In this document: positions 1 to 50,560 of the stretch, piece by piece
Layout of the letters: each line of letters starts with the position of its first letter
Position numbering within the stretch: the first letter of the stretch is position 1
IMG/VR virus record: IMGVR_UViG_3300044956_000700
Span: 1-50,560 of that record
DNA: 50,560 nt
Strand: one strand, 5' to 3'
Origin: a virus
Program-made: the position numbers and the translations under genes
The notes under the pieces: model-generated
What the model was told of the DNA's origin: nothing
Seen by the model: the letters and a program-made list of their open reading frames with translations, nothing else
Databases searched by the model: none

Positions 1-271
1 ATATAATAGGCCTAAGGAATTCATCATGATTACCAGCTACATAGATTATATCGGTGCCTCGTTTAGCATGTCCCAATATGCGACGAACAACATTGGTATG
101 ACTTTGATTCCAACGCCATCTATTCTGCTGTATTTTCCAACCATCTATAATATCGCCCACCAAATATAGTTTTTTAGCAGTATTATGTTTTAGGAAATTA
201 TTCAATATATCTGCCTTACAACCCTTGGCACCTAGATGTATATCTGAAATGAATATAGATTGGTAGTCCAT
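1..271 (-). CDS. LpxH-like calcineurin-type phosphoesterase, 3' end cut by window
   Basis: This frame runs off the left edge; only the first 90 residues are present. They show the metallophosphoesterase motifs in order: SDIHLG (residues 9-14), LVGDIIDGW, and AGNHDE near the cut end. The order and the tryptophan after the second motif resemble UDP-2,3-diacylglucosamine pyrophosphatase (LpxH) and related proteins that act on lipid A precursors in Gram-negative bacteria. The family is clear; the substrate is an inference. No Shine-Dalgarno sequence precedes the ATG. The octamer ATTAAATA lies 5 nt upstream, a degenerate late promoter that would give a leaderless mRNA. A second phosphoesterase of another subgroup lies at 9327-10160. 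Confidence 0.75.
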   Translation of the reverse strand, partial: MDYQSIFISDIHLGAKGCKADILNNFLKHNTAKKLYLVGDIIDGWKIQQNRWRWNQSHTNVVRRILGHAKRGTDIIYVAGNHDEFLRPII

Positions 272-331
272 GCTAATATTTAATATGTTGCCGCAAAAAA
301 AATGTTACTGTTTTATTAAACTATAAGATAA

Positions 332-358
332 TAATAGGGTCCAAATTGAACCCTATTA
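332..358 (-). terminator. Stem-loop between genes (terminator or 5' UTR hairpin)
   Basis: A perfect 9-bp inverted repeat (TAATAGGGT / ACCCTATTA) with a 9-nt loop lies between the stop at 410 and the ATG at 271. There is no good U-tract in the minus direction, so it may be a 3' stabilising hairpin rather than an intrinsic terminator. A weak late-promoter-like TATAAAGT abuts its right side. Confidence 0.4.
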
Positions 359-409
359 CTTTATACTCTCATCCGATACTATTTTATTTTGTAGTTGTTT
401 TAAAATTAA

Positions 410-661
410 TTAGGCGCCACCGCTAAATCTATAATCACCTGCTTCTACTTCTACTTTTTCTTCTGTGTGTAATTCTTCATGATGAACTTCATCATTATGT
501 TTTTCACGTTTAACAATGCTTACATTTACTTTTTCAAATTGATCAAGAGTTTCCAGCAATGTTTTAACCACAGACAAAATTTCAAGTTGATCAGCTACAT
601 CATCGTGATCTTCAAGTTCTAAATTTACATCCATATCTAAAGCTCGCATTTCCAGTTTCAT
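410..661 (-). CDS. Small acidic phage protein, unknown function
   Basis: An 83-aa protein rich in Asp and Glu, with a central hydrophobic stretch (DQLEILSVVKTLLETLDQF) likely to be helical and a charged C-terminus ending in GDYRFSGGA. I recognise no domain. The start is supported by a good SD (AAGGAG, 7 nt before ATG). The gene has its own late promoter variant (TGTAAATA, 708-715) and a hairpin at the predicted 5' end of the mRNA (684-704), so it appears to be a single-gene late transcript. Confidence 0.65.
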   Translation of the reverse strand: MKLEMRALDMDVNLELEDHDDVADQLEILSVVKTLLETLDQFEKVNVSIVKREKHNDEVHHEELHTEEKVEVEAGDYRFSGGA

Positions 662-683
662 TTTGTGCTCCTTATTATTGATT

Positions 684-704
684 ATGAGAACTAAGAATTC
701 TCAT
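684..704 (-). promoter_or_regulatory. 5' UTR stem-loop of the 83-aa gene
   Basis: ATGAGAA / TTCTCAT, a 7-bp stem with a 7-nt loop. It begins at the start site predicted from the octamer at 708-715 (about position 702) and precedes the SD. Similar 5'-terminal hairpins precede hsp20, dnaK and the 43108-46095 gene. Confidence 0.5.
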
Positions 705-707
705 CTT

Positions 708-715
708 TATTTACA
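708..715 (-). promoter_or_regulatory. T4-type late promoter (TGTAAATA)
   Basis: One mismatch to the TATAAATA consensus, in the intergenic space upstream of the gene starting at 661. Confidence 0.5.
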
Positions 716-752
716 ATTAAATGCATATTTTATTTTTACAGAATTATTACAA

Positions 753-1040
753 TTATTTGTTTTGTAAAATATTTTTGAGATTAAGGTATTCAGAAATAAA
801 ATATATTCGTTCTGCTGTAAAAGGCATATCCTGCCATTCTTCTTCTTTGACATTTTTAGTAACAAAAATTTCGTAGTCGTGTCCATTCCCCTGATATAAT
901 TGAGTAGTATGAAATCCTGCAGGACTGTCTGCAGCCTGTGACAGTGCCCGTGCTAGTTCTTTAAGAGCAGCACGTTCTCCTACTATATAAGCAGGATCTT
1001 TGATATCTTTACTGGCGTATATATGTAGTCTTGATTTCAT
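753..1040 (-). CDS. Conserved hypothetical protein downstream of DnaE-like polymerase
   Basis: A 95-aa protein that I do not recognise. The pattern (IVGERAALKELARAL, then LYQGNGHDYEIFVT, then EEEWQDMPF) looks like a compact alpha/beta fold. Its ATG overlaps the stop of the polymerase-like gene in an ATGA, so the two are probably translationally coupled and may act together. That partnership is inferred from position only. Confidence 0.65.
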   Translation of the reverse strand: MKSRLHIYASKDIKDPAYIVGERAALKELARALSQAADSPAGFHTTQLYQGNGHDYEIFVTKNVKEEEWQDMPFTAERIYFISEYLNLKNILQNK

Positions 1041-2701
1041 ATCAATTCTTGTAGTTTAATTTTCCTATGCTTGTATACTGTAACATACTCTGTGTTATTT
1101 TTATATTCCAATTTGCCCGTTCCCCATATAATCGGATGATCGTGTAGACTAACAGCATGAGGAAGAACTACATCAAGATAGCGTCCATTGCCTGTGCCCA
1201 ATGTGACAAATGTGATATATTCTTTAGGCTTGGATTTAAACACACGATAATTCGCCACTAATCCGCAGAACTCAACCTGTCCTGGCTTGCGTATTTCTAT
1301 ACATACAGGTATAAAACTTCTTGAACACCAGCGTCCTGTTTTTAACAGATCCTCAATTTCACCACCTTGACCTATGGCAGGCACAGCACCTGCTAATTTT
1401 GCTTCCTGCCAATATACCCATCGAGCATATGACCCTTGGCAGTGTTTTAGAGCAGCACGCCAAAACTGTTCTAGGTTATGTACTTTCTGATAGGCTAATG
1501 CCCAAATCAATCTACCCAAGTTTATAGCATGAGCACGACAAAGACCAAAATGACTGAGTTCTTTCAATGCCATAAACACATCGTGTTTACGGGGATGATC
1601 TCCTACTAACTGTAGGAACTCGAACATCTTTTCTTCATTCTTTTTAGCAAAGGCGCGACGCCACATATCTGCTGTGTATTGATCACAGCCCAGTATTTTG
1701 CCAATTAAGTCAATAGCATCATCTTCAAACACTATAGTATCTTGAAATCCATCTTTGCTCCAGTCTTGAAAGAACGATGCCTTACGACGTCCTTGTGTGG
1801 CCACTGGACGAATTAGGGCTGTAGCCAAGGTGCAGTCACTTTTACTTTTAGGACGAATAGCACGAAACAATCTTTTCATGGCAGGTGATTCGCCCTGTGT
1901 CACTCCTAGTATGTCTCCACGGCATAATAAGGTACTCGTAGCCTCATCATACTCTGGATAGTCTGTCAATGGCCTTTGATCAATTTCCCATAACTGACTC
2001 AGTCCGCGGTTGGCTAAAATATCTATTTTGAAATATTCAAGATCTTCTATTTCATATTTGTCTAATAGTATTTGATTTTCAGCATTGATTAGACTTTTAG
2101 GCACAGCACGATCAAAGATCAATATGCCACCACAATGTTTTGATATGCATCGTTTTTTGCCTAATAGTTTTTTAACTAATCTTTTAGCATCTTCGGCAAA
2201 TTCAGGCACGACCTTATCAAGATCAATATTGCGTGGTAAACGTCCTTTAGCACCATATCGTTTTGCCGCTTCTCGTATGGCAGACTTTTCCTTGTAGGTC
2301 ACATAATTGCTAACACGAGCACTCTGTCCTCGCCATTTGTTAAATATGCGATTCATCACAGTGATCTGTTGCCAGTGTGGGAAATCCAAGTCAATGTCTG
2401 GTAAGTCATCTCGTTTGGGATTCATAAAGCGAGCCAATGGTATGCGTTCTCGTACAGGATCCACATCTGATATTGCCATAAGATAACAGATTAGGCTTGA
2501 GCCTGCTGATCCTCTGATCATATGTGGAATATCTTTGGTTAAGTCTAAAATTTCTCTAACTCTAAGGAAATGTTTGGCAAAACCTAGTTTTGCTACCAAT
2601 TCTAATTCTTCTTCTAATCTTCGGTTGTATTCTTTAGTATTGGGTATCGGTCTTGTAAATTTAGTAATGAGATGTTCTAATTCTCTGTAGTTTGATTCCA
2701 T
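1037..2701 (-). CDS. Minimal C-family (DnaE-type) DNA polymerase, no PHP domain
   Basis: At 554 aa this is about half the length of bacterial DnaE. It begins just before the palm domain: IRGSAGSSL (residues 62-70) matches the GRGSAAGSL motif, PDIDLDF carries the two palm aspartates (D102, D104), and FKIDIL carries the third (D227). HCGGILIF (189-196), GVTQGESPAMKRL and a fingers segment with HFGLCRAHAINLGRL follow, then an OB-fold-like C-terminus (about 470-550). The PHP domain and the tau-binding tail are missing. All three catalytic aspartates are kept, so it is probably an active polymerase. The gene is followed by the 95-aa gene in an ATGA overlap. Its role (replication, repair or translesion) is not shown by the sequence. 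Confidence 0.85.
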   Translation of the reverse strand: MESNYRELEHLITKFTRPIPNTKEYNRRLEEELELVAKLGFAKHFLRVREILDLTKDIPHMIRGSAGSSLICYLMAISDVDPVRERIPLARFMNPKRDDLPDIDLDFPHWQQITVMNRIFNKWRGQSARVSNYVTYKEKSAIREAAKRYGAKGRLPRNIDLDKVVPEFAEDAKRLVKKLLGKKRCISKHCGGILIFDRAVPKSLINAENQILLDKYEIEDLEYFKIDILANRGLSQLWEIDQRPLTDYPEYDEATSTLLCRGDILGVTQGESPAMKRLFRAIRPKSKSDCTLATALIRPVATQGRRKASFFQDWSKDGFQDTIVFEDDAIDLIGKILGCDQYTADMWRRAFAKKNEEKMFEFLQLVGDHPRKHDVFMALKELSHFGLCRAHAINLGRLIWALAYQKVHNLEQFWRAALKHCQGSYARWVYWQEAKLAGAVPAIGQGGEIEDLLKTGRWCSRSFIPVCIEIRKPGQVEFCGLVANYRVFKSKPKEYITFVTLGTGNGRYLDVVLPHAVSLHDHPIIWGTGKLEYKNNTEYVTVYKHRKIKLQELI

Positions 2702-2739
2702 AATGTGCCTTTATAATTGCCATGATAAAGAATATTTAC

Positions 2740-3366
2740 TTAATATGTTTTGCTGGCCAATACTATTTGACAAATATGTTCAAGGCGTTCTATATGTTCA
2801 AACGCTCGCCAAGGTGTTTCATCTACAGCTACTACACCGTGTCTATCCATACCAATTATATTATATTTTATACTTCCATCAACTGAATTATATCCTATGT
2901 TTTTAATACATGCATCAGCCAGTTCTTGCGTAATAGGAGGAATTAATGGAACAGAAGATCCAACACTAGTATATCTTGACAATTCTGGAAATTCCGCCAT
3001 AAGAGAGGGTAAACTTAATTGCTTATACATTGCTGCCACAGTGTAAGTTGGATGCAGATGTAAAACAACTCTAACTTCTGTGTTTATTTGTTTCTGTAGA
3101 CCAAAATGCATAGGCAATTCACCACTTGGGTTAAGTCCATCACTGATATCATTTTTTATAGTAGTTTTAATATAATCGTCTTTACAATCATGTAAAATTT
3201 GTATTTTTTTAAACATATCATACTGCATTTTTTGCTTTCTAATACCTGTTGGTGTTATGTAAAAATAATTACGATCATAATGGCGTATACTTAGATTACC
3301 ATCACGACTGGTAATCCAATTGCGTTTATACGCTTCAAATAAAACATCGCAACAGGTTTCTAACAT
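2740..3366 (-). CDS. Class II aldolase/adducin family protein
   Basis: A 208-aa protein, the usual length for the fuculose-phosphate aldolase/MtnB family. GNLSIR (23-28), ITPTGI (37-42), SGELPMH with E83, HLHP with zinc ligands H103 and H105, and MDRHGV with H176 give a complete Zn site plus the catalytic glutamate. These enzymes cleave or dehydrate phosphorylated sugars such as fuculose-1-P, ribulose-5-P or methylthioribulose-1-P; the substrate cannot be read from the sequence. It stands alone with a late promoter (3454-3461), so it looks like an auxiliary metabolic gene expressed late. Its start has no strong SD. Confidence 0.85.
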   Translation of the reverse strand: MLETCCDVLFEAYKRNWITSRDGNLSIRHYDRNYFYITPTGIRKQKMQYDMFKKIQILHDCKDDYIKTTIKNDISDGLNPSGELPMHFGLQKQINTEVRVVLHLHPTYTVAAMYKQLSLPSLMAEFPELSRYTSVGSSVPLIPPITQELADACIKNIGYNSVDGSIKYNIIGMDRHGVVAVDETPWRAFEHIERLEHICQIVLASKTY

Positions 3367-3453
3367 TATAATTTATCTTTAGTTTTATTGAAAGTAAATG
3401 TTATTCTCATGCACCTAATATTGTGCAACTTCTTATAAAAATAGTCATACTTC

Positions 3454-3461
3454 TATTTATA
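3454..3461 (-). promoter_or_regulatory. Late promoter TATAAATA for the aldolase gene
   Basis: A perfect octamer about 88 nt upstream of the aldolase ATG. Just upstream and overlapping it lies the inverted repeat TAGTAT-GT-ATACTA (3460-3473). A 5-bp hairpin (TGCAC/GTGCA) lies in the leader. Confidence 0.65.
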
Positions 3462-3482
3462 GTATGTATACTATCTAGATAT

Positions 3483-3716
3483 TTAATGCTTAGTTTCAAA
3501 GTTTGATAGCAGAAGATTGCGAATCATTTCCAGTTCTTCATCAGACGATATAGTAATTTTTTCATCTAAATCAGGTTCTTTTATCCACATATATTGAGGT
3601 ATTCGCAAGAATAAATAAATGTCTCGCCAACTGGTAGTCATGCCCTGACTATAACAAAGTTCTATTACACGAAATATTTGCAGAGACATTTCTTTGTGTA
3701 GATTCTGATAGTTCAT
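3483..3716 (-). CDS. Small hypothetical phage protein
   Basis: A 77-aa protein starting MNYQNLHKEM. I chose this start because GAGG lies 7 nt before the ATG; a longer frame with a start at 3746 has no SD. The predicted fold is helical, with the acidic segment EPDLDEKITISSDEELEMIRNLL at the end. No family recognised. Confidence 0.6.
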   Translation of the reverse strand: MNYQNLHKEMSLQIFRVIELCYSQGMTTSWRDIYLFLRIPQYMWIKEPDLDEKITISSDEELEMIRNLLLSNFETKH

Positions 3717-3829
3717 GGTAAACCTCGTGTAATTATAACTGAACATTCATATTGATCGTAAGTTTGTATACCCAGCAATAGAAATATTAATAATAATATA
3801 TCCATGTAATTATTTAGTATCTACTTTAC

Positions 3830-4900
3830 TTATATACTGATATTATTTTGTTGTGGTGGTTTTAAAGTTTTTGGTTGAGGTTCTTGATTCATCGAGATTT
3901 CACTTTGAGTCATATTTTTCTTCATATTCTGAATACTTTTAGGCTCAGATACTGGCTGTTTGGCCTGTTGTTTTATAACTTGTTCATATTCTTGGTCTAT
4001 AGATTTCCATAATCTACCTGCATTGGGATAGACAGTTATTCTAGCGAATCTAATACCAAAATCATTACGATCTGGACTAAATCTTACGGTCATAACAGGA
4101 TCGTATTGATCTCTGGGAGTATTACCGTTACTCCAAACATGTGTGCCTTTTATTATGTATCCATCATTAGTTTTTTCTAATACAGGGTGTCCCTGTAAAA
4201 CTAAGTCTACATTATTAGGACCACTTTGACCACTTTGAAAGTTCTTACCAAATACCATAGCATTTTTTAAATTTATACTTGTAATAAACTTACCATAGGT
4301 CTGACCTCTAGGCATTTCTGTTCCAACAATGGCTCTTAGTTTTTCTACAAAATCTGCTACTTCCGGATCTCTAGCGTGGTTACTGACTCCACCCCATTGT
4401 CCAAACCCCTTAGGGCTATTGCCATCTTTTAAACTTATCCATGCTATTTCAGTGCCTGCTGAATCTACAACAGCAACATCTGCTTTAGCAGTTCCAGGAA
4501 CTTTAGTTACTCCTGCTGCTTGTACAGCGCGTTTACCTACTGTTAATAGTATACTTGCTTTTCCTTTTAGACGCTCTTTTATCGCAGCATCTAGTGCTAT
4601 AATCTGTCCTGCTTCTTTCTCTAGTCCACCACCTTGAGCTTCTGCAGGCTTAATTTTAATAGTTGCACTGTCGTACTTAATTATTTTATTATTTGATGAA
4701 ATTTCTGCGCCTGGTAATATAGATTGTATATCCTGTATGACCTTGAATCGTTGGTTGGCGGGAACTATAACTTTTGTTGTATACCCTGATAGTTTTTTTA
4801 CATCAAATCCTAAAGGTTTTAAATACTGAATAATTTCGTCAGAGTTAGTTTTTTCTAAGATTAAAATTATAGTTTTAGAAAGGAATTCATTTGAACGCAT
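3830..4900 (-). CDS. Putative virion-associated protein with nuclease-like core
   Basis: A 356-aa protein. The N-terminus MRSNEFLSK resembles the short tags at 22043, 24357 and 48862 and, loosely, the T4 capsid-targeting sequence. The middle has KADVAVVDSAGTEIAWISLKDG (139-160; D141, K158) followed by GFGQWGGVSNHAR, a pattern like PD-(D/E)XK or restriction-enzyme folds, although the D/E before K is replaced by Ser. Then come VMTVRFSPDRNDFGIRFARI and a Gln/Lys/Pro-rich disordered tail. The 141-aa protein at 24983-25408 has a similar WTFRFSPDRSG segment. An AATAAATA lies 7 nt before the ATG. A co-injected internal protein or nuclease is plausible but unproven. Confidence 0.6.
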   Translation of the reverse strand: MRSNEFLSKTIILILEKTNSDEIIQYLKPLGFDVKKLSGYTTKVIVPANQRFKVIQDIQSILPGAEISSNNKIIKYDSATIKIKPAEAQGGGLEKEAGQIIALDAAIKERLKGKASILLTVGKRAVQAAGVTKVPGTAKADVAVVDSAGTEIAWISLKDGNSPKGFGQWGGVSNHARDPEVADFVEKLRAIVGTEMPRGQTYGKFITSINLKNAMVFGKNFQSGQSGPNNVDLVLQGHPVLEKTNDGYIIKGTHVWSNGNTPRDQYDPVMTVRFSPDRNDFGIRFARITVYPNAGRLWKSIDQEYEQVIKQQAKQPVSEPKSIQNMKKNMTQSEISMNQEPQPKTLKPPQQNNISI

Positions 4901-4907
4901 AGTCCTT

Positions 4908-4915
4908 TATTTATT
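4908..4915 (-). promoter_or_regulatory. Late promoter-like AATAAATA 7 nt before ATG (4900)
   Basis: It overlaps the stop codon of the bilin reductase gene. The predicted start site leaves a leader of about 2 nt, too short for the nearby AAAGGA to act as an SD. Confidence 0.45.
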
Positions 4916-5579
4916 AAATTTCAGGGAACAAAACCTCCTCTATAAATTTTGAGATTGTAGGCTCTGGGATATCCATAGCGATCATGCTTTTGATTACATG
5001 AGGATTTTGCTTTTGATAATAACAATATCTATTCTGTACCATATGAAAATAAAAACCACAGGTTTGACTATTTCCTACATTAGCAAGATAGTAATCTAAT
5101 GTATTTAAGGCCAAACTACATAGTTTATCTATTTCTTCTATATCCTTAAGATTACCAGCAGCTATCACACTTGCACTGAAAATTTCTTTCGCCCATGTCG
5201 GAAGATCTCTTGGTTTACTCCACTTTATACCACTTACTTTATCCTTAAACCATTCCATCATTTTATGTTCAGAGTCGCCGCCGTTACTAAAATCATGAAA
5301 CGCCCCAGTTATTTTACTTTTGCCGCAAATAGCATCAAACCCCCAAATTGGGCTTGGATCATTACAATGAGGAAATACTGTTGCATGTAAGATATAGATT
5401 CCGTGAGAATCACGTTTATCTACAATTTCTATATGTGCTCTTCTAAACCTTATGCTGCGATATAAGGAATTATACCAATCGTAACTTTGCTCACAACCAG
5501 TGAATTTTTCGCCTGAATCTTGAAATTTATTTTCTATTTGTTGGGCAAGATAACTTATTTTATTCCAAATCTCTGTCAT
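4914..5579 (-). CDS. Ferredoxin-dependent bilin reductase (PcyX/PcyA/PebS family)
   Basis: A 221-aa protein, the size of phage bilin reductases. The core ATVFPHCNDPSPIWGFDAI (66-84) followed by KITGAFHDFS (89-98) matches the family's substrate-pocket strands; D96 aligns with the catalytic Asp of PcyA/PebS. Near the C-terminus, YYQKQNPHVIKSMIAMD and LFPE match the helix with the second conserved Asp (D203). These enzymes take electrons from ferredoxin to reduce biliverdin to coloured bilins. The start codon lies inside the heme oxygenase gene (20-bp overlap), so product and substrate enzymes are coupled. The position equivalent to PcyA His88 is not a His here, as in the four-electron PebS/PcyX types, so phycoerythrobilin is a likely product (inference). 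Confidence 0.85.
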   Translation of the reverse strand: MTEIWNKISYLAQQIENKFQDSGEKFTGCEQSYDWYNSLYRSIRFRRAHIEIVDKRDSHGIYILHATVFPHCNDPSPIWGFDAICGKSKITGAFHDFSNGGDSEHKMMEWFKDKVSGIKWSKPRDLPTWAKEIFSASVIAAGNLKDIEEIDKLCSLALNTLDYYLANVGNSQTCGFYFHMVQNRYCYYQKQNPHVIKSMIAMDIPEPTISKFIEEVLFPEI

Positions 5580-6096
5580 ATTCCCTCATCATTTTGATCG
5601 CCCAATCAAAGGCAATATTAGCCTCATCTGCTAAGTCATCATATAACATACATCTTAAATTTTTCATAAGCTCAGCAGCATTATCAAAATTTAAAGCAAA
5701 ATGTGCTTCATCTATTAGTTTTTTGATTATTTGTCCACCATACATGTCTCCTAAATGCCATGTATATAAATGAGATAAAATTTTATCATTTTTTTCAGAT
5801 AAACTATTTAAATAGTTTATATATTGTAAAGTAGATATTTTTGCATAAATTATATTACTATCTTTATGCATTTGATTTAAATCTTTTTGTAAAAAAGGTA
5901 AACGTTTTATTCCTTTAATATTATGTAATAAACCTAATTTTTCTGCATTTGATTCTAAAACTTCATAAAATAAAATTTTTTGAAAAGTCCAATCTATCCA
6001 TAGTTTTTTAGGCAGACTTTTGTTGAAAACAGCTTTCATAAATTCAGTAGATTCTGCTTGTTTATGTTTTTCCTTTGTTAGATCTCTTAAGGACAT
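5560..6096 (-). CDS. hemO: Heme oxygenase
   Basis: A 178-aa protein, slightly shorter than cyanobacterial HO1. The proximal heme ligand region LRDLTKEKHKQAE has H11, and YTWHLGDMYGGQIIKK (111-126) matches the distal-helix signature LGDLSGGQ. The enzyme opens heme to biliverdin IXalpha, CO and iron using ferredoxin. The stop codon of ClpS lies 2 nt upstream of the ATG, and the gene overlaps the bilin reductase by 20 bp, so clpS, hemO and the reductase form one coupled operon. Neighbouring lysine-rich, low-GC codon use is the same, so it is settled in this genome. Confidence 0.9.
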   Translation of the reverse strand: MSLRDLTKEKHKQAESTEFMKAVFNKSLPKKLWIDWTFQKILFYEVLESNAEKLGLLHNIKGIKRLPFLQKDLNQMHKDSNIIYAKISTLQYINYLNSLSEKNDKILSHLYTWHLGDMYGGQIIKKLIDEAHFALNFDNAAELMKNLRCMLYDDLADEANIAFDWAIKMMREYDRDLE

Positions 6097-6097
6097 A

Positions 6098-6403
6098 TTA
6101 CTCTATCTCTATTTTAGTTTGTAAAGGAAATCCATTAGATCTTGCCAGCATATTAGAATCTTCAGATTTTTGTTCTGCTATTTCATAAGGGAAAATTCCA
6201 ACCACAGCACTTCCTTCATTATGAATTTTCAATGTAATTTCTATTGAGGCAGATTCAGAATGATTAAAAATTGAAATTAAAAGTGCTATTACGAATTCCA
6301 TAGGAGTAGTGTCATCGTTAAATACAATGACCTTATATTTCTTAGGAGGTTTTATACTTCCTAATATTTTAGATTTTCTATCTAATGTTACTTCACTTGT
6401 CAT
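6098..6403 (-). CDS. clpS: ClpS adaptor for N-degron proteolysis
   Basis: A 101-aa protein that matches ClpS along its whole length: PPKKYKVIVFNDDTTPMEFV (26-45), with the NDD-TPMEFV substrate pocket, LKIHNEGSAVVGIFPYEIAE, and SNMLARSNGFPL. ClpS hands proteins with bulky hydrophobic N-termini to ClpAP and blocks other ClpA substrates. I chose the ATG at 6403; a longer frame reads back through a hairpin into hsp20 and is not ClpS-like. TATAAATA lies exactly 5 nt before this ATG, with no SD, so the mRNA would be leaderless. It is first in the clpS-hemO-bilin reductase operon, which suggests targeted host proteolysis alongside heme breakdown. Confidence 0.92.
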   Translation of the reverse strand: MTSEVTLDRKSKILGSIKPPKKYKVIVFNDDTTPMEFVIALLISIFNHSESASIEITLKIHNEGSAVVGIFPYEIAEQKSEDSNMLARSNGFPLQTKIEIE

Positions 6404-6408
6404 ATGAC

Positions 6409-6416
6409 TATTTATA
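6409..6416 (-). promoter_or_regulatory. Late promoter TATAAATA 5 nt before clpS
   Basis: A perfect octamer. The predicted +1 falls on the A of the ATG. Its left part in the minus direction overlaps the hairpin at 6414-6436. Confidence 0.6.
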
Positions 6417-6436
6417 TGGGGGATTATCCCCCATAT
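6414..6436 (-). terminator. Strong hairpin between hsp20 and clpS
   Basis: ATATGGGGG / CCCCCATAT, a 9-bp perfect stem with a 5-nt loop, 5 nt after the hsp20 stop. There is no U-tract, and the 3' arm is shared with the clpS promoter. It may protect the hsp20 3' end or limit read-through. Confidence 0.55.
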
Positions 6437-6440
6437 TTTA

Positions 6441-6878
6441 TCAGTCCTCTTTGATTGTAATAGTTCTAGGTTTAAGAGTATCTGGAACAACACGTTCTAG
6501 ATTTACGGTAAGCACACCATTTTTGATTTTAACTTCGCCTACTTCAATGTATTCTGCCAAGGGCCATGCTCTATTAAAATCTCTAGATGCTAATCCATGA
6601 TGTAAATAACGAACTTCAGTTTCGTTGTTTTCACGATATTTGTTACCCCGAACGATCAAAGTATCTTGATCTACTTCAACTGTTAATTCATCTTTTGAAA
6701 AGCCTGTTACAGCGACTTCAAGTTCATAGGAATTTTCAGCAGTTTTAATAATATTAAATGGAGGGTAGTTAGTGTTTATTTGATTTGCAAATCTTCGCTC
6801 AAAATCAGTAAACAAATTATCAAACCCTAAAAGAGCTCTATTAAGAGCATTTGTGTCTAAACGAATCAATTGTGTCAT
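6441..6878 (-). CDS. hsp20: Small heat-shock protein Hsp20 (IbpA-like)
   Basis: A 145-aa protein. The N-terminus LLGFDNLFTDFERRF resembles IbpA/B. The alpha-crystallin domain spans about 38-130, with ELEVAVTGFSKDELTVEV and GVLTVNLERVVP, and an I-x-I tail motif (ITI) closes the protein. It holds unfolded proteins for refolding by DnaK, whose gene lies directly upstream in this phage. Hsp20 is common in T4-like marine phages. The leader has its own late promoter (6955-6962), a 9-bp hairpin at the predicted RNA 5' end, a small GGCC-AAA-GGCC hairpin, and an AGGAG SD. Confidence 0.93.
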   Translation of the reverse strand: MTQLIRLDTNALNRALLGFDNLFTDFERRFANQINTNYPPFNIIKTAENSYELEVAVTGFSKDELTVEVDQDTLIVRGNKYRENNETEVRYLHHGLASRDFNRAWPLAEYIEVGEVKIKNGVLTVNLERVVPDTLKPRTITIKED

Positions 6879-6910
6879 TTTATATTCTCCTAATAAAAGT
6901 AAGATTATTT

Positions 6911-6953
6911 GGCCTTTGGCCTAATTGTAGGGCCCTAACAGGTACCCTACAAT
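6911..6953 (-). promoter_or_regulatory. Two-hairpin 5' UTR of hsp20
   Basis: ATTGTAGGG / CCCTACAAT (6924-6953, 9 bp, 12-nt loop) is followed by GGCC-AAA-GGCC (6911-6921) and then the SD. The layout matches that of the dnaK leader, and both main loops contain ACCT and TTAGGG. Confidence 0.55.
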
Positions 6954-6954
6954 A

Positions 6955-6962
6955 TATTTATA
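6955..6962 (-). promoter_or_regulatory. Late promoter TATAAATA for hsp20
   Basis: A perfect octamer between dnaK and hsp20. The predicted +1 is near 6949, inside the first arm of the 5' hairpin. Confidence 0.65.
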
Positions 6963-6992
6963 TATTATCTTCTTTTTATACCTTTGTCAAGA

Positions 6993-8870
6993 TTAATTTT
7001 TAACCTCTGTATAATCTGCATTTACAACATCATCCTTTTTTTCAGAAGTTTTAGATTGTTTATCTTGTTTGGCCTTAATCGCAGGCATGGCAGAATTGAT
7101 TAAATTCATACTTAATTTTTTGATTTCTTCTATATCACTCCCTGCTTTTGCAGCTTCCAATTTTGCAATCGCATCTTGAATTTCTTTTCGCTGATCTTCT
7201 GTAATATCTGTACCAACTTCTTCAAGATCTTTTTGTACACCATAAATTTGATTATCTGCTTGATTTTTAGCATTGATAAGTTCACGGATTTTATTATCTG
7301 CCTCAGCATTATCCTCTGCTTCTTTAACCATTCTTTGAATTTCTGCTTCACTAAGACCGCTATTGCTTTTAATTGTGATTTTACTTTCTTTTCCTGTTGC
7401 GTTATCTTTGGCAGAAACTTTTAAGATACCATTTGCATCAATATCATATGTAACTTCAATTTGTGGCACGCCCCTGGGTTGCGGATCAATTCCATCTAGA
7501 TTAAACTCACCCAAAAATTTATTGTACACAACTAGATCTCTTTCACCTTGATAAACCTTTATAGTAACTGCAGGTTGATTATCCTGTGCCGTACTAAAGG
7601 TTTCGGAAGCTTTTGTTGGAATAGTTGTATTCTTTTTTATCAATTTTACCATTACACCTCCTTGGGTTTCTATACCTAGGCTAAGAGGTGTTACATCAAG
7701 TAACAGCACATCCTTTCTATCTCCAACTAACACAGCACCCTGTATAGCTGCACCTGCTGCCACAGCTTCATCAGGATTGACATCCTTCCTTGGTATCTTA
7801 CCAAATAATTTCTCAACTGTCTCCTGAACTTTAGGCATACGTGTCATACCGCCTACAAGGATTACCTCATCTATATCAGCGGCAGTTACACCGGCATCCT
7901 TCATAGCGATACGACATGGTTCCATGCTACGCTGAATTAATTCATCAACAAGACTTTCTAGTTTAGCTCTTGTAATAGTAATATTCAAATGTTTAGGACC
8001 ACTGGCATCTGCTGTAACATAAGGTAAGTTTACAGCGGTTTGATTACTATTACTCAATTCAATCTTGGCTTTTTCAGCTGCTTCCTTAAGGCGTTGAAGT
8101 GCCAAAACATCCTTAGTAAGGTCCACACCTTGCTCTTTTTTAAATTCAATTACAAGATGATCCATAATCCGTTGATCAAAATCTTCACCTCCTAAGAACG
8201 TATCACCGTTGGTACTTAGAACTTCGATCTGTTTGTCTCCATCAACATTTGCAATTTCTATAATACTGACATCAAATGTTCCCCCTCCTAGATCATATAC
8301 CGCAATCTTACGATCTTTTTTATCAGTTTTATCAACACCATAAGCCAAAGCAGCGGCAGTGGGTTCGTTAATAATACGAAGAACTTCCAACCCAGCGATG
8401 CGACCAGCATCTTTAGTCGCTTGACGTTGACTATCATTAAAATATGCAGGCACAGTGATGACTGCTTTTGTAACTTCTTGTCCTAAGTAGTCCTCTGCAG
8501 TCTTTTTCATCTTACGCAGGACCTCTGCAGAAATTTGAGGAGGAGCTAATTTTTCATTATTTGCCTTAATCCAAGCATCACCATTTTCTGCTTCGACAAT
8601 GTCATAAGGCATAAGTTTAATATCTTTTTGAACTGCCTCTTCTTTAAATTTACGACCAATAAGGCGTTTAGCTGCATAAATTGTATTTTTTGGATTTGTA
8701 ACTGCTTGGCGCTTGGCTGAGGCTCCTACAAGGATTTCATTCCCGTATGCAATGATACTAGGTGTAGTCCTAGCACCTTCTGAATTTTCAATTACTTTGG
8801 GATTTCCATTTTCTACAACTGCTACGCAACTATTTGTCGTACCTAAATCTATACCAATAACTTTACTCAT
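6993..8870 (-). CDS. dnaK: Full-length Hsp70 chaperone DnaK
   Basis: A 625-aa protein, full bacterial length. It has [13 protein letters not shown] at the N-terminus, [21 protein letters not shown], the [11 protein letters not shown] phosphate loop, [11 protein letters not shown], the linker [12 protein letters not shown], a complete substrate-binding domain, a lid, and a C-terminal tail NADYTEVKN like the EEVKD end of bacterial DnaK. It is an ATP-driven chaperone that works with DnaJ and GrpE, neither of which is in this window, so it presumably uses the host's. The start has AAGGAG 9 nt upstream. The sequence [23 protein letters not shown] looks like beta/gammaproteobacterial DnaK rather than the shorter alphaproteobacterial loop (from memory). 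Complete DnaK in a phage is rare. Confidence 0.97.
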
Positions 8871-8900
8871 AATTTTCTCCTTATAAAGTGAGTATTTTGG

Positions 8901-8937
8901 CTTTTGCCATTATAACATCCCTAAGGTATGTTATAAT
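8901..8937 (-). promoter_or_regulatory. Two-hairpin 5' UTR of dnaK
   Basis: ATTATAACAT / ATGTTATAAT (8909-8937), a 10-bp perfect stem with a 9-nt loop, followed by TGGC-AAAA-GCCA and then the SD. It starts at the predicted +1 (about 8935). It could be an mRNA-stabilising cap or a thermosensor, as for hsp20. Confidence 0.6.
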
Positions 8938-8940
8938 TTT

Positions 8941-8948
8941 TATTTATA
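8941..8948 (-). promoter_or_regulatory. Late promoter TATAAATA for dnaK
   Basis: A perfect octamer 70 nt before the dnaK ATG, immediately after the stop of the upstream gene. Confidence 0.65.
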
Positions 8949-8949
8949 C

Positions 8950-9222
8950 TTAATCTTTGACATAATTCGCAATTCTATTAAATTTATCAAGATAATTTTC
9001 TTTATAATCACTTGATGATTTGCTGATATCATCATCATCATAAAAAAAATCTTCTTCAATGATACTATATAATGGATGCATTAATTTATTGATGATTTTA
9101 AACGACATTTTTTCTAATATTTTGTCAATAGGTTGATTTGCCTTGAGTGATCTAAGTGCATGATTATATTCGTATTGACGCGAAAGTTCACACCATTCTT
9201 CATATGTCAAATAATTATTCAT
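8950..9222 (-). CDS. Orphan GluTR-dimerisation-domain-like protein
   Basis: A 90-aa protein. Residues 20-52, NHALRSLKANQPIDKILEKM then INKLMHP, have the spacing and residues of the C-terminal dimerisation helices of glutamyl-tRNA reductase (HemA of the C5 pathway; family pattern: ALxxLxxGxxxxxVLExLxxxLTNKLxHxPT). The catalytic and NADPH domains are absent, and an acidic tail EEDFFYDDDD follows. It therefore cannot be an enzyme; it might pair with, stabilise or inhibit host GluTR. The match is by eye and moderate. It lies just before dnaK and near the heme oxygenase genes. Confidence 0.55.
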   Translation of the reverse strand: MNNYLTYEEWCELSRQYEYNHALRSLKANQPIDKILEKMSFKIINKLMHPLYSIIEEDFFYDDDDISKSSSDYKENYLDKFNRIANYVKD

Positions 9223-9225
9223 ATC

Positions 9226-9333
9226 TTAAATCGAACCTAGTAGATAACTTTTCATTATATATCGTTTAAATGTAGCTCTAACCATTTTATGTGATTCGAC
9301 AAGCTTATTATCAAACAGACTAATAGCTAACAT
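9226..9333 (-). CDS. Possible small protein, 35 aa
   Basis: The frame MLAISLFDNK...SYLLGSI starts inside the stop region of the phosphoesterase gene (ATG overlaps its last codons) and ends 4 nt before the next ATG. The tight packing supports translation; there is no SD and no recognised family. Confidence 0.35.
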   Translation of the reverse strand: MLAISLFDNKLVESHKMVRATFKRYIMKSYLLGSI

Positions 9334-10160
9334 ATTTCTATAGTAAAATTAGGATCCCAACCACTATCTAATTCATAACCTTCATATCCCCGTGGATTAC
9401 AAACAATGCGAGTGGATCCTATCATATAGTCAAAAAATTTATGAGTATGTCCATGCGTCCATAACTTAATTTGAGGGTGATCAAGAATGAATTCACTTAA
9501 ATCACTACTGTATGCGCCATTTATATAAAAATCATTTTCATACTTTGGTTTTTTGCTTAATTTACTGGGGGAATGGTGTCCGACTAGAACAAAGTTCTCA
9601 TTTTCTTTATCCTTTAGCACATTTTTAAAATAATTTATCGTTAACTTATGTTCTGCAAAAGTGTCAAGTGGTTGTAACTTACTAAAGTTTTTATTGCTAT
9701 TTCTGATGACTTGATAGTCGTTCATGTTATGTTGAACACTGAATAAGGTAGCAGAATCACAATTATTTAAATCTGTCCAAAGTGTGGCTCCTACAAAATT
9801 TATATCGTTGTAAATAAAATTATGTTTTTCTAAAAAATGTATATTATTATATTTCTCGCATTCTTCTCTAAGATATTCTTGCGCTAAGGGAAATTTTCCA
9901 TGATAATATTCGTGATTTCCAGCTATATAGATTATGTGAAGGAATTCATTACTTACACGCTTTAAAAAATTCCTAAAACGTTTTGTCCTACCACGTTGAG
10001 TATCTAGAACAGGCACAATAGGATCATCTTCATTAAAGTCATGAAGATTTTGCGCGATCATTATATCTCCACCTAAAATTAGGATTTCAGCATTATTTTT
10101 ATTTTGAATGTTACAATCACTTAATTCTAAATGTAGATCGCTTACAATTTGTATTCGCAT
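9327..10160 (-). CDS. Calcineurin-like metallophosphoesterase
   Basis: A 277-aa protein. The metal-binding motifs are in order: SDLHLE (7-12), GGDIM, AGNHEYYHGKF, VGHHSPS and THGHTHKFFDY, followed by NPRGYEGYE. This is the subgroup common in bacteria and phages, often annotated as serine/threonine or nucleotide phosphatases; the substrate is unknown. It forms a tight minus-strand run with the next three upstream genes: the 86-aa gene stops 1 nt before its ATG. Confidence 0.88.
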   Translation of the reverse strand: MRIQIVSDLHLELSDCNIQNKNNAEILILGGDIMIAQNLHDFNEDDPIVPVLDTQRGRTKRFRNFLKRVSNEFLHIIYIAGNHEYYHGKFPLAQEYLREECEKYNNIHFLEKHNFIYNDINFVGATLWTDLNNCDSATLFSVQHNMNDYQVIRNSNKNFSKLQPLDTFAEHKLTINYFKNVLKDKENENFVLVGHHSPSKLSKKPKYENDFYINGAYSSDLSEFILDHPQIKLWTHGHTHKFFDYMIGSTRIVCNPRGYEGYELDSGWDPNFTIEIC

Positions 10161-10161
10161 T

Positions 10162-10422
10162 TTATTTCCATTTTAGAACGAACCATTGATATTCAGTATC
10201 TGAAATAAGATAAATTCTAGTATTGTAATCATTATGAGTCCATGCCCATTTTTGATTTGACAAACCTTGTATGTCTAGTTCAGCGCTAGGACCCCAAGTT
10301 TGCCAGCACCAATTCCTTACCTTAACAAAATCTAGTAGATTAGTACTACGAAAACTGGCATAATATTTAAATCTTGTATGTCCTTTATGCCTTTTATCTA
10401 ACTTACCAACTTTTATTTTCAT
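10162..10422 (-). CDS. Conserved phage hypothetical, Trp/Tyr-rich
   Basis: An 86-aa basic protein with many aromatic residues (FVKVRNWCWQTWGPSAEL, TEYQWFVLKWK). It overlaps the exonuclease gene by 4 nt and precedes the phosphoesterase by 1 nt, so it is part of the same operon. It resembles small conserved proteins of T4-like phages; function unknown. Confidence 0.65.
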   Translation of the reverse strand: MKIKVGKLDKRHKGHTRFKYYASFRSTNLLDFVKVRNWCWQTWGPSAELDIQGLSNQKWAWTHNDYNTRIYLISDTEYQWFVLKWK

Positions 10423-10949
10423 TGTCTAAGATTAGACAATTGACGAAAAACATTTTGCACTCCTATTACTTGCCTAATGGCATCTTGTAAGGCATCATGT
10501 TTTGAATTTTGGGGCATTTGTGGATCAAAACCTAAATCAAACAAAGTTCTAGTATCTCTAAGTTGCCAATACTGCCAAGGAATATTAACATTTAACTGCC
10601 TGCATAGATTTTCTAAAATAACCAAATCAAACGTGGCTCCGTGGCTCCAAAAAGCATCACACCCCCAAGCGAATTTATGAAATCTGTTCAAGGCTGGTCC
10701 AATTGGAATTCTATCGTTTTCACTGAACGCTTCTTCCATGACAATAGAATTTTGCTTGCTCCACCATTCTATCGTATTTGGATCAATTGATCTACCCAAT
10801 TTATGTTGGTCATCTAAATTAACCTTAAAATAAAGACTATCACTATAGCTGGAACCATTAGGATCAAAATGCACTGCTGCAATACTTAAAATTGTAGCAT
10901 CAGGTGTTACGGCTAAAGTTTCCATATCGACCATAAGATGTTTTGCCAT
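10419..10949 (-). CDS. 3'-5' exonuclease, Rv2179c/DexA-like
   Basis: A 176-aa RNase H-fold exonuclease. Motif I is VDMETLAV (D8, E10), preceding ILSIAAVHFDPNG. TIEWWSKQ, the motif II region FWSHGATFDLVILENLC, and RDTRTLFDLG follow, and motif III is KHDALQDAIRQ, giving the DEDDh set. This family includes T4 DexA and Rv2179c, which degrade single-stranded ends of DNA or RNA. It may act in host DNA breakdown, recombination or RNA processing. The DnaE-like polymerase here lacks a proofreading domain, but nothing links the two directly. Confidence 0.88.
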   Translation of the reverse strand: MAKHLMVDMETLAVTPDATILSIAAVHFDPNGSSYSDSLYFKVNLDDQHKLGRSIDPNTIEWWSKQNSIVMEEAFSENDRIPIGPALNRFHKFAWGCDAFWSHGATFDLVILENLCRQLNVNIPWQYWQLRDTRTLFDLGFDPQMPQNSKHDALQDAIRQVIGVQNVFRQLSNLRQ

Positions 10950-11185
10950 TAATGTAATGTCCTGTTTTTAGAATCAGATTGAAAAAACAATGATTTTAAT
11001 TTTTTTTCCAATACAGGCTCACTTGTTTCTAGTTCATCTATGCTAAATTGTTTAGAATTTTCAAAAAATTCTCCAGATACTATCCATTGCTTAATTTCTT
11101 CAATTAATAAATCAAGTTCTTCTTGTGAACCTTCAAAATTATCAAAGGCTCCTGGTGCAAATACAATGTTTATTCTCTTTTTCAT
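10949..11185 (-). CDS. Conserved phage hypothetical protein
   Basis: A 78-aa acidic protein. The segment NIVFAPGAFDNFEGSQEEL followed by LLIEEIKQW looks like a conserved family of T4-like phages of unknown role. It shares one base with the exonuclease gene (TAATG overlap), so it is co-translated with it. Confidence 0.65.
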   Translation of the reverse strand: MKKRINIVFAPGAFDNFEGSQEELDLLIEEIKQWIVSGEFFENSKQFSIDELETSEPVLEKKLKSLFFQSDSKNRTLH

Positions 11186-11224
11186 TTGCTGATTATAAAG
11201 GCAATTGATTTTTATGTCAACCTG

Positions 11225-11461
11225 TCAAAACAATCGCTTAGGCAATTCTTGAGATTTAATTTTTTTAAGCCATCTTGCTCTAGCAGCACCTTTTTTACGT
11301 TTTCTTTCTGAAGTTGGTTTTTCAAAAAACATACGTTCACGCATTTCTTCAAGTTTACCAGAATCTTCTACTTTTTGTTTAAATTTTTTCAGTAGAGTAT
11401 TAAATGGCATTTCTCCTGCTGATATTTTTGTACCTGTAATATTAGGTTTTTGTCTACCCAT
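11225..11461 (-). CDS. rpsU: Ribosomal protein bS21
   Basis: A 78-aa basic protein matching bS21: PFNTLLKKFKQKVEDSG (19-35), then a short helix, and FEKPTSERKRKKGAARARW (46-64). bS21 sits on the 30S platform next to the anti-SD end of 16S rRNA and affects initiation on structured or weak-SD mRNAs. Phage copies are thought to replace host bS21 in the ribosome. The N-terminus is about 15 residues longer than in E. coli. TATAAATA lies 15 nt before the ATG, giving a leader of about 10 nt without an SD, which is notable for a gene that may alter SD usage. Confidence 0.88.
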   Translation of the reverse strand: MGRQKPNITGTKISAGEMPFNTLLKKFKQKVEDSGKLEEMRERMFFEKPTSERKRKKGAARARWLKKIKSQELPKRLF

Positions 11462-11476
11462 AATTATTGAAAAAAA

Positions 11477-11484
11477 TATTTATA
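11477..11484 (-). promoter_or_regulatory. Late promoter TATAAATA for rpsU
   Basis: A perfect octamer directly after the stop of the upstream gene (11485). Confidence 0.6.
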
Positions 11485-11886
11485 TTAAGATTGATATAAT
11501 TTGTTAAATATTTGATCTAAGAAAAAATCAAAATCTGGCACCCTATTTTGGCTTATAATAGACATGGTTGTCGCTAGGTTAGAATTTTGCGTGGTAAAAT
11601 ACACATGCGGCTTACTTAGCAAATAGCTTTTTAATTCTTCTGCAATAACGCTTAAATTATCTAAATTTACAAAAGCAATATTAGATTTTCCCAGAGCATA
11701 TAAAAGCCATCTAGGATCATTTTCTCCCATATAAAAATAGATGTTTGTGTCAATGTTAAACTTGCTGTTTGCTAGATATGCTGAAATTTGTTCTTGGCTA
11801 TCTATATCAAGATCAATTAAAAGTAAACTAGGAGAATTATTTTCAAAATAATCAGGTGGTGTAATTAAGGTAATTTTATTTTTCAT
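11485..11886 (-). CDS. Conserved phage hypothetical (receiver-like fold?)
   Basis: A 133-aa protein. Alternating strands and helices (ITLITPPDYFE, SLLLIDLDIDSQEQI, NIYFYMGENDPRWLLYAL, IAFVNLD) suggest a small Rossmann- or receiver-like alpha/beta fold, but no phosphorylation-site set can be identified with confidence. It looks like a protein family of T4-like phages. Function unknown. Confidence 0.65.
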   Translation of the reverse strand: MKNKITLITPPDYFENNSPSLLLIDLDIDSQEQISAYLANSKFNIDTNIYFYMGENDPRWLLYALGKSNIAFVNLDNLSVIAEELKSYLLSKPHVYFTTQNSNLATTMSIISQNRVPDFDFFLDQIFNKLYQS

Positions 11887-11905
11887 TTAATCTTTTTAAC
11901 ACTAC

Positions 11906-12028
11906 TCATAATTCCGCAGCTAAAATTGCGGTCAATTCTATCACTGAATAATAAACAGCTACACCTGATATAGCAAGTCCACTAAATAATATAGAACAGG
12001 CAAATAATATCTCATTATATTTACTCAT
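11906..12028 (-). CDS. Small single-pass membrane protein, 40 aa
   Basis: The frame starts MSKYNEILFACSILFSG and has one hydrophobic helix of about 22 residues, then a second partly hydrophobic stretch ending in AAEL. It fills the gap between two confident genes. ATTAAATA lies exactly 5 nt before the ATG and there is no SD, as at 271. It may be a lysis or membrane-associated peptide; unproven. Confidence 0.5.
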   Translation of the reverse strand: MSKYNEILFACSILFSGLAISGVAVYYSVIELTAILAAEL

Positions 12029-12062
12029 AGAGATATTTAATAGACAAAAACGTTAATACTAA

Positions 12063-12563
12063 CTACGTATTCAAATACACTCTTTTACAAAAATCTATAA
12101 ATTCATTGTTGTCAAGATGTTGTTTGAGACAATTAGCTTCCCAAGTTATTAACTGTATATTTTCTTTTACGTATCCTTTAGAACTATCAATTCTATCTAT
12201 CGTGCATGACTTAGGATTACACCATTTACCTAACCAATTCGTGCCACCCCTTTGAAATTCTAATTTATCTCCTGTTAATGAACAATGCCATTCTTGATCT
12301 TCACCTATTTTAAATACATAATCTAAATCAATATCTACTTCTAAATCAAATCCCTCCCTATTCATTGCACGACGAAGATTCTGATTTAAAAATGTTAGAA
12401 TTTTTTTAACGTGATAGAATTTTTTCTCTGACTGCTTGTATTCTAATTGTGTCAATAATATCGTCTTGTCTCTGCTATAAACTGGAAAATTTTTTCTTTT
12501 TCTTCCAGCACGACCTCTTTGATTATAAAACCTTTTATAAGTTTTTGTGTCAAAAATTTTCAT
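12063..12563 (-). CDS. HNH endonuclease
   Basis: A 166-aa protein from the ATG at 12563, chosen because GGAG lies 5 nt upstream; a longer frame starting at 12623 overlaps the upstream gene. The C-terminal half has the phage HNH pattern: CSLTGDKLEFQRGG, NPKSCTIDRIDSSKGYV, and ENIQLITWEANCLKQ. The N-terminus is basic (RGRAGRKRK), suited to DNA binding. It may be a free-standing homing endonuclease or a DNA-processing enzyme. Confidence 0.85.
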   Translation of the reverse strand: MKIFDTKTYKRFYNQRGRAGRKRKNFPVYSRDKTILLTQLEYKQSEKKFYHVKKILTFLNQNLRRAMNREGFDLEVDIDLDYVFKIGEDQEWHCSLTGDKLEFQRGGTNWLGKWCNPKSCTIDRIDSSKGYVKENIQLITWEANCLKQHLDNNEFIDFCKRVYLNT

Positions 12564-12564
12564 A

Positions 12565-12954
12565 TCATCTCCGCATTGATGAAATTTCTTTTGCCTGTGA
12601 ATCGGAAAAAATGGGAACAGCATTTGACTTATGCATTGTTCCTATGCCTACAATTTTATCACCCGTATAGACGGGTGAAACTTTTTTTGCAGCAAAACCT
12701 AGACCAGAATCACGGCTGGGTATATGCGGAGTCTCTCTACCTGGTGGAGGTTTCAAACTATATACTAGAGGTTTTGCATTCATAGCAATATTTTTCTTCT
12801 TTTCTTCTTTTTCAACTTGATATTTTTTTTTCAAAGATTTCCAGCTACTTTCAAGCTCTTCATTTCTGCGTTTTGCTTCTGCTGAAGTCCATTTAAATTT
12901 ACCTTTGCGTTTGCCTAAAGTAGATAACCAAGGTCCTTCTAAATGCATACTCAT
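12565..12954 (-). CDS. Conserved T4-like phage hypothetical protein
   Basis: A 129-aa basic protein: MSMHLEGPWLSTLGKRKGK at the start, a Lys/Glu-rich coiled segment, then PPPGRETPHIPSRDSG and VYTGDKIVGIGTMHKSNAVPIF. I recognise the pattern as a family present in many phages and bacteria-associated contigs without known function. TAGGAACATTT precedes the ATG. It stops 1 nt before the HNH gene. Confidence 0.75.
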   Translation of the reverse strand: MSMHLEGPWLSTLGKRKGKFKWTSAEAKRRNEELESSWKSLKKKYQVEKEEKKKNIAMNAKPLVYSLKPPPGRETPHIPSRDSGLGFAAKKVSPVYTGDKIVGIGTMHKSNAVPIFSDSQAKEISSMRR

Positions 12955-13062
12955 AAATGTTCCTAAAAGGAAGATATCTAGTAAAATTCTCTAACCGCTA
13001 TAATAGTGGTAGAAATTAATGATAAAATGATAGTAATACGTTTATTTCATAACAACCATAGG

Positions 13063-13212
13063 TTACTCATCAATACGGCTATAGTTTAAAACATTGCCTT
13101 GACCATATTGAGCTTCTGCAAGCATCTTAGCTTCAAAGTCATTATTAGCCCAAATAAAAGTATTGGCAGTCTGATAACAATTGATACGTACCCATAATGC
13201 ATATTTGTACAT
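13063..13212 (-). CDS. Small conserved phage protein, 49 aa
   Basis: The frame MYKYALWVRINCYQTANTF continues WANNDFEAKMLAEAQYGQGNVLNY. The pattern (aromatic strand, then EAKxLAEAQYGxGNVLNY) is typical of small phage proteins with a ferredoxin-like half. AGG lies upstream of the ATG. It occupies most of the 340-base gap between 12955 and 13294; the rest of that gap holds only an imperfect hairpin near 13000-13016. Confidence 0.6.
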   Translation of the reverse strand: MYKYALWVRINCYQTANTFIWANNDFEAKMLAEAQYGQGNVLNYSRIDE

Positions 13213-13294
13213 AGGTATTCCTATCTAAATTAAGTTAAAACAAAATTATTATACGCCCTTTAGTCAATTTGTCAATAGTGGTATAAAAACAACG

Positions 13295-14161
13295 TCAAGC
13301 TTTTTTAGTAGGTCTAAAACAACTTACCCAGGTATTATTAGTAGCAGGTGTACCATTTGGATAACTTTGAGTAACATCTCCGTCATTAGGATTGTTGCTG
13401 GCTTTTGGACTTTGATTACCGCCTACAAAGGTATATTTGCCTCCATTGGCTGTATATACAAAATTAACATGTCTGTAACTCCAAAAAGCAATATCACCTG
13501 GTTGAGCTTGATCTTTAGGTACCTGTATTGCTCCCCATGCTGCAGGATTTTGAGTGATTGCAGCGGCAGAAGCTGTTTTAACATATTTATAACCAGAAGC
13601 TTTTAATGTAAAGTTTACAAACCCCATGCACCAAGCAGTTTGGTCTGTATTCCAAGGACTTGCTGTTCCAAATCCCAAATTATTCCATATTCCAGTAATG
13701 TTGGGATTGCTGGGGTTACCGCCCTGTCCAGTTTCTCTCCACATACCTCTTGTAGATTCACTCAAAACATTTTCAAGAAATCCTATCAACGATGCTGAAC
13801 TTGTGCTACTGCTAATTGTGCCTGTATTGGCAATATCTGCAATGTTTACACCATCTTCTGCAGGACTGTAATTTCCCTTTACACCATCTGCTGCTGCATT
13901 TCCGTTATAGAAACTATTAGGTCCACTAGGATTAGATTGCTGTGCACTTATTAGTCGATTAATATTATCTTGAGTAATCGTTACTACAGAAGAATCTACC
14001 AATGGTGCAACATTTTCTATTTCCAACCCCGCAAATCCTGCACTTGTAAATGGAAACAGCCAAAGAGCCACAGGAACGTTGTTTACATAAACACTATTAC
14101 TACGAAATACATCGGCTACATGAATAATACCATGGATTTTTGGGCCGGGAAAATATGGCAT
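13295..14161 (-). CDS. PAAR-like tail tip fused to NlpC/P60-like peptidoglycan hydrolase
   Basis: A 288-aa protein. Residues 1-40 (PGPKIHGIIHVADVFRSNS, YVNNVPVALW) resemble a PAAR/spike-tip motif. A low-complexity linker follows, and residues 160-255 match the TIGR02594-type cysteine peptidase: WNTDQTAWCMGFVNF with catalytic C178, PGDIAFWSYRHVNFVY with H231, and FVGGNQS. It probably sits at the baseplate spike and cuts peptide bridges of the cell wall during entry. It overlaps the 95-aa gene by one base (TAATG). Confidence 0.78.
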   Translation of the reverse strand: MPYFPGPKIHGIIHVADVFRSNSVYVNNVPVALWLFPFTSAGFAGLEIENVAPLVDSSVVTITQDNINRLISAQQSNPSGPNSFYNGNAAADGVKGNYSPAEDGVNIADIANTGTISSSTSSASLIGFLENVLSESTRGMWRETGQGGNPSNPNITGIWNNLGFGTASPWNTDQTAWCMGFVNFTLKASGYKYVKTASAAAITQNPAAWGAIQVPKDQAQPGDIAFWSYRHVNFVYTANGGKYTFVGGNQSPKASNNPNDGDVTQSYPNGTPATNNTWVSCFRPTKKA

Positions 14162-14448
14162 TACTTTATAACTACTCCTGTTATGCCTTCTAGATATTGT
14201 TTTGCCGCGTCTTTTTTACATATCATCATAACAAAAAAATGATTTTTATTAATTGTAATAGTTTCTTTTTCACCTAGAAGTATCCACGGAATCATGCCTA
14301 GTCTATCACCGTCTAGGGTAAGAGCAAGAGGACGATTTATGGTAATATCTGTTGTTGTTTCTGTGTCATATCTAGCAATAATTTCTTCTCCATTAACTAA
14401 TTTAATACTAACTATGTCGCCGGATGAAATCGGTTTGTTTAATAACAT
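14161..14448 (-). CDS. Conserved phage protein, Sm/SH3-like barrel
   Basis: A 95-aa all-beta protein: GDIVSIKLVNGEEIIARYD then ITINRPLALTL and ETITINKNHFFVMM. The first strands resemble Sm/LSm-type barrels, but this is by eye. GATAAATA lies exactly 7 nt before the ATG with no SD, predicting a near-leaderless mRNA that also carries the PAAR hydrolase. A baseplate assembly role is possible from context. Confidence 0.62.
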   Translation of the reverse strand: MLLNKPISSGDIVSIKLVNGEEIIARYDTETTTDITINRPLALTLDGDRLGMIPWILLGEKETITINKNHFFVMMICKKDAAKQYLEGITGVVIK

Positions 14449-14455
14449 GATGCTT

Positions 14456-14463
14456 TATTTATC
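14456..14463 (-). promoter_or_regulatory. Late promoter GATAAATA 7 nt before ATG (14448)
   Basis: It lies in the 16-nt gap after the upstream stop; the spacing leaves a leader of about 2 nt. Confidence 0.5.
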
Positions 14464-14464
14464 G

Positions 14465-14887
14465 TCAATTATTCCCTATTAGACGTTCTAACGTTTTATA
14501 ATGGTCGTAGGCTTTTTTCAATGAAGCGAATTTTTCAAGTTTATCAGAATCTGGTTCTTGTAGTACCGCGAGTCTATCTTCAATCTTTTTAAGTAGATGT
14601 AGAATGCTGTGACCTTGAATTTTCACATCACCTTCAAACTCTGCATTGCCCTTTACAGATAATGATTTATCAAAAGAGGGATAATTAAAATTTAGTCCAT
14701 TTGGATTGCTGACTGAATAGATAGCTGTTTGCAGCGCATTTCCATAGCTGTTGTGTGATGTATCTATTGTGATACTGTCAAAATTTAAATCATTAATGTT
14801 TAACTTAGAAATTTGACTAGTTTCTAGTAAAGGCATTTGCGCACACATATTATTGTCATTCGTTGCAGTAATTGGATCTTTATCCAT
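14465..14887 (-). CDS. Putative virion structural protein
   Basis: A 140-aa protein. The middle KSLSVKGNAEFEGDVKIQG is a short beta-repeat as in tail fibre and baseplate proteins, followed by a helical end (HLLKKIEDRLAVL, LKKAYDHYKTLERLI). It overlaps the glutaredoxin gene by 8 bp. Function inferred from the repeat and neighbours only. Confidence 0.6.
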   Translation of the reverse strand: MDKDPITATNDNNMCAQMPLLETSQISKLNINDLNFDSITIDTSHNSYGNALQTAIYSVSNPNGLNFNYPSFDKSLSVKGNAEFEGDVKIQGHSILHLLKKIEDRLAVLQEPDSDKLEKFASLKKAYDHYKTLERLIGNN

Positions 14888-15116
14888 TATATACCTCTGT
14901 TAAATATCTTTTTAATTCTGTAAATCCGCCAATAGCGTGTCCTTCTATTATAATTTGAGGTAACGTTTTTGCCTGTGGCACCTCCGCTAATAATTCTTCT
15001 TTAGTCCAACCATCTCCAATCTTACGCTCCTCAAAAGTAATATCTTTTGATTTCAATAATATTCTTGCTTGATCACAATAATTACAATGATATTTTGACC
15101 ATAGAATTATCTGCAT
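14880..15116 (-). CDS. grx: Glutaredoxin
   Basis: A 78-aa thioredoxin-fold protein with the active site CNYC (residues 12-15) in WSKYHCNYCDQA, the cis-proline TLPQIII, and IGGFTELKRYL. It is placed directly after nrdB, where phages keep the reductant of their ribonucleotide reductase. It reduces the C-terminal cysteines of NrdA. Confidence 0.92.
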   Translation of the reverse strand: MQIILWSKYHCNYCDQARILLKSKDITFEERKIGDGWTKEELLAEVPQAKTLPQIIIEGHAIGGFTELKRYLTEVYNG

Positions 15117-15126
15117 TTCTTATCTC

Positions 15127-16230
15127 CTATAGTTCTGGCAGTTCCTCTTTATCTAGTTGATCGCCCATAACACCTATGACATAGTTAGTGCTTTCATTTT
15201 CTTGAAGCGCTGTTTGTTTTTTGTTTATATGCACATGTTTATTAAACCACGGAATAGGATTATTTTTTGGGTGTTCCTCCATATACTTTATTCCAATTTC
15301 TTTTAACTTAACAAATGCAGTATAATCTACAAAATCTTTTAAAATTTGCGAATTAAGTCCTATTACCACCCCCTTACTAAACAAATATTCCGCCCAGTCT
15401 TTTTCTTCTCTAATAACATCCATATACATACTATATACTTCATTACGACATTCGTCAATTATATTGGCAAATCTTTGGTCATCTTTAACTACTTGATTTA
15501 TTAAGAAAGCTGTCCATTCTGCGTGAAGAATTTCATCCTGCAGAATAAGTGCAATTATATTACCATTTCCAACGAAGATACGGTTCTCCACCATAGCTAG
15601 GCTTGTGGCAAAACTTACCATAAAACGTAGTGCTTCAAGAGCATAACTGGCATGCAGCGCTAACCAAATAGCTTTGATATGATCTGTTTGATTAACCTGT
15701 GTCTCTCCGATTTCTTTCTGGCAATTTATCTTATGTAATTCATCATAATATCGGCCTATGCTTGAGGCCATGTCTACAATTTCTTGAGTATCATGTATTT
15801 TATTAAATTCTTCTTTAGGAACACCATAGATATTTCTTATGATATGACTATAACTTTTACTATGAATATTTGTTTCAAAGAAACTCCAATTACTAACAAG
15901 AGCTTCTAATTCAGGAATACTTATTACAGGGCTAAAAATTTGACTAGGAGCACGTCCCTGAATACTATCTAAGGCTGTTTGACGAAGAAGATTGCTAGTA
16001 AATATATGCCTAACAGCCTCGTTAGATTCCTTGAAATCAATTTTATCCTTAGTCAATGTGATTTCTTCTGGAACCCAAAAAAAACCTCGTGCTAGTTCCT
16101 CAAATTTTTGTATTTTAGGATATTTTACTTCTTCAAATCTTTGTACGGTTACAGGGCCTTCTGGGTCTAAAAACATTTTTCTTTTGAGATAATTTGTTTG
16201 TTTTTTTATATTGTATTGTTCAATTGTCAT
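15127..16230 (-). CDS. nrdB: Ribonucleotide reductase class I, beta subunit
   Basis: A 367-aa protein from the ATG at 16230 (GGAG upstream); a longer start at 16260 lacks support. Metal ligands are visible: LDSIQGRAPS, HSKSYSHIIRNIY (radical Tyr four residues after the His), LEALRFMVSFA, and DEILHAEW. It holds the di-metal site and radical. In ETNIHSKSY the Glu-His spacing is one residue longer than the ETIHSRSY I recall from T4 and E. coli. It forms an operon with nrdA, the 68-aa gene and glutaredoxin, supplying dNTPs for phage replication. Confidence 0.95.
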   Translation of the reverse strand: MTIEQYNIKKQTNYLKRKMFLDPEGPVTVQRFEEVKYPKIQKFEELARGFFWVPEEITLTKDKIDFKESNEAVRHIFTSNLLRQTALDSIQGRAPSQIFSPVISIPELEALVSNWSFFETNIHSKSYSHIIRNIYGVPKEEFNKIHDTQEIVDMASSIGRYYDELHKINCQKEIGETQVNQTDHIKAIWLALHASYALEALRFMVSFATSLAMVENRIFVGNGNIIALILQDEILHAEWTAFLINQVVKDDQRFANIIDECRNEVYSMYMDVIREEKDWAEYLFSKGVVIGLNSQILKDFVDYTAFVKLKEIGIKYMEEHPKNNPIPWFNKHVHINKKQTALQENESTNYVIGVMGDQLDKEELPEL

Positions 16231-16234
16231 TTTT

Positions 16235-16441
16235 TTATTCTCCAATAGCAGAATCCTCAAATTCTATTATCAGTGCTCCTTCCTTGTTAACAAATGCTCT
16301 AGTTACATCTTGTTTCATTAACGCCATTAGTATAATATCTTCTGCTTCTTTTTCGATTTCTACATAATTGTGAACTCCATAATAAGCTAACCATTTAATG
16401 ATTTGTTCTTTTTTTGATGTTTCAATCTGTTCATCTATCAT
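16235..16441 (-). CDS. Small protein between nrdA and nrdB
   Basis: A 68-aa acidic protein (MIDEQIETSKKEQIIKW, then EIEKEAEDIILMALMKQ). The start at 16441 forms an ATGA overlap with the nrdA stop and has AAGGA 8 nt upstream; an ATG 9 nt earlier lacks SD spacing. No family recognised. Its position suggests a link to the reductase, but nothing else shows this. Confidence 0.6.
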   Translation of the reverse strand: MIDEQIETSKKEQIIKWLAYYGVHNYVEIEKEAEDIILMALMKQDVTRAFVNKEGALIIEFEDSAIGE

Positions 16442-18747
16442 AGTACACATCCTTCACAATTTTCTTCATTTTCTTCTAAAACTTCAATTTGAGAAGTTGC
16501 TGTAAAAATTTCAGACTTAGTTCCTACCTTATTAATTAAAGAATAATAAATCGTTTTGATCCCCCATTTATACGCAAGCATGAGATTCTTGGCCACTATA
16601 GTAGCTGGAACTTTTGATCCAAGATAATTAGCTGGATTATAAAATGTATTTGTGCTCAAACTTTGGTCAATATAAGCTGCCAAGACCGCTGCAGTTTTTA
16701 GATATCCAATACAATCTTTTTGATCCCACATCAATTCGTATCTATGTTTAAGTTTTTTGTATTCAGGAACGACTTGAACAAATGAACCAGCTTTTGATTC
16801 TTTAACACTTATTAGTTCCATAGGCATTTCTATGCCATTGGTGGAATTTAACACTACGGAGCTCGATTCAACTGGAGCAACCGCCATGAGTGCACCATTT
16901 CTTATTCCATACAACCGCATTCGTGTTCTTAAAGATTCCCAATCAAGACTAGGAGTAAAATCAGTTAGTTCATTAACACCAATGTTTCTACGTTCCCATG
17001 GAAAAATTCCACGACCATAATACGTATTCGCACTTTTTTTGCAAGCTCCTCTTTCTTGTGCTAAATCAACGCTTACCTCAGTAAGATAAAACGCTTGATG
17101 CTCAATCCAACGCTTAACTTCTGCTAGACTTTCAGATTGTCCATACTTTAAAGACTTTCTAGCGTGCCAATAGGCAAGATTCGTAATACCGACTCCTAGG
17201 GGTTCAAAATCTTCGTTGGCTAGTTTGCTCTGTACTGACAAAAAATCTTGGTAATTTAATAGGTTACTCAACGATCGAACCAATATCCTACAGGCCTTAC
17301 GCATGTCCTGTGGATTGCGGAAAGCGCCCCAGTTGATCGACCCAAGTGTGCAAAGAGCGATTCGTCCCGCAGGATCTTCAATTCTTTGGAAAGGTTTCGT
17401 GGGTAATAGTATCTCTTGACACAGATTTGATTGATAAATGGGGTCCAATACCGTATCAAACGGACCTTGGCTGATGACGTTATCAATATTGACCATGTAG
17501 ATTCTACCCGTGTCAGTTCTCTCTTTAAGAATGCCGTTTTTGAATATTTCATCTGCCGATAATACTTTTTTCTTTTTTGTCTTATCTTGCTCATATTTTA
17601 TATAAAGTTTCTCAAATTCTATGGAATCTCTATAATAGGCTTCGTAAAGATCAGGTACCTCATGTGGATCAAATAAAGTTATATTTTTTCCATTTTTAAA
17701 TCTTTTCCAAAATATTGACCCTACTACAACACTATAATCCATTTGACGTACACGGGTCTCGTCTGTACCTTGATTATTTTTTAACACAATAAGATCTTCA
17801 AATTGATAATGCCAAATAGGGAAAGTTACGGTACAAGAAGCATTACGTATACCGCCTTGACTACAGCTACGAAGATCTGAGAACCATTTTTTTAGAAATG
17901 GTATCATACCAGTATGCTTGATTTCCCCGTTGCGAATAGAGGCACCTAAAGGTCGAATACGACCAATTTCTAAACCAATACCTGCTCGTTTTGACGCGTA
18001 TTTGGCCATCATTTCTCCTGAAGCGAATATCGAATCCAATGTATCATCGCTGGTAATAAGAACACAACTGCTGAATTGTTTAGTTGTGGTTCCCAGCCCA
18101 GCAAGAACAGGAGTTGCAAGAGTAAAATGACCATCACTAGCACATTCATAATATTCCTTTACATACTTTAACCTTTTATCTCTAGGTTCAGCATGAAAAG
18201 CTGTGGCTGCAGCTACCGCATAACGAACTTGTGGCGTTTCATAAATTTTTCCAGTAGCGCGATTCTGAACAAGGTATTTTTCTGTAAATTGTGCAATAGC
18301 AGCGTATGTATAATTTTCGTCTTTGCGATGATCAATAAAGAGTTCAATGGTGTTCCAATCGTCTTCATTGTACCATTCTAGTAATTCCTTTGTGTATAGA
18401 CCTAACGAAATATTTTTTTTGACTATTTCATAGAGTCTAGGTGGATCATAAGTGCCATATACCTCTTTCCTAAGCATAGAAAGTTTTTGTCGTCCTGCCA
18501 CATATTGATAGTTAACATTGTTTATTTCTGGATTTTCTGTTTCATCTATAAGATCTACCATTGCCTTGAGTAATAACTCGTCTATGTTTTTGGTTTTCAT
18601 TCCGTCGTAAATTTCTATCTGTGCTTTTATTTCGATCATGCTAGGACTTACTCCATCTATACCCCTACAGGAATTCAGTACCTGTCTCTGTATCTTACCA
18701 ATATCTAGGGGAACACGATCCTTGTTCCTTTTGATCACTGTGATCAT
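16438..18747 (-). CDS. nrdA: Ribonucleotide reductase class I, alpha subunit
   Basis: A 769-aa protein, full length. An ATP-cone-like domain occupies about residues 1-90 (MITVIKRNKDRVPLDIGKI), so allosteric control by ATP/dATP is likely kept. Catalytic-site landmarks are FSSCVLI, SNLCQEILLPT, ALCTLGSINWG and MAVAPVESSSVV, and the C-terminal redox pair is CEGC. It converts ribonucleoside diphosphates to deoxy forms with NrdB, reduced by the glutaredoxin encoded downstream. SD GAGGTG precedes the ATG; GGTAAATA at 18777-18784 may be the promoter. Confidence 0.97.
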   Translation of the reverse strand: MITVIKRNKDRVPLDIGKIQRQVLNSCRGIDGVSPSMIEIKAQIEIYDGMKTKNIDELLLKAMVDLIDETENPEINNVNYQYVAGRQKLSMLRKEVYGTYDPPRLYEIVKKNISLGLYTKELLEWYNEDDWNTIELFIDHRKDENYTYAAIAQFTEKYLVQNRATGKIYETPQVRYAVAAATAFHAEPRDKRLKYVKEYYECASDGHFTLATPVLAGLGTTTKQFSSCVLITSDDTLDSIFASGEMMAKYASKRAGIGLEIGRIRPLGASIRNGEIKHTGMIPFLKKWFSDLRSCSQGGIRNASCTVTFPIWHYQFEDLIVLKNNQGTDETRVRQMDYSVVVGSIFWKRFKNGKNITLFDPHEVPDLYEAYYRDSIEFEKLYIKYEQDKTKKKKVLSADEIFKNGILKERTDTGRIYMVNIDNVISQGPFDTVLDPIYQSNLCQEILLPTKPFQRIEDPAGRIALCTLGSINWGAFRNPQDMRKACRILVRSLSNLLNYQDFLSVQSKLANEDFEPLGVGITNLAYWHARKSLKYGQSESLAEVKRWIEHQAFYLTEVSVDLAQERGACKKSANTYYGRGIFPWERRNIGVNELTDFTPSLDWESLRTRMRLYGIRNGALMAVAPVESSSVVLNSTNGIEMPMELISVKESKAGSFVQVVPEYKKLKHRYELMWDQKDCIGYLKTAAVLAAYIDQSLSTNTFYNPANYLGSKVPATIVAKNLMLAYKWGIKTIYYSLINKVGTKSEIFTATSQIEVLEENEENCEGCVL

Positions 18748-18776
18748 AGGATGTCACCTCTTTTGTTTGAATGAGA

Positions 18777-18784
18777 TATTTACC
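18777..18784 (-). promoter_or_regulatory. Late promoter-like GGTAAATA for nrdA
   Basis: Two mismatches to TATAAATA, overlapping the stop of the upstream gene, 29 nt before the nrdA ATG. Weak. Confidence 0.35.
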
Positions 18785-19211
18785 TCGGGTATTCTAACTT
18801 AATTTGATTTTCAACCATAAATGAACCAATAATATTTCCTAATAAAACTGGCTCTGTCTCAAAATAATTTAAGACCCAGGTTTCCGATACCACTACTACA
18901 TTATACTCTCCCCCAGTCGATTCTGCTAGAGTTTTGATAACTATAGAGGAATCACAAAATTTTTTGCTGAGCTTCAATGTATATGCTATCATTATAGCTT
19001 TGGTAAAATCATCATACCTGTTAGATATTATAATTTCCCAAGGAGTAGGCCAAGAGTTCTTATTGAATCTATCTATTTTATAATTATATGGTATAAATGG
19101 GGCACTGTTCCAAAAAAATTGAGTATCTTTTAAAGGTTGCATACTTAGTGTTAAACTTTCTCTGAAAGCTTTCCATGCTTCAAACCTTTTTTCTATGTCC
19201 AATTCAAACAT
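18780..19211 (-). CDS. Conserved T4-like phage hypothetical protein
   Basis: A 143-aa protein. SWPTPWEIISNRYDDFTK-like wording (here WPTPWEIIISNRYDDFTKAI then MIAYTLKL) looks conserved among T4-like phages, where such proteins lie near tail genes. It shares one base with the tail spike gene upstream, so it may be needed for spike assembly. Function unknown. Confidence 0.68.
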   Translation of the reverse strand: MFELDIEKRFEAWKAFRESLTLSMQPLKDTQFFWNSAPFIPYNYKIDRFNKNSWPTPWEIIISNRYDDFTKAIMIAYTLKLSKKFCDSSIVIKTLAESTGGEYNVVVVSETWVLNYFETEPVLLGNIIGSFMVENQIKLEYPR

Positions 19212-21265
19212 TAAAGATTAACTTTTGATTGAATTGAAAAGTTATGTAAAAAATCTACAGTTGAATTGTTTCCCCCTACTCTTGAAATTGAAGATGTATT
19301 AATTATATATGTGGCTGTAGTTATAGTATTTGCAGCAACTATTTGAGGTTGAAAACTCGCACTTGTAATTCCTCCACTTGAATTAACAGAGAGTACATCA
19401 ATTTTAATGTCATTAACAATAGCGATTCCTCCAACTAATTGACCATTTATGGAGACAACATCACCAACTACATAATTTGTTCCTGAAGCCAATATAGTTA
19501 AACTTGTATAAGTTCCTACAGTTGTAAAGCCTGTGTATTCAGGAAATGGTTCAACTTTTAAACGAACTTGAAATCCTGAACCCGAGGGTGGAGCATTGTA
19601 CATGGTAAGACGTATAAACTTTTTTTCAGCATTAGTATTTGTTTGCCATATAGGACCTTCAATTGTATAGTGATAATCCTCTTTCTGATAGAAAAAAGGA
19701 TTAAGCCCGTCTTTTACATAGATTGTAAAACTTCCTTGTCTATCGTACTCATAATTTTGTTCTTGAAACCTAACTTCAATAATTTGGCCAAAATCGGTAA
19801 TTGGAAAAATAGCTACTGTAGAAGTCTGTCCAACATTTACACCTTTGGTATACGTAATATCGCTAGTTAAATTTACTTCTCCAGATACCAGTGGAAAATA
19901 TGTAGCTGTATTTGTATCAATATTGGCTAATTTTTCTTTTGCTCGTTGGAAATAATCATTGGAAGACACATTACCTTTGCTAAAATATTTTAGCACCGCT
20001 GATCCTATGTTTGTATTATATCCGTTATTATGATTGCCAACATCAAGGAATTGATTGCCTCTTGTAAAAATATTTGAAATAAATAGAGGTTGAGTAGATG
20101 GTCCTACATAAACCCCTTCATAATAGATCAAATCAAATCTATTATTTGATATGTTTATCAATTTTGGACCTCCAGATGAAAATCCGTCAGTGGCATTACC
20201 TCCAGCATTTAAATTAACTCCTTTTGCTAGATTTTCAAATTCGTTATTATAGATATTGACATTTTCAACGTCATATCTAGAATAAACTCCACTATGTAAA
20301 TTTTCAAATTGGCAATTTTCAATAGTTATATTTTCACTTTTAAAAATTGTAGAATTATATCCACGCAATTCTATTCCCGCATGAGTCGCTGTAATATAAG
20401 AAATAGCAGGAATGTTCCATTTTCCTATCATTCTAACATTCTTAATAACACTATGACTTGCCGAATCTAATCTAATAAACGGAGTAGCTACATTAGTTGG
20501 AGTTTTATCTGCCACCAATGTAAGGTTTTCAATGCTTACATAGTCTGGTCTCTGTGGACTAACTATTCTTAAATCGTGATCAGGATTATCAAAAGTATAT
20601 CTTAAGTTAGGACTGCTATTGTTTCCAATTGTCTGGAAGAACCCACTCTGACTGCTCAATTGTATGATTTTAGTGTTTTCTTTTCCTTCGCCAACAATTC
20701 TTGTTTTTCCTGGAATGTAAATTGCCTGAGAAATTTGATAAGTACCAGCCGGAATATAAAGTATTTTTTCTGTAGATACTTGTTCAGCTTCAGCAGCAAT
20801 ATTAATATCGTCTCTTCTTTCAAACAGATATAAATGATCTACCGCAGTTTGGAAAGGACCTATATCATCGTTGTTGTTATCTCCTTTGGCACCGAAATCT
20901 CTAATGTTAACAATATCGTCCAATTTATTCTGAATTGTCCTTTTGATTTTATCATCTTGATCTACGTAGGTTATACTTGTTGAACTTGTAGCGATGAATG
21001 TAGCAGAACGAAAAGTATATGTACCTGCTACATTTACTCCGCTACCTCCTGCACCACTTGTACTGTAGAAGAAATTTCTTAAATCGTTTTCAGTTAAGAT
21101 TCTTACATTTGCATCCCTAGATCCACCATCTATTCTCCGCAGACCAATGTAAAGACTTTCTGTATCAGATGCCCATCCAAATTCACCGCTATCTAGAATA
21201 GGCACACCTGTTGTGTTTTCTAAACCACGACGAACTTGTAATTTACTGATTTCATAGACAGCCAT
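19211..21265 (-). CDS. Tail spike with pectate-lyase-like beta-helix
   Basis: A 684-aa protein. The N-terminus ISKLQVRRGLENTTGVPIL with GEFGWASDTESLYIG is an attachment module common in phage fibres. VNIRDFGAKGDNNNDD (about 118-133) opens a right-handed beta-helix, with ILYIPAGTYQIS and repeats such as IENCQFENLHSG, VNIYNNEFENLAKG and INISNNRFDLIY. A beta-rich tip follows. Beta-helix spikes bind or cut surface polysaccharide; the catalytic residues cannot be identified by eye. SD AAGGGGAT and GATAAATA (21287-21294) support the start. Confidence 0.85.
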   Translation of the reverse strand: MAVYEISKLQVRRGLENTTGVPILDSGEFGWASDTESLYIGLRRIDGGSRDANVRILTENDLRNFFYSTSGAGGSGVNVAGTYTFRSATFIATSSTSITYVDQDDKIKRTIQNKLDDIVNIRDFGAKGDNNNDDIGPFQTAVDHLYLFERRDDINIAAEAEQVSTEKILYIPAGTYQISQAIYIPGKTRIVGEGKENTKIIQLSSQSGFFQTIGNNSSPNLRYTFDNPDHDLRIVSPQRPDYVSIENLTLVADKTPTNVATPFIRLDSASHSVIKNVRMIGKWNIPAISYITATHAGIELRGYNSTIFKSENITIENCQFENLHSGVYSRYDVENVNIYNNEFENLAKGVNLNAGGNATDGFSSGGPKLINISNNRFDLIYYEGVYVGPSTQPLFISNIFTRGNQFLDVGNHNNGYNTNIGSAVLKYFSKGNVSSNDYFQRAKEKLANIDTNTATYFPLVSGEVNLTSDITYTKGVNVGQTSTVAIFPITDFGQIIEVRFQEQNYEYDRQGSFTIYVKDGLNPFFYQKEDYHYTIEGPIWQTNTNAEKKFIRLTMYNAPPSGSGFQVRLKVEPFPEYTGFTTVGTYTSLTILASGTNYVVGDVVSINGQLVGGIAIVNDIKIDVLSVNSSGGITSASFQPQIVAANTITTATYIINTSSISRVGGNNSTVDFLHNFSIQSKVNL

Positions 21266-21286
21266 AACAAATATCCCCTTATGAGA

Positions 21287-21294
21287 TATTTATC
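21287..21294 (-). promoter_or_regulatory. Late promoter GATAAATA for the tail spike gene
   Basis: 21 nt before the ATG, followed by a normal SD. Confidence 0.55.
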
Positions 21295-21316
21295 ATACTA
21301 GAAGATGTTTAATTTC

Positions 21317-22015
21317 CTACAGCAAAAAGCTATAAAATTCTTCTACCTTATCTATCCAAAGGTCTACGTACTTGTTAAAATCTTTAGGCCATAAATCAAA
21401 TTGTTGATACTTGAAATCTCGGGTACACATAAACACATGACCTTCACGGATATCAGTCTTATATATTTCATTATGAGACAAAATGTATGCTACTAATTGC
21501 AATTTATAGTCTTCAATCCAGTCTTCTTTTTTTTCTTTGTTAGATTGTTTGTAATCACAAATACTTGCATTACCTTTATACACACATACTAAATCTGTTG
21601 TGCCACTATAAAGTCCTGGATAATACAGGCTTTGTTCCATTGCCCAAACTTCGTCCACATGTTTTAAACCATTTTCAATAATAATATTAGCCATTTTATT
21701 AGCCTGAACGTGAACTGGATTATTGCCTGGTTGACGTTGAAGTCCTGCAATAAATCTTTCCAAATTCCCATGCATGGCGGTTCCTATGGCTGCTGCTTCA
21801 TTAGTAATCTGCTGTGCTTTTTCGTGCCCAATCCTGTCACGCCACTCATTGAGTGCAGTCATGTCTTTTGTTGAGCTGAGAATAGTTGTAACACTAGGAA
21901 GCTTTTCTCCATCTGGTGTAAGATATATACGTTTTTTACTTAAAGAATCATGAATTTGTTTACAATGTTTATATTTGAATTGTTCAACAAAAAGTGGGGG
22001 GGTATAATTCATCAT
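21317..22015 (-). CDS. RecB/Cas4-like PD-(D/E)XK exonuclease
   Basis: A 232-aa protein. LPSVTTILSSTKD (39-51) and AAAIGTAMHGNLE (the family's conserved His) precede YSGTTDLVCVYKGNASICDYKQS, which holds the metal-binding Asp and the D-x-K core, and LQLVAYILSHNEIY, the Q-x3-Y helix. This is the lambda-exonuclease/Cas4-like superfamily, used for DNA recombination or end resection. There are two adjacent ATGs; I keep the first. Confidence 0.85.
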   Translation of the reverse strand: MMNYTPPLFVEQFKYKHCKQIHDSLSKKRIYLTPDGEKLPSVTTILSSTKDMTALNEWRDRIGHEKAQQITNEAAAIGTAMHGNLERFIAGLQRQPGNNPVHVQANKMANIIIENGLKHVDEVWAMEQSLYYPGLYSGTTDLVCVYKGNASICDYKQSNKEKKEDWIEDYKLQLVAYILSHNEIYKTDIREGHVFMCTRDFKYQQFDLWPKDFNKYVDLWIDKVEEFYSFLL

Positions 22016-22042
22016 GTAATTATACCTATTAAACTTTAAAAG

Positions 22043-22390
22043 TCAAATTTTTGATGATAAAGTTTTGGCATTTCTTGCGGCCATAGCATCTAAACTTGGC
22101 CCATCTCCCTTAACAGGCAGCATTGCTGCTTGGGGTTTATTTAATATAATTGTTCCTTTATCTGTGATATCGAACACATCATCGGTTGGATCAATTTTGT
22201 CTTTAAATGCTTTAAGGGTATCCAAATCAGTAATACTGAAACCTAAATCTCGAGCTATATCTTTAATTACAGCCAGAGGTAATTCTTTAGAGGAGCCAGT
22301 CTTTTTAACCTGGCCCTGTCTTACAGCCAAAGCACTTCTAAGAGATCCTACCTCTTCTGTAGGATCTTCAAAGAGTTCTCTTATTTTCAT
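22043..22390 (-). CDS. Small protein with MKIRE N-terminal tag
   Basis: A 115-aa protein starting MKIRELFEDPTEEVGS. The I-x-E before residue 6 fits the T4 prohead protease consensus (I/L-x-E), and the tag resembles those at 3830, 24357 and 48862. The body (ELPLAVIKDIARDLGFSI and DPTDDVFDITDKGTIIL) is not recognised. It overlaps the 493-aa gene by 4 nt. A packaged internal protein is a possibility. Confidence 0.6.
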   Translation of the reverse strand: MKIRELFEDPTEEVGSLRSALAVRQGQVKKTGSSKELPLAVIKDIARDLGFSITDLDTLKAFKDKIDPTDDVFDITDKGTIILNKPQAAMLPVKGDGPSLDAMAARNAKTLSSKI

Positions 22391-23868
22391 TTTGCTAACT
22401 TAGAAATAATGCTATGAGCTTCGGCTAATCTACGAGATTTCATGCTTTCACGTAGTTCACGACCAGATGCTTCATCTCCCCCAGCAGCAGCATCGGCCGC
22501 AGCAAATTCATCACCTGGTTGGTTCATTATGTCAGGTTCTGCTGCATCTACACTCTGTTCAGGTGGTGTTTCCATTCCCATTGGCTCTATAGGCATTTGT
22601 TCGCCTGCCAATACCGCTACCGCATTACTGATAGCTTCACGTTGTTGAGTAAGAACTTCTAATGTAGCACTTAAAGCGGGGCCTACAACTTGTTTAAATG
22701 CCTCAGCTTCGGAAAACCCAAAGTCTGCACGGATAGCATCAGCAAGTTCAATCATACTTTTAGTTTGGTATTGCCCAACACGTTGCATCCAACTTGTGTA
22801 ATCGTTTACCATGTCTCCTGCAGCCGTAATTGCTTTGGCTTTGCCTTCTTCATTTTCTTGGAGCAAATAAACAATACTTTCATTTACAATTTTAACGTGA
22901 CGACGAAAAATTTCTTGACTTTCTTTCTTCGCTTCTTTTTCTGACATAGCTGCCGCTGCTTCTGCCTTATAATCTTTATTGCCGTTTTTCTTATAAGCTT
23001 TTTCTAGTTTCTCAAATGCCTTACTTGGTTTTCCAATATCACTATCTAATTTGGCTTTCTTAACAACAGCTGATTTTTCTTTCTTTGCCATGTCTGCACT
23101 TGGTTTTTCCTTCGCTTCCATTGTACCACATTCTTTTAGCCCGTGTACAGGACACTTTTTACCTTTTGGCGTATGATTACACTTTGCAGCTTCTTCGATG
23201 TCTTTGTCAATAGGATTTTTTGGTTGTGGTGCACTTTGAGCTTGGCCTTTAACAAGTTTTCCTTTTACTTGTGTGGCATGTAATCTTGCAGCCTGATCAC
23301 CTTGCTTGCCCTGATGAAAACTGGTAAATGGAACCTTACCCTCTGGTGGCTTGCTATTATTGTCTGGATTATCATAACCTTTACCTTTAACACGAGTTTC
23401 AGCTGTTTTTTGATCTTTATTTTTACCACCTTTTTGGTCCTTACCTATTGCACCAGCAATTACATCACCTCTAGTAACTTTATCAAAGGGTGGATAATTA
23501 TTGGCTAGATTGCCATCTGAGCCTTTGGATTTTTTAGCATACTTAGGTGCGCGAATACCATTTTTAGTTTCATCCAAAGCATCAATTTTGTCTCTTAATT
23601 TTCTAAGGTCTTCTCCTAGCATTTCCTTTATCCTTTTGTTGAGCAACTCTAATATGGCTTTATCTTTTTGATAAAGTTCGTCTGTGAGCAGTGAGTTTAT
23701 TGCCGCCACGCTTTCTTTATTGAATACTTTAGTTCTTAATTTATTTCTAAAGTTTTCTAAAGTTTCTCTGTCGTAGCTTTCAAAATCTATATTGACACCG
23801 AACTGACGGAAAATATTTTCTTTTAATTTACCACTAGTTAATTTTTTTACAATATCTTTGGTGATCAT
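22387..23868 (-). CDS. Conserved phage protein with Zn-ribbon and low-complexity regions
   Basis: A 493-aa protein. The N-terminus IVKKLTSGKLKENIFRQFG and LENFRNKLRTKV match a family of T4-like marine phages. A Lys/Gly-rich middle leads to CNHTPKGKKCPVHGLKEC (about 232-249), a plausible zinc-binding motif. Helical residues 330-420 and an acidic Ala/Glu/Asp-rich tail follow. It may be a structural, scaffold or DNA-associated virion protein; no enzyme motif is seen. CATAAATA (23894-23901) is a candidate promoter. Confidence 0.7.
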   Translation of the reverse strand: MITKDIVKKLTSGKLKENIFRQFGVNIDFESYDRETLENFRNKLRTKVFNKESVAAINSLLTDELYQKDKAILELLNKRIKEMLGEDLRKLRDKIDALDETKNGIRAPKYAKKSKGSDGNLANNYPPFDKVTRGDVIAGAIGKDQKGGKNKDQKTAETRVKGKGYDNPDNNSKPPEGKVPFTSFHQGKQGDQAARLHATQVKGKLVKGQAQSAPQPKNPIDKDIEEAAKCNHTPKGKKCPVHGLKECGTMEAKEKPSADMAKKEKSAVVKKAKLDSDIGKPSKAFEKLEKAYKKNGNKDYKAEAAAAMSEKEAKKESQEIFRRHVKIVNESIVYLLQENEEGKAKAITAAGDMVNDYTSWMQRVGQYQTKSMIELADAIRADFGFSEAEAFKQVVGPALSATLEVLTQQREAISNAVAVLAGEQMPIEPMGMETPPEQSVDAAEPDIMNQPGDEFAAADAAAGGDEASGRELRESMKSRRLAEAHSIISKLAK

Positions 23869-23896
23869 AAACGTATCCAGGAAAATATTGTTTTAT

Positions 23897-24355
23897 TTAT
23901 GTAATTTTCAATAGATTAATAAAACCTTCATGTATTTCTTGTTTGTATTTTTCTTTTAGTAAATTAGAAGTTACAATTTTTTCTCTAAGAATTTCTTTTC
24001 TATCATGATCTTTAGTTTTTGAAATAACCAGCTTCAAATTAAGCTTATCAAAAGAACATTGTCCATATCTACAATCTTTTTCTAAAATTTGTTGAAACGA
24101 CAATTTTTTAAGACCCAAATCATTTGCTATTAAAATTGCAGATTGTGGTAAATTTATATTTTTTACTATAATATTATCATATCTATCTAATACCGCAAAT
24201 AAGTTTTCCGTTTTGACTATCTTATAACTGCTAATTAGAATAGACCCATCGGATTTTTTAATAGGTATAATAAAACCTTTTTTCCTAAGTTGACCTTTTA
24301 AATTATCACTCAATGCATTCAACTTTGTAAATATTAGTTGTGTATTTTGAATCAT
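23897..24355 (-). CDS. Hypothetical phage protein
   Basis: A 152-aa basic protein. IIPIKKSDGSILISSYKI and ENLFAVLDRYDNIIVKNI suggest a beta-rich N-terminal domain; the C-terminus is charged and helical (LREKIVTSNLLKEKYKQEI). It includes the cysteine pair DCRYGQC. It is followed closely by the 493-aa gene. No family recognised. Confidence 0.6.
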   Translation of the reverse strand: MIQNTQLIFTKLNALSDNLKGQLRKKGFIIPIKKSDGSILISSYKIVKTENLFAVLDRYDNIIVKNINLPQSAILIANDLGLKKLSFQQILEKDCRYGQCSFDKLNLKLVISKTKDHDRKEILREKIVTSNLLKEKYKQEIHEGFINLLKIT

Positions 24356-24356
24356 C

Positions 24357-24719
24357 TTAACTTATTTTATTAGAAGCATTCATTGTTTTCAAAAGCACAT
24401 TCATTTGATTGGCTAATTCTGGTTTTGACAATGTTGCTATTGTATAGTCATCTATAGCTTTACGCTGTTCGGGTGGTAATTTATCAATTGGTTGATTTTG
24501 TTGTAAGGCAGTAGTAGCTCGAAAAAAATCATCTGTACTTTTGACATTGATTTGATTTTTTTTTAACAAGTTATCTAGTTGCTTATTTTGTGCATTTGTT
24601 TGATCTAAATTGGAAAGTTTGGTTATAGTCTTATTAGTAGTTGAATTAATAGGGGTGACCTCACCTGTAGTGGAGCCTATTGCTCCTACAGTTGATTGTA
24701 ATATTTCATATATTTTCAT
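24357..24719 (-). CDS. Small protein with MKIYE N-terminal tag
   Basis: A 120-aa protein starting MKIYEILQSTVGAIGS, a tag like the one at 22043 with I-x-E at residues 3-5. The rest is Asn/Gln/Thr-rich and probably flexible (TPINSTTNKTITKL), with a helical C-terminus. It overlaps the XhlA-like gene by one base. It may be a packaged internal protein; unproven. Confidence 0.6.
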   Translation of the reverse strand: MKIYEILQSTVGAIGSTTGEVTPINSTTNKTITKLSNLDQTNAQNKQLDNLLKKNQINVKSTDDFFRATTALQQNQPIDKLPPEQRKAIDDYTIATLSKPELANQMNVLLKTMNASNKIS

Positions 24720-24952
24720 TAAATTTTTTGTAAAAGTACAATTAAAACTCCTAATACACTGGCAACCACAGTTCCAGCTGTACCTATAACAATTTTCACG
24801 GTGCTCATATGACTTTCTTGAATCGCACTTTTTAAACTAGATACACTTGATTCAATGGCAGTCAATCGCATTTCTATACTTTGATATCTTTGAGCACATA
24901 GTTCTACATGAGCTTCAAGATTTTCTTTTTCAATTTCTGTTGTTGAAGGCAT
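24719..24952 (-). CDS. XhlA-like small membrane protein
   Basis: A 77-aa protein with a coiled-coil region (about 5-45; RYQSIEMRLTAIESSVSSL) followed by one transmembrane helix (VIGTAGTVVASVLGVLIVLL). The layout matches hemolysin XhlA-type phage proteins that work with holins, but could equally suit another membrane anchor. SD AAGGAAC precedes the ATG. Confidence 0.6.
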   Translation of the reverse strand: MPSTTEIEKENLEAHVELCAQRYQSIEMRLTAIESSVSSLKSAIQESHMSTVKIVIGTAGTVVASVLGVLIVLLQKI

Positions 24953-24982
24953 AAAAGTTCCTTATTAAAAAAACTGCGGAGC

Positions 24983-25408
24983 CTAAATTGTGCCTTTGAT
25001 TGCCTTGATGATGGTGTTTTTATTTTCGCCATCTTTTAAATCTAAGATGGCCTTAGTCATATTTATCGTTTCTGTTAAATTTTGAATGATTGGTATCTCA
25101 TGTAGATCATTTAATAAATGTCCTATTTCTAACGTTCCATCATTATATACACCAGATCTGTCAGGACTGAACCTAAATGTCCAAACTTTTTGTTTGCCTT
25201 TATATTTTGTTCCAAATTCTAATCCTTTTAGGTCTTTTATTTCGCAGACAGGATCTGTATTATACCTTATAATAGACCTTAGTTCAACGCATTGTTTAAG
25301 CGTAGTAAAATTTCTATATTGTTGATGTTCTTTTTCAAAATTCACTCTTGATCTGTTTATCTTTGAGTCTGTTATATCTATTAAAGTTTGAATTTCTATA
25401 ACGTCCAT
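24983..25408 (-). CDS. Conserved phage hypothetical protein
   Basis: A 141-aa protein: a coiled N-terminus, then EIKDLKGLEFGTKYKGKQK and VWTFRFSPDRSGVYNDG. The last segment resembles VMTVRFSPDRNDFGI in the 356-aa protein at 3830-4900, so the two may share a small beta domain. Function unknown. Confidence 0.62.
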   Translation of the reverse strand: MDVIEIQTLIDITDSKINRSRVNFEKEHQQYRNFTTLKQCVELRSIIRYNTDPVCEIKDLKGLEFGTKYKGKQKVWTFRFSPDRSGVYNDGTLEIGHLLNDLHEIPIIQNLTETINMTKAILDLKDGENKNTIIKAIKGTI

Positions 25409-25434
25409 AATAAGTACCTATATAAATATATTTA

Positions 25435-25467
25435 GCCAAAAAAAAGGCGCCTTGTAAAAGACGCCTT
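25435..25467 (-). terminator. Rho-independent terminator after the 137-aa gene
   Basis: AAGGCG / CGCCTT stem (25444-25467) with a mismatched inner part, followed in the minus direction by eight Ts. It begins 15 nt after the stop of the 137-aa gene. Confidence 0.75.
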
Positions 25468-25482
25468 CAGGTTAAATCTATA

Positions 25483-25896
25483 TTAGATCGTAAATGATGT
25501 CACCGTAGATTGTGACATCACAATACCTTGAATCGTAGCACCACCTGCAGTTGTAACAGCACGTACAAGAGTTTGAAGAAATGCTGCTAGGGTTTCTGTA
25601 CCTGCTAGGCCATCATAGTTATCTGTTGGATAGTCCCCGCCAACGGCTGCCACACCAATTCTAAAAGCACTATTGGCACCACCTGCACCAGTAATTGTGT
25701 TGCCAACTACTTCTACGCTTACACGAGACTGAATAGCTTCTAAAGCTTTGACAACTGGACTTGGAATTCCTTGTGCTGTAGCTGCAAGTTTTGAATTAAG
25801 TGCTCCACTCATTTCTACAGTAAACCATTGTAATGTAACTCCATTCTTAAATAATGGAAGCTGAACTGCTTCATTTTTCTTTTCTAAAGCTGGCAT
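25483..25896 (-). CDS. Putative small virion protein
   Basis: A 137-aa protein with Ala/Gly/Thr/Val-rich, strongly beta composition (LFKNGVTLQWFTVEMSGAL, SRVSVEVVGNTITGAGGAN). Isolated between a late promoter (GATAAATA, 25939-25946), a GGAG SD and a strong terminator, it looks like a highly expressed single-gene late transcript, as expected of a decoration or other abundant virion protein. No family recognised. Confidence 0.6.
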   Translation of the reverse strand: MPALEKKNEAVQLPLFKNGVTLQWFTVEMSGALNSKLAATAQGIPSPVVKALEAIQSRVSVEVVGNTITGAGGANSAFRIGVAAVGGDYPTDNYDGLAGTETLAAFLQTLVRAVTTAGGATIQGIVMSQSTVTSFTI

Positions 25897-25937
25897 GTTA
25901 TTCTCCTATATTTTTAAGGATATTTTCCTATATAAAA

Positions 25938-26216
25938 TTATTTATCTTTATCTTCCAAAAATTTGTGTTGTTGCTTATTTCTCAATTTTCTTATGCTTCT
26001 AACAAATTTACTAGGATCATGAGCTCTTATGCTGTTCAATAGACGTCTTTCTAATTCGTCTGCTTGTTCCGGTGAGTAATTTTTCCTAATATTTTCTAAC
26101 AGATAAATTGCACTGGTTATTATATGTGTTGCTCTGCTTTCTAAAAAAGCCTCATTATCTTTTTGAGAACTAATTTTGTTTAGTTCTTCAAGTAAACTTT
26201 TAGTAGTTTTTTTCAC
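25938..26216 (-). CDS. Conserved hypothetical protein, GTG start
   Basis: A 92-aa helical, charged protein (LLEELNKISSQKDNEAF, ATHIITSAIYLLENIRKNY, QADELERRLLNSIRAHDPS). The GTG start is supported by GAGGAA upstream and by TATAAATA at 26235-26242. It resembles small helical proteins of T4-like phages; function unknown. Confidence 0.62.
   Translation of the reverse strand: MKKTTKSLLEELNKISSQKDNEAFLESRATHIITSAIYLLENIRKNYSPEQADELERRLLNSIRAHDPSKFVRSIRKLRNKQQHKFLEDKDK
25939..25946 (-). promoter_or_regulatory. Late promoter GATAAATA for the 137-aa gene
   Basis: 42 nt before the ATG, inside the end of the upstream coding region. A small AGGA/TCCT hairpin lies at the predicted RNA 5' end. Confidence 0.5.
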
Positions 26217-26234
26217 AATTCAATTCCTCAATCA

Positions 26235-26242
26235 TATTTATA
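26235..26242 (-). promoter_or_regulatory. Late promoter TATAAATA for the 92-aa gene
   Basis: A perfect octamer 18 nt before the GTG, followed by an SD. Confidence 0.6.
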
Positions 26243-26297
26243 GTATAGATGTGATTTAGGAAAATTGTAAATTAATTTTGCTGCACTGCCAGATAAA

Positions 26298-26305
26298 TAT
26301 AAATA
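26298..26305 (+). promoter_or_regulatory. Plus-strand late promoter TATAAATA
   Basis: Overlaps a GATAAATA (26292-26299) and lies 26 nt before the 57-aa plus-strand gene. Together with the minus promoter at 26235 it marks a divergent promoter region. Confidence 0.5.
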
Positions 26306-26331
26306 TATGTTTATACAAATAAAGAAACAAA

Positions 26332-26505
26332 ATGATCAGTAGTTCGATTATACGCAATATCCTTGAGAGACTGGCTAAGATGTTTTCTGCCAACGAATAT
26401 CAAAGTCGTTTAGAAGCATATCTTAAAACCAAAAGCATTACCGATGCTGCTATTCTTGAGAACTACATCAAAGAATTTGAATATAAATCCTATAAAGAAT
26501 TTTAA
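26332..26505 (+). CDS. Small plus-strand phage protein, 57 aa
   Basis: The frame MISSSIIRNILERLAKMF continues with ANEYQSRLEAYL and ENYIKEFEYKSYKEF. The size and the helix-EYQxRLExYL-helix pattern recall small DUF3563-like proteins of phages and proteobacteria. It has a late promoter but only a weak purine-rich SD. Confidence 0.55.
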   Translation: MISSSIIRNILERLAKMFSANEYQSRLEAYLKTKSITDAAILENYIKEFEYKSYKEF

Positions 26506-26777
26506 TATATTATAAGTCTTAACCATTGTATCTAACAGTTTGATCAAGAATATAAAACAAAATGTTCAGCGAAGAGTTGGAGTAGGAAATAACAGTGAAT
26601 TTAACCTTTATAACGTTTAAACTTTAGACTCTTACTGCATAGCTGCATGAAAAAAAATATCTGTACTTGATAAAGAATGGAGGTTTATGTTCACTAATTT
26701 ATGTCAAAATGATTTAGCTAGATAAATAAAATCAGTTATAATTTTATATGACAGATACATACACAAAGGAGAAAAAT
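26506..26777 (+). promoter_or_regulatory. Leader region before the 94-aa plus-strand gene
   Basis: No convincing gene is seen in this stretch of about 270 nt. It holds a 12-codon frame (26687-26725) with a strong GGAGG just before its ATG, whose end overlaps a GATAAATA late promoter (26721-26728), and a TGCA-TAGC-TGCA repeat near 26637. It may contain an untranslated RNA or leader peptide. Confidence 0.35.
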
Positions 26778-27062
26778 ATGTCAGAAAATTTTCAACTGCC
26801 TAAAATGCCTGAATTTAAGGTAAATCAAAATAAAAACGGTTACGAAATTCGCACAGATATTCTAGCAATGGCAAAAGATTTAGTTGCTCAAGAATATACC
26901 TGGAAATATAATGGTTGGGAAATGTCTGCAACACGCGACGAGAAAACAGGTCAGATCGTTAGCACAGTTGCTATGCCAGAGTTTCCAGGACTTGACAAAG
27001 TACTAGAGACTGCAGAAAAAATGTATGCATTTGTAAATAGTGCAAATAGTAATAAAAGATAA
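26778..27062 (+). CDS. Conserved phage protein, 94 aa
   Basis: I chose the ATG at 26778 because AAAGGAG lies 6 nt upstream; an earlier in-frame ATG at 26748 has none. The product begins MSENFQLPKMPEFKVNQNKN and contains YEIRTDILAMAKDLVAQEY and FPGLDKVLETAEKMYAFV. It looks like a small, abundant helical protein family of T4-like marine phages, with a faint phasin-like character. A late promoter, strong SD and strong terminator suggest high expression. Confidence 0.7.
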   Translation: MSENFQLPKMPEFKVNQNKNGYEIRTDILAMAKDLVAQEYTWKYNGWEMSATRDEKTGQIVSTVAMPEFPGLDKVLETAEKMYAFVNSANSNKR

Positions 27063-27084
27063 TAATATGAGCTCATAGAGCATC

Positions 27085-27109
27085 AAGGGGCTATATAGCC
27101 CCTTTTTTT
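27085..27109 (+). terminator. Strong rho-independent terminator
   Basis: The 20-bp perfect palindrome AAGGGGCTATATAGCCCCTT is followed by Ts on the plus strand, 22 nt after the 94-aa gene. The remaining bases to 27296 are AT-rich and hold nothing I can identify. Confidence 0.88.
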
Positions 27110-27296
27110 ATCAAAAAATAAATTTAAACAAAAAACAAAAAAAAGTTTACAAATCAGTAACAAAGCAAAATATTCTCTGCTATTTGTTTCTTGTTGTAGC
27201 ATATTTAGATCTTGTTAAACTTTTTGCTGGCCCTCTTGCAATAAAAAATAAAATTTAAGTCAATATACTATAGCTATCAGCCATATTAATTAAACA

Positions 27297-27983
27297 TTAT
27301 TCACCTTTTTTGTTACGTCCTTGTCTCATATTGATCTGCCAATGTGCCAATTGTTTTTTTCTCCTGCTAGCTGAGTCGCTAGATCTAATTTTCTTTAGTT
27401 GTGCTATTGTAATACCTTTTTTAATACCGTGCCTATCACTATCGCCCTTGTCTTTTGGATTACGTCCATCTGCGAAGTTTTCTTCGATATCTTCTTCATG
27501 CTTTTTCCGTCCCTGACAATGAGCACGTTGACTAAAGCCTTTAGGATTAGAACAATTAATGCTCTTTTTGTATTTTTGACTCCATTTTTCCATTACAGGC
27601 TTGCTGCGTAGATAATTAGGATATTGTTTGTTAAACATACGCATAATAATTCCAGCCATAGCATTAGCCTGATTTTCTATTGGACTTCCGGTTTCACCGC
27701 TACGATTATCCAGCATTTGCTCAATATCTTGTTTGTAGTGTGTTAATTCATGTGCTATAGTTCTAAATATGTCATTAGGGTGACGCCCACTGAGCCCTAC
27801 ATATAATTTGTTTTCGCCGTTGACATACATTCCAAAAGTAGGTTGTTGAGGATGATCTAAAAATGCTTCAAAATGAAATTTAGGTAGACTGCTTAAGTTT
27901 AAAACCTTGATAACAATTTTGAGAAAGTTACCAAACATCTCTTGAAATTCTATCTGTTTAGGTTTTAATTCGTGTTTTCGCAT
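27297..27983 (-). CDS. Zinc metallopeptidase-like protein with basic phage C-terminal domain
   Basis: A 228-aa protein. A SprT-like segment has TIAHELTHYKQDIEQ (HExxH) and, further on, SPIENQANAMAG, where the Glu can be the third zinc ligand. The C-terminal part, SNPKGFSQRAHCQGRKKH and KIRSSDSASRRKKQLAHWQ, is a basic module repeated in many phage proteins and probably nucleic-acid binding. I chose the ATG at 27983; an upstream ATG lies inside a terminator stem. TATAAATA sits exactly 5 nt before it, with no SD, so the mRNA should be leaderless. Confidence 0.75.
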   Translation of the reverse strand: MRKHELKPKQIEFQEMFGNFLKIVIKVLNLSSLPKFHFEAFLDHPQQPTFGMYVNGENKLYVGLSGRHPNDIFRTIAHELTHYKQDIEQMLDNRSGETGSPIENQANAMAGIIMRMFNKQYPNYLRSKPVMEKWSQKYKKSINCSNPKGFSQRAHCQGRKKHEEDIEENFADGRNPKDKGDSDRHGIKKGITIAQLKKIRSSDSASRRKKQLAHWQINMRQGRNKKGE

Positions 27984-27988
27984 AATTT

Positions 27989-27996
27989 TATTTATA
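27989..27996 (-). promoter_or_regulatory. Late promoter TATAAATA 5 nt before ATG (27983)
   Basis: A perfect octamer directly following the terminator U-tract; the predicted +1 falls on the start codon. Confidence 0.6.
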
Positions 27997-28025
27997 AAAA
28001 AGAAAGGCTGCATAAAGCAGCCTTT
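27997..28025 (-). terminator. Rho-independent terminator after the 1040-aa gene
   Basis: AAAGGCTGC / GCAGCCTTT, a 9-bp perfect stem with a 5-nt loop, then CTTTTTT in the minus direction. Confidence 0.85.
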
Positions 28026-28043
28026 AATTGTTTTAGAACAATT

Positions 28044-31000
28044 TCAAGCCTGGGCTTCTGTCCAACCAATACGTGCAATAATTGTATTGGTAGGTTGATT
28101 ACTTGTCTGTGTAGCACAGAGTGTTAATATATCAGGTCCATCTGGATATTTGTTATTATCATTGCCTGGATATGCTAAGGTTGATCCACCACCTAAAATA
28201 CTAGTTCCTAAATCTCGTACAACAGATAAGTCTAAAACATTAACACCAGGAGAAGTGAAAGCGCCGAAACAGACTTCACCACCTGAAACTACGTTATTAG
28301 ATGCATGATAGTTCACCTGGCTTAGACTTGAACCACCTGCTGCTGAAAAAGAAGTGGCCGTGCCGCCCGAGATCCTACAATTTAAACGTCCTGTTACGAG
28401 AAAATTGGCTCCTGTAGTTTGAATACCAGCTGAACGAAGAATTAACTGCATCCTGTTTATGAGTTCCCTAGATCCAAGCACACCAGTGAACCCGCTGTCA
28501 ACACTTGGGCCAACTCGTATGCTGATTAATGGCACTGTTACACCATTACCTATACCTGAATATTGGCTTGGCATACCAGCAATAAACACTAAACTTTTAT
28601 CATCATCAAATCTACCGTCCATCATTACAGAACTTCCCCAATGTGCAATTGTATTTGAACATTGTGGTGCAAAGTAAGTGATACTTGTCGGTGCGGTGGA
28701 ACTAAATGTAAAGGTTTGAGCAGTGGGTTGGCCTCCTGCACCGGTTAAACCCTGCGGACCTGAGGCATTAGTTACAGCTCTTGTTAGACCAGTAAACTGA
28801 GTAGCAGTTTTACCACCATAGTTAATATACTCAATCACAGCATTAATATTACCGCTCGCTGATACAATCAATGTTCCACTGTTTGGAAATCTGTCTGTGC
28901 TAACAACCGTCATGGCTGCTGTGTCAGTGTTTGATAAAGTTTGGTTTAGTTTTGTAAATATGTTAAATGTAGAGACTTCGTATCGTGCTGGTAAGTTACC
29001 TGAACGCATATAAGCTTCTGTCATGTTATTACCATGAGCCAGTCTGTGTGCGTATGTTACCGTACCTCTCTGTGTTCTAAACCCCCAACGTATTGCACCA
29101 GCACCGTACCAGGTATAGTCAATATACCACATCTGCATCTTACCCATATCCAGAGCAAATAGACTATCACCTGTACCATCCATTCGATCTATATTCCATT
29201 GGCTCTGAGGAATTCTTAATGTATCTGTTCTTGATATAATTAATTGTGTGGGTGGAACAATAGCAGTTCCTCTATAATCTGGATAAATGGTCATCGAAGT
29301 ATGACTTTCAATACTTTGTACGGTATAACTCATGCCACGAATTACAACAAAATCTCCAGGATTGAGTTGATCAGCCCATCTAGTACCAATACCTGTGCAT
29401 GAATTTTCTCCGGTGCCTAAACTGCTTATGTAACCTGCTAATTGAAAAGTGCTAGTTCTACGACAAGCAAATAAAGTCTGTCCATCATATTCATAAAAGA
29501 ATCCATTTTGACTATCAAACATACCTAATCTCACACTAGCACCAAACCATGTAGATGGTTGCACGGTGAGTGCTGATCCTGAAGCTGGAGATACAGGAGG
29601 AGTTGATTGTGCGGTGTATGTAAAACTAATTGCTGTTGGTGCACTAGTAATGATAAAATTTCCGTTATACGCACTTTGATCTGCACCTGACACCCTAATT
29701 CCAGCCCCAATAAATTGATTATGAGGAAACTTTGTTGTAACGGTTACCGTGGTTCCAGATGCTGTCAAAGTATCTATAATAAACGGTGATGACATGTTAG
29801 ATCCAGTTGAGAACTGAATTCCCTTACCAGACTGATAACGAAAATACCTACGAGTCTGTCTAATTAATTGGTTTCCAGGATAAGGTAAGCCAGCTGTAAA
29901 ATATACACCTCCGTCGAACGGTCTGTGTATTGCACTACCCCATGGCCTAACAAATAAACAACCGCCTGAGAACAGGAATGTGGTTGCTACAGCCGAAGCA
30001 GCGGTATAACTACCTCCTGCGGCATTTACCTGTACACCGTTTACTGAACCAAATAAAGCACCAGTGGCAGATGGAACTATAGCTGTAACTTTAACACGAG
30101 CATTACCGCCACCGCCGTTGATTTGTACAATATCTCCAACAAAGTAGTTTGAACCTGCAACGTTGACCGAAACTGCGATTACACGACCGGAGACATCTAC
30201 AGTAGTATTAACTGTCAATCCAGAACCTTGTGGGGAAATAGAAATAGTCCCTGAAGGATCACTCGCTGCATCATAGATAAATGTGTTTGATGTAGGAGTT
30301 CGTCTTACAAAATAACTTCCATTAGGTGGATTAGTCGCTGCTAAGTTTGTTACAAAAATAGCATCGCCAATTGTCAATCCGTGATTATCTTTGGTAGTTA
30401 CAGTTACTTCGCTAGTACCAGTTCTTGCAAATGCAGCGCCTGCAGTACCAGATACAGCAATACCTGCTCCTGTATATGGAATAGCATTAAATATATAAGT
30501 TTTAGTTGCATCAAAAATACTACCTGAGGTGATATTTACTGGTGCAATATATGTAAAATTAACATTAGCAGTAACAGTTGCAATAACAAAATAACCGCAG
30601 GCATTAGCATCAACTGCATCTTGAACATAAATAAAGTTATTTGCAAGTATACCTGCAGTATTTGGCAATGTCACTGTCACTATTCTAGTACCTGCACCAC
30701 TAATACCTGTGAATGTGATAGGAGCAGTCGAATCATAAAATGCACTTGGCCTATTATTCATGAGATTTAGTGTTTCCCATTTTGTGGGTTGAATACCATA
30801 TTCAAAGTCTGTATCAATTAAACTTTGTGGTGTAGATACACGAAGTTTCTGTACAGGATCTATAAAGGCTTCTGCAGGTTGAAAAGTTTCGTTTACTTCT
30901 TCTACTAGAATTGCTAACTTATCTGTTGTTCCCATAGAGCTAGTATTAAAAGTTAACGTAATTGTTGTTGTTTCTACGTTACCTGCAGTAGAAACTGCAT

Positions 31001-31166
31001 AAGCACTTGCTGTTAAACTAGTGTCGCTGAAGTTATAAATTACAGTATTGGTTGTAACATTGGTAATCAACAATAAGTGTTCTCTTCTTACTGCCTTATT
31101 CAAAATTATAATTTGCCTACTAGCAGGGGTGAACGTATAATTTTCAGATATAATACGCTTAGCCAT
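28044..31166 (-). CDS. Large virion structural protein (fibre/baseplate-associated)
   Basis: A 1040-aa beta-rich protein. The N-terminus (FTPASRQIIILNKAVRREHL, then LILVEEVNETFQPAE-like AILVEEVNETFQPAEAF) is a putative attachment domain. The middle contains repeated 'G-tVtVtTkd-HgltiGDaifV' and 'aYNGNFIITSAPTAISFTY' strands typical of phage fibre repeats, and one 'GIGTRWADQLNPGDFVVIRG' module shared with the 995-aa protein. The segment QMWYIDYTWYGAGAIRWGF looks like a conserved part of T4-like marine phage structural proteins. SD AGGAG precedes the ATG. Confidence 0.75.
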   Translation of the reverse strand: MAKRIISENYTFTPASRQIIILNKAVRREHLLLITNVTTNTVIYNFSDTSLTASAYAVSTAGNVETTTITLTFNTSSMGTTDKLAILVEEVNETFQPAEAFIDPVQKLRVSTPQSLIDTDFEYGIQPTKWETLNLMNNRPSAFYDSTAPITFTGISGAGTRIVTVTLPNTAGILANNFIYVQDAVDANACGYFVIATVTANVNFTYIAPVNITSGSIFDATKTYIFNAIPYTGAGIAVSGTAGAAFARTGTSEVTVTTKDNHGLTIGDAIFVTNLAATNPPNGSYFVRRTPTSNTFIYDAASDPSGTISISPQGSGLTVNTTVDVSGRVIAVSVNVAGSNYFVGDIVQINGGGGNARVKVTAIVPSATGALFGSVNGVQVNAAGGSYTAASAVATTFLFSGGCLFVRPWGSAIHRPFDGGVYFTAGLPYPGNQLIRQTRRYFRYQSGKGIQFSTGSNMSSPFIIDTLTASGTTVTVTTKFPHNQFIGAGIRVSGADQSAYNGNFIITSAPTAISFTYTAQSTPPVSPASGSALTVQPSTWFGASVRLGMFDSQNGFFYEYDGQTLFACRRTSTFQLAGYISSLGTGENSCTGIGTRWADQLNPGDFVVIRGMSYTVQSIESHTSMTIYPDYRGTAIVPPTQLIISRTDTLRIPQSQWNIDRMDGTGDSLFALDMGKMQMWYIDYTWYGAGAIRWGFRTQRGTVTYAHRLAHGNNMTEAYMRSGNLPARYEVSTFNIFTKLNQTLSNTDTAAMTVVSTDRFPNSGTLIVSASGNINAVIEYINYGGKTATQFTGLTRAVTNASGPQGLTGAGGQPTAQTFTFSSTAPTSITYFAPQCSNTIAHWGSSVMMDGRFDDDKSLVFIAGMPSQYSGIGNGVTVPLISIRVGPSVDSGFTGVLGSRELINRMQLILRSAGIQTTGANFLVTGRLNCRISGGTATSFSAAGGSSLSQVNYHASNNVVSGGEVCFGAFTSPGVNVLDLSVVRDLGTSILGGGSTLAYPGNDNNKYPDGPDILTLCATQTSNQPTNTIIARIGWTEAQA

Positions 31167-31192
31167 TATAAACTCCTAAAATTCTTTTTAAA

Positions 31193-31441
31193 TTATTCAT
31201 TATTGCCGCCGTCATCTTTCTGGACATCCACTGGTGATCCTGGAACTGGATCTAGCCAAGGAATTAATTCTGTATTTAAAGCATGTTTTACAGCAAAAAT
31301 AATTTGATTATTATAGTTAAAAACCTGCCCGTCATCTCCTGTCATTCTTGCACATCGGTCAAGCGCATCTGTCATAGATAAACCACTGACCGTATAAAAA
31401 TGTGTATGGTTTGGAAAAGCGGAATTAAGTGTATCAAACAT
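31193..31441 (-). CDS. Small phage hypothetical protein
   Basis: An 82-aa protein (NHTHFYTVSGLSMTDALDR, VFNYNNQIIFAVKHAL) with a Pro/Asp-rich tail. It has an AAAGGAG SD and a GATAAATA promoter (31467-31474). It is placed between two giant structural genes, so it may be a fibre assembly protein; no family recognised. Confidence 0.58.
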   Translation of the reverse strand: MFDTLNSAFPNHTHFYTVSGLSMTDALDRCARMTGDDGQVFNYNNQIIFAVKHALNTELIPWLDPVPGSPVDVQKDDGGNNE

Positions 31442-31466
31442 TTAAATCTCCTTTACAATTATAGTT

Positions 31467-31474
31467 TATTTATC
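31467..31474 (-). promoter_or_regulatory. Late promoter GATAAATA for the 82-aa gene
   Basis: 25 nt before the ATG, in the 45-nt gap after the giant gene upstream has ended. Confidence 0.55.
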
Positions 31475-31486
31475 AATCAACTACAT

Positions 31487-34400
31487 CTAATTCCAAAACT
31501 GAAGTGGCACAGTTCGTTTGGTAGATGGATCTTGTAAATTACCTGATTTACTGGCAATAAATTTATTTATTTTACCTGTTGGGCTAATAGATAAATGAAT
31601 TTCAAAAGTTTCTGAAATTCCAACAACTTCTTTCCTAATTTTACCAGTGGTATTAAAATTAATAAAATTTAAACCAATTTTTTCTAAAGTTTTTATCTGT
31701 CCGAATAGTTTTTCTTCTAGATTACTAATTGAAACAATCTTATCAAAAACTACAATTTTACCAAATTCATCTTTAAATGGCACAGCATATAAGTCACTTG
31801 TTTCAATAAATTTTGGCATCCATCCAATAGTTTCATCTAAAGAGAAAACTTTTAATTTTTCTTTTTCAATGTTAAATTTTTGAGTAAATTTTAAAGAATC
31901 ATTGTCCTTAAATGCTAGTTTTATTACACTTTTTTGTAAATTATCAGCATTTATATTAGTTATAATATCTTTTAGCTTTACAGCAGAATCTATTTTTCCT
32001 CTCTGATCTTGTAAAATTATAGGTCTTAGATCTAAAAAATTTGTCTTTTTAATTATAGATACGGGTTGATTAAAAGGAATATCTAAAACCTTAGAAACAA
32101 CACTTAACTTATCAACATTATGCAGCTTTGAAACTATTGATCTTATAGTAATAAATTGTTTATCTAACAGTGCCTGTCTAGGTGTTTCGAATATCTGTGT
32201 ATAAAAACTGGGAATTTTGGCATTTACTAAATTATCAGCACTGACCCTACTGGAAGGTGTGCGTAAATATTCAACCAATTTAATTTTTTGATCACCATAA
32301 AAACTATTTGAATCAGCCGTAACTTTTAGACCTAATTTAAGGGTGTCTACCGTGAAATTTTTAAAATCGCTACCTTTTATTGCTATAAATTTTTTATCAA
32401 TTACACCGCTGGAAAACACTTCTAATGAATTGAAACCATAAGGTTCTAATTTTGATCTATCAATAAATGATAGAGTGGGTCTTGCAAAATTCTCTGTAAG
32501 TAATGATGTAGTCTTTAAAGAGCCTGCTTTATCAAAAATTATTGGAATTGATTTAATTTGAATATATTGTTTGTCAATATTTCCCAAAACTGGATTTAAA
32601 ACACTGATTAATTTTGTATTAGACTCCTTAAAATTAAAAAATGTAGGCTTATTTGGTAGAATTTCATTAAATGCCAATATTTTGCTAGGTAAAGAAATAC
32701 CATGTCTTATACCCGGAGCTAAAGTCGTATAATAATAAATGCTCTTTGCACTTGTTCCTATAGATGCAGTAAATGCTGTAGATGTATTTTCACTGTCTAT
32801 AAAAAATACAAAATTAGTTTGTGTATTATCTGTTAAATTAGTAGGAGATCTAAGTCCTGTTGTAGTCTTTAAATTATTAACAACAAAATTATTATTATCT
32901 TGAGAAAATACTATTCCGCTTGTAAAACTTTTATTATACCTCAATCCAGGTGCTAATAATTCAACTGCTAGATTTTCTTTAGCAGTTCTAGGAGGAACAA
33001 CGATAGACGAATAAATTGAAGCTGTAGATTCTTGAACTATTTTACCTGTAGTTTTTATAAATTCAGTGTCTATTTCTTTTAATTTCAAAGATGATACAAA
33101 ATAATTTGGTATAGTTACTACACCATCACCTGTTAAAACTATTTTAGATAAAAGTATTTGGGATGATGTAGATGCTAGATTAGAAGAGAAGGTAGAAACT
33201 AATCCTTGATCATTCCATATTAATTGTTCTATCGTTGAAGTTGATCCAAAAAATGCATTTAGAGTGCTGATAGATGGTAGACTGATAGGATTAGGAATAG
33301 TAACACTATCGTTAGTGTATGTGTTTATAGGGTATATTTGATCAAACCCTTGACTATTAATCAATCTAATATGAGTTTTAGAAAAATTAGGCAAAGTATA
33401 ATCATAAGGTAACGAGCCAAAATATAAAACTAGGTTAGGACTTACATTATTGGAAAAATTAATAAAATTATTTTCATTTGTAAACCAGTCTAGGTTAGTT
33501 TGACTGATTAAATTAGTTGCTCTTATTTTAAACGACTGATAATTCCAAACTAATTCACTAGAGGTTGTAATTGTTCTGGTTTTGTCAGGAATTAAATTTA
33601 TAGGACATACAGCGTCGTGTGGATAAACGGTAATTTTTCTGCCAAATTTAATAGGAGATATAAAACTATAATACAGCATTTCCCTAGCAGATACGGGTGA
33701 TATAGTAGTAGAAACACTTGTTTGTGTATAAAAATTTTCAACTAAATTTGTTTTTAACGTATTATTAGAATAAAAATTATCTACCACCCTAGGAATACTT
33801 TGAAATTTTCCTGTAGCTGTGGTAAACGCTATCCCCTTTAGTTTTGCAGTGGACATAGGCTTTATCACATTTAAATTCAAAGGAATTTCAATACCTTTTA
33901 ACCTATTGGCTATAGATAATTTTCCAGGAATAGGCGATAAAGCAAATGCGGTTATACCAATAACTGGTCTATAAGATGTTAGTTGTGATACTGCCAATGT
34001 ATTGGTATTAACTATGCTTAATGAATTAGGCTGTTGATAATTTTGTCCTATGTAGGCCGCTAAAAAATTTAGTGTTTGATCGATAAATGAAAAATTGTTG
34101 CCAACATCAATAGTTACACTACTATTTGTATAACTTATAATAGGATATGTGATTTCAAATTCTGTATTTGTTATAAAAAACTTATTACCTATACTAAATC
34201 CTTGTTTATATTTTGCTATCTTTACAATATTGGCCAATCCGTTATAGGGAATATTTTGAGAAAAGTTTAAGGTAACAATAGTGCTGGTATTGTAAGAAAC
34301 TGTTACTATATGGCTATCATTGATATAAGTTTGAGTAAAATTAGTTTGACTTCTATTAATACCTGAAATAATAACAGGATCTAAAAATATTGTTGAAGTT

Positions 34401-37400
34401 GGATGTGAGATAGTAGAAGTAGATACACTATATGATCTATCTCCTGCGATTTTAGTAAATGCGGTAGCTTTACCAACTTTAATATTATCTATGAAATCTT
34501 TAACCACTATGCTGCTTTTGGACAACACACTGGGCTTTATTACTTCAATGGGATTGGTAAATGAAGTAGATTTAAATTTATCTACAATTAAAACTTGATT
34601 ACTATTTGTTCTATTTGCAAATGTTTCAGTAGATAATTTTCCAAGATAAAACTTATATCTCTCACTCAACATTACATCTTTATATGGAAAGCTCACTGAA
34701 TCAGCAGTAAATGAAGTTAAAGGAAACGTTGCTTCAAATGTTTTTGTACCAATTTCGATTGGTGAAGTAAGCTTGGTTATCGTAGAGAGAGAGAATTCTA
34801 TATAAACTGCACCAGCATTACCTAATGTTGACGGTCCTCCTGCATTGCCTGCATTTCCCCTAAGTGTACTTGTAGAGTTTCCAGGAGTAGATAAATTTCC
34901 AGCGAACAAATTGCCATTACTAATTTGAGCACCTAAGAATCCTGATCCACCACCACCGCCACCCATGGTATTTGATTCAGCATATCCTCCACCAGATCCT
35001 CCCCAATAGCCACCACCACCACCACCACCGTAACTATTGGTCCTTGCATTACCCCCTTGTAATGCTCCTTGATTCCCTGCTGTATTTGCAAAATTCGAAT
35101 CTGCATCAGCACCTGCTGCAACTTGAGTACCTCCACGACCTCTAAATGTTATCAGTCCGTCAAAGAAAGAAACTCCGTCTTGTCCAACTAATCCACCGCC
35201 ACTGCCACCTTGATTATTAGACCCTGCACGACTGGATCCGCCGCCCCCACCACCACCTGCTATAATTACAGCGGAAGCTTGAGATCTAATTGCTGAATTA
35301 AAAATACCACTATATCCACCGCCTCCACCACCATAGCTATTGTCAACCCCATTAGCACTGGCACTACCACCTCCACCAATAGTATTACCTACTCCAACAT
35401 TATAATTACCACCATCACCCACAGTGATATAGATAATAGTTCCTGGAGCTAAATTTAAAACCCCATTGGCGGCGCCGCCCGCCCCGCCAAATGATCCAAA
35501 AACCCATCCCCCAGGACGACCTCCAGCACCACCACCGCCCCATAGATTAACTTTTACAGAACCAGGTATCACTGTGTTAGGGATCACATAGATATACAAT
35601 CCTGGTGTTGTAAATGATACAACGGAGGGGATCCCATCAATTTTTTCGGATACAAGATTTGTTACGTGTCCTTCAATCTTAATAATATCAAAATTTTGAC
35701 CTACAGGCAATATAGCATCGCTCGCCATTAATGTAGCTGTATTACCTAATATAAAGTTAGTATTAATTGTATTTCTATCAAATAGATAGTTAGTTAAGAA
35801 ATCACTGGTGCCGTATACCTTACCTACTGATAAAAACGGACCGTAATATATAATAGAACTGGCAGTTGTATAAGAAATTTGACTAGATGGTAAAACTATA
35901 GGCTCACGGAAATTAATTAATTTTTGTGTTACAAAAGTTTTTGGTACTTCTATAACACCTTTTAAAGCTGAGACCGATTTTTGTAAAAAATTTGTTCCCG
36001 TAGTTTTATTGACGTGTTCTCTTAAGTGAATTACGCTTTTATCTAGATATGATGGTTGTCTAGTAATATGTGTATGCCAATTGGACCATTTGAAATTTAA
36101 TTTAGCAATTGTGTTAGTATCATTGTAAATTAATGTATCAAAGGACCTTAATGAACCAAAATATAATGTTACATCTGAAATATTAGGATAATCTAATGGT
36201 CTGTTAATACTTACACTATCATTGGTAAAGTTTGTTATGGCAAATTGCTGATCATAGCCCGTATTATGAACTACTCTAATATGAGTTGTTCTTGCCTGTA
36301 GTTGTAGATAGTTAGGTAACTGGCCTAGAGATAATTTCAATAAATTACCAGTATCAGGATATGTTTCTAATATTTGTTCTTCTTTAAGATACCATGATAC
36401 CGCAGTAGAAGTTGATATATTTGTTCCAAAAACTTTAAAGGCCAAAGGCTCAAAGGTCAAACTGGTAGTTGTATTCACAGTTCTTGTTCTGTGAGCATCT
36501 GCGTTTTTTTCCGCTCTTAAACTAGTAATGACTCTCACAGGAGTCATTATAAACCTATTAATACTTGAAATATCTTTAACCTGTGTACTATGAATTAACT
36601 TATCAACTTTATAAGTAATTTCAATACCATTTTTTCCAGTAAATGGTATAAAGTCTAGTGCTTTAAGTTTATTAACAATAGAAATATGTAAAGAACTTTC
36701 ATTATTAGTTTTAACAAATGTTTCTCCTGGCCATATTTTAGCGAAATTAAACATAAAACCATTATTTGACAAGATTTTATTTACTAAAAATGAATTTTTG
36801 ACAGTAATACTTTCACTATTAACAGTTAATATAGTTGCAGTAAAATCATAATTATTAAAATCAGTTAATCTAGCAAAATCATAATCATTACTCACAGATA
36901 TTGTTTTGCTAAAGTATAAAGTTACATTACTTGATGTAGAATCAAATGTTTTAAATATATTATCCTCATGAATAAAGTAATTAACAAAAGTACTGGTAGA
37001 TCTGTTTGTACCAGAAATTGAAACAGGATCTGAATAAACAAGTTTAGATGAACTGGTAGAAACCGTAGTCGTAGATAGATAAGTTTTGTCACCTAATAAT
37101 TTAATTTTAGCCTTACCATAATTACCAATTTCAAAATTATTAAATGGTTGTAGATCTCGTAAAATTGTAAAGGTCTTATTTAACTGGCCTGAAGAGGAAG
37201 GTTTTTGATTATTTTCAATAACAGGTGTTTTAAAAGGGTTAATAAATGATATTGAACTATTACCTAAGTAAATTTGATTATAGGATGTAAAAGTTTTTCC
37301 TAAACTAGCTCTATATAATAAATCTGGAAATGGTTGAGGAAAATTTACCGCTATCGTATTTGTTGTAATTGATGCTATAGGAAGTACAATATCAATCATT

Positions 37401-40400
37401 ACATTTTCATTATTATTATCAAATTTATAGCCTTGAATTTTTACAAAATCAAATCCTAATGTTGGATTAATCTTTCCACTTAAATTAAATATCTTTTCAG
37501 TTCCTGTGCTAGTTATTGAACTAATTAAGTTATTTTCATAAATGTAACTTGTTACAAAGGTAGTATTTGAATAAATTCGTCCTAGATCTATTGGGTTATA
37601 GAAAATAGGAATTGTAGCAGTGGTAGTAATATATACTGGATTTTGATAACTAACTGGATCTACAATCTTAGACGTTATAGAAAATTTAAATTCCTTAGGT
37701 ATCTCTATATTATTCCGTAAAACAGTAATATTTTTGTTTAATACATTTTGTATGAATCTAATAGGCTCTCCACGAACCATTATACTCTGTTTAACCTGTC
37801 CTGACGTCTCCTTTATTGATTCAAACCATGACTGACTTATTGTATTTTTCTTTATCTGACCAATTGCGTTACTGTTTGAAAAATTCACACTTGGAATACT
37901 AGTCTGAATACTGCCGTAAAAAACCATAGTTCCACTGACACTTGGAAGATCTCTACCATCAGCGATCGTTATACTATCAATAGTTGATGATACAATATTA
38001 AACTGTTGATCATAACCATTGTTACTATTCACTATTCTAACGGTAGTGCCTAATGGTCTGTAATATTCTGGATTAGATCCTAAATATAAAGTAACTAAAT
38101 TTGTACCTAAAGGTATTATCTCTAAAGTGTTTCTTTCGTTTATATAATAATTAACAAATGTAGAAGTAGAATATGTAATTCCATAAACAGGTAAAGGAAT
38201 AGTACTAAATGTCATCTGTGTCACAGAATTAACACTTAAAACTGACTTACTTGAAAATAAAAATGTATCTTTTAATTTTGGAATAGACAATGTTTTTCCA
38301 ACTTTTGGTATTTCTATACCAAAACTAATCGGTGCTAAACGTTTTATTAGATTGCCTGAAACAAAAGAATTAGAAGTTAGAGTAAATGTAGATCTTATGA
38401 CATTGAAATTTTCACTGACTCCTAAGAAATAAACATCAAATGCAGTGATTGGTTTAAATACAATATGGCTTTTTAGATATACCTTAGTTGATGTAGCACT
38501 TTCAATCTCATAAATTTCTTCAGGATAGGCATTGACTCTATATCTTGGAGGTATACTAGCTCCGTGAAATGTTGATTCAAAGCCTAAGTTGCCTCCAGTT
38601 GTATAATTTATAGGTATTTGAACTCCATTCCAAGTTTGTATTATAGATTGCTCTATATTAAAAGCACAGGCTAAGAATTTAGTAGAACCTGAATATTCTG
38701 CAACAGATAAATTAAATGGTGGAGTGAAATTAGTTGAATATGCTATCTGTCCTACTACAACTCTTGCCTGATAAATTAACCCTCTAAAAAATGGTCTTTG
38801 ACCATCGCCAGAGAAAGTATCATAACGGCGTCCTATGAAAAAATTACTTCCAGCTGATTGAATCCAACCATTGGCAGGTGAAACACTTGATCCATCTTGA
38901 AATCCATCAATATATATTCTAATTTGATTGCCATCAAATTGTCCTGCAACATGATACCATCTTTCTGCGACCAGCGATATATTAGATATAGCATATACCC
39001 AAGTATTCCCATCGTTAAATCCATACCATACCCGTGTTCCCGCAATACCTGGTCCATTTCCAATAGCCAAAGTGAGTGTAATAGGGTCAAACCCTCCCGA
39101 CCACTCTTCGCTCATAATAAAACAACCTTCTGCTATATCTAAATTAATCCATGCTTCAGCAGAAATTGGAGTGCGTGAACTTGGTAATGCACCTATGATA
39201 GTACCAGCGTTAAAACTTATAAACGTATTAGTGCCATTAAACCTAATAGATCTACGATTATTAGGTATTGTTTCTATGTAATTTTTATCTACATATTGTA
39301 TTTTTGCCAATTGCCCTTGACTAGGAATTGTTATAGCAGCATTAAGAGTAAGTTCTGTAGATGACCCCACATAATTAATATTGGTTATCAGCCTGTTATA
39401 GGAAATGAAACCTTGTTCTGTACTTGTAAAACTTGAATAAATTTTACGAGTCATAGGATCTTGTATTCTACTAAACTTTTGAGATTTAAGTTGAGGAATT
39501 TGATCTACATCATTGTAACTAATTGATTCTATCTGACCTTGCCTTGCCCAATAAAAATACATTCCACTTACACTGGGAAATATTCCTATATTCTGTAGGG
39601 TTACACTATCTACTGTGGCAGATATAACTGGATAAACATACTCATAACCTACATTAGGAGCAAATAATTTAATGAACGGTGCTGATGTTCTTTGATAAAT
39701 TGGAAGTTCGTCAAAATATAGAGTAACTAAACTTGATGAAGAATTTGTCGTGTTTAAAATATTTTCTTCATTGTAATACCATCTAATCGCTGTACTGGTA
39801 GTTTCTGTCTTGCCCCAAACATATATTGGAAATGGATCTATTACCGATGTAGATGCTGTAGTTACATTAGTTGTTCTTTGTAGTATTGTTATACCTTGTC
39901 CTTTAACTACAATAGATTGATTTAATTTAGCTACAGGTAAAGATGTTAAAATTCCTGTTACTTTTTGATTGGCTGTTTTTATATTCCCTGCTTGACTGAT
40001 AGTAAAGATATGTTGTCTATCAAATTTAAATTTTTGAGCATTTAAATTAGCAATAGCTAATCTACTGATATTATAATCAGCTCTTGTGCCGCCACTATTT
40101 GTAACAAAATGGCCAAATTGAACTTTTATTTTGTAATCAAATATTTGCCAATCAACGGTAACACTTTGACTATTAGCCAAAATAATAGGTAATGTAACAT
40201 TATATAACGCACTTGCATTTCCATCAACATCATTATAGGCAAACAATTTTACTAAAGAATATGCAGCTACATTTGAAACAGACTTGGTGAAAAGTAAAGT
40301 GGTTGTGTTTGTATTTGTACTTGTATAAGTTGTAACAACATTGTTTTCATTCAAATAATATGAAACAAAACTTGAAGTTGTTTTTATAATTCCGCCAATA

Positions 40401-43042
40401 TCAATCAGATTGTCAAATATTAAACTAGTGGTAGAATTAGTTACTATAAACTGTGGTTGATAGGTTATTACATCTCTAAGACTATGAATATTTTTATAGA
40501 AACCAACTCTTGGTGTATCTATGGTACTAAAGTTTTGATTTCTTATCTTGGTATTACCCAGTGTATCAAATCTTGAATTAAAGGCTAGCAAGGTCTTCAC
40601 TGGATTGATTAATGAAATTCTATTGGCATCATTAGTAACCACAGATCTATCTACAAAATTTTGCCCTAATCTTACCATTAGATCATTTATGCTATTTGCT
40701 GACTGCGGATTATTAAAATTAAAAATGTCTGCTATGATAATACTGTCAATTGTATATGCCTGAACATTTACAGTTATATCAAATCTTGGACTTATAAGTC
40801 TTGCTATTACTATATTACCTATGTTTAAATTATTATTGGGGTTACTAAAATACAATACAACATTACTAGCAGTTGATCTTACTAAAGTAACTGTATTGCT
40901 GTCAAATAGATATTGATTTAAGAAATTTGATGTGATTCCTGTGCTACCTGTAATCCTAATAGGATTAGAATATATAGTATTTGTAAAACTACTGGTAGTC
41001 ACTGTCCTCGACGGTAGTACTATAGGTTCTTTGATCTTAATTTGAGTTTTTTGTAGTATTGCTGTGGAAGTTTGTTCTGTGCGCAGTGCTTGCGGTTCAC
41101 CTATGACCTTGGTCATCACTCTAAAATCAGTGTGCCTAATACTAATTCCTGTATCTTTTACTACACTGCTGACCTGTAGTTTAGGAACTGTAAGTGTATT
41201 AGGTGTTGTTATGACTTTGGTTTTAAATTTTTCTACCAGCGATGTAATATTATTATTACTGTATGTAACAGACTTATCAGGAAATTCCATTCCTAACATT
41301 ATATTTAGGTCATTTATTGTCAGTGAATTTTCAACATTATGAAATCCTAAAACATCAGCAACTGTTACACTATCTGTTGTATAACTATAAACACTAAGAG
41401 TTATGTCAAATCTAGAACTTATTAATCTCACTGCTGAGATAGTACCAATACTTTGATTTTTATTTGGGTTATTAAAAAACAATGTTACAAAACTACTTGT
41501 TGATTTTTGAATAGCTAACTTTTTGTCATCATAAATGTAGTAATTGATAAAGTTTGTATTAATACCAGATCTACCTGTAATAGGAATAAGGTTTGTAAAA
41601 ACTGTCGAAGTAAAATTAGTAGCAGTTACATTGCGTGAAGGTCTTACTATAGGTTCTCTAATAAAGTTTTGTAAATTAACCTTATTTGTTTTTAAAATTA
41701 TAGGATCACCCACTACCTTCATTACAGAACGATTTATTAAACTATTTGAAATATTAGAACGCGAATCTATAACAGAAGATTTAAGATAATTTAAATAAGG
41801 ATTAGCATGATTATCATTTAACAACGCAGTTGTAATGGTACCAATATTTCCTAAAAATACACTGAGTTGATTTACTTCTGGTATCTCTTCTGATTTTAGC
41901 ACCGTAATAGAATTATTTGTAATGTTAACAATATCTACTATTTTTTCGCGTACACTATTAAAAAACTTTGCTTTAGAATAAATCCCTAAATTAAATGGAG
42001 CATTTGGATTCGTAAAATAATAAGTTACAAAACTACTTGTTGATTTTTGCAAATTAATAAAATTACTATCTTTTATGTACCATGATAAATCTATATTTCT
42101 AACCAAATCGCTGCCTAATATTGATAATGGATAATTTAAATATTGTATTGCAGTAGAAGTTGATACAGATTTTTGTCTAGATTGAATAATGAACGGTTCT
42201 TTAATACTAATCAATGACCTAGAAATTCCAAAACTGCTGGAAATTCTATCATTTTTTAGTTCAATTTTAATACCTTTAGTTTTAGGGACTACGGTTTGCA
42301 ATATCGCTGATTCAGTTACTTTACTCAATCTTTTTTCTATAACTGCCTGAGTCAATGTTGATGTAATACCTTTTAGATCTGCTATTCCGCTTGAACCAGA
42401 AGGTATTAAGGCAAATAATTCAGAACCTATTTCAGGAAATCCTATAGGTTTTGTCAAATTAAAAGTTCGATTTGTGGAGCTGGTAATATTGATAGTATCA
42501 CTATATGCTGGAATAAAATTAGATTGATATCTCCCTATATTAACAGTAAGTTGAACATCTACAGCAGGAAAATTTGGTGGTGTGGCAATGGTAAAACTAT
42601 TATTTGTTATTTGTACTACATCTATTTCTGCATTAAAAGAACCTCCTATTATTCTTACTCTAACAAAATTTCCTAAATTTGTATTATTAACAAAGAAAGT
42701 AATAATATTATTAGTTTTGTTAGTTGATTTAAAAACATTTAATTCATTAAGATAATAAGGAATAAAATTTGAAGTTTGTATATCACTGCCTATTATGCTA
42801 TAATTTGTAGAATCATATATTATGTTGTTTGTTGGAATTGTAAAAATTCTAACTGAAGTGAATGTGCCCACTGAAGCCAAATTATTATTTTCATAGTAAA
42901 AGGTTCTATTTGAAGATGTATTTGGTATTGTAGTTAAAGTATTGAGATCATTTAAATACCATGTCGCAGCATTACTAGACACATCATCTGTAGCAGCAAT
43001 TTTAAAGGAGTGTCCTGTAGCAGGAAAGACGGTGGCAGGCAT
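31487..43042 (-). CDS. Giant repetitive adhesin/tail fibre, 3851 aa
   Basis: One uninterrupted frame of 11.5 kb. I chose the ATG at 43042 (MPATVFPATG); an upstream ATG lies in a terminator. A module of about 150-200 aa with the signature (F/V)xxYY(L/I)xExN, then VTLYF, then DSVTI, recurs about 14 times (examples: FIPYYLNELN, FVSYYLNENN, FVNYYINERN, FVNYFIHEDN). A LamG/concanavalin-like domain sits at about 1260-1465 (WINLDIAEGCFIM, WYHVAGQFDGNQIRIYIDG). A glycine-rich domain with Gly5-Gly8 runs sits at about 2470-2750, like polyglycine-sandwich receptor-binding domains. The C-terminus is repetitive. No signal peptide. It is probably a long fibre for host recognition. Confidence 0.85.
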   Translation of the reverse strand: MPATVFPATGHSFKIAATDDVSSNAATWYLNDLNTLTTIPNTSSNRTFYYENNNLASVGTFTSVRIFTIPTNNIIYDSTNYSIIGSDIQTSNFIPYYLNELNVFKSTNKTNNIITFFVNNTNLGNFVRVRIIGGSFNAEIDVVQITNNSFTIATPPNFPAVDVQLTVNIGRYQSNFIPAYSDTINITSSTNRTFNLTKPIGFPEIGSELFALIPSGSSGIADLKGITSTLTQAVIEKRLSKVTESAILQTVVPKTKGIKIELKNDRISSSFGISRSLISIKEPFIIQSRQKSVSTSTAIQYLNYPLSILGSDLVRNIDLSWYIKDSNFINLQKSTSSFVTYYFTNPNAPFNLGIYSKAKFFNSVREKIVDIVNITNNSITVLKSEEIPEVNQLSVFLGNIGTITTALLNDNHANPYLNYLKSSVIDSRSNISNSLINRSVMKVVGDPIILKTNKVNLQNFIREPIVRPSRNVTATNFTSTVFTNLIPITGRSGINTNFINYYIYDDKKLAIQKSTSSFVTLFFNNPNKNQSIGTISAVRLISSRFDITLSVYSYTTDSVTVADVLGFHNVENSLTINDLNIMLGMEFPDKSVTYSNNNITSLVEKFKTKVITTPNTLTVPKLQVSSVVKDTGISIRHTDFRVMTKVIGEPQALRTEQTSTAILQKTQIKIKEPIVLPSRTVTTSSFTNTIYSNPIRITGSTGITSNFLNQYLFDSNTVTLVRSTASNVVLYFSNPNNNLNIGNIVIARLISPRFDITVNVQAYTIDSIIIADIFNFNNPQSANSINDLMVRLGQNFVDRSVVTNDANRISLINPVKTLLAFNSRFDTLGNTKIRNQNFSTIDTPRVGFYKNIHSLRDVITYQPQFIVTNSTTSLIFDNLIDIGGIIKTTSSFVSYYLNENNVVTTYTSTNTNTTTLLFTKSVSNVAAYSLVKLFAYNDVDGNASALYNVTLPIILANSQSVTVDWQIFDYKIKVQFGHFVTNSGGTRADYNISRLAIANLNAQKFKFDRQHIFTISQAGNIKTANQKVTGILTSLPVAKLNQSIVVKGQGITILQRTTNVTTASTSVIDPFPIYVWGKTETTSTAIRWYYNEENILNTTNSSSSLVTLYFDELPIYQRTSAPFIKLFAPNVGYEYVYPVISATVDSVTLQNIGIFPSVSGMYFYWARQGQIESISYNDVDQIPQLKSQKFSRIQDPMTRKIYSSFTSTEQGFISYNRLITNINYVGSSTELTLNAAITIPSQGQLAKIQYVDKNYIETIPNNRRSIRFNGTNTFISFNAGTIIGALPSSRTPISAEAWINLDIAEGCFIMSEEWSGGFDPITLTLAIGNGPGIAGTRVWYGFNDGNTWVYAISNISLVAERWYHVAGQFDGNQIRIYIDGFQDGSSVSPANGWIQSAGSNFFIGRRYDTFSGDGQRPFFRGLIYQARVVVGQIAYSTNFTPPFNLSVAEYSGSTKFLACAFNIEQSIIQTWNGVQIPINYTTGGNLGFESTFHGASIPPRYRVNAYPEEIYEIESATSTKVYLKSHIVFKPITAFDVYFLGVSENFNVIRSTFTLTSNSFVSGNLIKRLAPISFGIEIPKVGKTLSIPKLKDTFLFSSKSVLSVNSVTQMTFSTIPLPVYGITYSTSTFVNYYINERNTLEIIPLGTNLVTLYLGSNPEYYRPLGTTVRIVNSNNGYDQQFNIVSSTIDSITIADGRDLPSVSGTMVFYGSIQTSIPSVNFSNSNAIGQIKKNTISQSWFESIKETSGQVKQSIMVRGEPIRFIQNVLNKNITVLRNNIEIPKEFKFSITSKIVDPVSYQNPVYITTTATIPIFYNPIDLGRIYSNTTFVTSYIYENNLISSITSTGTEKIFNLSGKINPTLGFDFVKIQGYKFDNNNENVMIDIVLPIASITTNTIAVNFPQPFPDLLYRASLGKTFTSYNQIYLGNSSISFINPFKTPVIENNQKPSSSGQLNKTFTILRDLQPFNNFEIGNYGKAKIKLLGDKTYLSTTTVSTSSSKLVYSDPVSISGTNRSTSTFVNYFIHEDNIFKTFDSTSSNVTLYFSKTISVSNDYDFARLTDFNNYDFTATILTVNSESITVKNSFLVNKILSNNGFMFNFAKIWPGETFVKTNNESSLHISIVNKLKALDFIPFTGKNGIEITYKVDKLIHSTQVKDISSINRFIMTPVRVITSLRAEKNADAHRTRTVNTTTSLTFEPLAFKVFGTNISTSTAVSWYLKEEQILETYPDTGNLLKLSLGQLPNYLQLQARTTHIRVVHNTGYDQQFAITNFTNDSVSINRPLDYPNISDVTLYFGSLRSFDTLIYNDTNTIAKLNFKWSNWHTHITRQPSYLDKSVIHLREHVNKTTGTNFLQKSVSALKGVIEVPKTFVTQKLINFREPIVLPSSQISYTTASSIIYYGPFLSVGKVYGTSDFLTNYLFDRNTINTNFILGNTATLMASDAILPVGQNFDIIKIEGHVTNLVSEKIDGIPSVVSFTTPGLYIYVIPNTVIPGSVKVNLWGGGGAGGRPGGWVFGSFGGAGGAANGVLNLAPGTIIYITVGDGGNYNVGVGNTIGGGGSASANGVDNSYGGGGGGYSGIFNSAIRSQASAVIIAGGGGGGGSSRAGSNNQGGSGGGLVGQDGVSFFDGLITFRGRGGTQVAAGADADSNFANTAGNQGALQGGNARTNSYGGGGGGGYWGGSGGGYAESNTMGGGGGGSGFLGAQISNGNLFAGNLSTPGNSTSTLRGNAGNAGGPSTLGNAGAVYIEFSLSTITKLTSPIEIGTKTFEATFPLTSFTADSVSFPYKDVMLSERYKFYLGKLSTETFANRTNSNQVLIVDKFKSTSFTNPIEVIKPSVLSKSSIVVKDFIDNIKVGKATAFTKIAGDRSYSVSTSTISHPTSTIFLDPVIISGINRSQTNFTQTYINDSHIVTVSYNTSTIVTLNFSQNIPYNGLANIVKIAKYKQGFSIGNKFFITNTEFEITYPIISYTNSSVTIDVGNNFSFIDQTLNFLAAYIGQNYQQPNSLSIVNTNTLAVSQLTSYRPVIGITAFALSPIPGKLSIANRLKGIEIPLNLNVIKPMSTAKLKGIAFTTATGKFQSIPRVVDNFYSNNTLKTNLVENFYTQTSVSTTISPVSAREMLYYSFISPIKFGRKITVYPHDAVCPINLIPDKTRTITTSSELVWNYQSFKIRATNLISQTNLDWFTNENNFINFSNNVSPNLVLYFGSLPYDYTLPNFSKTHIRLINSQGFDQIYPINTYTNDSVTIPNPISLPSISTLNAFFGSTSTIEQLIWNDQGLVSTFSSNLASTSSQILLSKIVLTGDGVVTIPNYFVSSLKLKEIDTEFIKTTGKIVQESTASIYSSIVVPPRTAKENLAVELLAPGLRYNKSFTSGIVFSQDNNNFVVNNLKTTTGLRSPTNLTDNTQTNFVFFIDSENTSTAFTASIGTSAKSIYYYTTLAPGIRHGISLPSKILAFNEILPNKPTFFNFKESNTKLISVLNPVLGNIDKQYIQIKSIPIIFDKAGSLKTTSLLTENFARPTLSFIDRSKLEPYGFNSLEVFSSGVIDKKFIAIKGSDFKNFTVDTLKLGLKVTADSNSFYGDQKIKLVEYLRTPSSRVSADNLVNAKIPSFYTQIFETPRQALLDKQFITIRSIVSKLHNVDKLSVVSKVLDIPFNQPVSIIKKTNFLDLRPIILQDQRGKIDSAVKLKDIITNINADNLQKSVIKLAFKDNDSLKFTQKFNIEKEKLKVFSLDETIGWMPKFIETSDLYAVPFKDEFGKIVVFDKIVSISNLEEKLFGQIKTLEKIGLNFINFNTTGKIRKEVVGISETFEIHLSISPTGKINKFIASKSGNLQDPSTKRTVPLQFWN
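34790..35630 (-). repeat. Glycine-rich domain coding region within the giant fibre gene
   Basis: Runs of GGN codons (plus-strand tandem CCA/ACC triplets) encode several blocks of 5-8 glycines. These regions resemble the polyglycine-II receptor-binding domain of T4-like gp38 adhesins and are prone to length changes. Confidence 0.65.
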
Positions 43043-43049
43043 AATTGAA

Positions 43050-43057
43050 TATTTATT
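43050..43057 (-). promoter_or_regulatory. Late promoter-like AATAAATA 7 nt before the giant gene
   Basis: Directly after the terminator U-tract; no SD follows, so the 11.5-kb mRNA is predicted to have a leader of about 2 nt. Confidence 0.5.
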
Positions 43058-43090
43058 GAAAAAAAAACCCGTTATCATAACGGGTTTTTT
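43058..43090 (-). terminator. Bidirectional-looking rho-independent terminator
   Basis: CCCGTT / AACGGG stem (43068-43084) flanked by A-runs and T-runs on both sides; it ends the 43108-46095 transcript in the minus direction. Confidence 0.85.
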
Positions 43091-43107
43091 AACTTAATTA
43101 CTTTAAT

Positions 43108-46095
43108 TTACGCAGGTAATGCAAATCTAAAATTGTTAGTAAAAGTTGCATCAGTGTTAGCTCCCTGTGTTACTGAATCCTCCAGACTTCTAAACTGCTG
43201 AGTTGCAGTCGGTGTGTTTAAACTTACTTTTCTAGTTACAACAGAACTGGTAATCACCCAATGATCTGTGGCTGAACCTGCGGCGTTAAAAAAGAAATTG
43301 CTGTCAATGGTAACACTTACCGTGTCCATTAAAGTACCTAATGCACTTGGAATAATCTTCAATCCGTAAATTCGACCACGGATATCTGGATCATATTTAG
43401 GTCCAAGCACTACAACAGGACTAAACATAAATCGCTTGCTGTTATATACATTGGTTAATACAGGAACCAACTGACCTAGGTGTAGCTGAGGTAGAAAACC
43501 AGCCACTTGACCAGGAACTGCGCCGACTGATGCTCCCACTGACTGATAAGCACCTGATGCCATAAACTCTACCATGTGACCCCAACCACCTAAAGTAATT
43601 GTGCAGGCACTATAAATGTGAGCATTTTGCCCTGTTAAATCACCTGTTGAGCATCTAACACGAGGTGTGGCAAATAACATTCCATGTACGCCAGTAGTTT
43701 GAGCAACTGGCAGTGTGGGTAATTGAGATCCTCCTACTGGAAATCTTTCACCATTGAAATAGGCAAAGCATGGCCATGGAGAAATATTCAAAGCAGGTGC
43801 ATTAGAACCAACCCCTCCTGAAGTTAATACAGGAGCACCAACGTTAAATGTAATACCTGTTGTAGATCCCAAACCTGTTGAGGTATCTTCTGGTTGAGCT
43901 CGTTCAAATTCAATACATCCTTGCCATCTTTGTGCAAGATTACTAAATGTTTTACCTTGCACGACAAAATATCTTGGATGAGCAAACAGGAATAAGAATC
44001 CACCTGTATTTTGTGTCATAGATGTTAAATCTGAGCCAAAGAAGTTATTTCCTGTGGATGATGTTGTGGAATTACTGCTGAGGTCTGCTTGATTAATACC
44101 TACCCCATTTGAACCTGCATAACCTGCTGTCCAACGTTCATAAACTGTGATATTGTAGGCACTACCTGCAAGAGCAAAGGTAGTACCACTTCCACCACCT
44201 TGTTGTTGTGGAAAGAATCTAAATCCAAAAAATTTCCTATCTAAACTGGTATTACTTAGTGAAGCAGTACCCCCGCCTGTGACATTATCTGCGGCAAAGT
44301 TTGGAGCACTATAAACAAATTCAATAAAGTCTGTACTAGCAGCGTGTGTAAATATCAAAGGAGGATTTACTCCAACACTGTGAAGAGTATTTCTTAATGG
44401 AGTACCTAGAGTTATACTTCCTGTACCTATACTTTCAATAAATGTATATAGCGATTGTGGTCTATAAATTGGGCTCAAAGCAGCTACAGTCATTGTTTGA
44501 ACAATGGTAAGTTGAACATCATTAGTTATAGCAGAAACTACTGCATACTGACCTGCTATACAAATTTCAGCACCTATGTGTAATTGAGTGGTAAACAAAG
44601 TACCAACACCATTAACGGTAGAACCGCTGACTGTGGCTTGCCCGTTGAGTACCAAAGCAGGTCCGCCGCCTCCTACAACTTTTACTATACCAAATTGTGT
44701 AAAATTTGTTGTTGCAACAACATTTACAAGTTTTTGACCTGCGGCTGAGGAACTGCCCAGTGCCAAAGCAGAAGTAGTGCTTATACTAAGCTTATTACCA
44801 GACGCTGCACCTTCACGTGAACCTTCTAAAATATAACCATGAACTTTTTTCAATTTAAATACCGCACTGGCCGTACAGGTATGCGAAAATGGTAATGATA
44901 CTCTAAAACTTGTAGAACTAAACACGGCTGTAACAGTTACTTTGGTACCATCTATAATTAGTTCATCATTAACTCTAAGTTCGTTAACGAAATTAGTACC
45001 AACTCCAGTAAAATATGTGTCGTCTCTAAAAAACGTTATTCCAGAAACTGCTTGTCGTAGAACACCAACTGCTGTGCCTGCAAATCCTAGGAAATCTGAA
45101 ATTGTGGCTGCGGTAGTAGCATTAGCTGAGAATGAAAATGTGCGTAATTCATCACCAATCCACATTTGATCGCCGCTAACACAGTCCCAGCTAAAGTTAG
45201 TACCTGCACCTATTACACTAGAAGCACCAGCGACCACACTAATTGTGCCGCGTGGATAAGTTCTCATTTTAAGATTACTATCTGTGAAATCAAGAGCAGC
45301 ATTTAAAACCATAGAAGTATTGTTTGTAATGCTAATAATCTGTCTAACACGACCTTGAATAACAATAGTTCTACCAGCAACACCGTTAGCTGCTTTCGCT
45401 ATACTAGCACCTGCTAAAATAGCACTTGCTGGCGGAACAGTAACTGCCGCTGTAGTGTCATTTGTCACTGAAGCGATAATAAACATAGAACTACCAATTA
45501 CAACGCCATCACCTATTTGTAATTTATTAACACTACCATCTGCTCCTGAATTGAAACTTGTTCCCGTGCCTGTGATAACTCCATCTGTACCTACTGCAAC
45601 AGTACCTGCTAACCCAGTGGTAACAGTGCTGTTTGTACATTCAGATAAAAAAAATGTACCTATGCCTGTAACCGTGGCTGAACCTGCTGTTACACTAACT
45701 ACTCCAGTAACATTATTTCTAACATTTAATGCAACTGTGCCAGCTAATGAGCCATTAGCTCCTGCATAAGTAGCCTTGATTTGCAGCATACTTGACGGAA
45801 TAGTTATAGCAGAGCTAAATGCAGCTGTCACAGTACAAGAAATATCACTGGCAATGGCTGCGATAGTTCTTACCTGTCCTGCTATAATAATTACATCACC
45901 TGCTCGTAATTGAGTGGTAAAAATTGTGCCTACTCCAGTAATAGTAGTGCCTGATGCAGTTACAATACCCTGCATGGTATCATTTCTAATCCATTGATCA
46001 AATAAGGCAAAAGTAGGAAAGTAGTCTGCTCCATTTGCAAAGGGGCCGTAGGTTAAACTCGCACTATTTCTGCCTAGCTCGTTCAGTGTTGCCAT
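43108..46095 (-). CDS. Large virion protein with repeated beta modules
   Basis: A 995-aa protein. The N-terminal half (about 40-540) carries at least five copies of a module of about 50 residues with the signature TGxGTxFxxxLxxGDxIxIxG then V/I-xx-I-xx-D/T (for example ITGVGTIFTTQLRAGDVIIIAG and VNGVGTLFTTQLHIGAEICIAG). The C-terminal half is a different beta-rich domain with HPRYFVVQGKTFSNLAQRW and YLKIIPSALGTLMDTV-like strands (here YGLKIIPSALGTLMDTV). One module copy also occurs in the 1040-aa protein. It is probably a fibre or baseplate appendage. GATAAATA, a 5'-end hairpin and a GGAG SD precede it. Confidence 0.75.
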   Translation of the reverse strand: MATLNELGRNSASLTYGPFANGADYFPTFALFDQWIRNDTMQGIVTASGTTITGVGTIFTTQLRAGDVIIIAGQVRTIAAIASDISCTVTAAFSSAITIPSSMLQIKATYAGANGSLAGTVALNVRNNVTGVVSVTAGSATVTGIGTFFLSECTNSTVTTGLAGTVAVGTDGVITGTGTSFNSGADGSVNKLQIGDGVVIGSSMFIIASVTNDTTAAVTVPPASAILAGASIAKAANGVAGRTIVIQGRVRQIISITNNTSMVLNAALDFTDSNLKMRTYPRGTISVVAGASSVIGAGTNFSWDCVSGDQMWIGDELRTFSFSANATTAATISDFLGFAGTAVGVLRQAVSGITFFRDDTYFTGVGTNFVNELRVNDELIIDGTKVTVTAVFSSTSFRVSLPFSHTCTASAVFKLKKVHGYILEGSREGAASGNKLSISTTSALALGSSSAAGQKLVNVVATTNFTQFGIVKVVGGGGPALVLNGQATVSGSTVNGVGTLFTTQLHIGAEICIAGQYAVVSAITNDVQLTIVQTMTVAALSPIYRPQSLYTFIESIGTGSITLGTPLRNTLHSVGVNPPLIFTHAASTDFIEFVYSAPNFAADNVTGGGTASLSNTSLDRKFFGFRFFPQQQGGGSGTTFALAGSAYNITVYERWTAGYAGSNGVGINQADLSSNSTTSSTGNNFFGSDLTSMTQNTGGFLFLFAHPRYFVVQGKTFSNLAQRWQGCIEFERAQPEDTSTGLGSTTGITFNVGAPVLTSGGVGSNAPALNISPWPCFAYFNGERFPVGGSQLPTLPVAQTTGVHGMLFATPRVRCSTGDLTGQNAHIYSACTITLGGWGHMVEFMASGAYQSVGASVGAVPGQVAGFLPQLHLGQLVPVLTNVYNSKRFMFSPVVVLGPKYDPDIRGRIYGLKIIPSALGTLMDTVSVTIDSNFFFNAAGSATDHWVITSSVVTRKVSLNTPTATQQFRSLEDSVTQGANTDATFTNNFRFALPA

Positions 46096-46112
46096 TTTTA
46101 TTTCTCCAATTT

Positions 46113-46142
46113 AGTATTAACATACTTTTGATTTTATTTATC
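46113..46142 (-). promoter_or_regulatory. Late promoter GATAAATA plus 5'-end hairpin of the 995-aa gene
   Basis: GATAAATA at 46135-46142; AGTAT-GTTA-ATACT hairpin at 46113-46126, starting about 3 nt after the predicted +1. Confidence 0.5.
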
Positions 46143-46145
46143 AAT

Positions 46146-48839
46146 TCAATATTGTTTTTCTACGTTTAATAAAGACATGGTAAAATTATTTCCTCGTCCT
46201 GCTACCATATTAACAGTCATTCTGTCATTTGCGTATAAAGTAGTAACTGGTGTATTTATCCATATATTTTGAGATCCTGCAGGCAAAGTATAGAAACTTA
46301 TCAAAGCTCCGTTTCTATAGAGTTCTGCCATTAAATCTTCCTGTACAGGCCCGGATCCGTTGGTTAAATTTACGGATTTTAAATCAGTTTGATTAGTAAC
46401 AAAAAAAGCCGCAGTTCCTGCTACAGGACTCCAAAATTCGCCTAGAATATTAAAATTTTTAATAACTCCTGTAGTTTCGTTAGCATTTAATGTGCCATCC
46501 TCTGTAATTGTTAAATTATTACCTACCTTAATACCGCCTATGGTAGAAGTTGAAGCTGGTTTAATGCTCAATGTTAAAGACTTACTAGTTCCCGAAGTTA
46601 TCGCAAGAATACCTGTACCTGTGCTGGCAATAAGATTAATTGTATCAAGACCTTCTGCAATTAATCCAGGGTTACCATCAACATTCCAAAACTTGAAAGT
46701 TGAATTAAGTTGGATCTTAGCAGCACCACCACCTAAATTTACTAAATCAAATCCGCTATCCTTATCAAATCTAAGTGCTGTTACATTGGTAACAGTATTT
46801 GTTATTGTGTTGCTAATTGAAATAAGACTTACTTCTAAGGTTCCTGTATCTCCCTTTGGACCAGATGGTCCTTGCAGTCCTATTGGTATCACAAAATTAA
46901 ATATAGCAGTACTTGAGTTTCCAACATTAGTAACAGATGCAGTTGTTCCATCTATAACACTTCCAACTGTAATAGTTGCTGCTGTTCCAGTATCCCCTTG
47001 TGGTCCGGTCACGCCCTGTGGTCCGATCACGCCCTGTGGTCCCTGTGGTCCGATCACGCCCTGTGGTCCCTGTGGTCCGATCACGCCCTGTGGTCCCTGT
47101 GGTCCTTGAACTCCTTCAGGTCCCTGTGGTCCTTGAACTCCTTCAGGTCCCTGTGGTCCAGTTACGCCTTGTGGTCCTTGTGGTCCAGTTACGCCTTGTG
47201 GTCCTTGTGGTCCAGTTACGCCTTGTGGTCCTTGTGGTCCAGTTACGCCTTGTGGTCCTTGAACTCCTTCAGGTCCCTGTGGTCCAATTAAGCCTTGTGG
47301 TCCTTGTGGGCCTTCTGGTCCTTGTGGTCCTTGTGGTCCAGTTACGCCTTGTGGTCCAGTGGGTCCAGTGGGTCCAGTTACTCCCTGTGGTCCCTGTGGT
47401 CCCTGAACTCCTTGTGGTCCTTGTGGTCCTTGTGGTCCTTGAACTCCTTGTGGTCCAGTAACTCCCTGTGGCCCTTGTGGTCCAGTAACTCCTTCAGGTC
47501 CTTGTGGCCCAGTAACTCCCTGTGGTCCCAGTGGTCCAGTAACTCCCTGTGGTCCCTGTGGTCCAGTATCTCCCTGTGGTCCCTGTGGTCCAGTATCTCC
47601 CTGTGGTCCCTGTGGTCCAGTATCTCCCTGTGGTCCCTGGGGTCCAGTAACTCCCTGTGGTCCCTGTGGTCCAGTATCTCCCTGTGGTCCCTGTGGCCCA
47701 GTAACTCCCTGTGGTCCCAGTGGTCCAGTAACTCCCTGTGGTCCCTGGGGTCCAGTAACTCCCTGTGGTCCAGTTGGTCCGGTTGGTCCGGTAACACCTT
47801 GTGGTCCAGTTGGTCCGGTAACACCTTGTGGTCCGGTAACGCCTTGTGGTCCCTGTGGTCCGGTAACGCCTTGTGGTCCCTGTGGTCCGGTAACGCCTTG
47901 TGGTCCAGTAACTCCCTGGGGTCCTATAGCGCCTTGTGGTCCTTGTGGTCCTGTAATACCTTGTGGTCCTTGTGGACCTTGTGGTCCAATAGGGCCTACA
48001 ATATTTCCTACATCTGTCCATGTCCCTAAACCAAAAACCCATAAATGCCCATCATTGGCAGTTATATATCCATCGCCGTCATTACCTAAATATGGATAAG
48101 GCAGTAAAGTATTAGTAGAAGTTGTTCCTATTATTGACAGACCAGTGCCTTGGTCACCTTTAGGTCCCTGTGGTCCAGTAACTCCCTGTGGTCCCTGTGG
48201 TCCAGTATCTCCTTGTGGTCCCTGGGGTCCAGTAACTCCCTGTGGTCCCTGTGGTCCAGTATCTCCCTGGGGTCCCTGTGGTCCAGTATCTCCCTGGGGT
48301 CCCTGTGGTCCAGTAACTCCCTGGGGTCCCTGTGGTCCGGTTGGTCCGGTAATGCCCTGTGGTCCCTGTGGTCCAGTTGGTCCGGTAATGCCCTGTGGTC
48401 CCTGTGGTCCAGTTGGTCCGGTAATGCCTTGTGGTCCCTGTGGTCCCTGTGGTCCGGTAACTCCCTGTGGTCCTTGAGGTCCTACGCTACCTGTAACTAA
48501 ATGGCCATTTACATAAATGCCGCCGCCAATTACTGCAACGGTATTACCGCCTAAGATAAAACTACTTGAACTTAGGAAAAGTGTATTCCACGGATCTGTA
48601 GGACTACCAATATTAAGCAAGCCAGAATAGGTACTTGCTGGTAAAATATTGGTTGTTACGGCAGTTAGATCTGTAGCAGCTCCTCCATTGCTGGTAATAA
48701 TTTTTCCGCCAGGAGTTACATTATCGCCTATTCGTAATACACCTACAGTTTCATCATACCAAATGGTGCCGTACGGACCTACCCATTGATCTGCCTGTAC
48801 TGTTATAATCCTGCCTGCTTCTATCTTACGTATAGGCAT
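46146..48839 (-). CDS. Collagen-like tail fibre protein
   Basis: An 897-aa protein. Residues 1-118 are an attachment head ([29 protein letters not shown]). Two Gly-X-Y blocks follow: about 119-226 and 283-616, built of GPQGPQGVT and GPTGPQ units. They are separated by a small folded module of about 55 residues ([30 protein letters not shown]) of a type common in phage fibres. The C-terminus (about 617-897) is a beta-rich trimerisation or receptor-binding tip ([14 protein letters not shown]). Collagen blocks form rigid triple helices. AAGGAC precedes the ATG. Confidence 0.9.
46985..47998 (-). repeat. Collagen-like tandem repeat array, block 2
   Basis: About 110 Gly-X-Y codon triplets. Near-identical 9-, 18- and 27-nt units (for example GGACCACAGGGAGTTACT on the minus strand) are repeated with few changes, so in-frame length changes by slippage or recombination are expected. 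Confidence 0.85.
48160..48485 (-). repeat. Collagen-like tandem repeat array, block 1
   Basis: About 36 Gly-X-Y triplets, with a 33-nt unit encoding [11 protein letters not shown] repeated three times in tandem. Confidence 0.85.
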
Positions 48840-48861
48840 CGGAAGTGTCCTTTAGAGCCCT

Positions 48862-49116
48862 TTAAGACAGTTGTTTAGTTTCTGGATCTACTTCGTCTTT
48901 GGTTAGATCTGCAATCACAGGACTTTGTTTTCCCTGATCGGCTTTTTGTAGTTCAATCTGTTGCTGTAATGGTGGAATCATTACAGGGGCTTGTTTTAAT
49001 TGTGTAGGATCTGCTGGTTGATCGTTGCTGCCCTGTCCCATATCTAATTCTGGATCACCGTCACCATTTATTTTAATAGTGATAGGAACGTTAATTACAA
49101 ATTCTCTCGCTCTCAT
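48862..49116 (-). CDS. Conserved phage protein with MRAREF N-terminal tag
   Basis: An 84-aa protein: MRAREFVINVPITIKINGDG, then APVMIPPLQQQIELQKADQG and SPVIADLTKDE. The pattern PPLQQxIELxKAxQGKxSPVI looks conserved among T4-like marine phages. The N-terminus belongs with the tags at 3830, 22043 and 24357. TATAAATA (49124-49131) lies exactly 7 nt before the ATG and there is no SD. Confidence 0.68.
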   Translation of the reverse strand: MRAREFVINVPITIKINGDGDPELDMGQGSNDQPADPTQLKQAPVMIPPLQQQIELQKADQGKQSPVIADLTKDEVDPETKQLS

Positions 49117-49123
49117 AATATGA

Positions 49124-49131
49124 TATTTATA
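49124..49131 (-). promoter_or_regulatory. Late promoter TATAAATA 7 nt before ATG (49116)
   Basis: A perfect octamer that ends one base before the stop codon of the 38-aa frame upstream. Confidence 0.55.
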
Positions 49132-49248
49132 TCAATGCAGTAACGGTTCACCTGCCGCACTGTAATCCATATCACGATGAACATCTAAAAGATAGCTGTC
49201 TTGCGGGTATCTATAATTAATTTCAATTTGGTAACGATTTACAGGCAT
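49132..49248 (-). CDS. Small phage protein, 38 aa
   Basis: The frame MPVNRYQIEINYRYPQDSYL continues LDVHRDMDYSAAGEPLLH. It fills the gap between two conserved genes, starting 2 nt after the upstream stop. The beta-strand start suggests a real small structural protein, but no family is recognised. Confidence 0.45.
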   Translation of the reverse strand: MPVNRYQIEINYRYPQDSYLLDVHRDMDYSAAGEPLLH

Positions 49249-49250
49249 TA

Positions 49251-49523
49251 CTAGGTCCAAGGCCTTCCATAAACTAATCCACCTACATTTGGATTGTTCG
49301 TTACATCTTTGGTATCATTGTCGCCAGCGGTATAAACTGTAGGAAGTTGTCCTATGTTTAGTGTATTCCTTGATCTATAATAAGGTTTTGTAGAATCTAT
49401 AGCACCTGTGATTGTACCATCGTCCGCCACTATACGACCTTCACGTTTGGCTTTTGCCTTGGCTAATTTAGTAGTTTGTCTATCAGCCTTAAATGTTAAA
49501 GTAGAAATACCATTAGCAGACAT
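49251..49523 (-). CDS. Conserved T4-like phage hypothetical protein
   Basis: A 90-aa protein. The basic helical start (DRQTTKLAKAKAKREGRI) and the end NIGQLPTVYTAGDND and NPNVGGLVYGRPW fit a small family often found next to fibre genes in T4-like marine phages. SD AAGGAATAACT precedes the ATG. Confidence 0.65.
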   Translation of the reverse strand: MSANGISTLTFKADRQTTKLAKAKAKREGRIVADDGTITGAIDSTKPYYRSRNTLNIGQLPTVYTAGDNDTKDVTNNPNVGGLVYGRPWT

Positions 49524-49544
49524 AGTTATTCCTTTGCTTGATAG

Positions 49545-49619
49545 TTAGAATACCTTCCAGCCTTCTGTGCCGTCGGTGTGGGGATAAGGTATGGAGCCGT
49601 TTTTGGTGTAGTAGATCAT
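49545..49619 (-). CDS. Tiny protein overlapping the LamG gene, 24 aa
   Basis: The frame MIYYTKNGSIPYPHTDGTEG ends WKVF. Its ATG overlaps the stop of the LamG adhesin in an ATGA, so coupled translation is likely. Codon use is GC-rich like the adhesin, suggesting that the two moved together. Confidence 0.42.
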   Translation of the reverse strand: MIYYTKNGSIPYPHTDGTEGWKVF

Positions 49620-50560
49620 CGTAGTGGGAATGGTGCTGTTGGCACATTAAAGTTAGCAGTGTAACGGGCGACGCCCTTGGTGATGCGTAGGTCGGAGATG
49701 TAGCCGTTTAAATAAAGTGTTCCGGTACCATCTGAAAGCGCACCAAAAAATGGACGTTTGTCGCCACAAACATAATTGAATGTATCGTTGAACGTAGAAC
49801 CACTTTGTGTTCCGTTTAAAAATAGCTTTGTGTTTGTCCCTTGCCGACATACGGCAAAATAATGCCACGTTGTTGCGGATAAAGTTGCGCCTATAATTCT
49901 GTCAGAGCCTTGGACGTACCACCTCAAGCTGCCATTATTTGCTATATACAAATTGCCGCCAGTATCACTAGGCGAACCTCTAAAATCCATTACAACTTGT
50001 ACGCTGCTCGTGTTAAAAAAATAAATCCAGCCCTCTAAAGTAAAGTCGCCAGTACCAAAATTATATAAATTACTTGACCCGCCGCCAGATGTTATATAGC
50101 CTGAGCCATTAAACAACATTGACCCGCCGCCCCACTTGCTCTGTGCTGTACTGATTTGCGCCCCATCCACTGTTTCCAACACAGTCTTGGCAGTCGCGTC
50201 TTTAATGCCAGCGTTGGTAAAATTGGCAAGGAACTTGGTGTTGTTGATGGCGGTGAGCGGGGCGGCAGGAACCGTATACGTTGATCCACTGGCAAGCGAT
50301 TCCGTTACAACCCGTATATCGCTTAAATAACCTTGGATTGCTTCCCCGCCACTATCAGCCAAATCGCCAATACGGAAGCTGGTTGCTGAAAAATTAGTTG
50401 ATATCGTCGGAGTTGTACCAGCCTGTGATCCATTCACATAAAGGCGCAGTATGTTTGATGTTCTTGTAAAAGCAATATGATTCCATGCGTTTTGATTTAG
50501 CGTCCCAGAGTTAATTTGTTCTGCGGACGAACTGTACCAAACAACGGACTTGGTACTATT
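49616..50560 (-). CDS. LamG-domain adhesin, 5' part beyond window
   Basis: The frame is open to the right edge; 314 residues are visible and the true start lies outside. There are two concanavalin/LamG-type domains: the first ends WNHIAFTRTSNILRLYVNG then YLSDIRVV; the second has FNGSGYITSGGGSSNLYNFG, FTLEGWIYFF, WHYFAVCRQGTNTKLFLNG, and YISDLRITKGVARY. This type is common in phage tail fibres, binding surface glycans. GC content is about 50% against about a third elsewhere, which suggests recent acquisition. A LamG module also occurs in the giant fibre. Confidence 0.85.
   Translation of the reverse strand, partial: NSTKSVVWYSSSAEQINSGTLNQNAWNHIAFTRTSNILRLYVNGSQAGTTPTISTNFSATSFRIGDLADSGGEAIQGYLSDIRVVTESLASGSTYTVPAAPLTAINNTKFLANFTNAGIKDATAKTVLETVDGAQISTAQSKWGGGSMLFNGSGYITSGGGSSNLYNFGTGDFTLEGWIYFFNTSSVQVVMDFRGSPSDTGGNLYIANNGSLRWYVQGSDRIIGATLSATTWHYFAVCRQGTNTKLFLNGTQSGSTFNDTFNYVCGDKRPFFGALSDGTGTLYLNGYISDLRITKGVARYTANFNVPTAPFPLR

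Follow-up and report, generated by a model that had tools for sequence, protein, structure and literature searches.

A phage gene block joins clpS to heme oxygenase and bilin reductase genes and includes a predicted stand-alone HemA dimerisation-domain homologue

Gene content and organisation of the locus

The window analysed here comprises positions 1 to 50,560 of the virus record IMGVR_UViG_3300044956_000700, a 50.6-kb fragment with a G+C content of 35%. Genes for tail fibre, baseplate, exonuclease, DNA polymerase and ribonucleotide reductase were identified, with nearly all genes encoded on the minus strand. One ORF of 3863 aa was located in the structural region (31487-43078, minus strand). 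In the direction of transcription, the genes at the locus were metallophosphoesterase–90-aa gene–dnaK–hsp20–clpS–hemO–ferredoxin-dependent bilin reductase (FDBR)–unknown protein, as listed in Table 1. The 90-aa gene is located two places upstream of hsp20 and directly upstream of dnaK.

The sequence-only reading of this DNA had described clpS, hemO and the FDBR gene as tightly coupled, and all three were found as described on the minus strand. The reported 20-nt overlap between hemO and the FDBR gene was confirmed, but the reported 2-nt gap between clpS and hemO was not, as the clpS stop codon (6100-6098) and the hemO ATG (6096-6094) are separated by 1 nt. A gene encoding a Class II aldolase/adducin-domain protein was found downstream of the cluster (2740-3366, minus strand; PF00596, 5e-26), and L004 and L012 likewise have such a gene close to the cluster.

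Table 1. Features of the phage locus, in the order of transcription
Feature	Position	Strand	Evidence
Metallophosphoesterase gene, usually adjoins the HemA-domain gene upstream	9327..10160	-	phrog_1649, 1.7e-50
90-aa predicted stand-alone homologue of the glutamyl-tRNA reductase (HemA) dimerisation domain	8950..9222	-	PF00745, family profile and reverse searches
dnaK, conserved neighbour, nearest to Burkholderiales DnaK	6993..8870	-	PF00012
hsp20, conserved neighbour	6441..6878	-	PF00011, 2.9e-16
G/C hairpin, hsp20–clpS intergenic region	6414..6436	-	window z -3.29, dinucleotide shuffles
TATAAATA box, T4-late-promoter-like, 5 nt before the clpS ATG	6409..6416	-	position alone
clpS, predicted N-degron adaptor, 101 aa	6098..6403	-	PF02617, 2e-28
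hemO, predicted compact heme oxygenase, 178 aa	5560..6096	-	PF01126, 1.5e-16
FDBR gene, 221 aa, PcyX-related, PcyA-type Glu at the product-determining site	4914..5579	-	PF05996, 2.6e-11
Unknown protein, 13 nt downstream of FDBR, same place in several relatives	3830..4900	-	phrog_13937

Identification of ClpS and HemO

The clpS product matched PF02617 with 98 bits (cut-off 23); against the NCBIfam equivalog models it scored 88, below their threshold of 149. The pocket residues N29, D30 and H61, which we take to be the equivalents of E. coli N34, D35 and H66, were invariant in 27 phage homologues. By its profile and its N-degron pocket, the protein is predicted to be ClpS. HemO matched PF01126 with 61 bits (cut-off 23). 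Its proximal histidine H11 and the residues D117-x-x-G120-G121-Q122 were invariant in 27 sequences, in which the first Gly of the GDxxGGQ motif was nearly invariant. The model of HemO (pLDDT 94) resembled solved heme oxygenases with a TM of about 0.86. Profile, modelled fold, proximal His and distal GDxxGG indicate a heme oxygenase of the HO-1 type, with a predicted activity of converting heme to biliverdin.

Family and probable product of the bilin reductase

The reductase matched PF05996 with 44.1 bits (cut-off 31) and has kept the catalytic residues His88 and Asp105 (PcyA numbering), which were present in 144 of 145 distinct phage sequences; its earlier placement within the FDBR family was thus upheld. 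Its best matches were PcyX and PcyA, and its best solved relative in the PDB was PcyX 5owg (1e-44). At the alignment position shared by PcyA Glu76 and PcyX Asp55, the window FDBR has the Glu of PcyA (in HIEIVD), yet it clustered with phage FDBRs and apart from cyanobacterial PcyA in a tree computed without a PebS sequence. The plain PcyX or PebS label considered in the sequence-only reading had to be given up, since Glu and not Asp occupies this product-determining site, and the enzyme is not named PcyX here because the PcyX-specific Asp55 is absent.

The phycocyanobilin product of the CB_2 phage enzyme has been tied to the lack of Asp55 (Wegner 2024, PMC11480375), and Glu76 is necessary for the PcyA-type reduction of the 18-vinyl group (PMC10151467). 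Structure–function rules for FDBRs are not reliably predictive (PMC13193486). Because of the Glu at the PcyA Glu76 site, we predict with moderate confidence that phycocyanobilin is a more likely product than phycoerythrobilin. No ferredoxin gene was found in 35 phage records, and host ferredoxin is therefore assumed to be the electron source. FDBR had no match in plasmid records.

The residue at the product site was Glu, Asp, Ser, Asn, Gln, His or Cys across phage FDBRs. Tandem overlapping FDBR genes were present in L017 (7312-8669), L072 (7285-8669) and L074 (7310-8666), the first encoding Asp (PcyX type) and the second Glu (PcyA type). The natural variation at this site and the tandem FDBRs of unlike type offer a natural panel on which the specificity of bilin reductases could be tested.

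The chemistry of FDBR would also suit the supply of a pigment or chromophore, as proposed for cyanophage PebS/PcyA, with the bilin serving host phytochrome or another bilin-binding protein and ClpS being incidental. The PcyA of the related CB_2 phage does fill phytochrome in E. coli (PMC11480375). However, no phycobiliprotein scored above cut-off in 40 phage records, the likely host group is without phycobilisomes, and the product-site residue varies freely, so that we regard pigment supply as improbable. Candidates for a phycobiliprotein-like acceptor were only sub-threshold matches inside giant ORFs and were rejected.

Transcriptional grouping of clpS with hemO

A strong G/C hairpin was found between hsp20 and clpS in all 102 distinct intergenic regions tested, the sequences of which have widely diverged, and in each region no more than 5 in 100 simple shuffles reached the same stability. 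clpS and hemO overlapped by 4 nt in 39 of 75 distinct loci. Since the hairpin splits hsp20 from clpS and clpS is tightly coupled to hemO, clpS is best assigned to the hemO unit rather than grouped with hsp20.

The TATAAATA box before the window clpS is exact and follows the hairpin. Among 587 genes of this phage group, 26 of the 38 occurrences of TATAAATA within 60 nt of a start were at 4-7 nt. The total number in the whole window was at chance level and was rejected as evidence of late promoters, so the argument is a positional one. T4 late promoters serve as the model for these boxes; if the boxes act in the same way, transcription of clpS would begin at its ATG or right beside it. The sequence-only reading had placed the operon at a late stage of infection. 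A late promoter is plausible in view of the exact box and the clustering at 4-7 nt before starts, while late timing itself stays presumptive.

Conservation of the gene block in phages

A scan of viral contigs with the single FDBR sequence yielded 38 relatives, and a scan with an alignment yielded at least 551. The block dnaK–hsp20–clpS–hemO–FDBR recurred in the mapped set at 40-69% FDBR identity, with dnaK sometimes absent. Three contigs from bacterial MAGs (L043-L045) also had the cluster; they probably represent phage DNA caught in the bins and were not counted as bacterial. clpS was located within 3.5 kb upstream of FDBR in 59 of 128 FDBR genes. Another 37 FDBR genes with room upstream had hemO and no clpS, so clpS is dispensable for the heme-to-bilin chemistry; the remainder were cyanobacterial, incomplete, or without both clpS and hemO.

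To escape the bias of the FDBR query, a ClpS-only search was run, covering the nearest 80 of at least 587 loci, with some contigs already in the FDBR set. hsp20 was found in 79/79 new loci and hemO in 74/79; four of the five loci without hemO reach the contig end shortly past clpS, and hemO was present beside clpS in 74 of 75 informative loci. Because both searches led to dozens of diverged phage contigs with one and the same gene order, the arrangement is not due to chance. The joining of clpS to a phage heme-to-bilin pathway, which had been considered unusual from the one genome, therefore extends far beyond it in conserved order, and hsp20–dnaK and the HemA-domain gene are members of the conserved block that the earlier reading had not included.

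The hairpin, the clpS–hemO overlap and the retention of hemO at all but one of the informative nearest phage clpS loci weigh against two adjoining but unrelated modules. In such an arrangement, ClpS together with DnaK, Hsp20, ClpA and ClpP would form a proteostasis set for virion assembly or host protein clearance, and hemO–FDBR would share the promoter and serve iron, CO or bilin. This remains an unlikely though serious explanation, since hsp20 adjoins clpS in every locus, the 37 FDBR genes described above have hemO without clpS, phage ClpA and ClpP exist, and HSP20 has been suggested as an aid in capsid maturation (PMC7674155).

Additional genes were found within or beside the cluster in individual phages. 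A gene for a FabF-like beta-ketoacyl-ACP synthase was located between clpS and hemO in L018 (6252-7484) and L072 (5574-6800), and genes for an alpha/beta hydrolase (L010, 7430-8008) and a carbon-nitrogen hydrolase (L044, 3922-4971) were located between hemO and FDBR. A DUF454 (YbaN-like) membrane protein was encoded beside the FDBR clusters of two distant phages, L018 (4909-5337, minus strand) and L029 (7588-8004), in the latter directly upstream of FDBR in the usual place of hemO.

A stand-alone homologue of the HemA dimerisation domain

The 90-aa protein of the window matched PF00745 with 22.0 bits (2e-4), below the cut-off of 22.9, and because this match was weak the test was extended to the family. 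PF00745 was matched by 21/21 family members (best 1.6e-7), and NCBIfam glutamyl-tRNA reductase (GluTR) models matched 13 of them. A profile–profile comparison of the family with about 33 bacterial GluTRs gave 94.5%, an E of 7e-8 and a score of 52.7, while 40 column shuffles of the same comparison scored at most 17.6. The phage family was also used for a reverse search of 120 whole Pseudomonadota genomes, in which the 35 top-ranking matches all lay within GluTR places, which had been found independently and were compared with the matches by eye.

The likeness to the C-terminal domain of bacterial HemA (PF00745) lies in residues 7-57, which aligned with residues 348-398 of E. coli HemA. As the match spans about 50 residues, the protein corresponds to part of the domain and lacks the enzyme portions. 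In contrast to bacterial HemA, it has no catalytic or NADPH-binding domains, and it has a C-terminal ADHV-type tail of its own; with part of the C-terminal domain only, it was rejected as a glutamyl-tRNA reductase enzyme. Its small helical model, a predicted helical hairpin, gave no significant Foldseek match and no GluTR, and an hmmsearch of the PDB with the family gave no GluTR, so the case for homology rests on the sequence tests, by which the protein is predicted to be a stand-alone homologue of the GluTR dimerisation domain. A viral contig scan with the single 90-aa sequence returned only itself. A HemA-domain gene was also found away from the cluster, in L262 (597-869; record of L081).

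Distribution of AlaS and the HemA domain

Of 85 phage records, 19 had AlaS (TIGR01821) and 25 had the HemA-domain gene, and none had both (Fisher p 0.0005). No AlaS was found in the window, which is a 50.6-kb fragment. In domain-bearing branches, AlaS was present and the domain missing in eight records (L013, L017, L062, L072, L074, L076, L099 and L104), and a few other records had neither. In L013 and L062, alaS lay on the opposite strand, a short way upstream of the metallophosphoesterase gene. The non-co-occurrence is partly shared ancestry: among independent tree pairs differing in the HemA domain, none differed in AlaS in the same direction and about three in the opposite one, and the sign test was not significant. 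As this test is low-powered and many records are fragments, the exclusion is no proof, and the pattern is suggestive of AlaS and the HemA domain being alternatives.

If the two do one job, the finding that AlaS of relatives raises ALA (PMC11480375) runs opposite to a drain or shut-down of heme, in which HemO and FDBR would destroy heme and the free domain would poison HemA dimers, lowering respiration or heme-dependent defence and freeing iron. A late loss of respiration would also cost the phage energy. On the other hand, a dimerisation domain on its own is a textbook form of dominant-negative inhibitor, HemO entails heme consumption, and iron supply has already been proposed for hemO/FDBR genes (PMC11480375). 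Overall, we consider a heme drain quite unlikely.

Clp protease, HemA turnover and host

A ClpA-type unfoldase was encoded in 12 of 36 phage records, all clpS-positive, and ClpP in 16 of 36. The unfoldase, mostly with ClpP, was found in the records of L019, L060, L072, L084, L135, L142, L150, L152, L174, L188, L196 and L202. Three of these ClpA were checked and had ClpA (TIGR02639) as their best match at 1e-260 or better, below the curated cut-off. HemA is a substrate of ClpAP and Lon, and plant GluTR is taken by ClpS (PMC6399207, PMC6597238), with its Clp recognition site at the N-terminus and not in the dimerisation domain (PMC6597238). As a known ClpAP substrate, HemA may plausibly be where the action of ClpS and that of the heme genes converge.

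DnaK was closest to Burkholderiales (67-74%) in a search of plasmid and chromid records, which were used for the host call because several DnaK in phage records look like host sequence. The host is probably betaproteobacterial. Burkholderiales use the C5 pathway with GluTR, as action on HemA would need.

Proposed role of the gene block

We tentatively propose, with somewhat less than even confidence, a late T4-like phage module that acts on host tetrapyrrole flow at its entry (HemA) and its exit (heme to bilin). One late mRNA would give rise to ClpS, HemO and FDBR. HemO would open host heme to biliverdin with release of iron and CO, and FDBR with host ferredoxin would reduce biliverdin to a phytobilin, phycocyanobilin being likelier than phycoerythrobilin. 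ClpS, acting on the ClpA of the host or the phage, would turn ClpAP to N-degron substrates and away from others, by which HemA, with which the heme pathway begins, would be spared, and HemO would take away the heme that sets off HemA breakdown. The 90-aa protein would associate with host HemA and govern how active or how stable that enzyme is, and phages with their own AlaS would manage without the 90-aa protein. Overall, flow through ALA and heme into bilin would be maintained. It is conceivable, if doubtful, that the free dimerisation domain and phage ClpS seize the first committed tetrapyrrole step in substitution for ALA synthase, while HemO/FDBR draw heme off as bilin; glutamyl-tRNA reductase would then be under the control of a viral regulator, the 90-aa protein.

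Heme oxygenases and bilin reductases in phages of non-cyanobacterial hosts have been called enigmatic (PMC11480375). Their conserved association with a protease adaptor and with part of HemA speaks for a role in controlling heme homeostasis and against one in supplying a light-harvesting pigment. Many uncultured aquatic phages share the block, and its combination with the HemA piece suggests that heme metabolism is steered at both ends.

Comparison with known systems

Jumbo phages also carry ClpS, and Atu_ph07 adds ClpA and a Clp proteolytic subunit (PMC7824862, PMC6102473); the accessible parts of these papers describe no heme genes with ClpS. Jumbo-phage ClpS was at most 43% identical to that of the window and occurs in a different setting. 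A phage hemO–pcyX cassette was reportedly described by Ledermann in 2016/2018. The hemO–FDBR(–AlaS) cassette is already published (PcyX; Wegner 2024, PMC11480375), and its hemO–pcyX and hemO–pcyA/X–valaS forms share with the block the adjoining enzymes, the aquatic T4-like phages and, in some relatives, alaS. In contrast to the hemO–pcyA/X–valaS cassette, the conserved block contains clpS and hsp20 and often dnaK, and the window has a GluTR dimerisation-domain gene in place of alaS and an FDBR with a PcyA-like active site.

The term 'Clp' is absent from the main text of Wegner 2024 (PMC11480375). No mention of a clpS linkage to hemO–FDBR or of a phage GluTR domain was found in the openly accessible literature searched, and subscription papers, Ledermann 2016/2018 among them, may show neighbouring genes. 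With respect to the papers searched, the clpS linkage and the stand-alone GluTR-domain gene are new.

Pelagibacter phage Mosig EXVC030M likewise has adjacent, overlapping hemO and FDBR genes, with an FDBR 37% identical to that of the window. It differs in that no clpS lies beside hemO–FDBR and that its FDBR is of the Asp (PcyX) type. In this isolated pelagiphage, a ferrochelatase gene and several 2OG-Fe(II) oxygenase genes precede hemO–FDBR (L040, 4318-8645).
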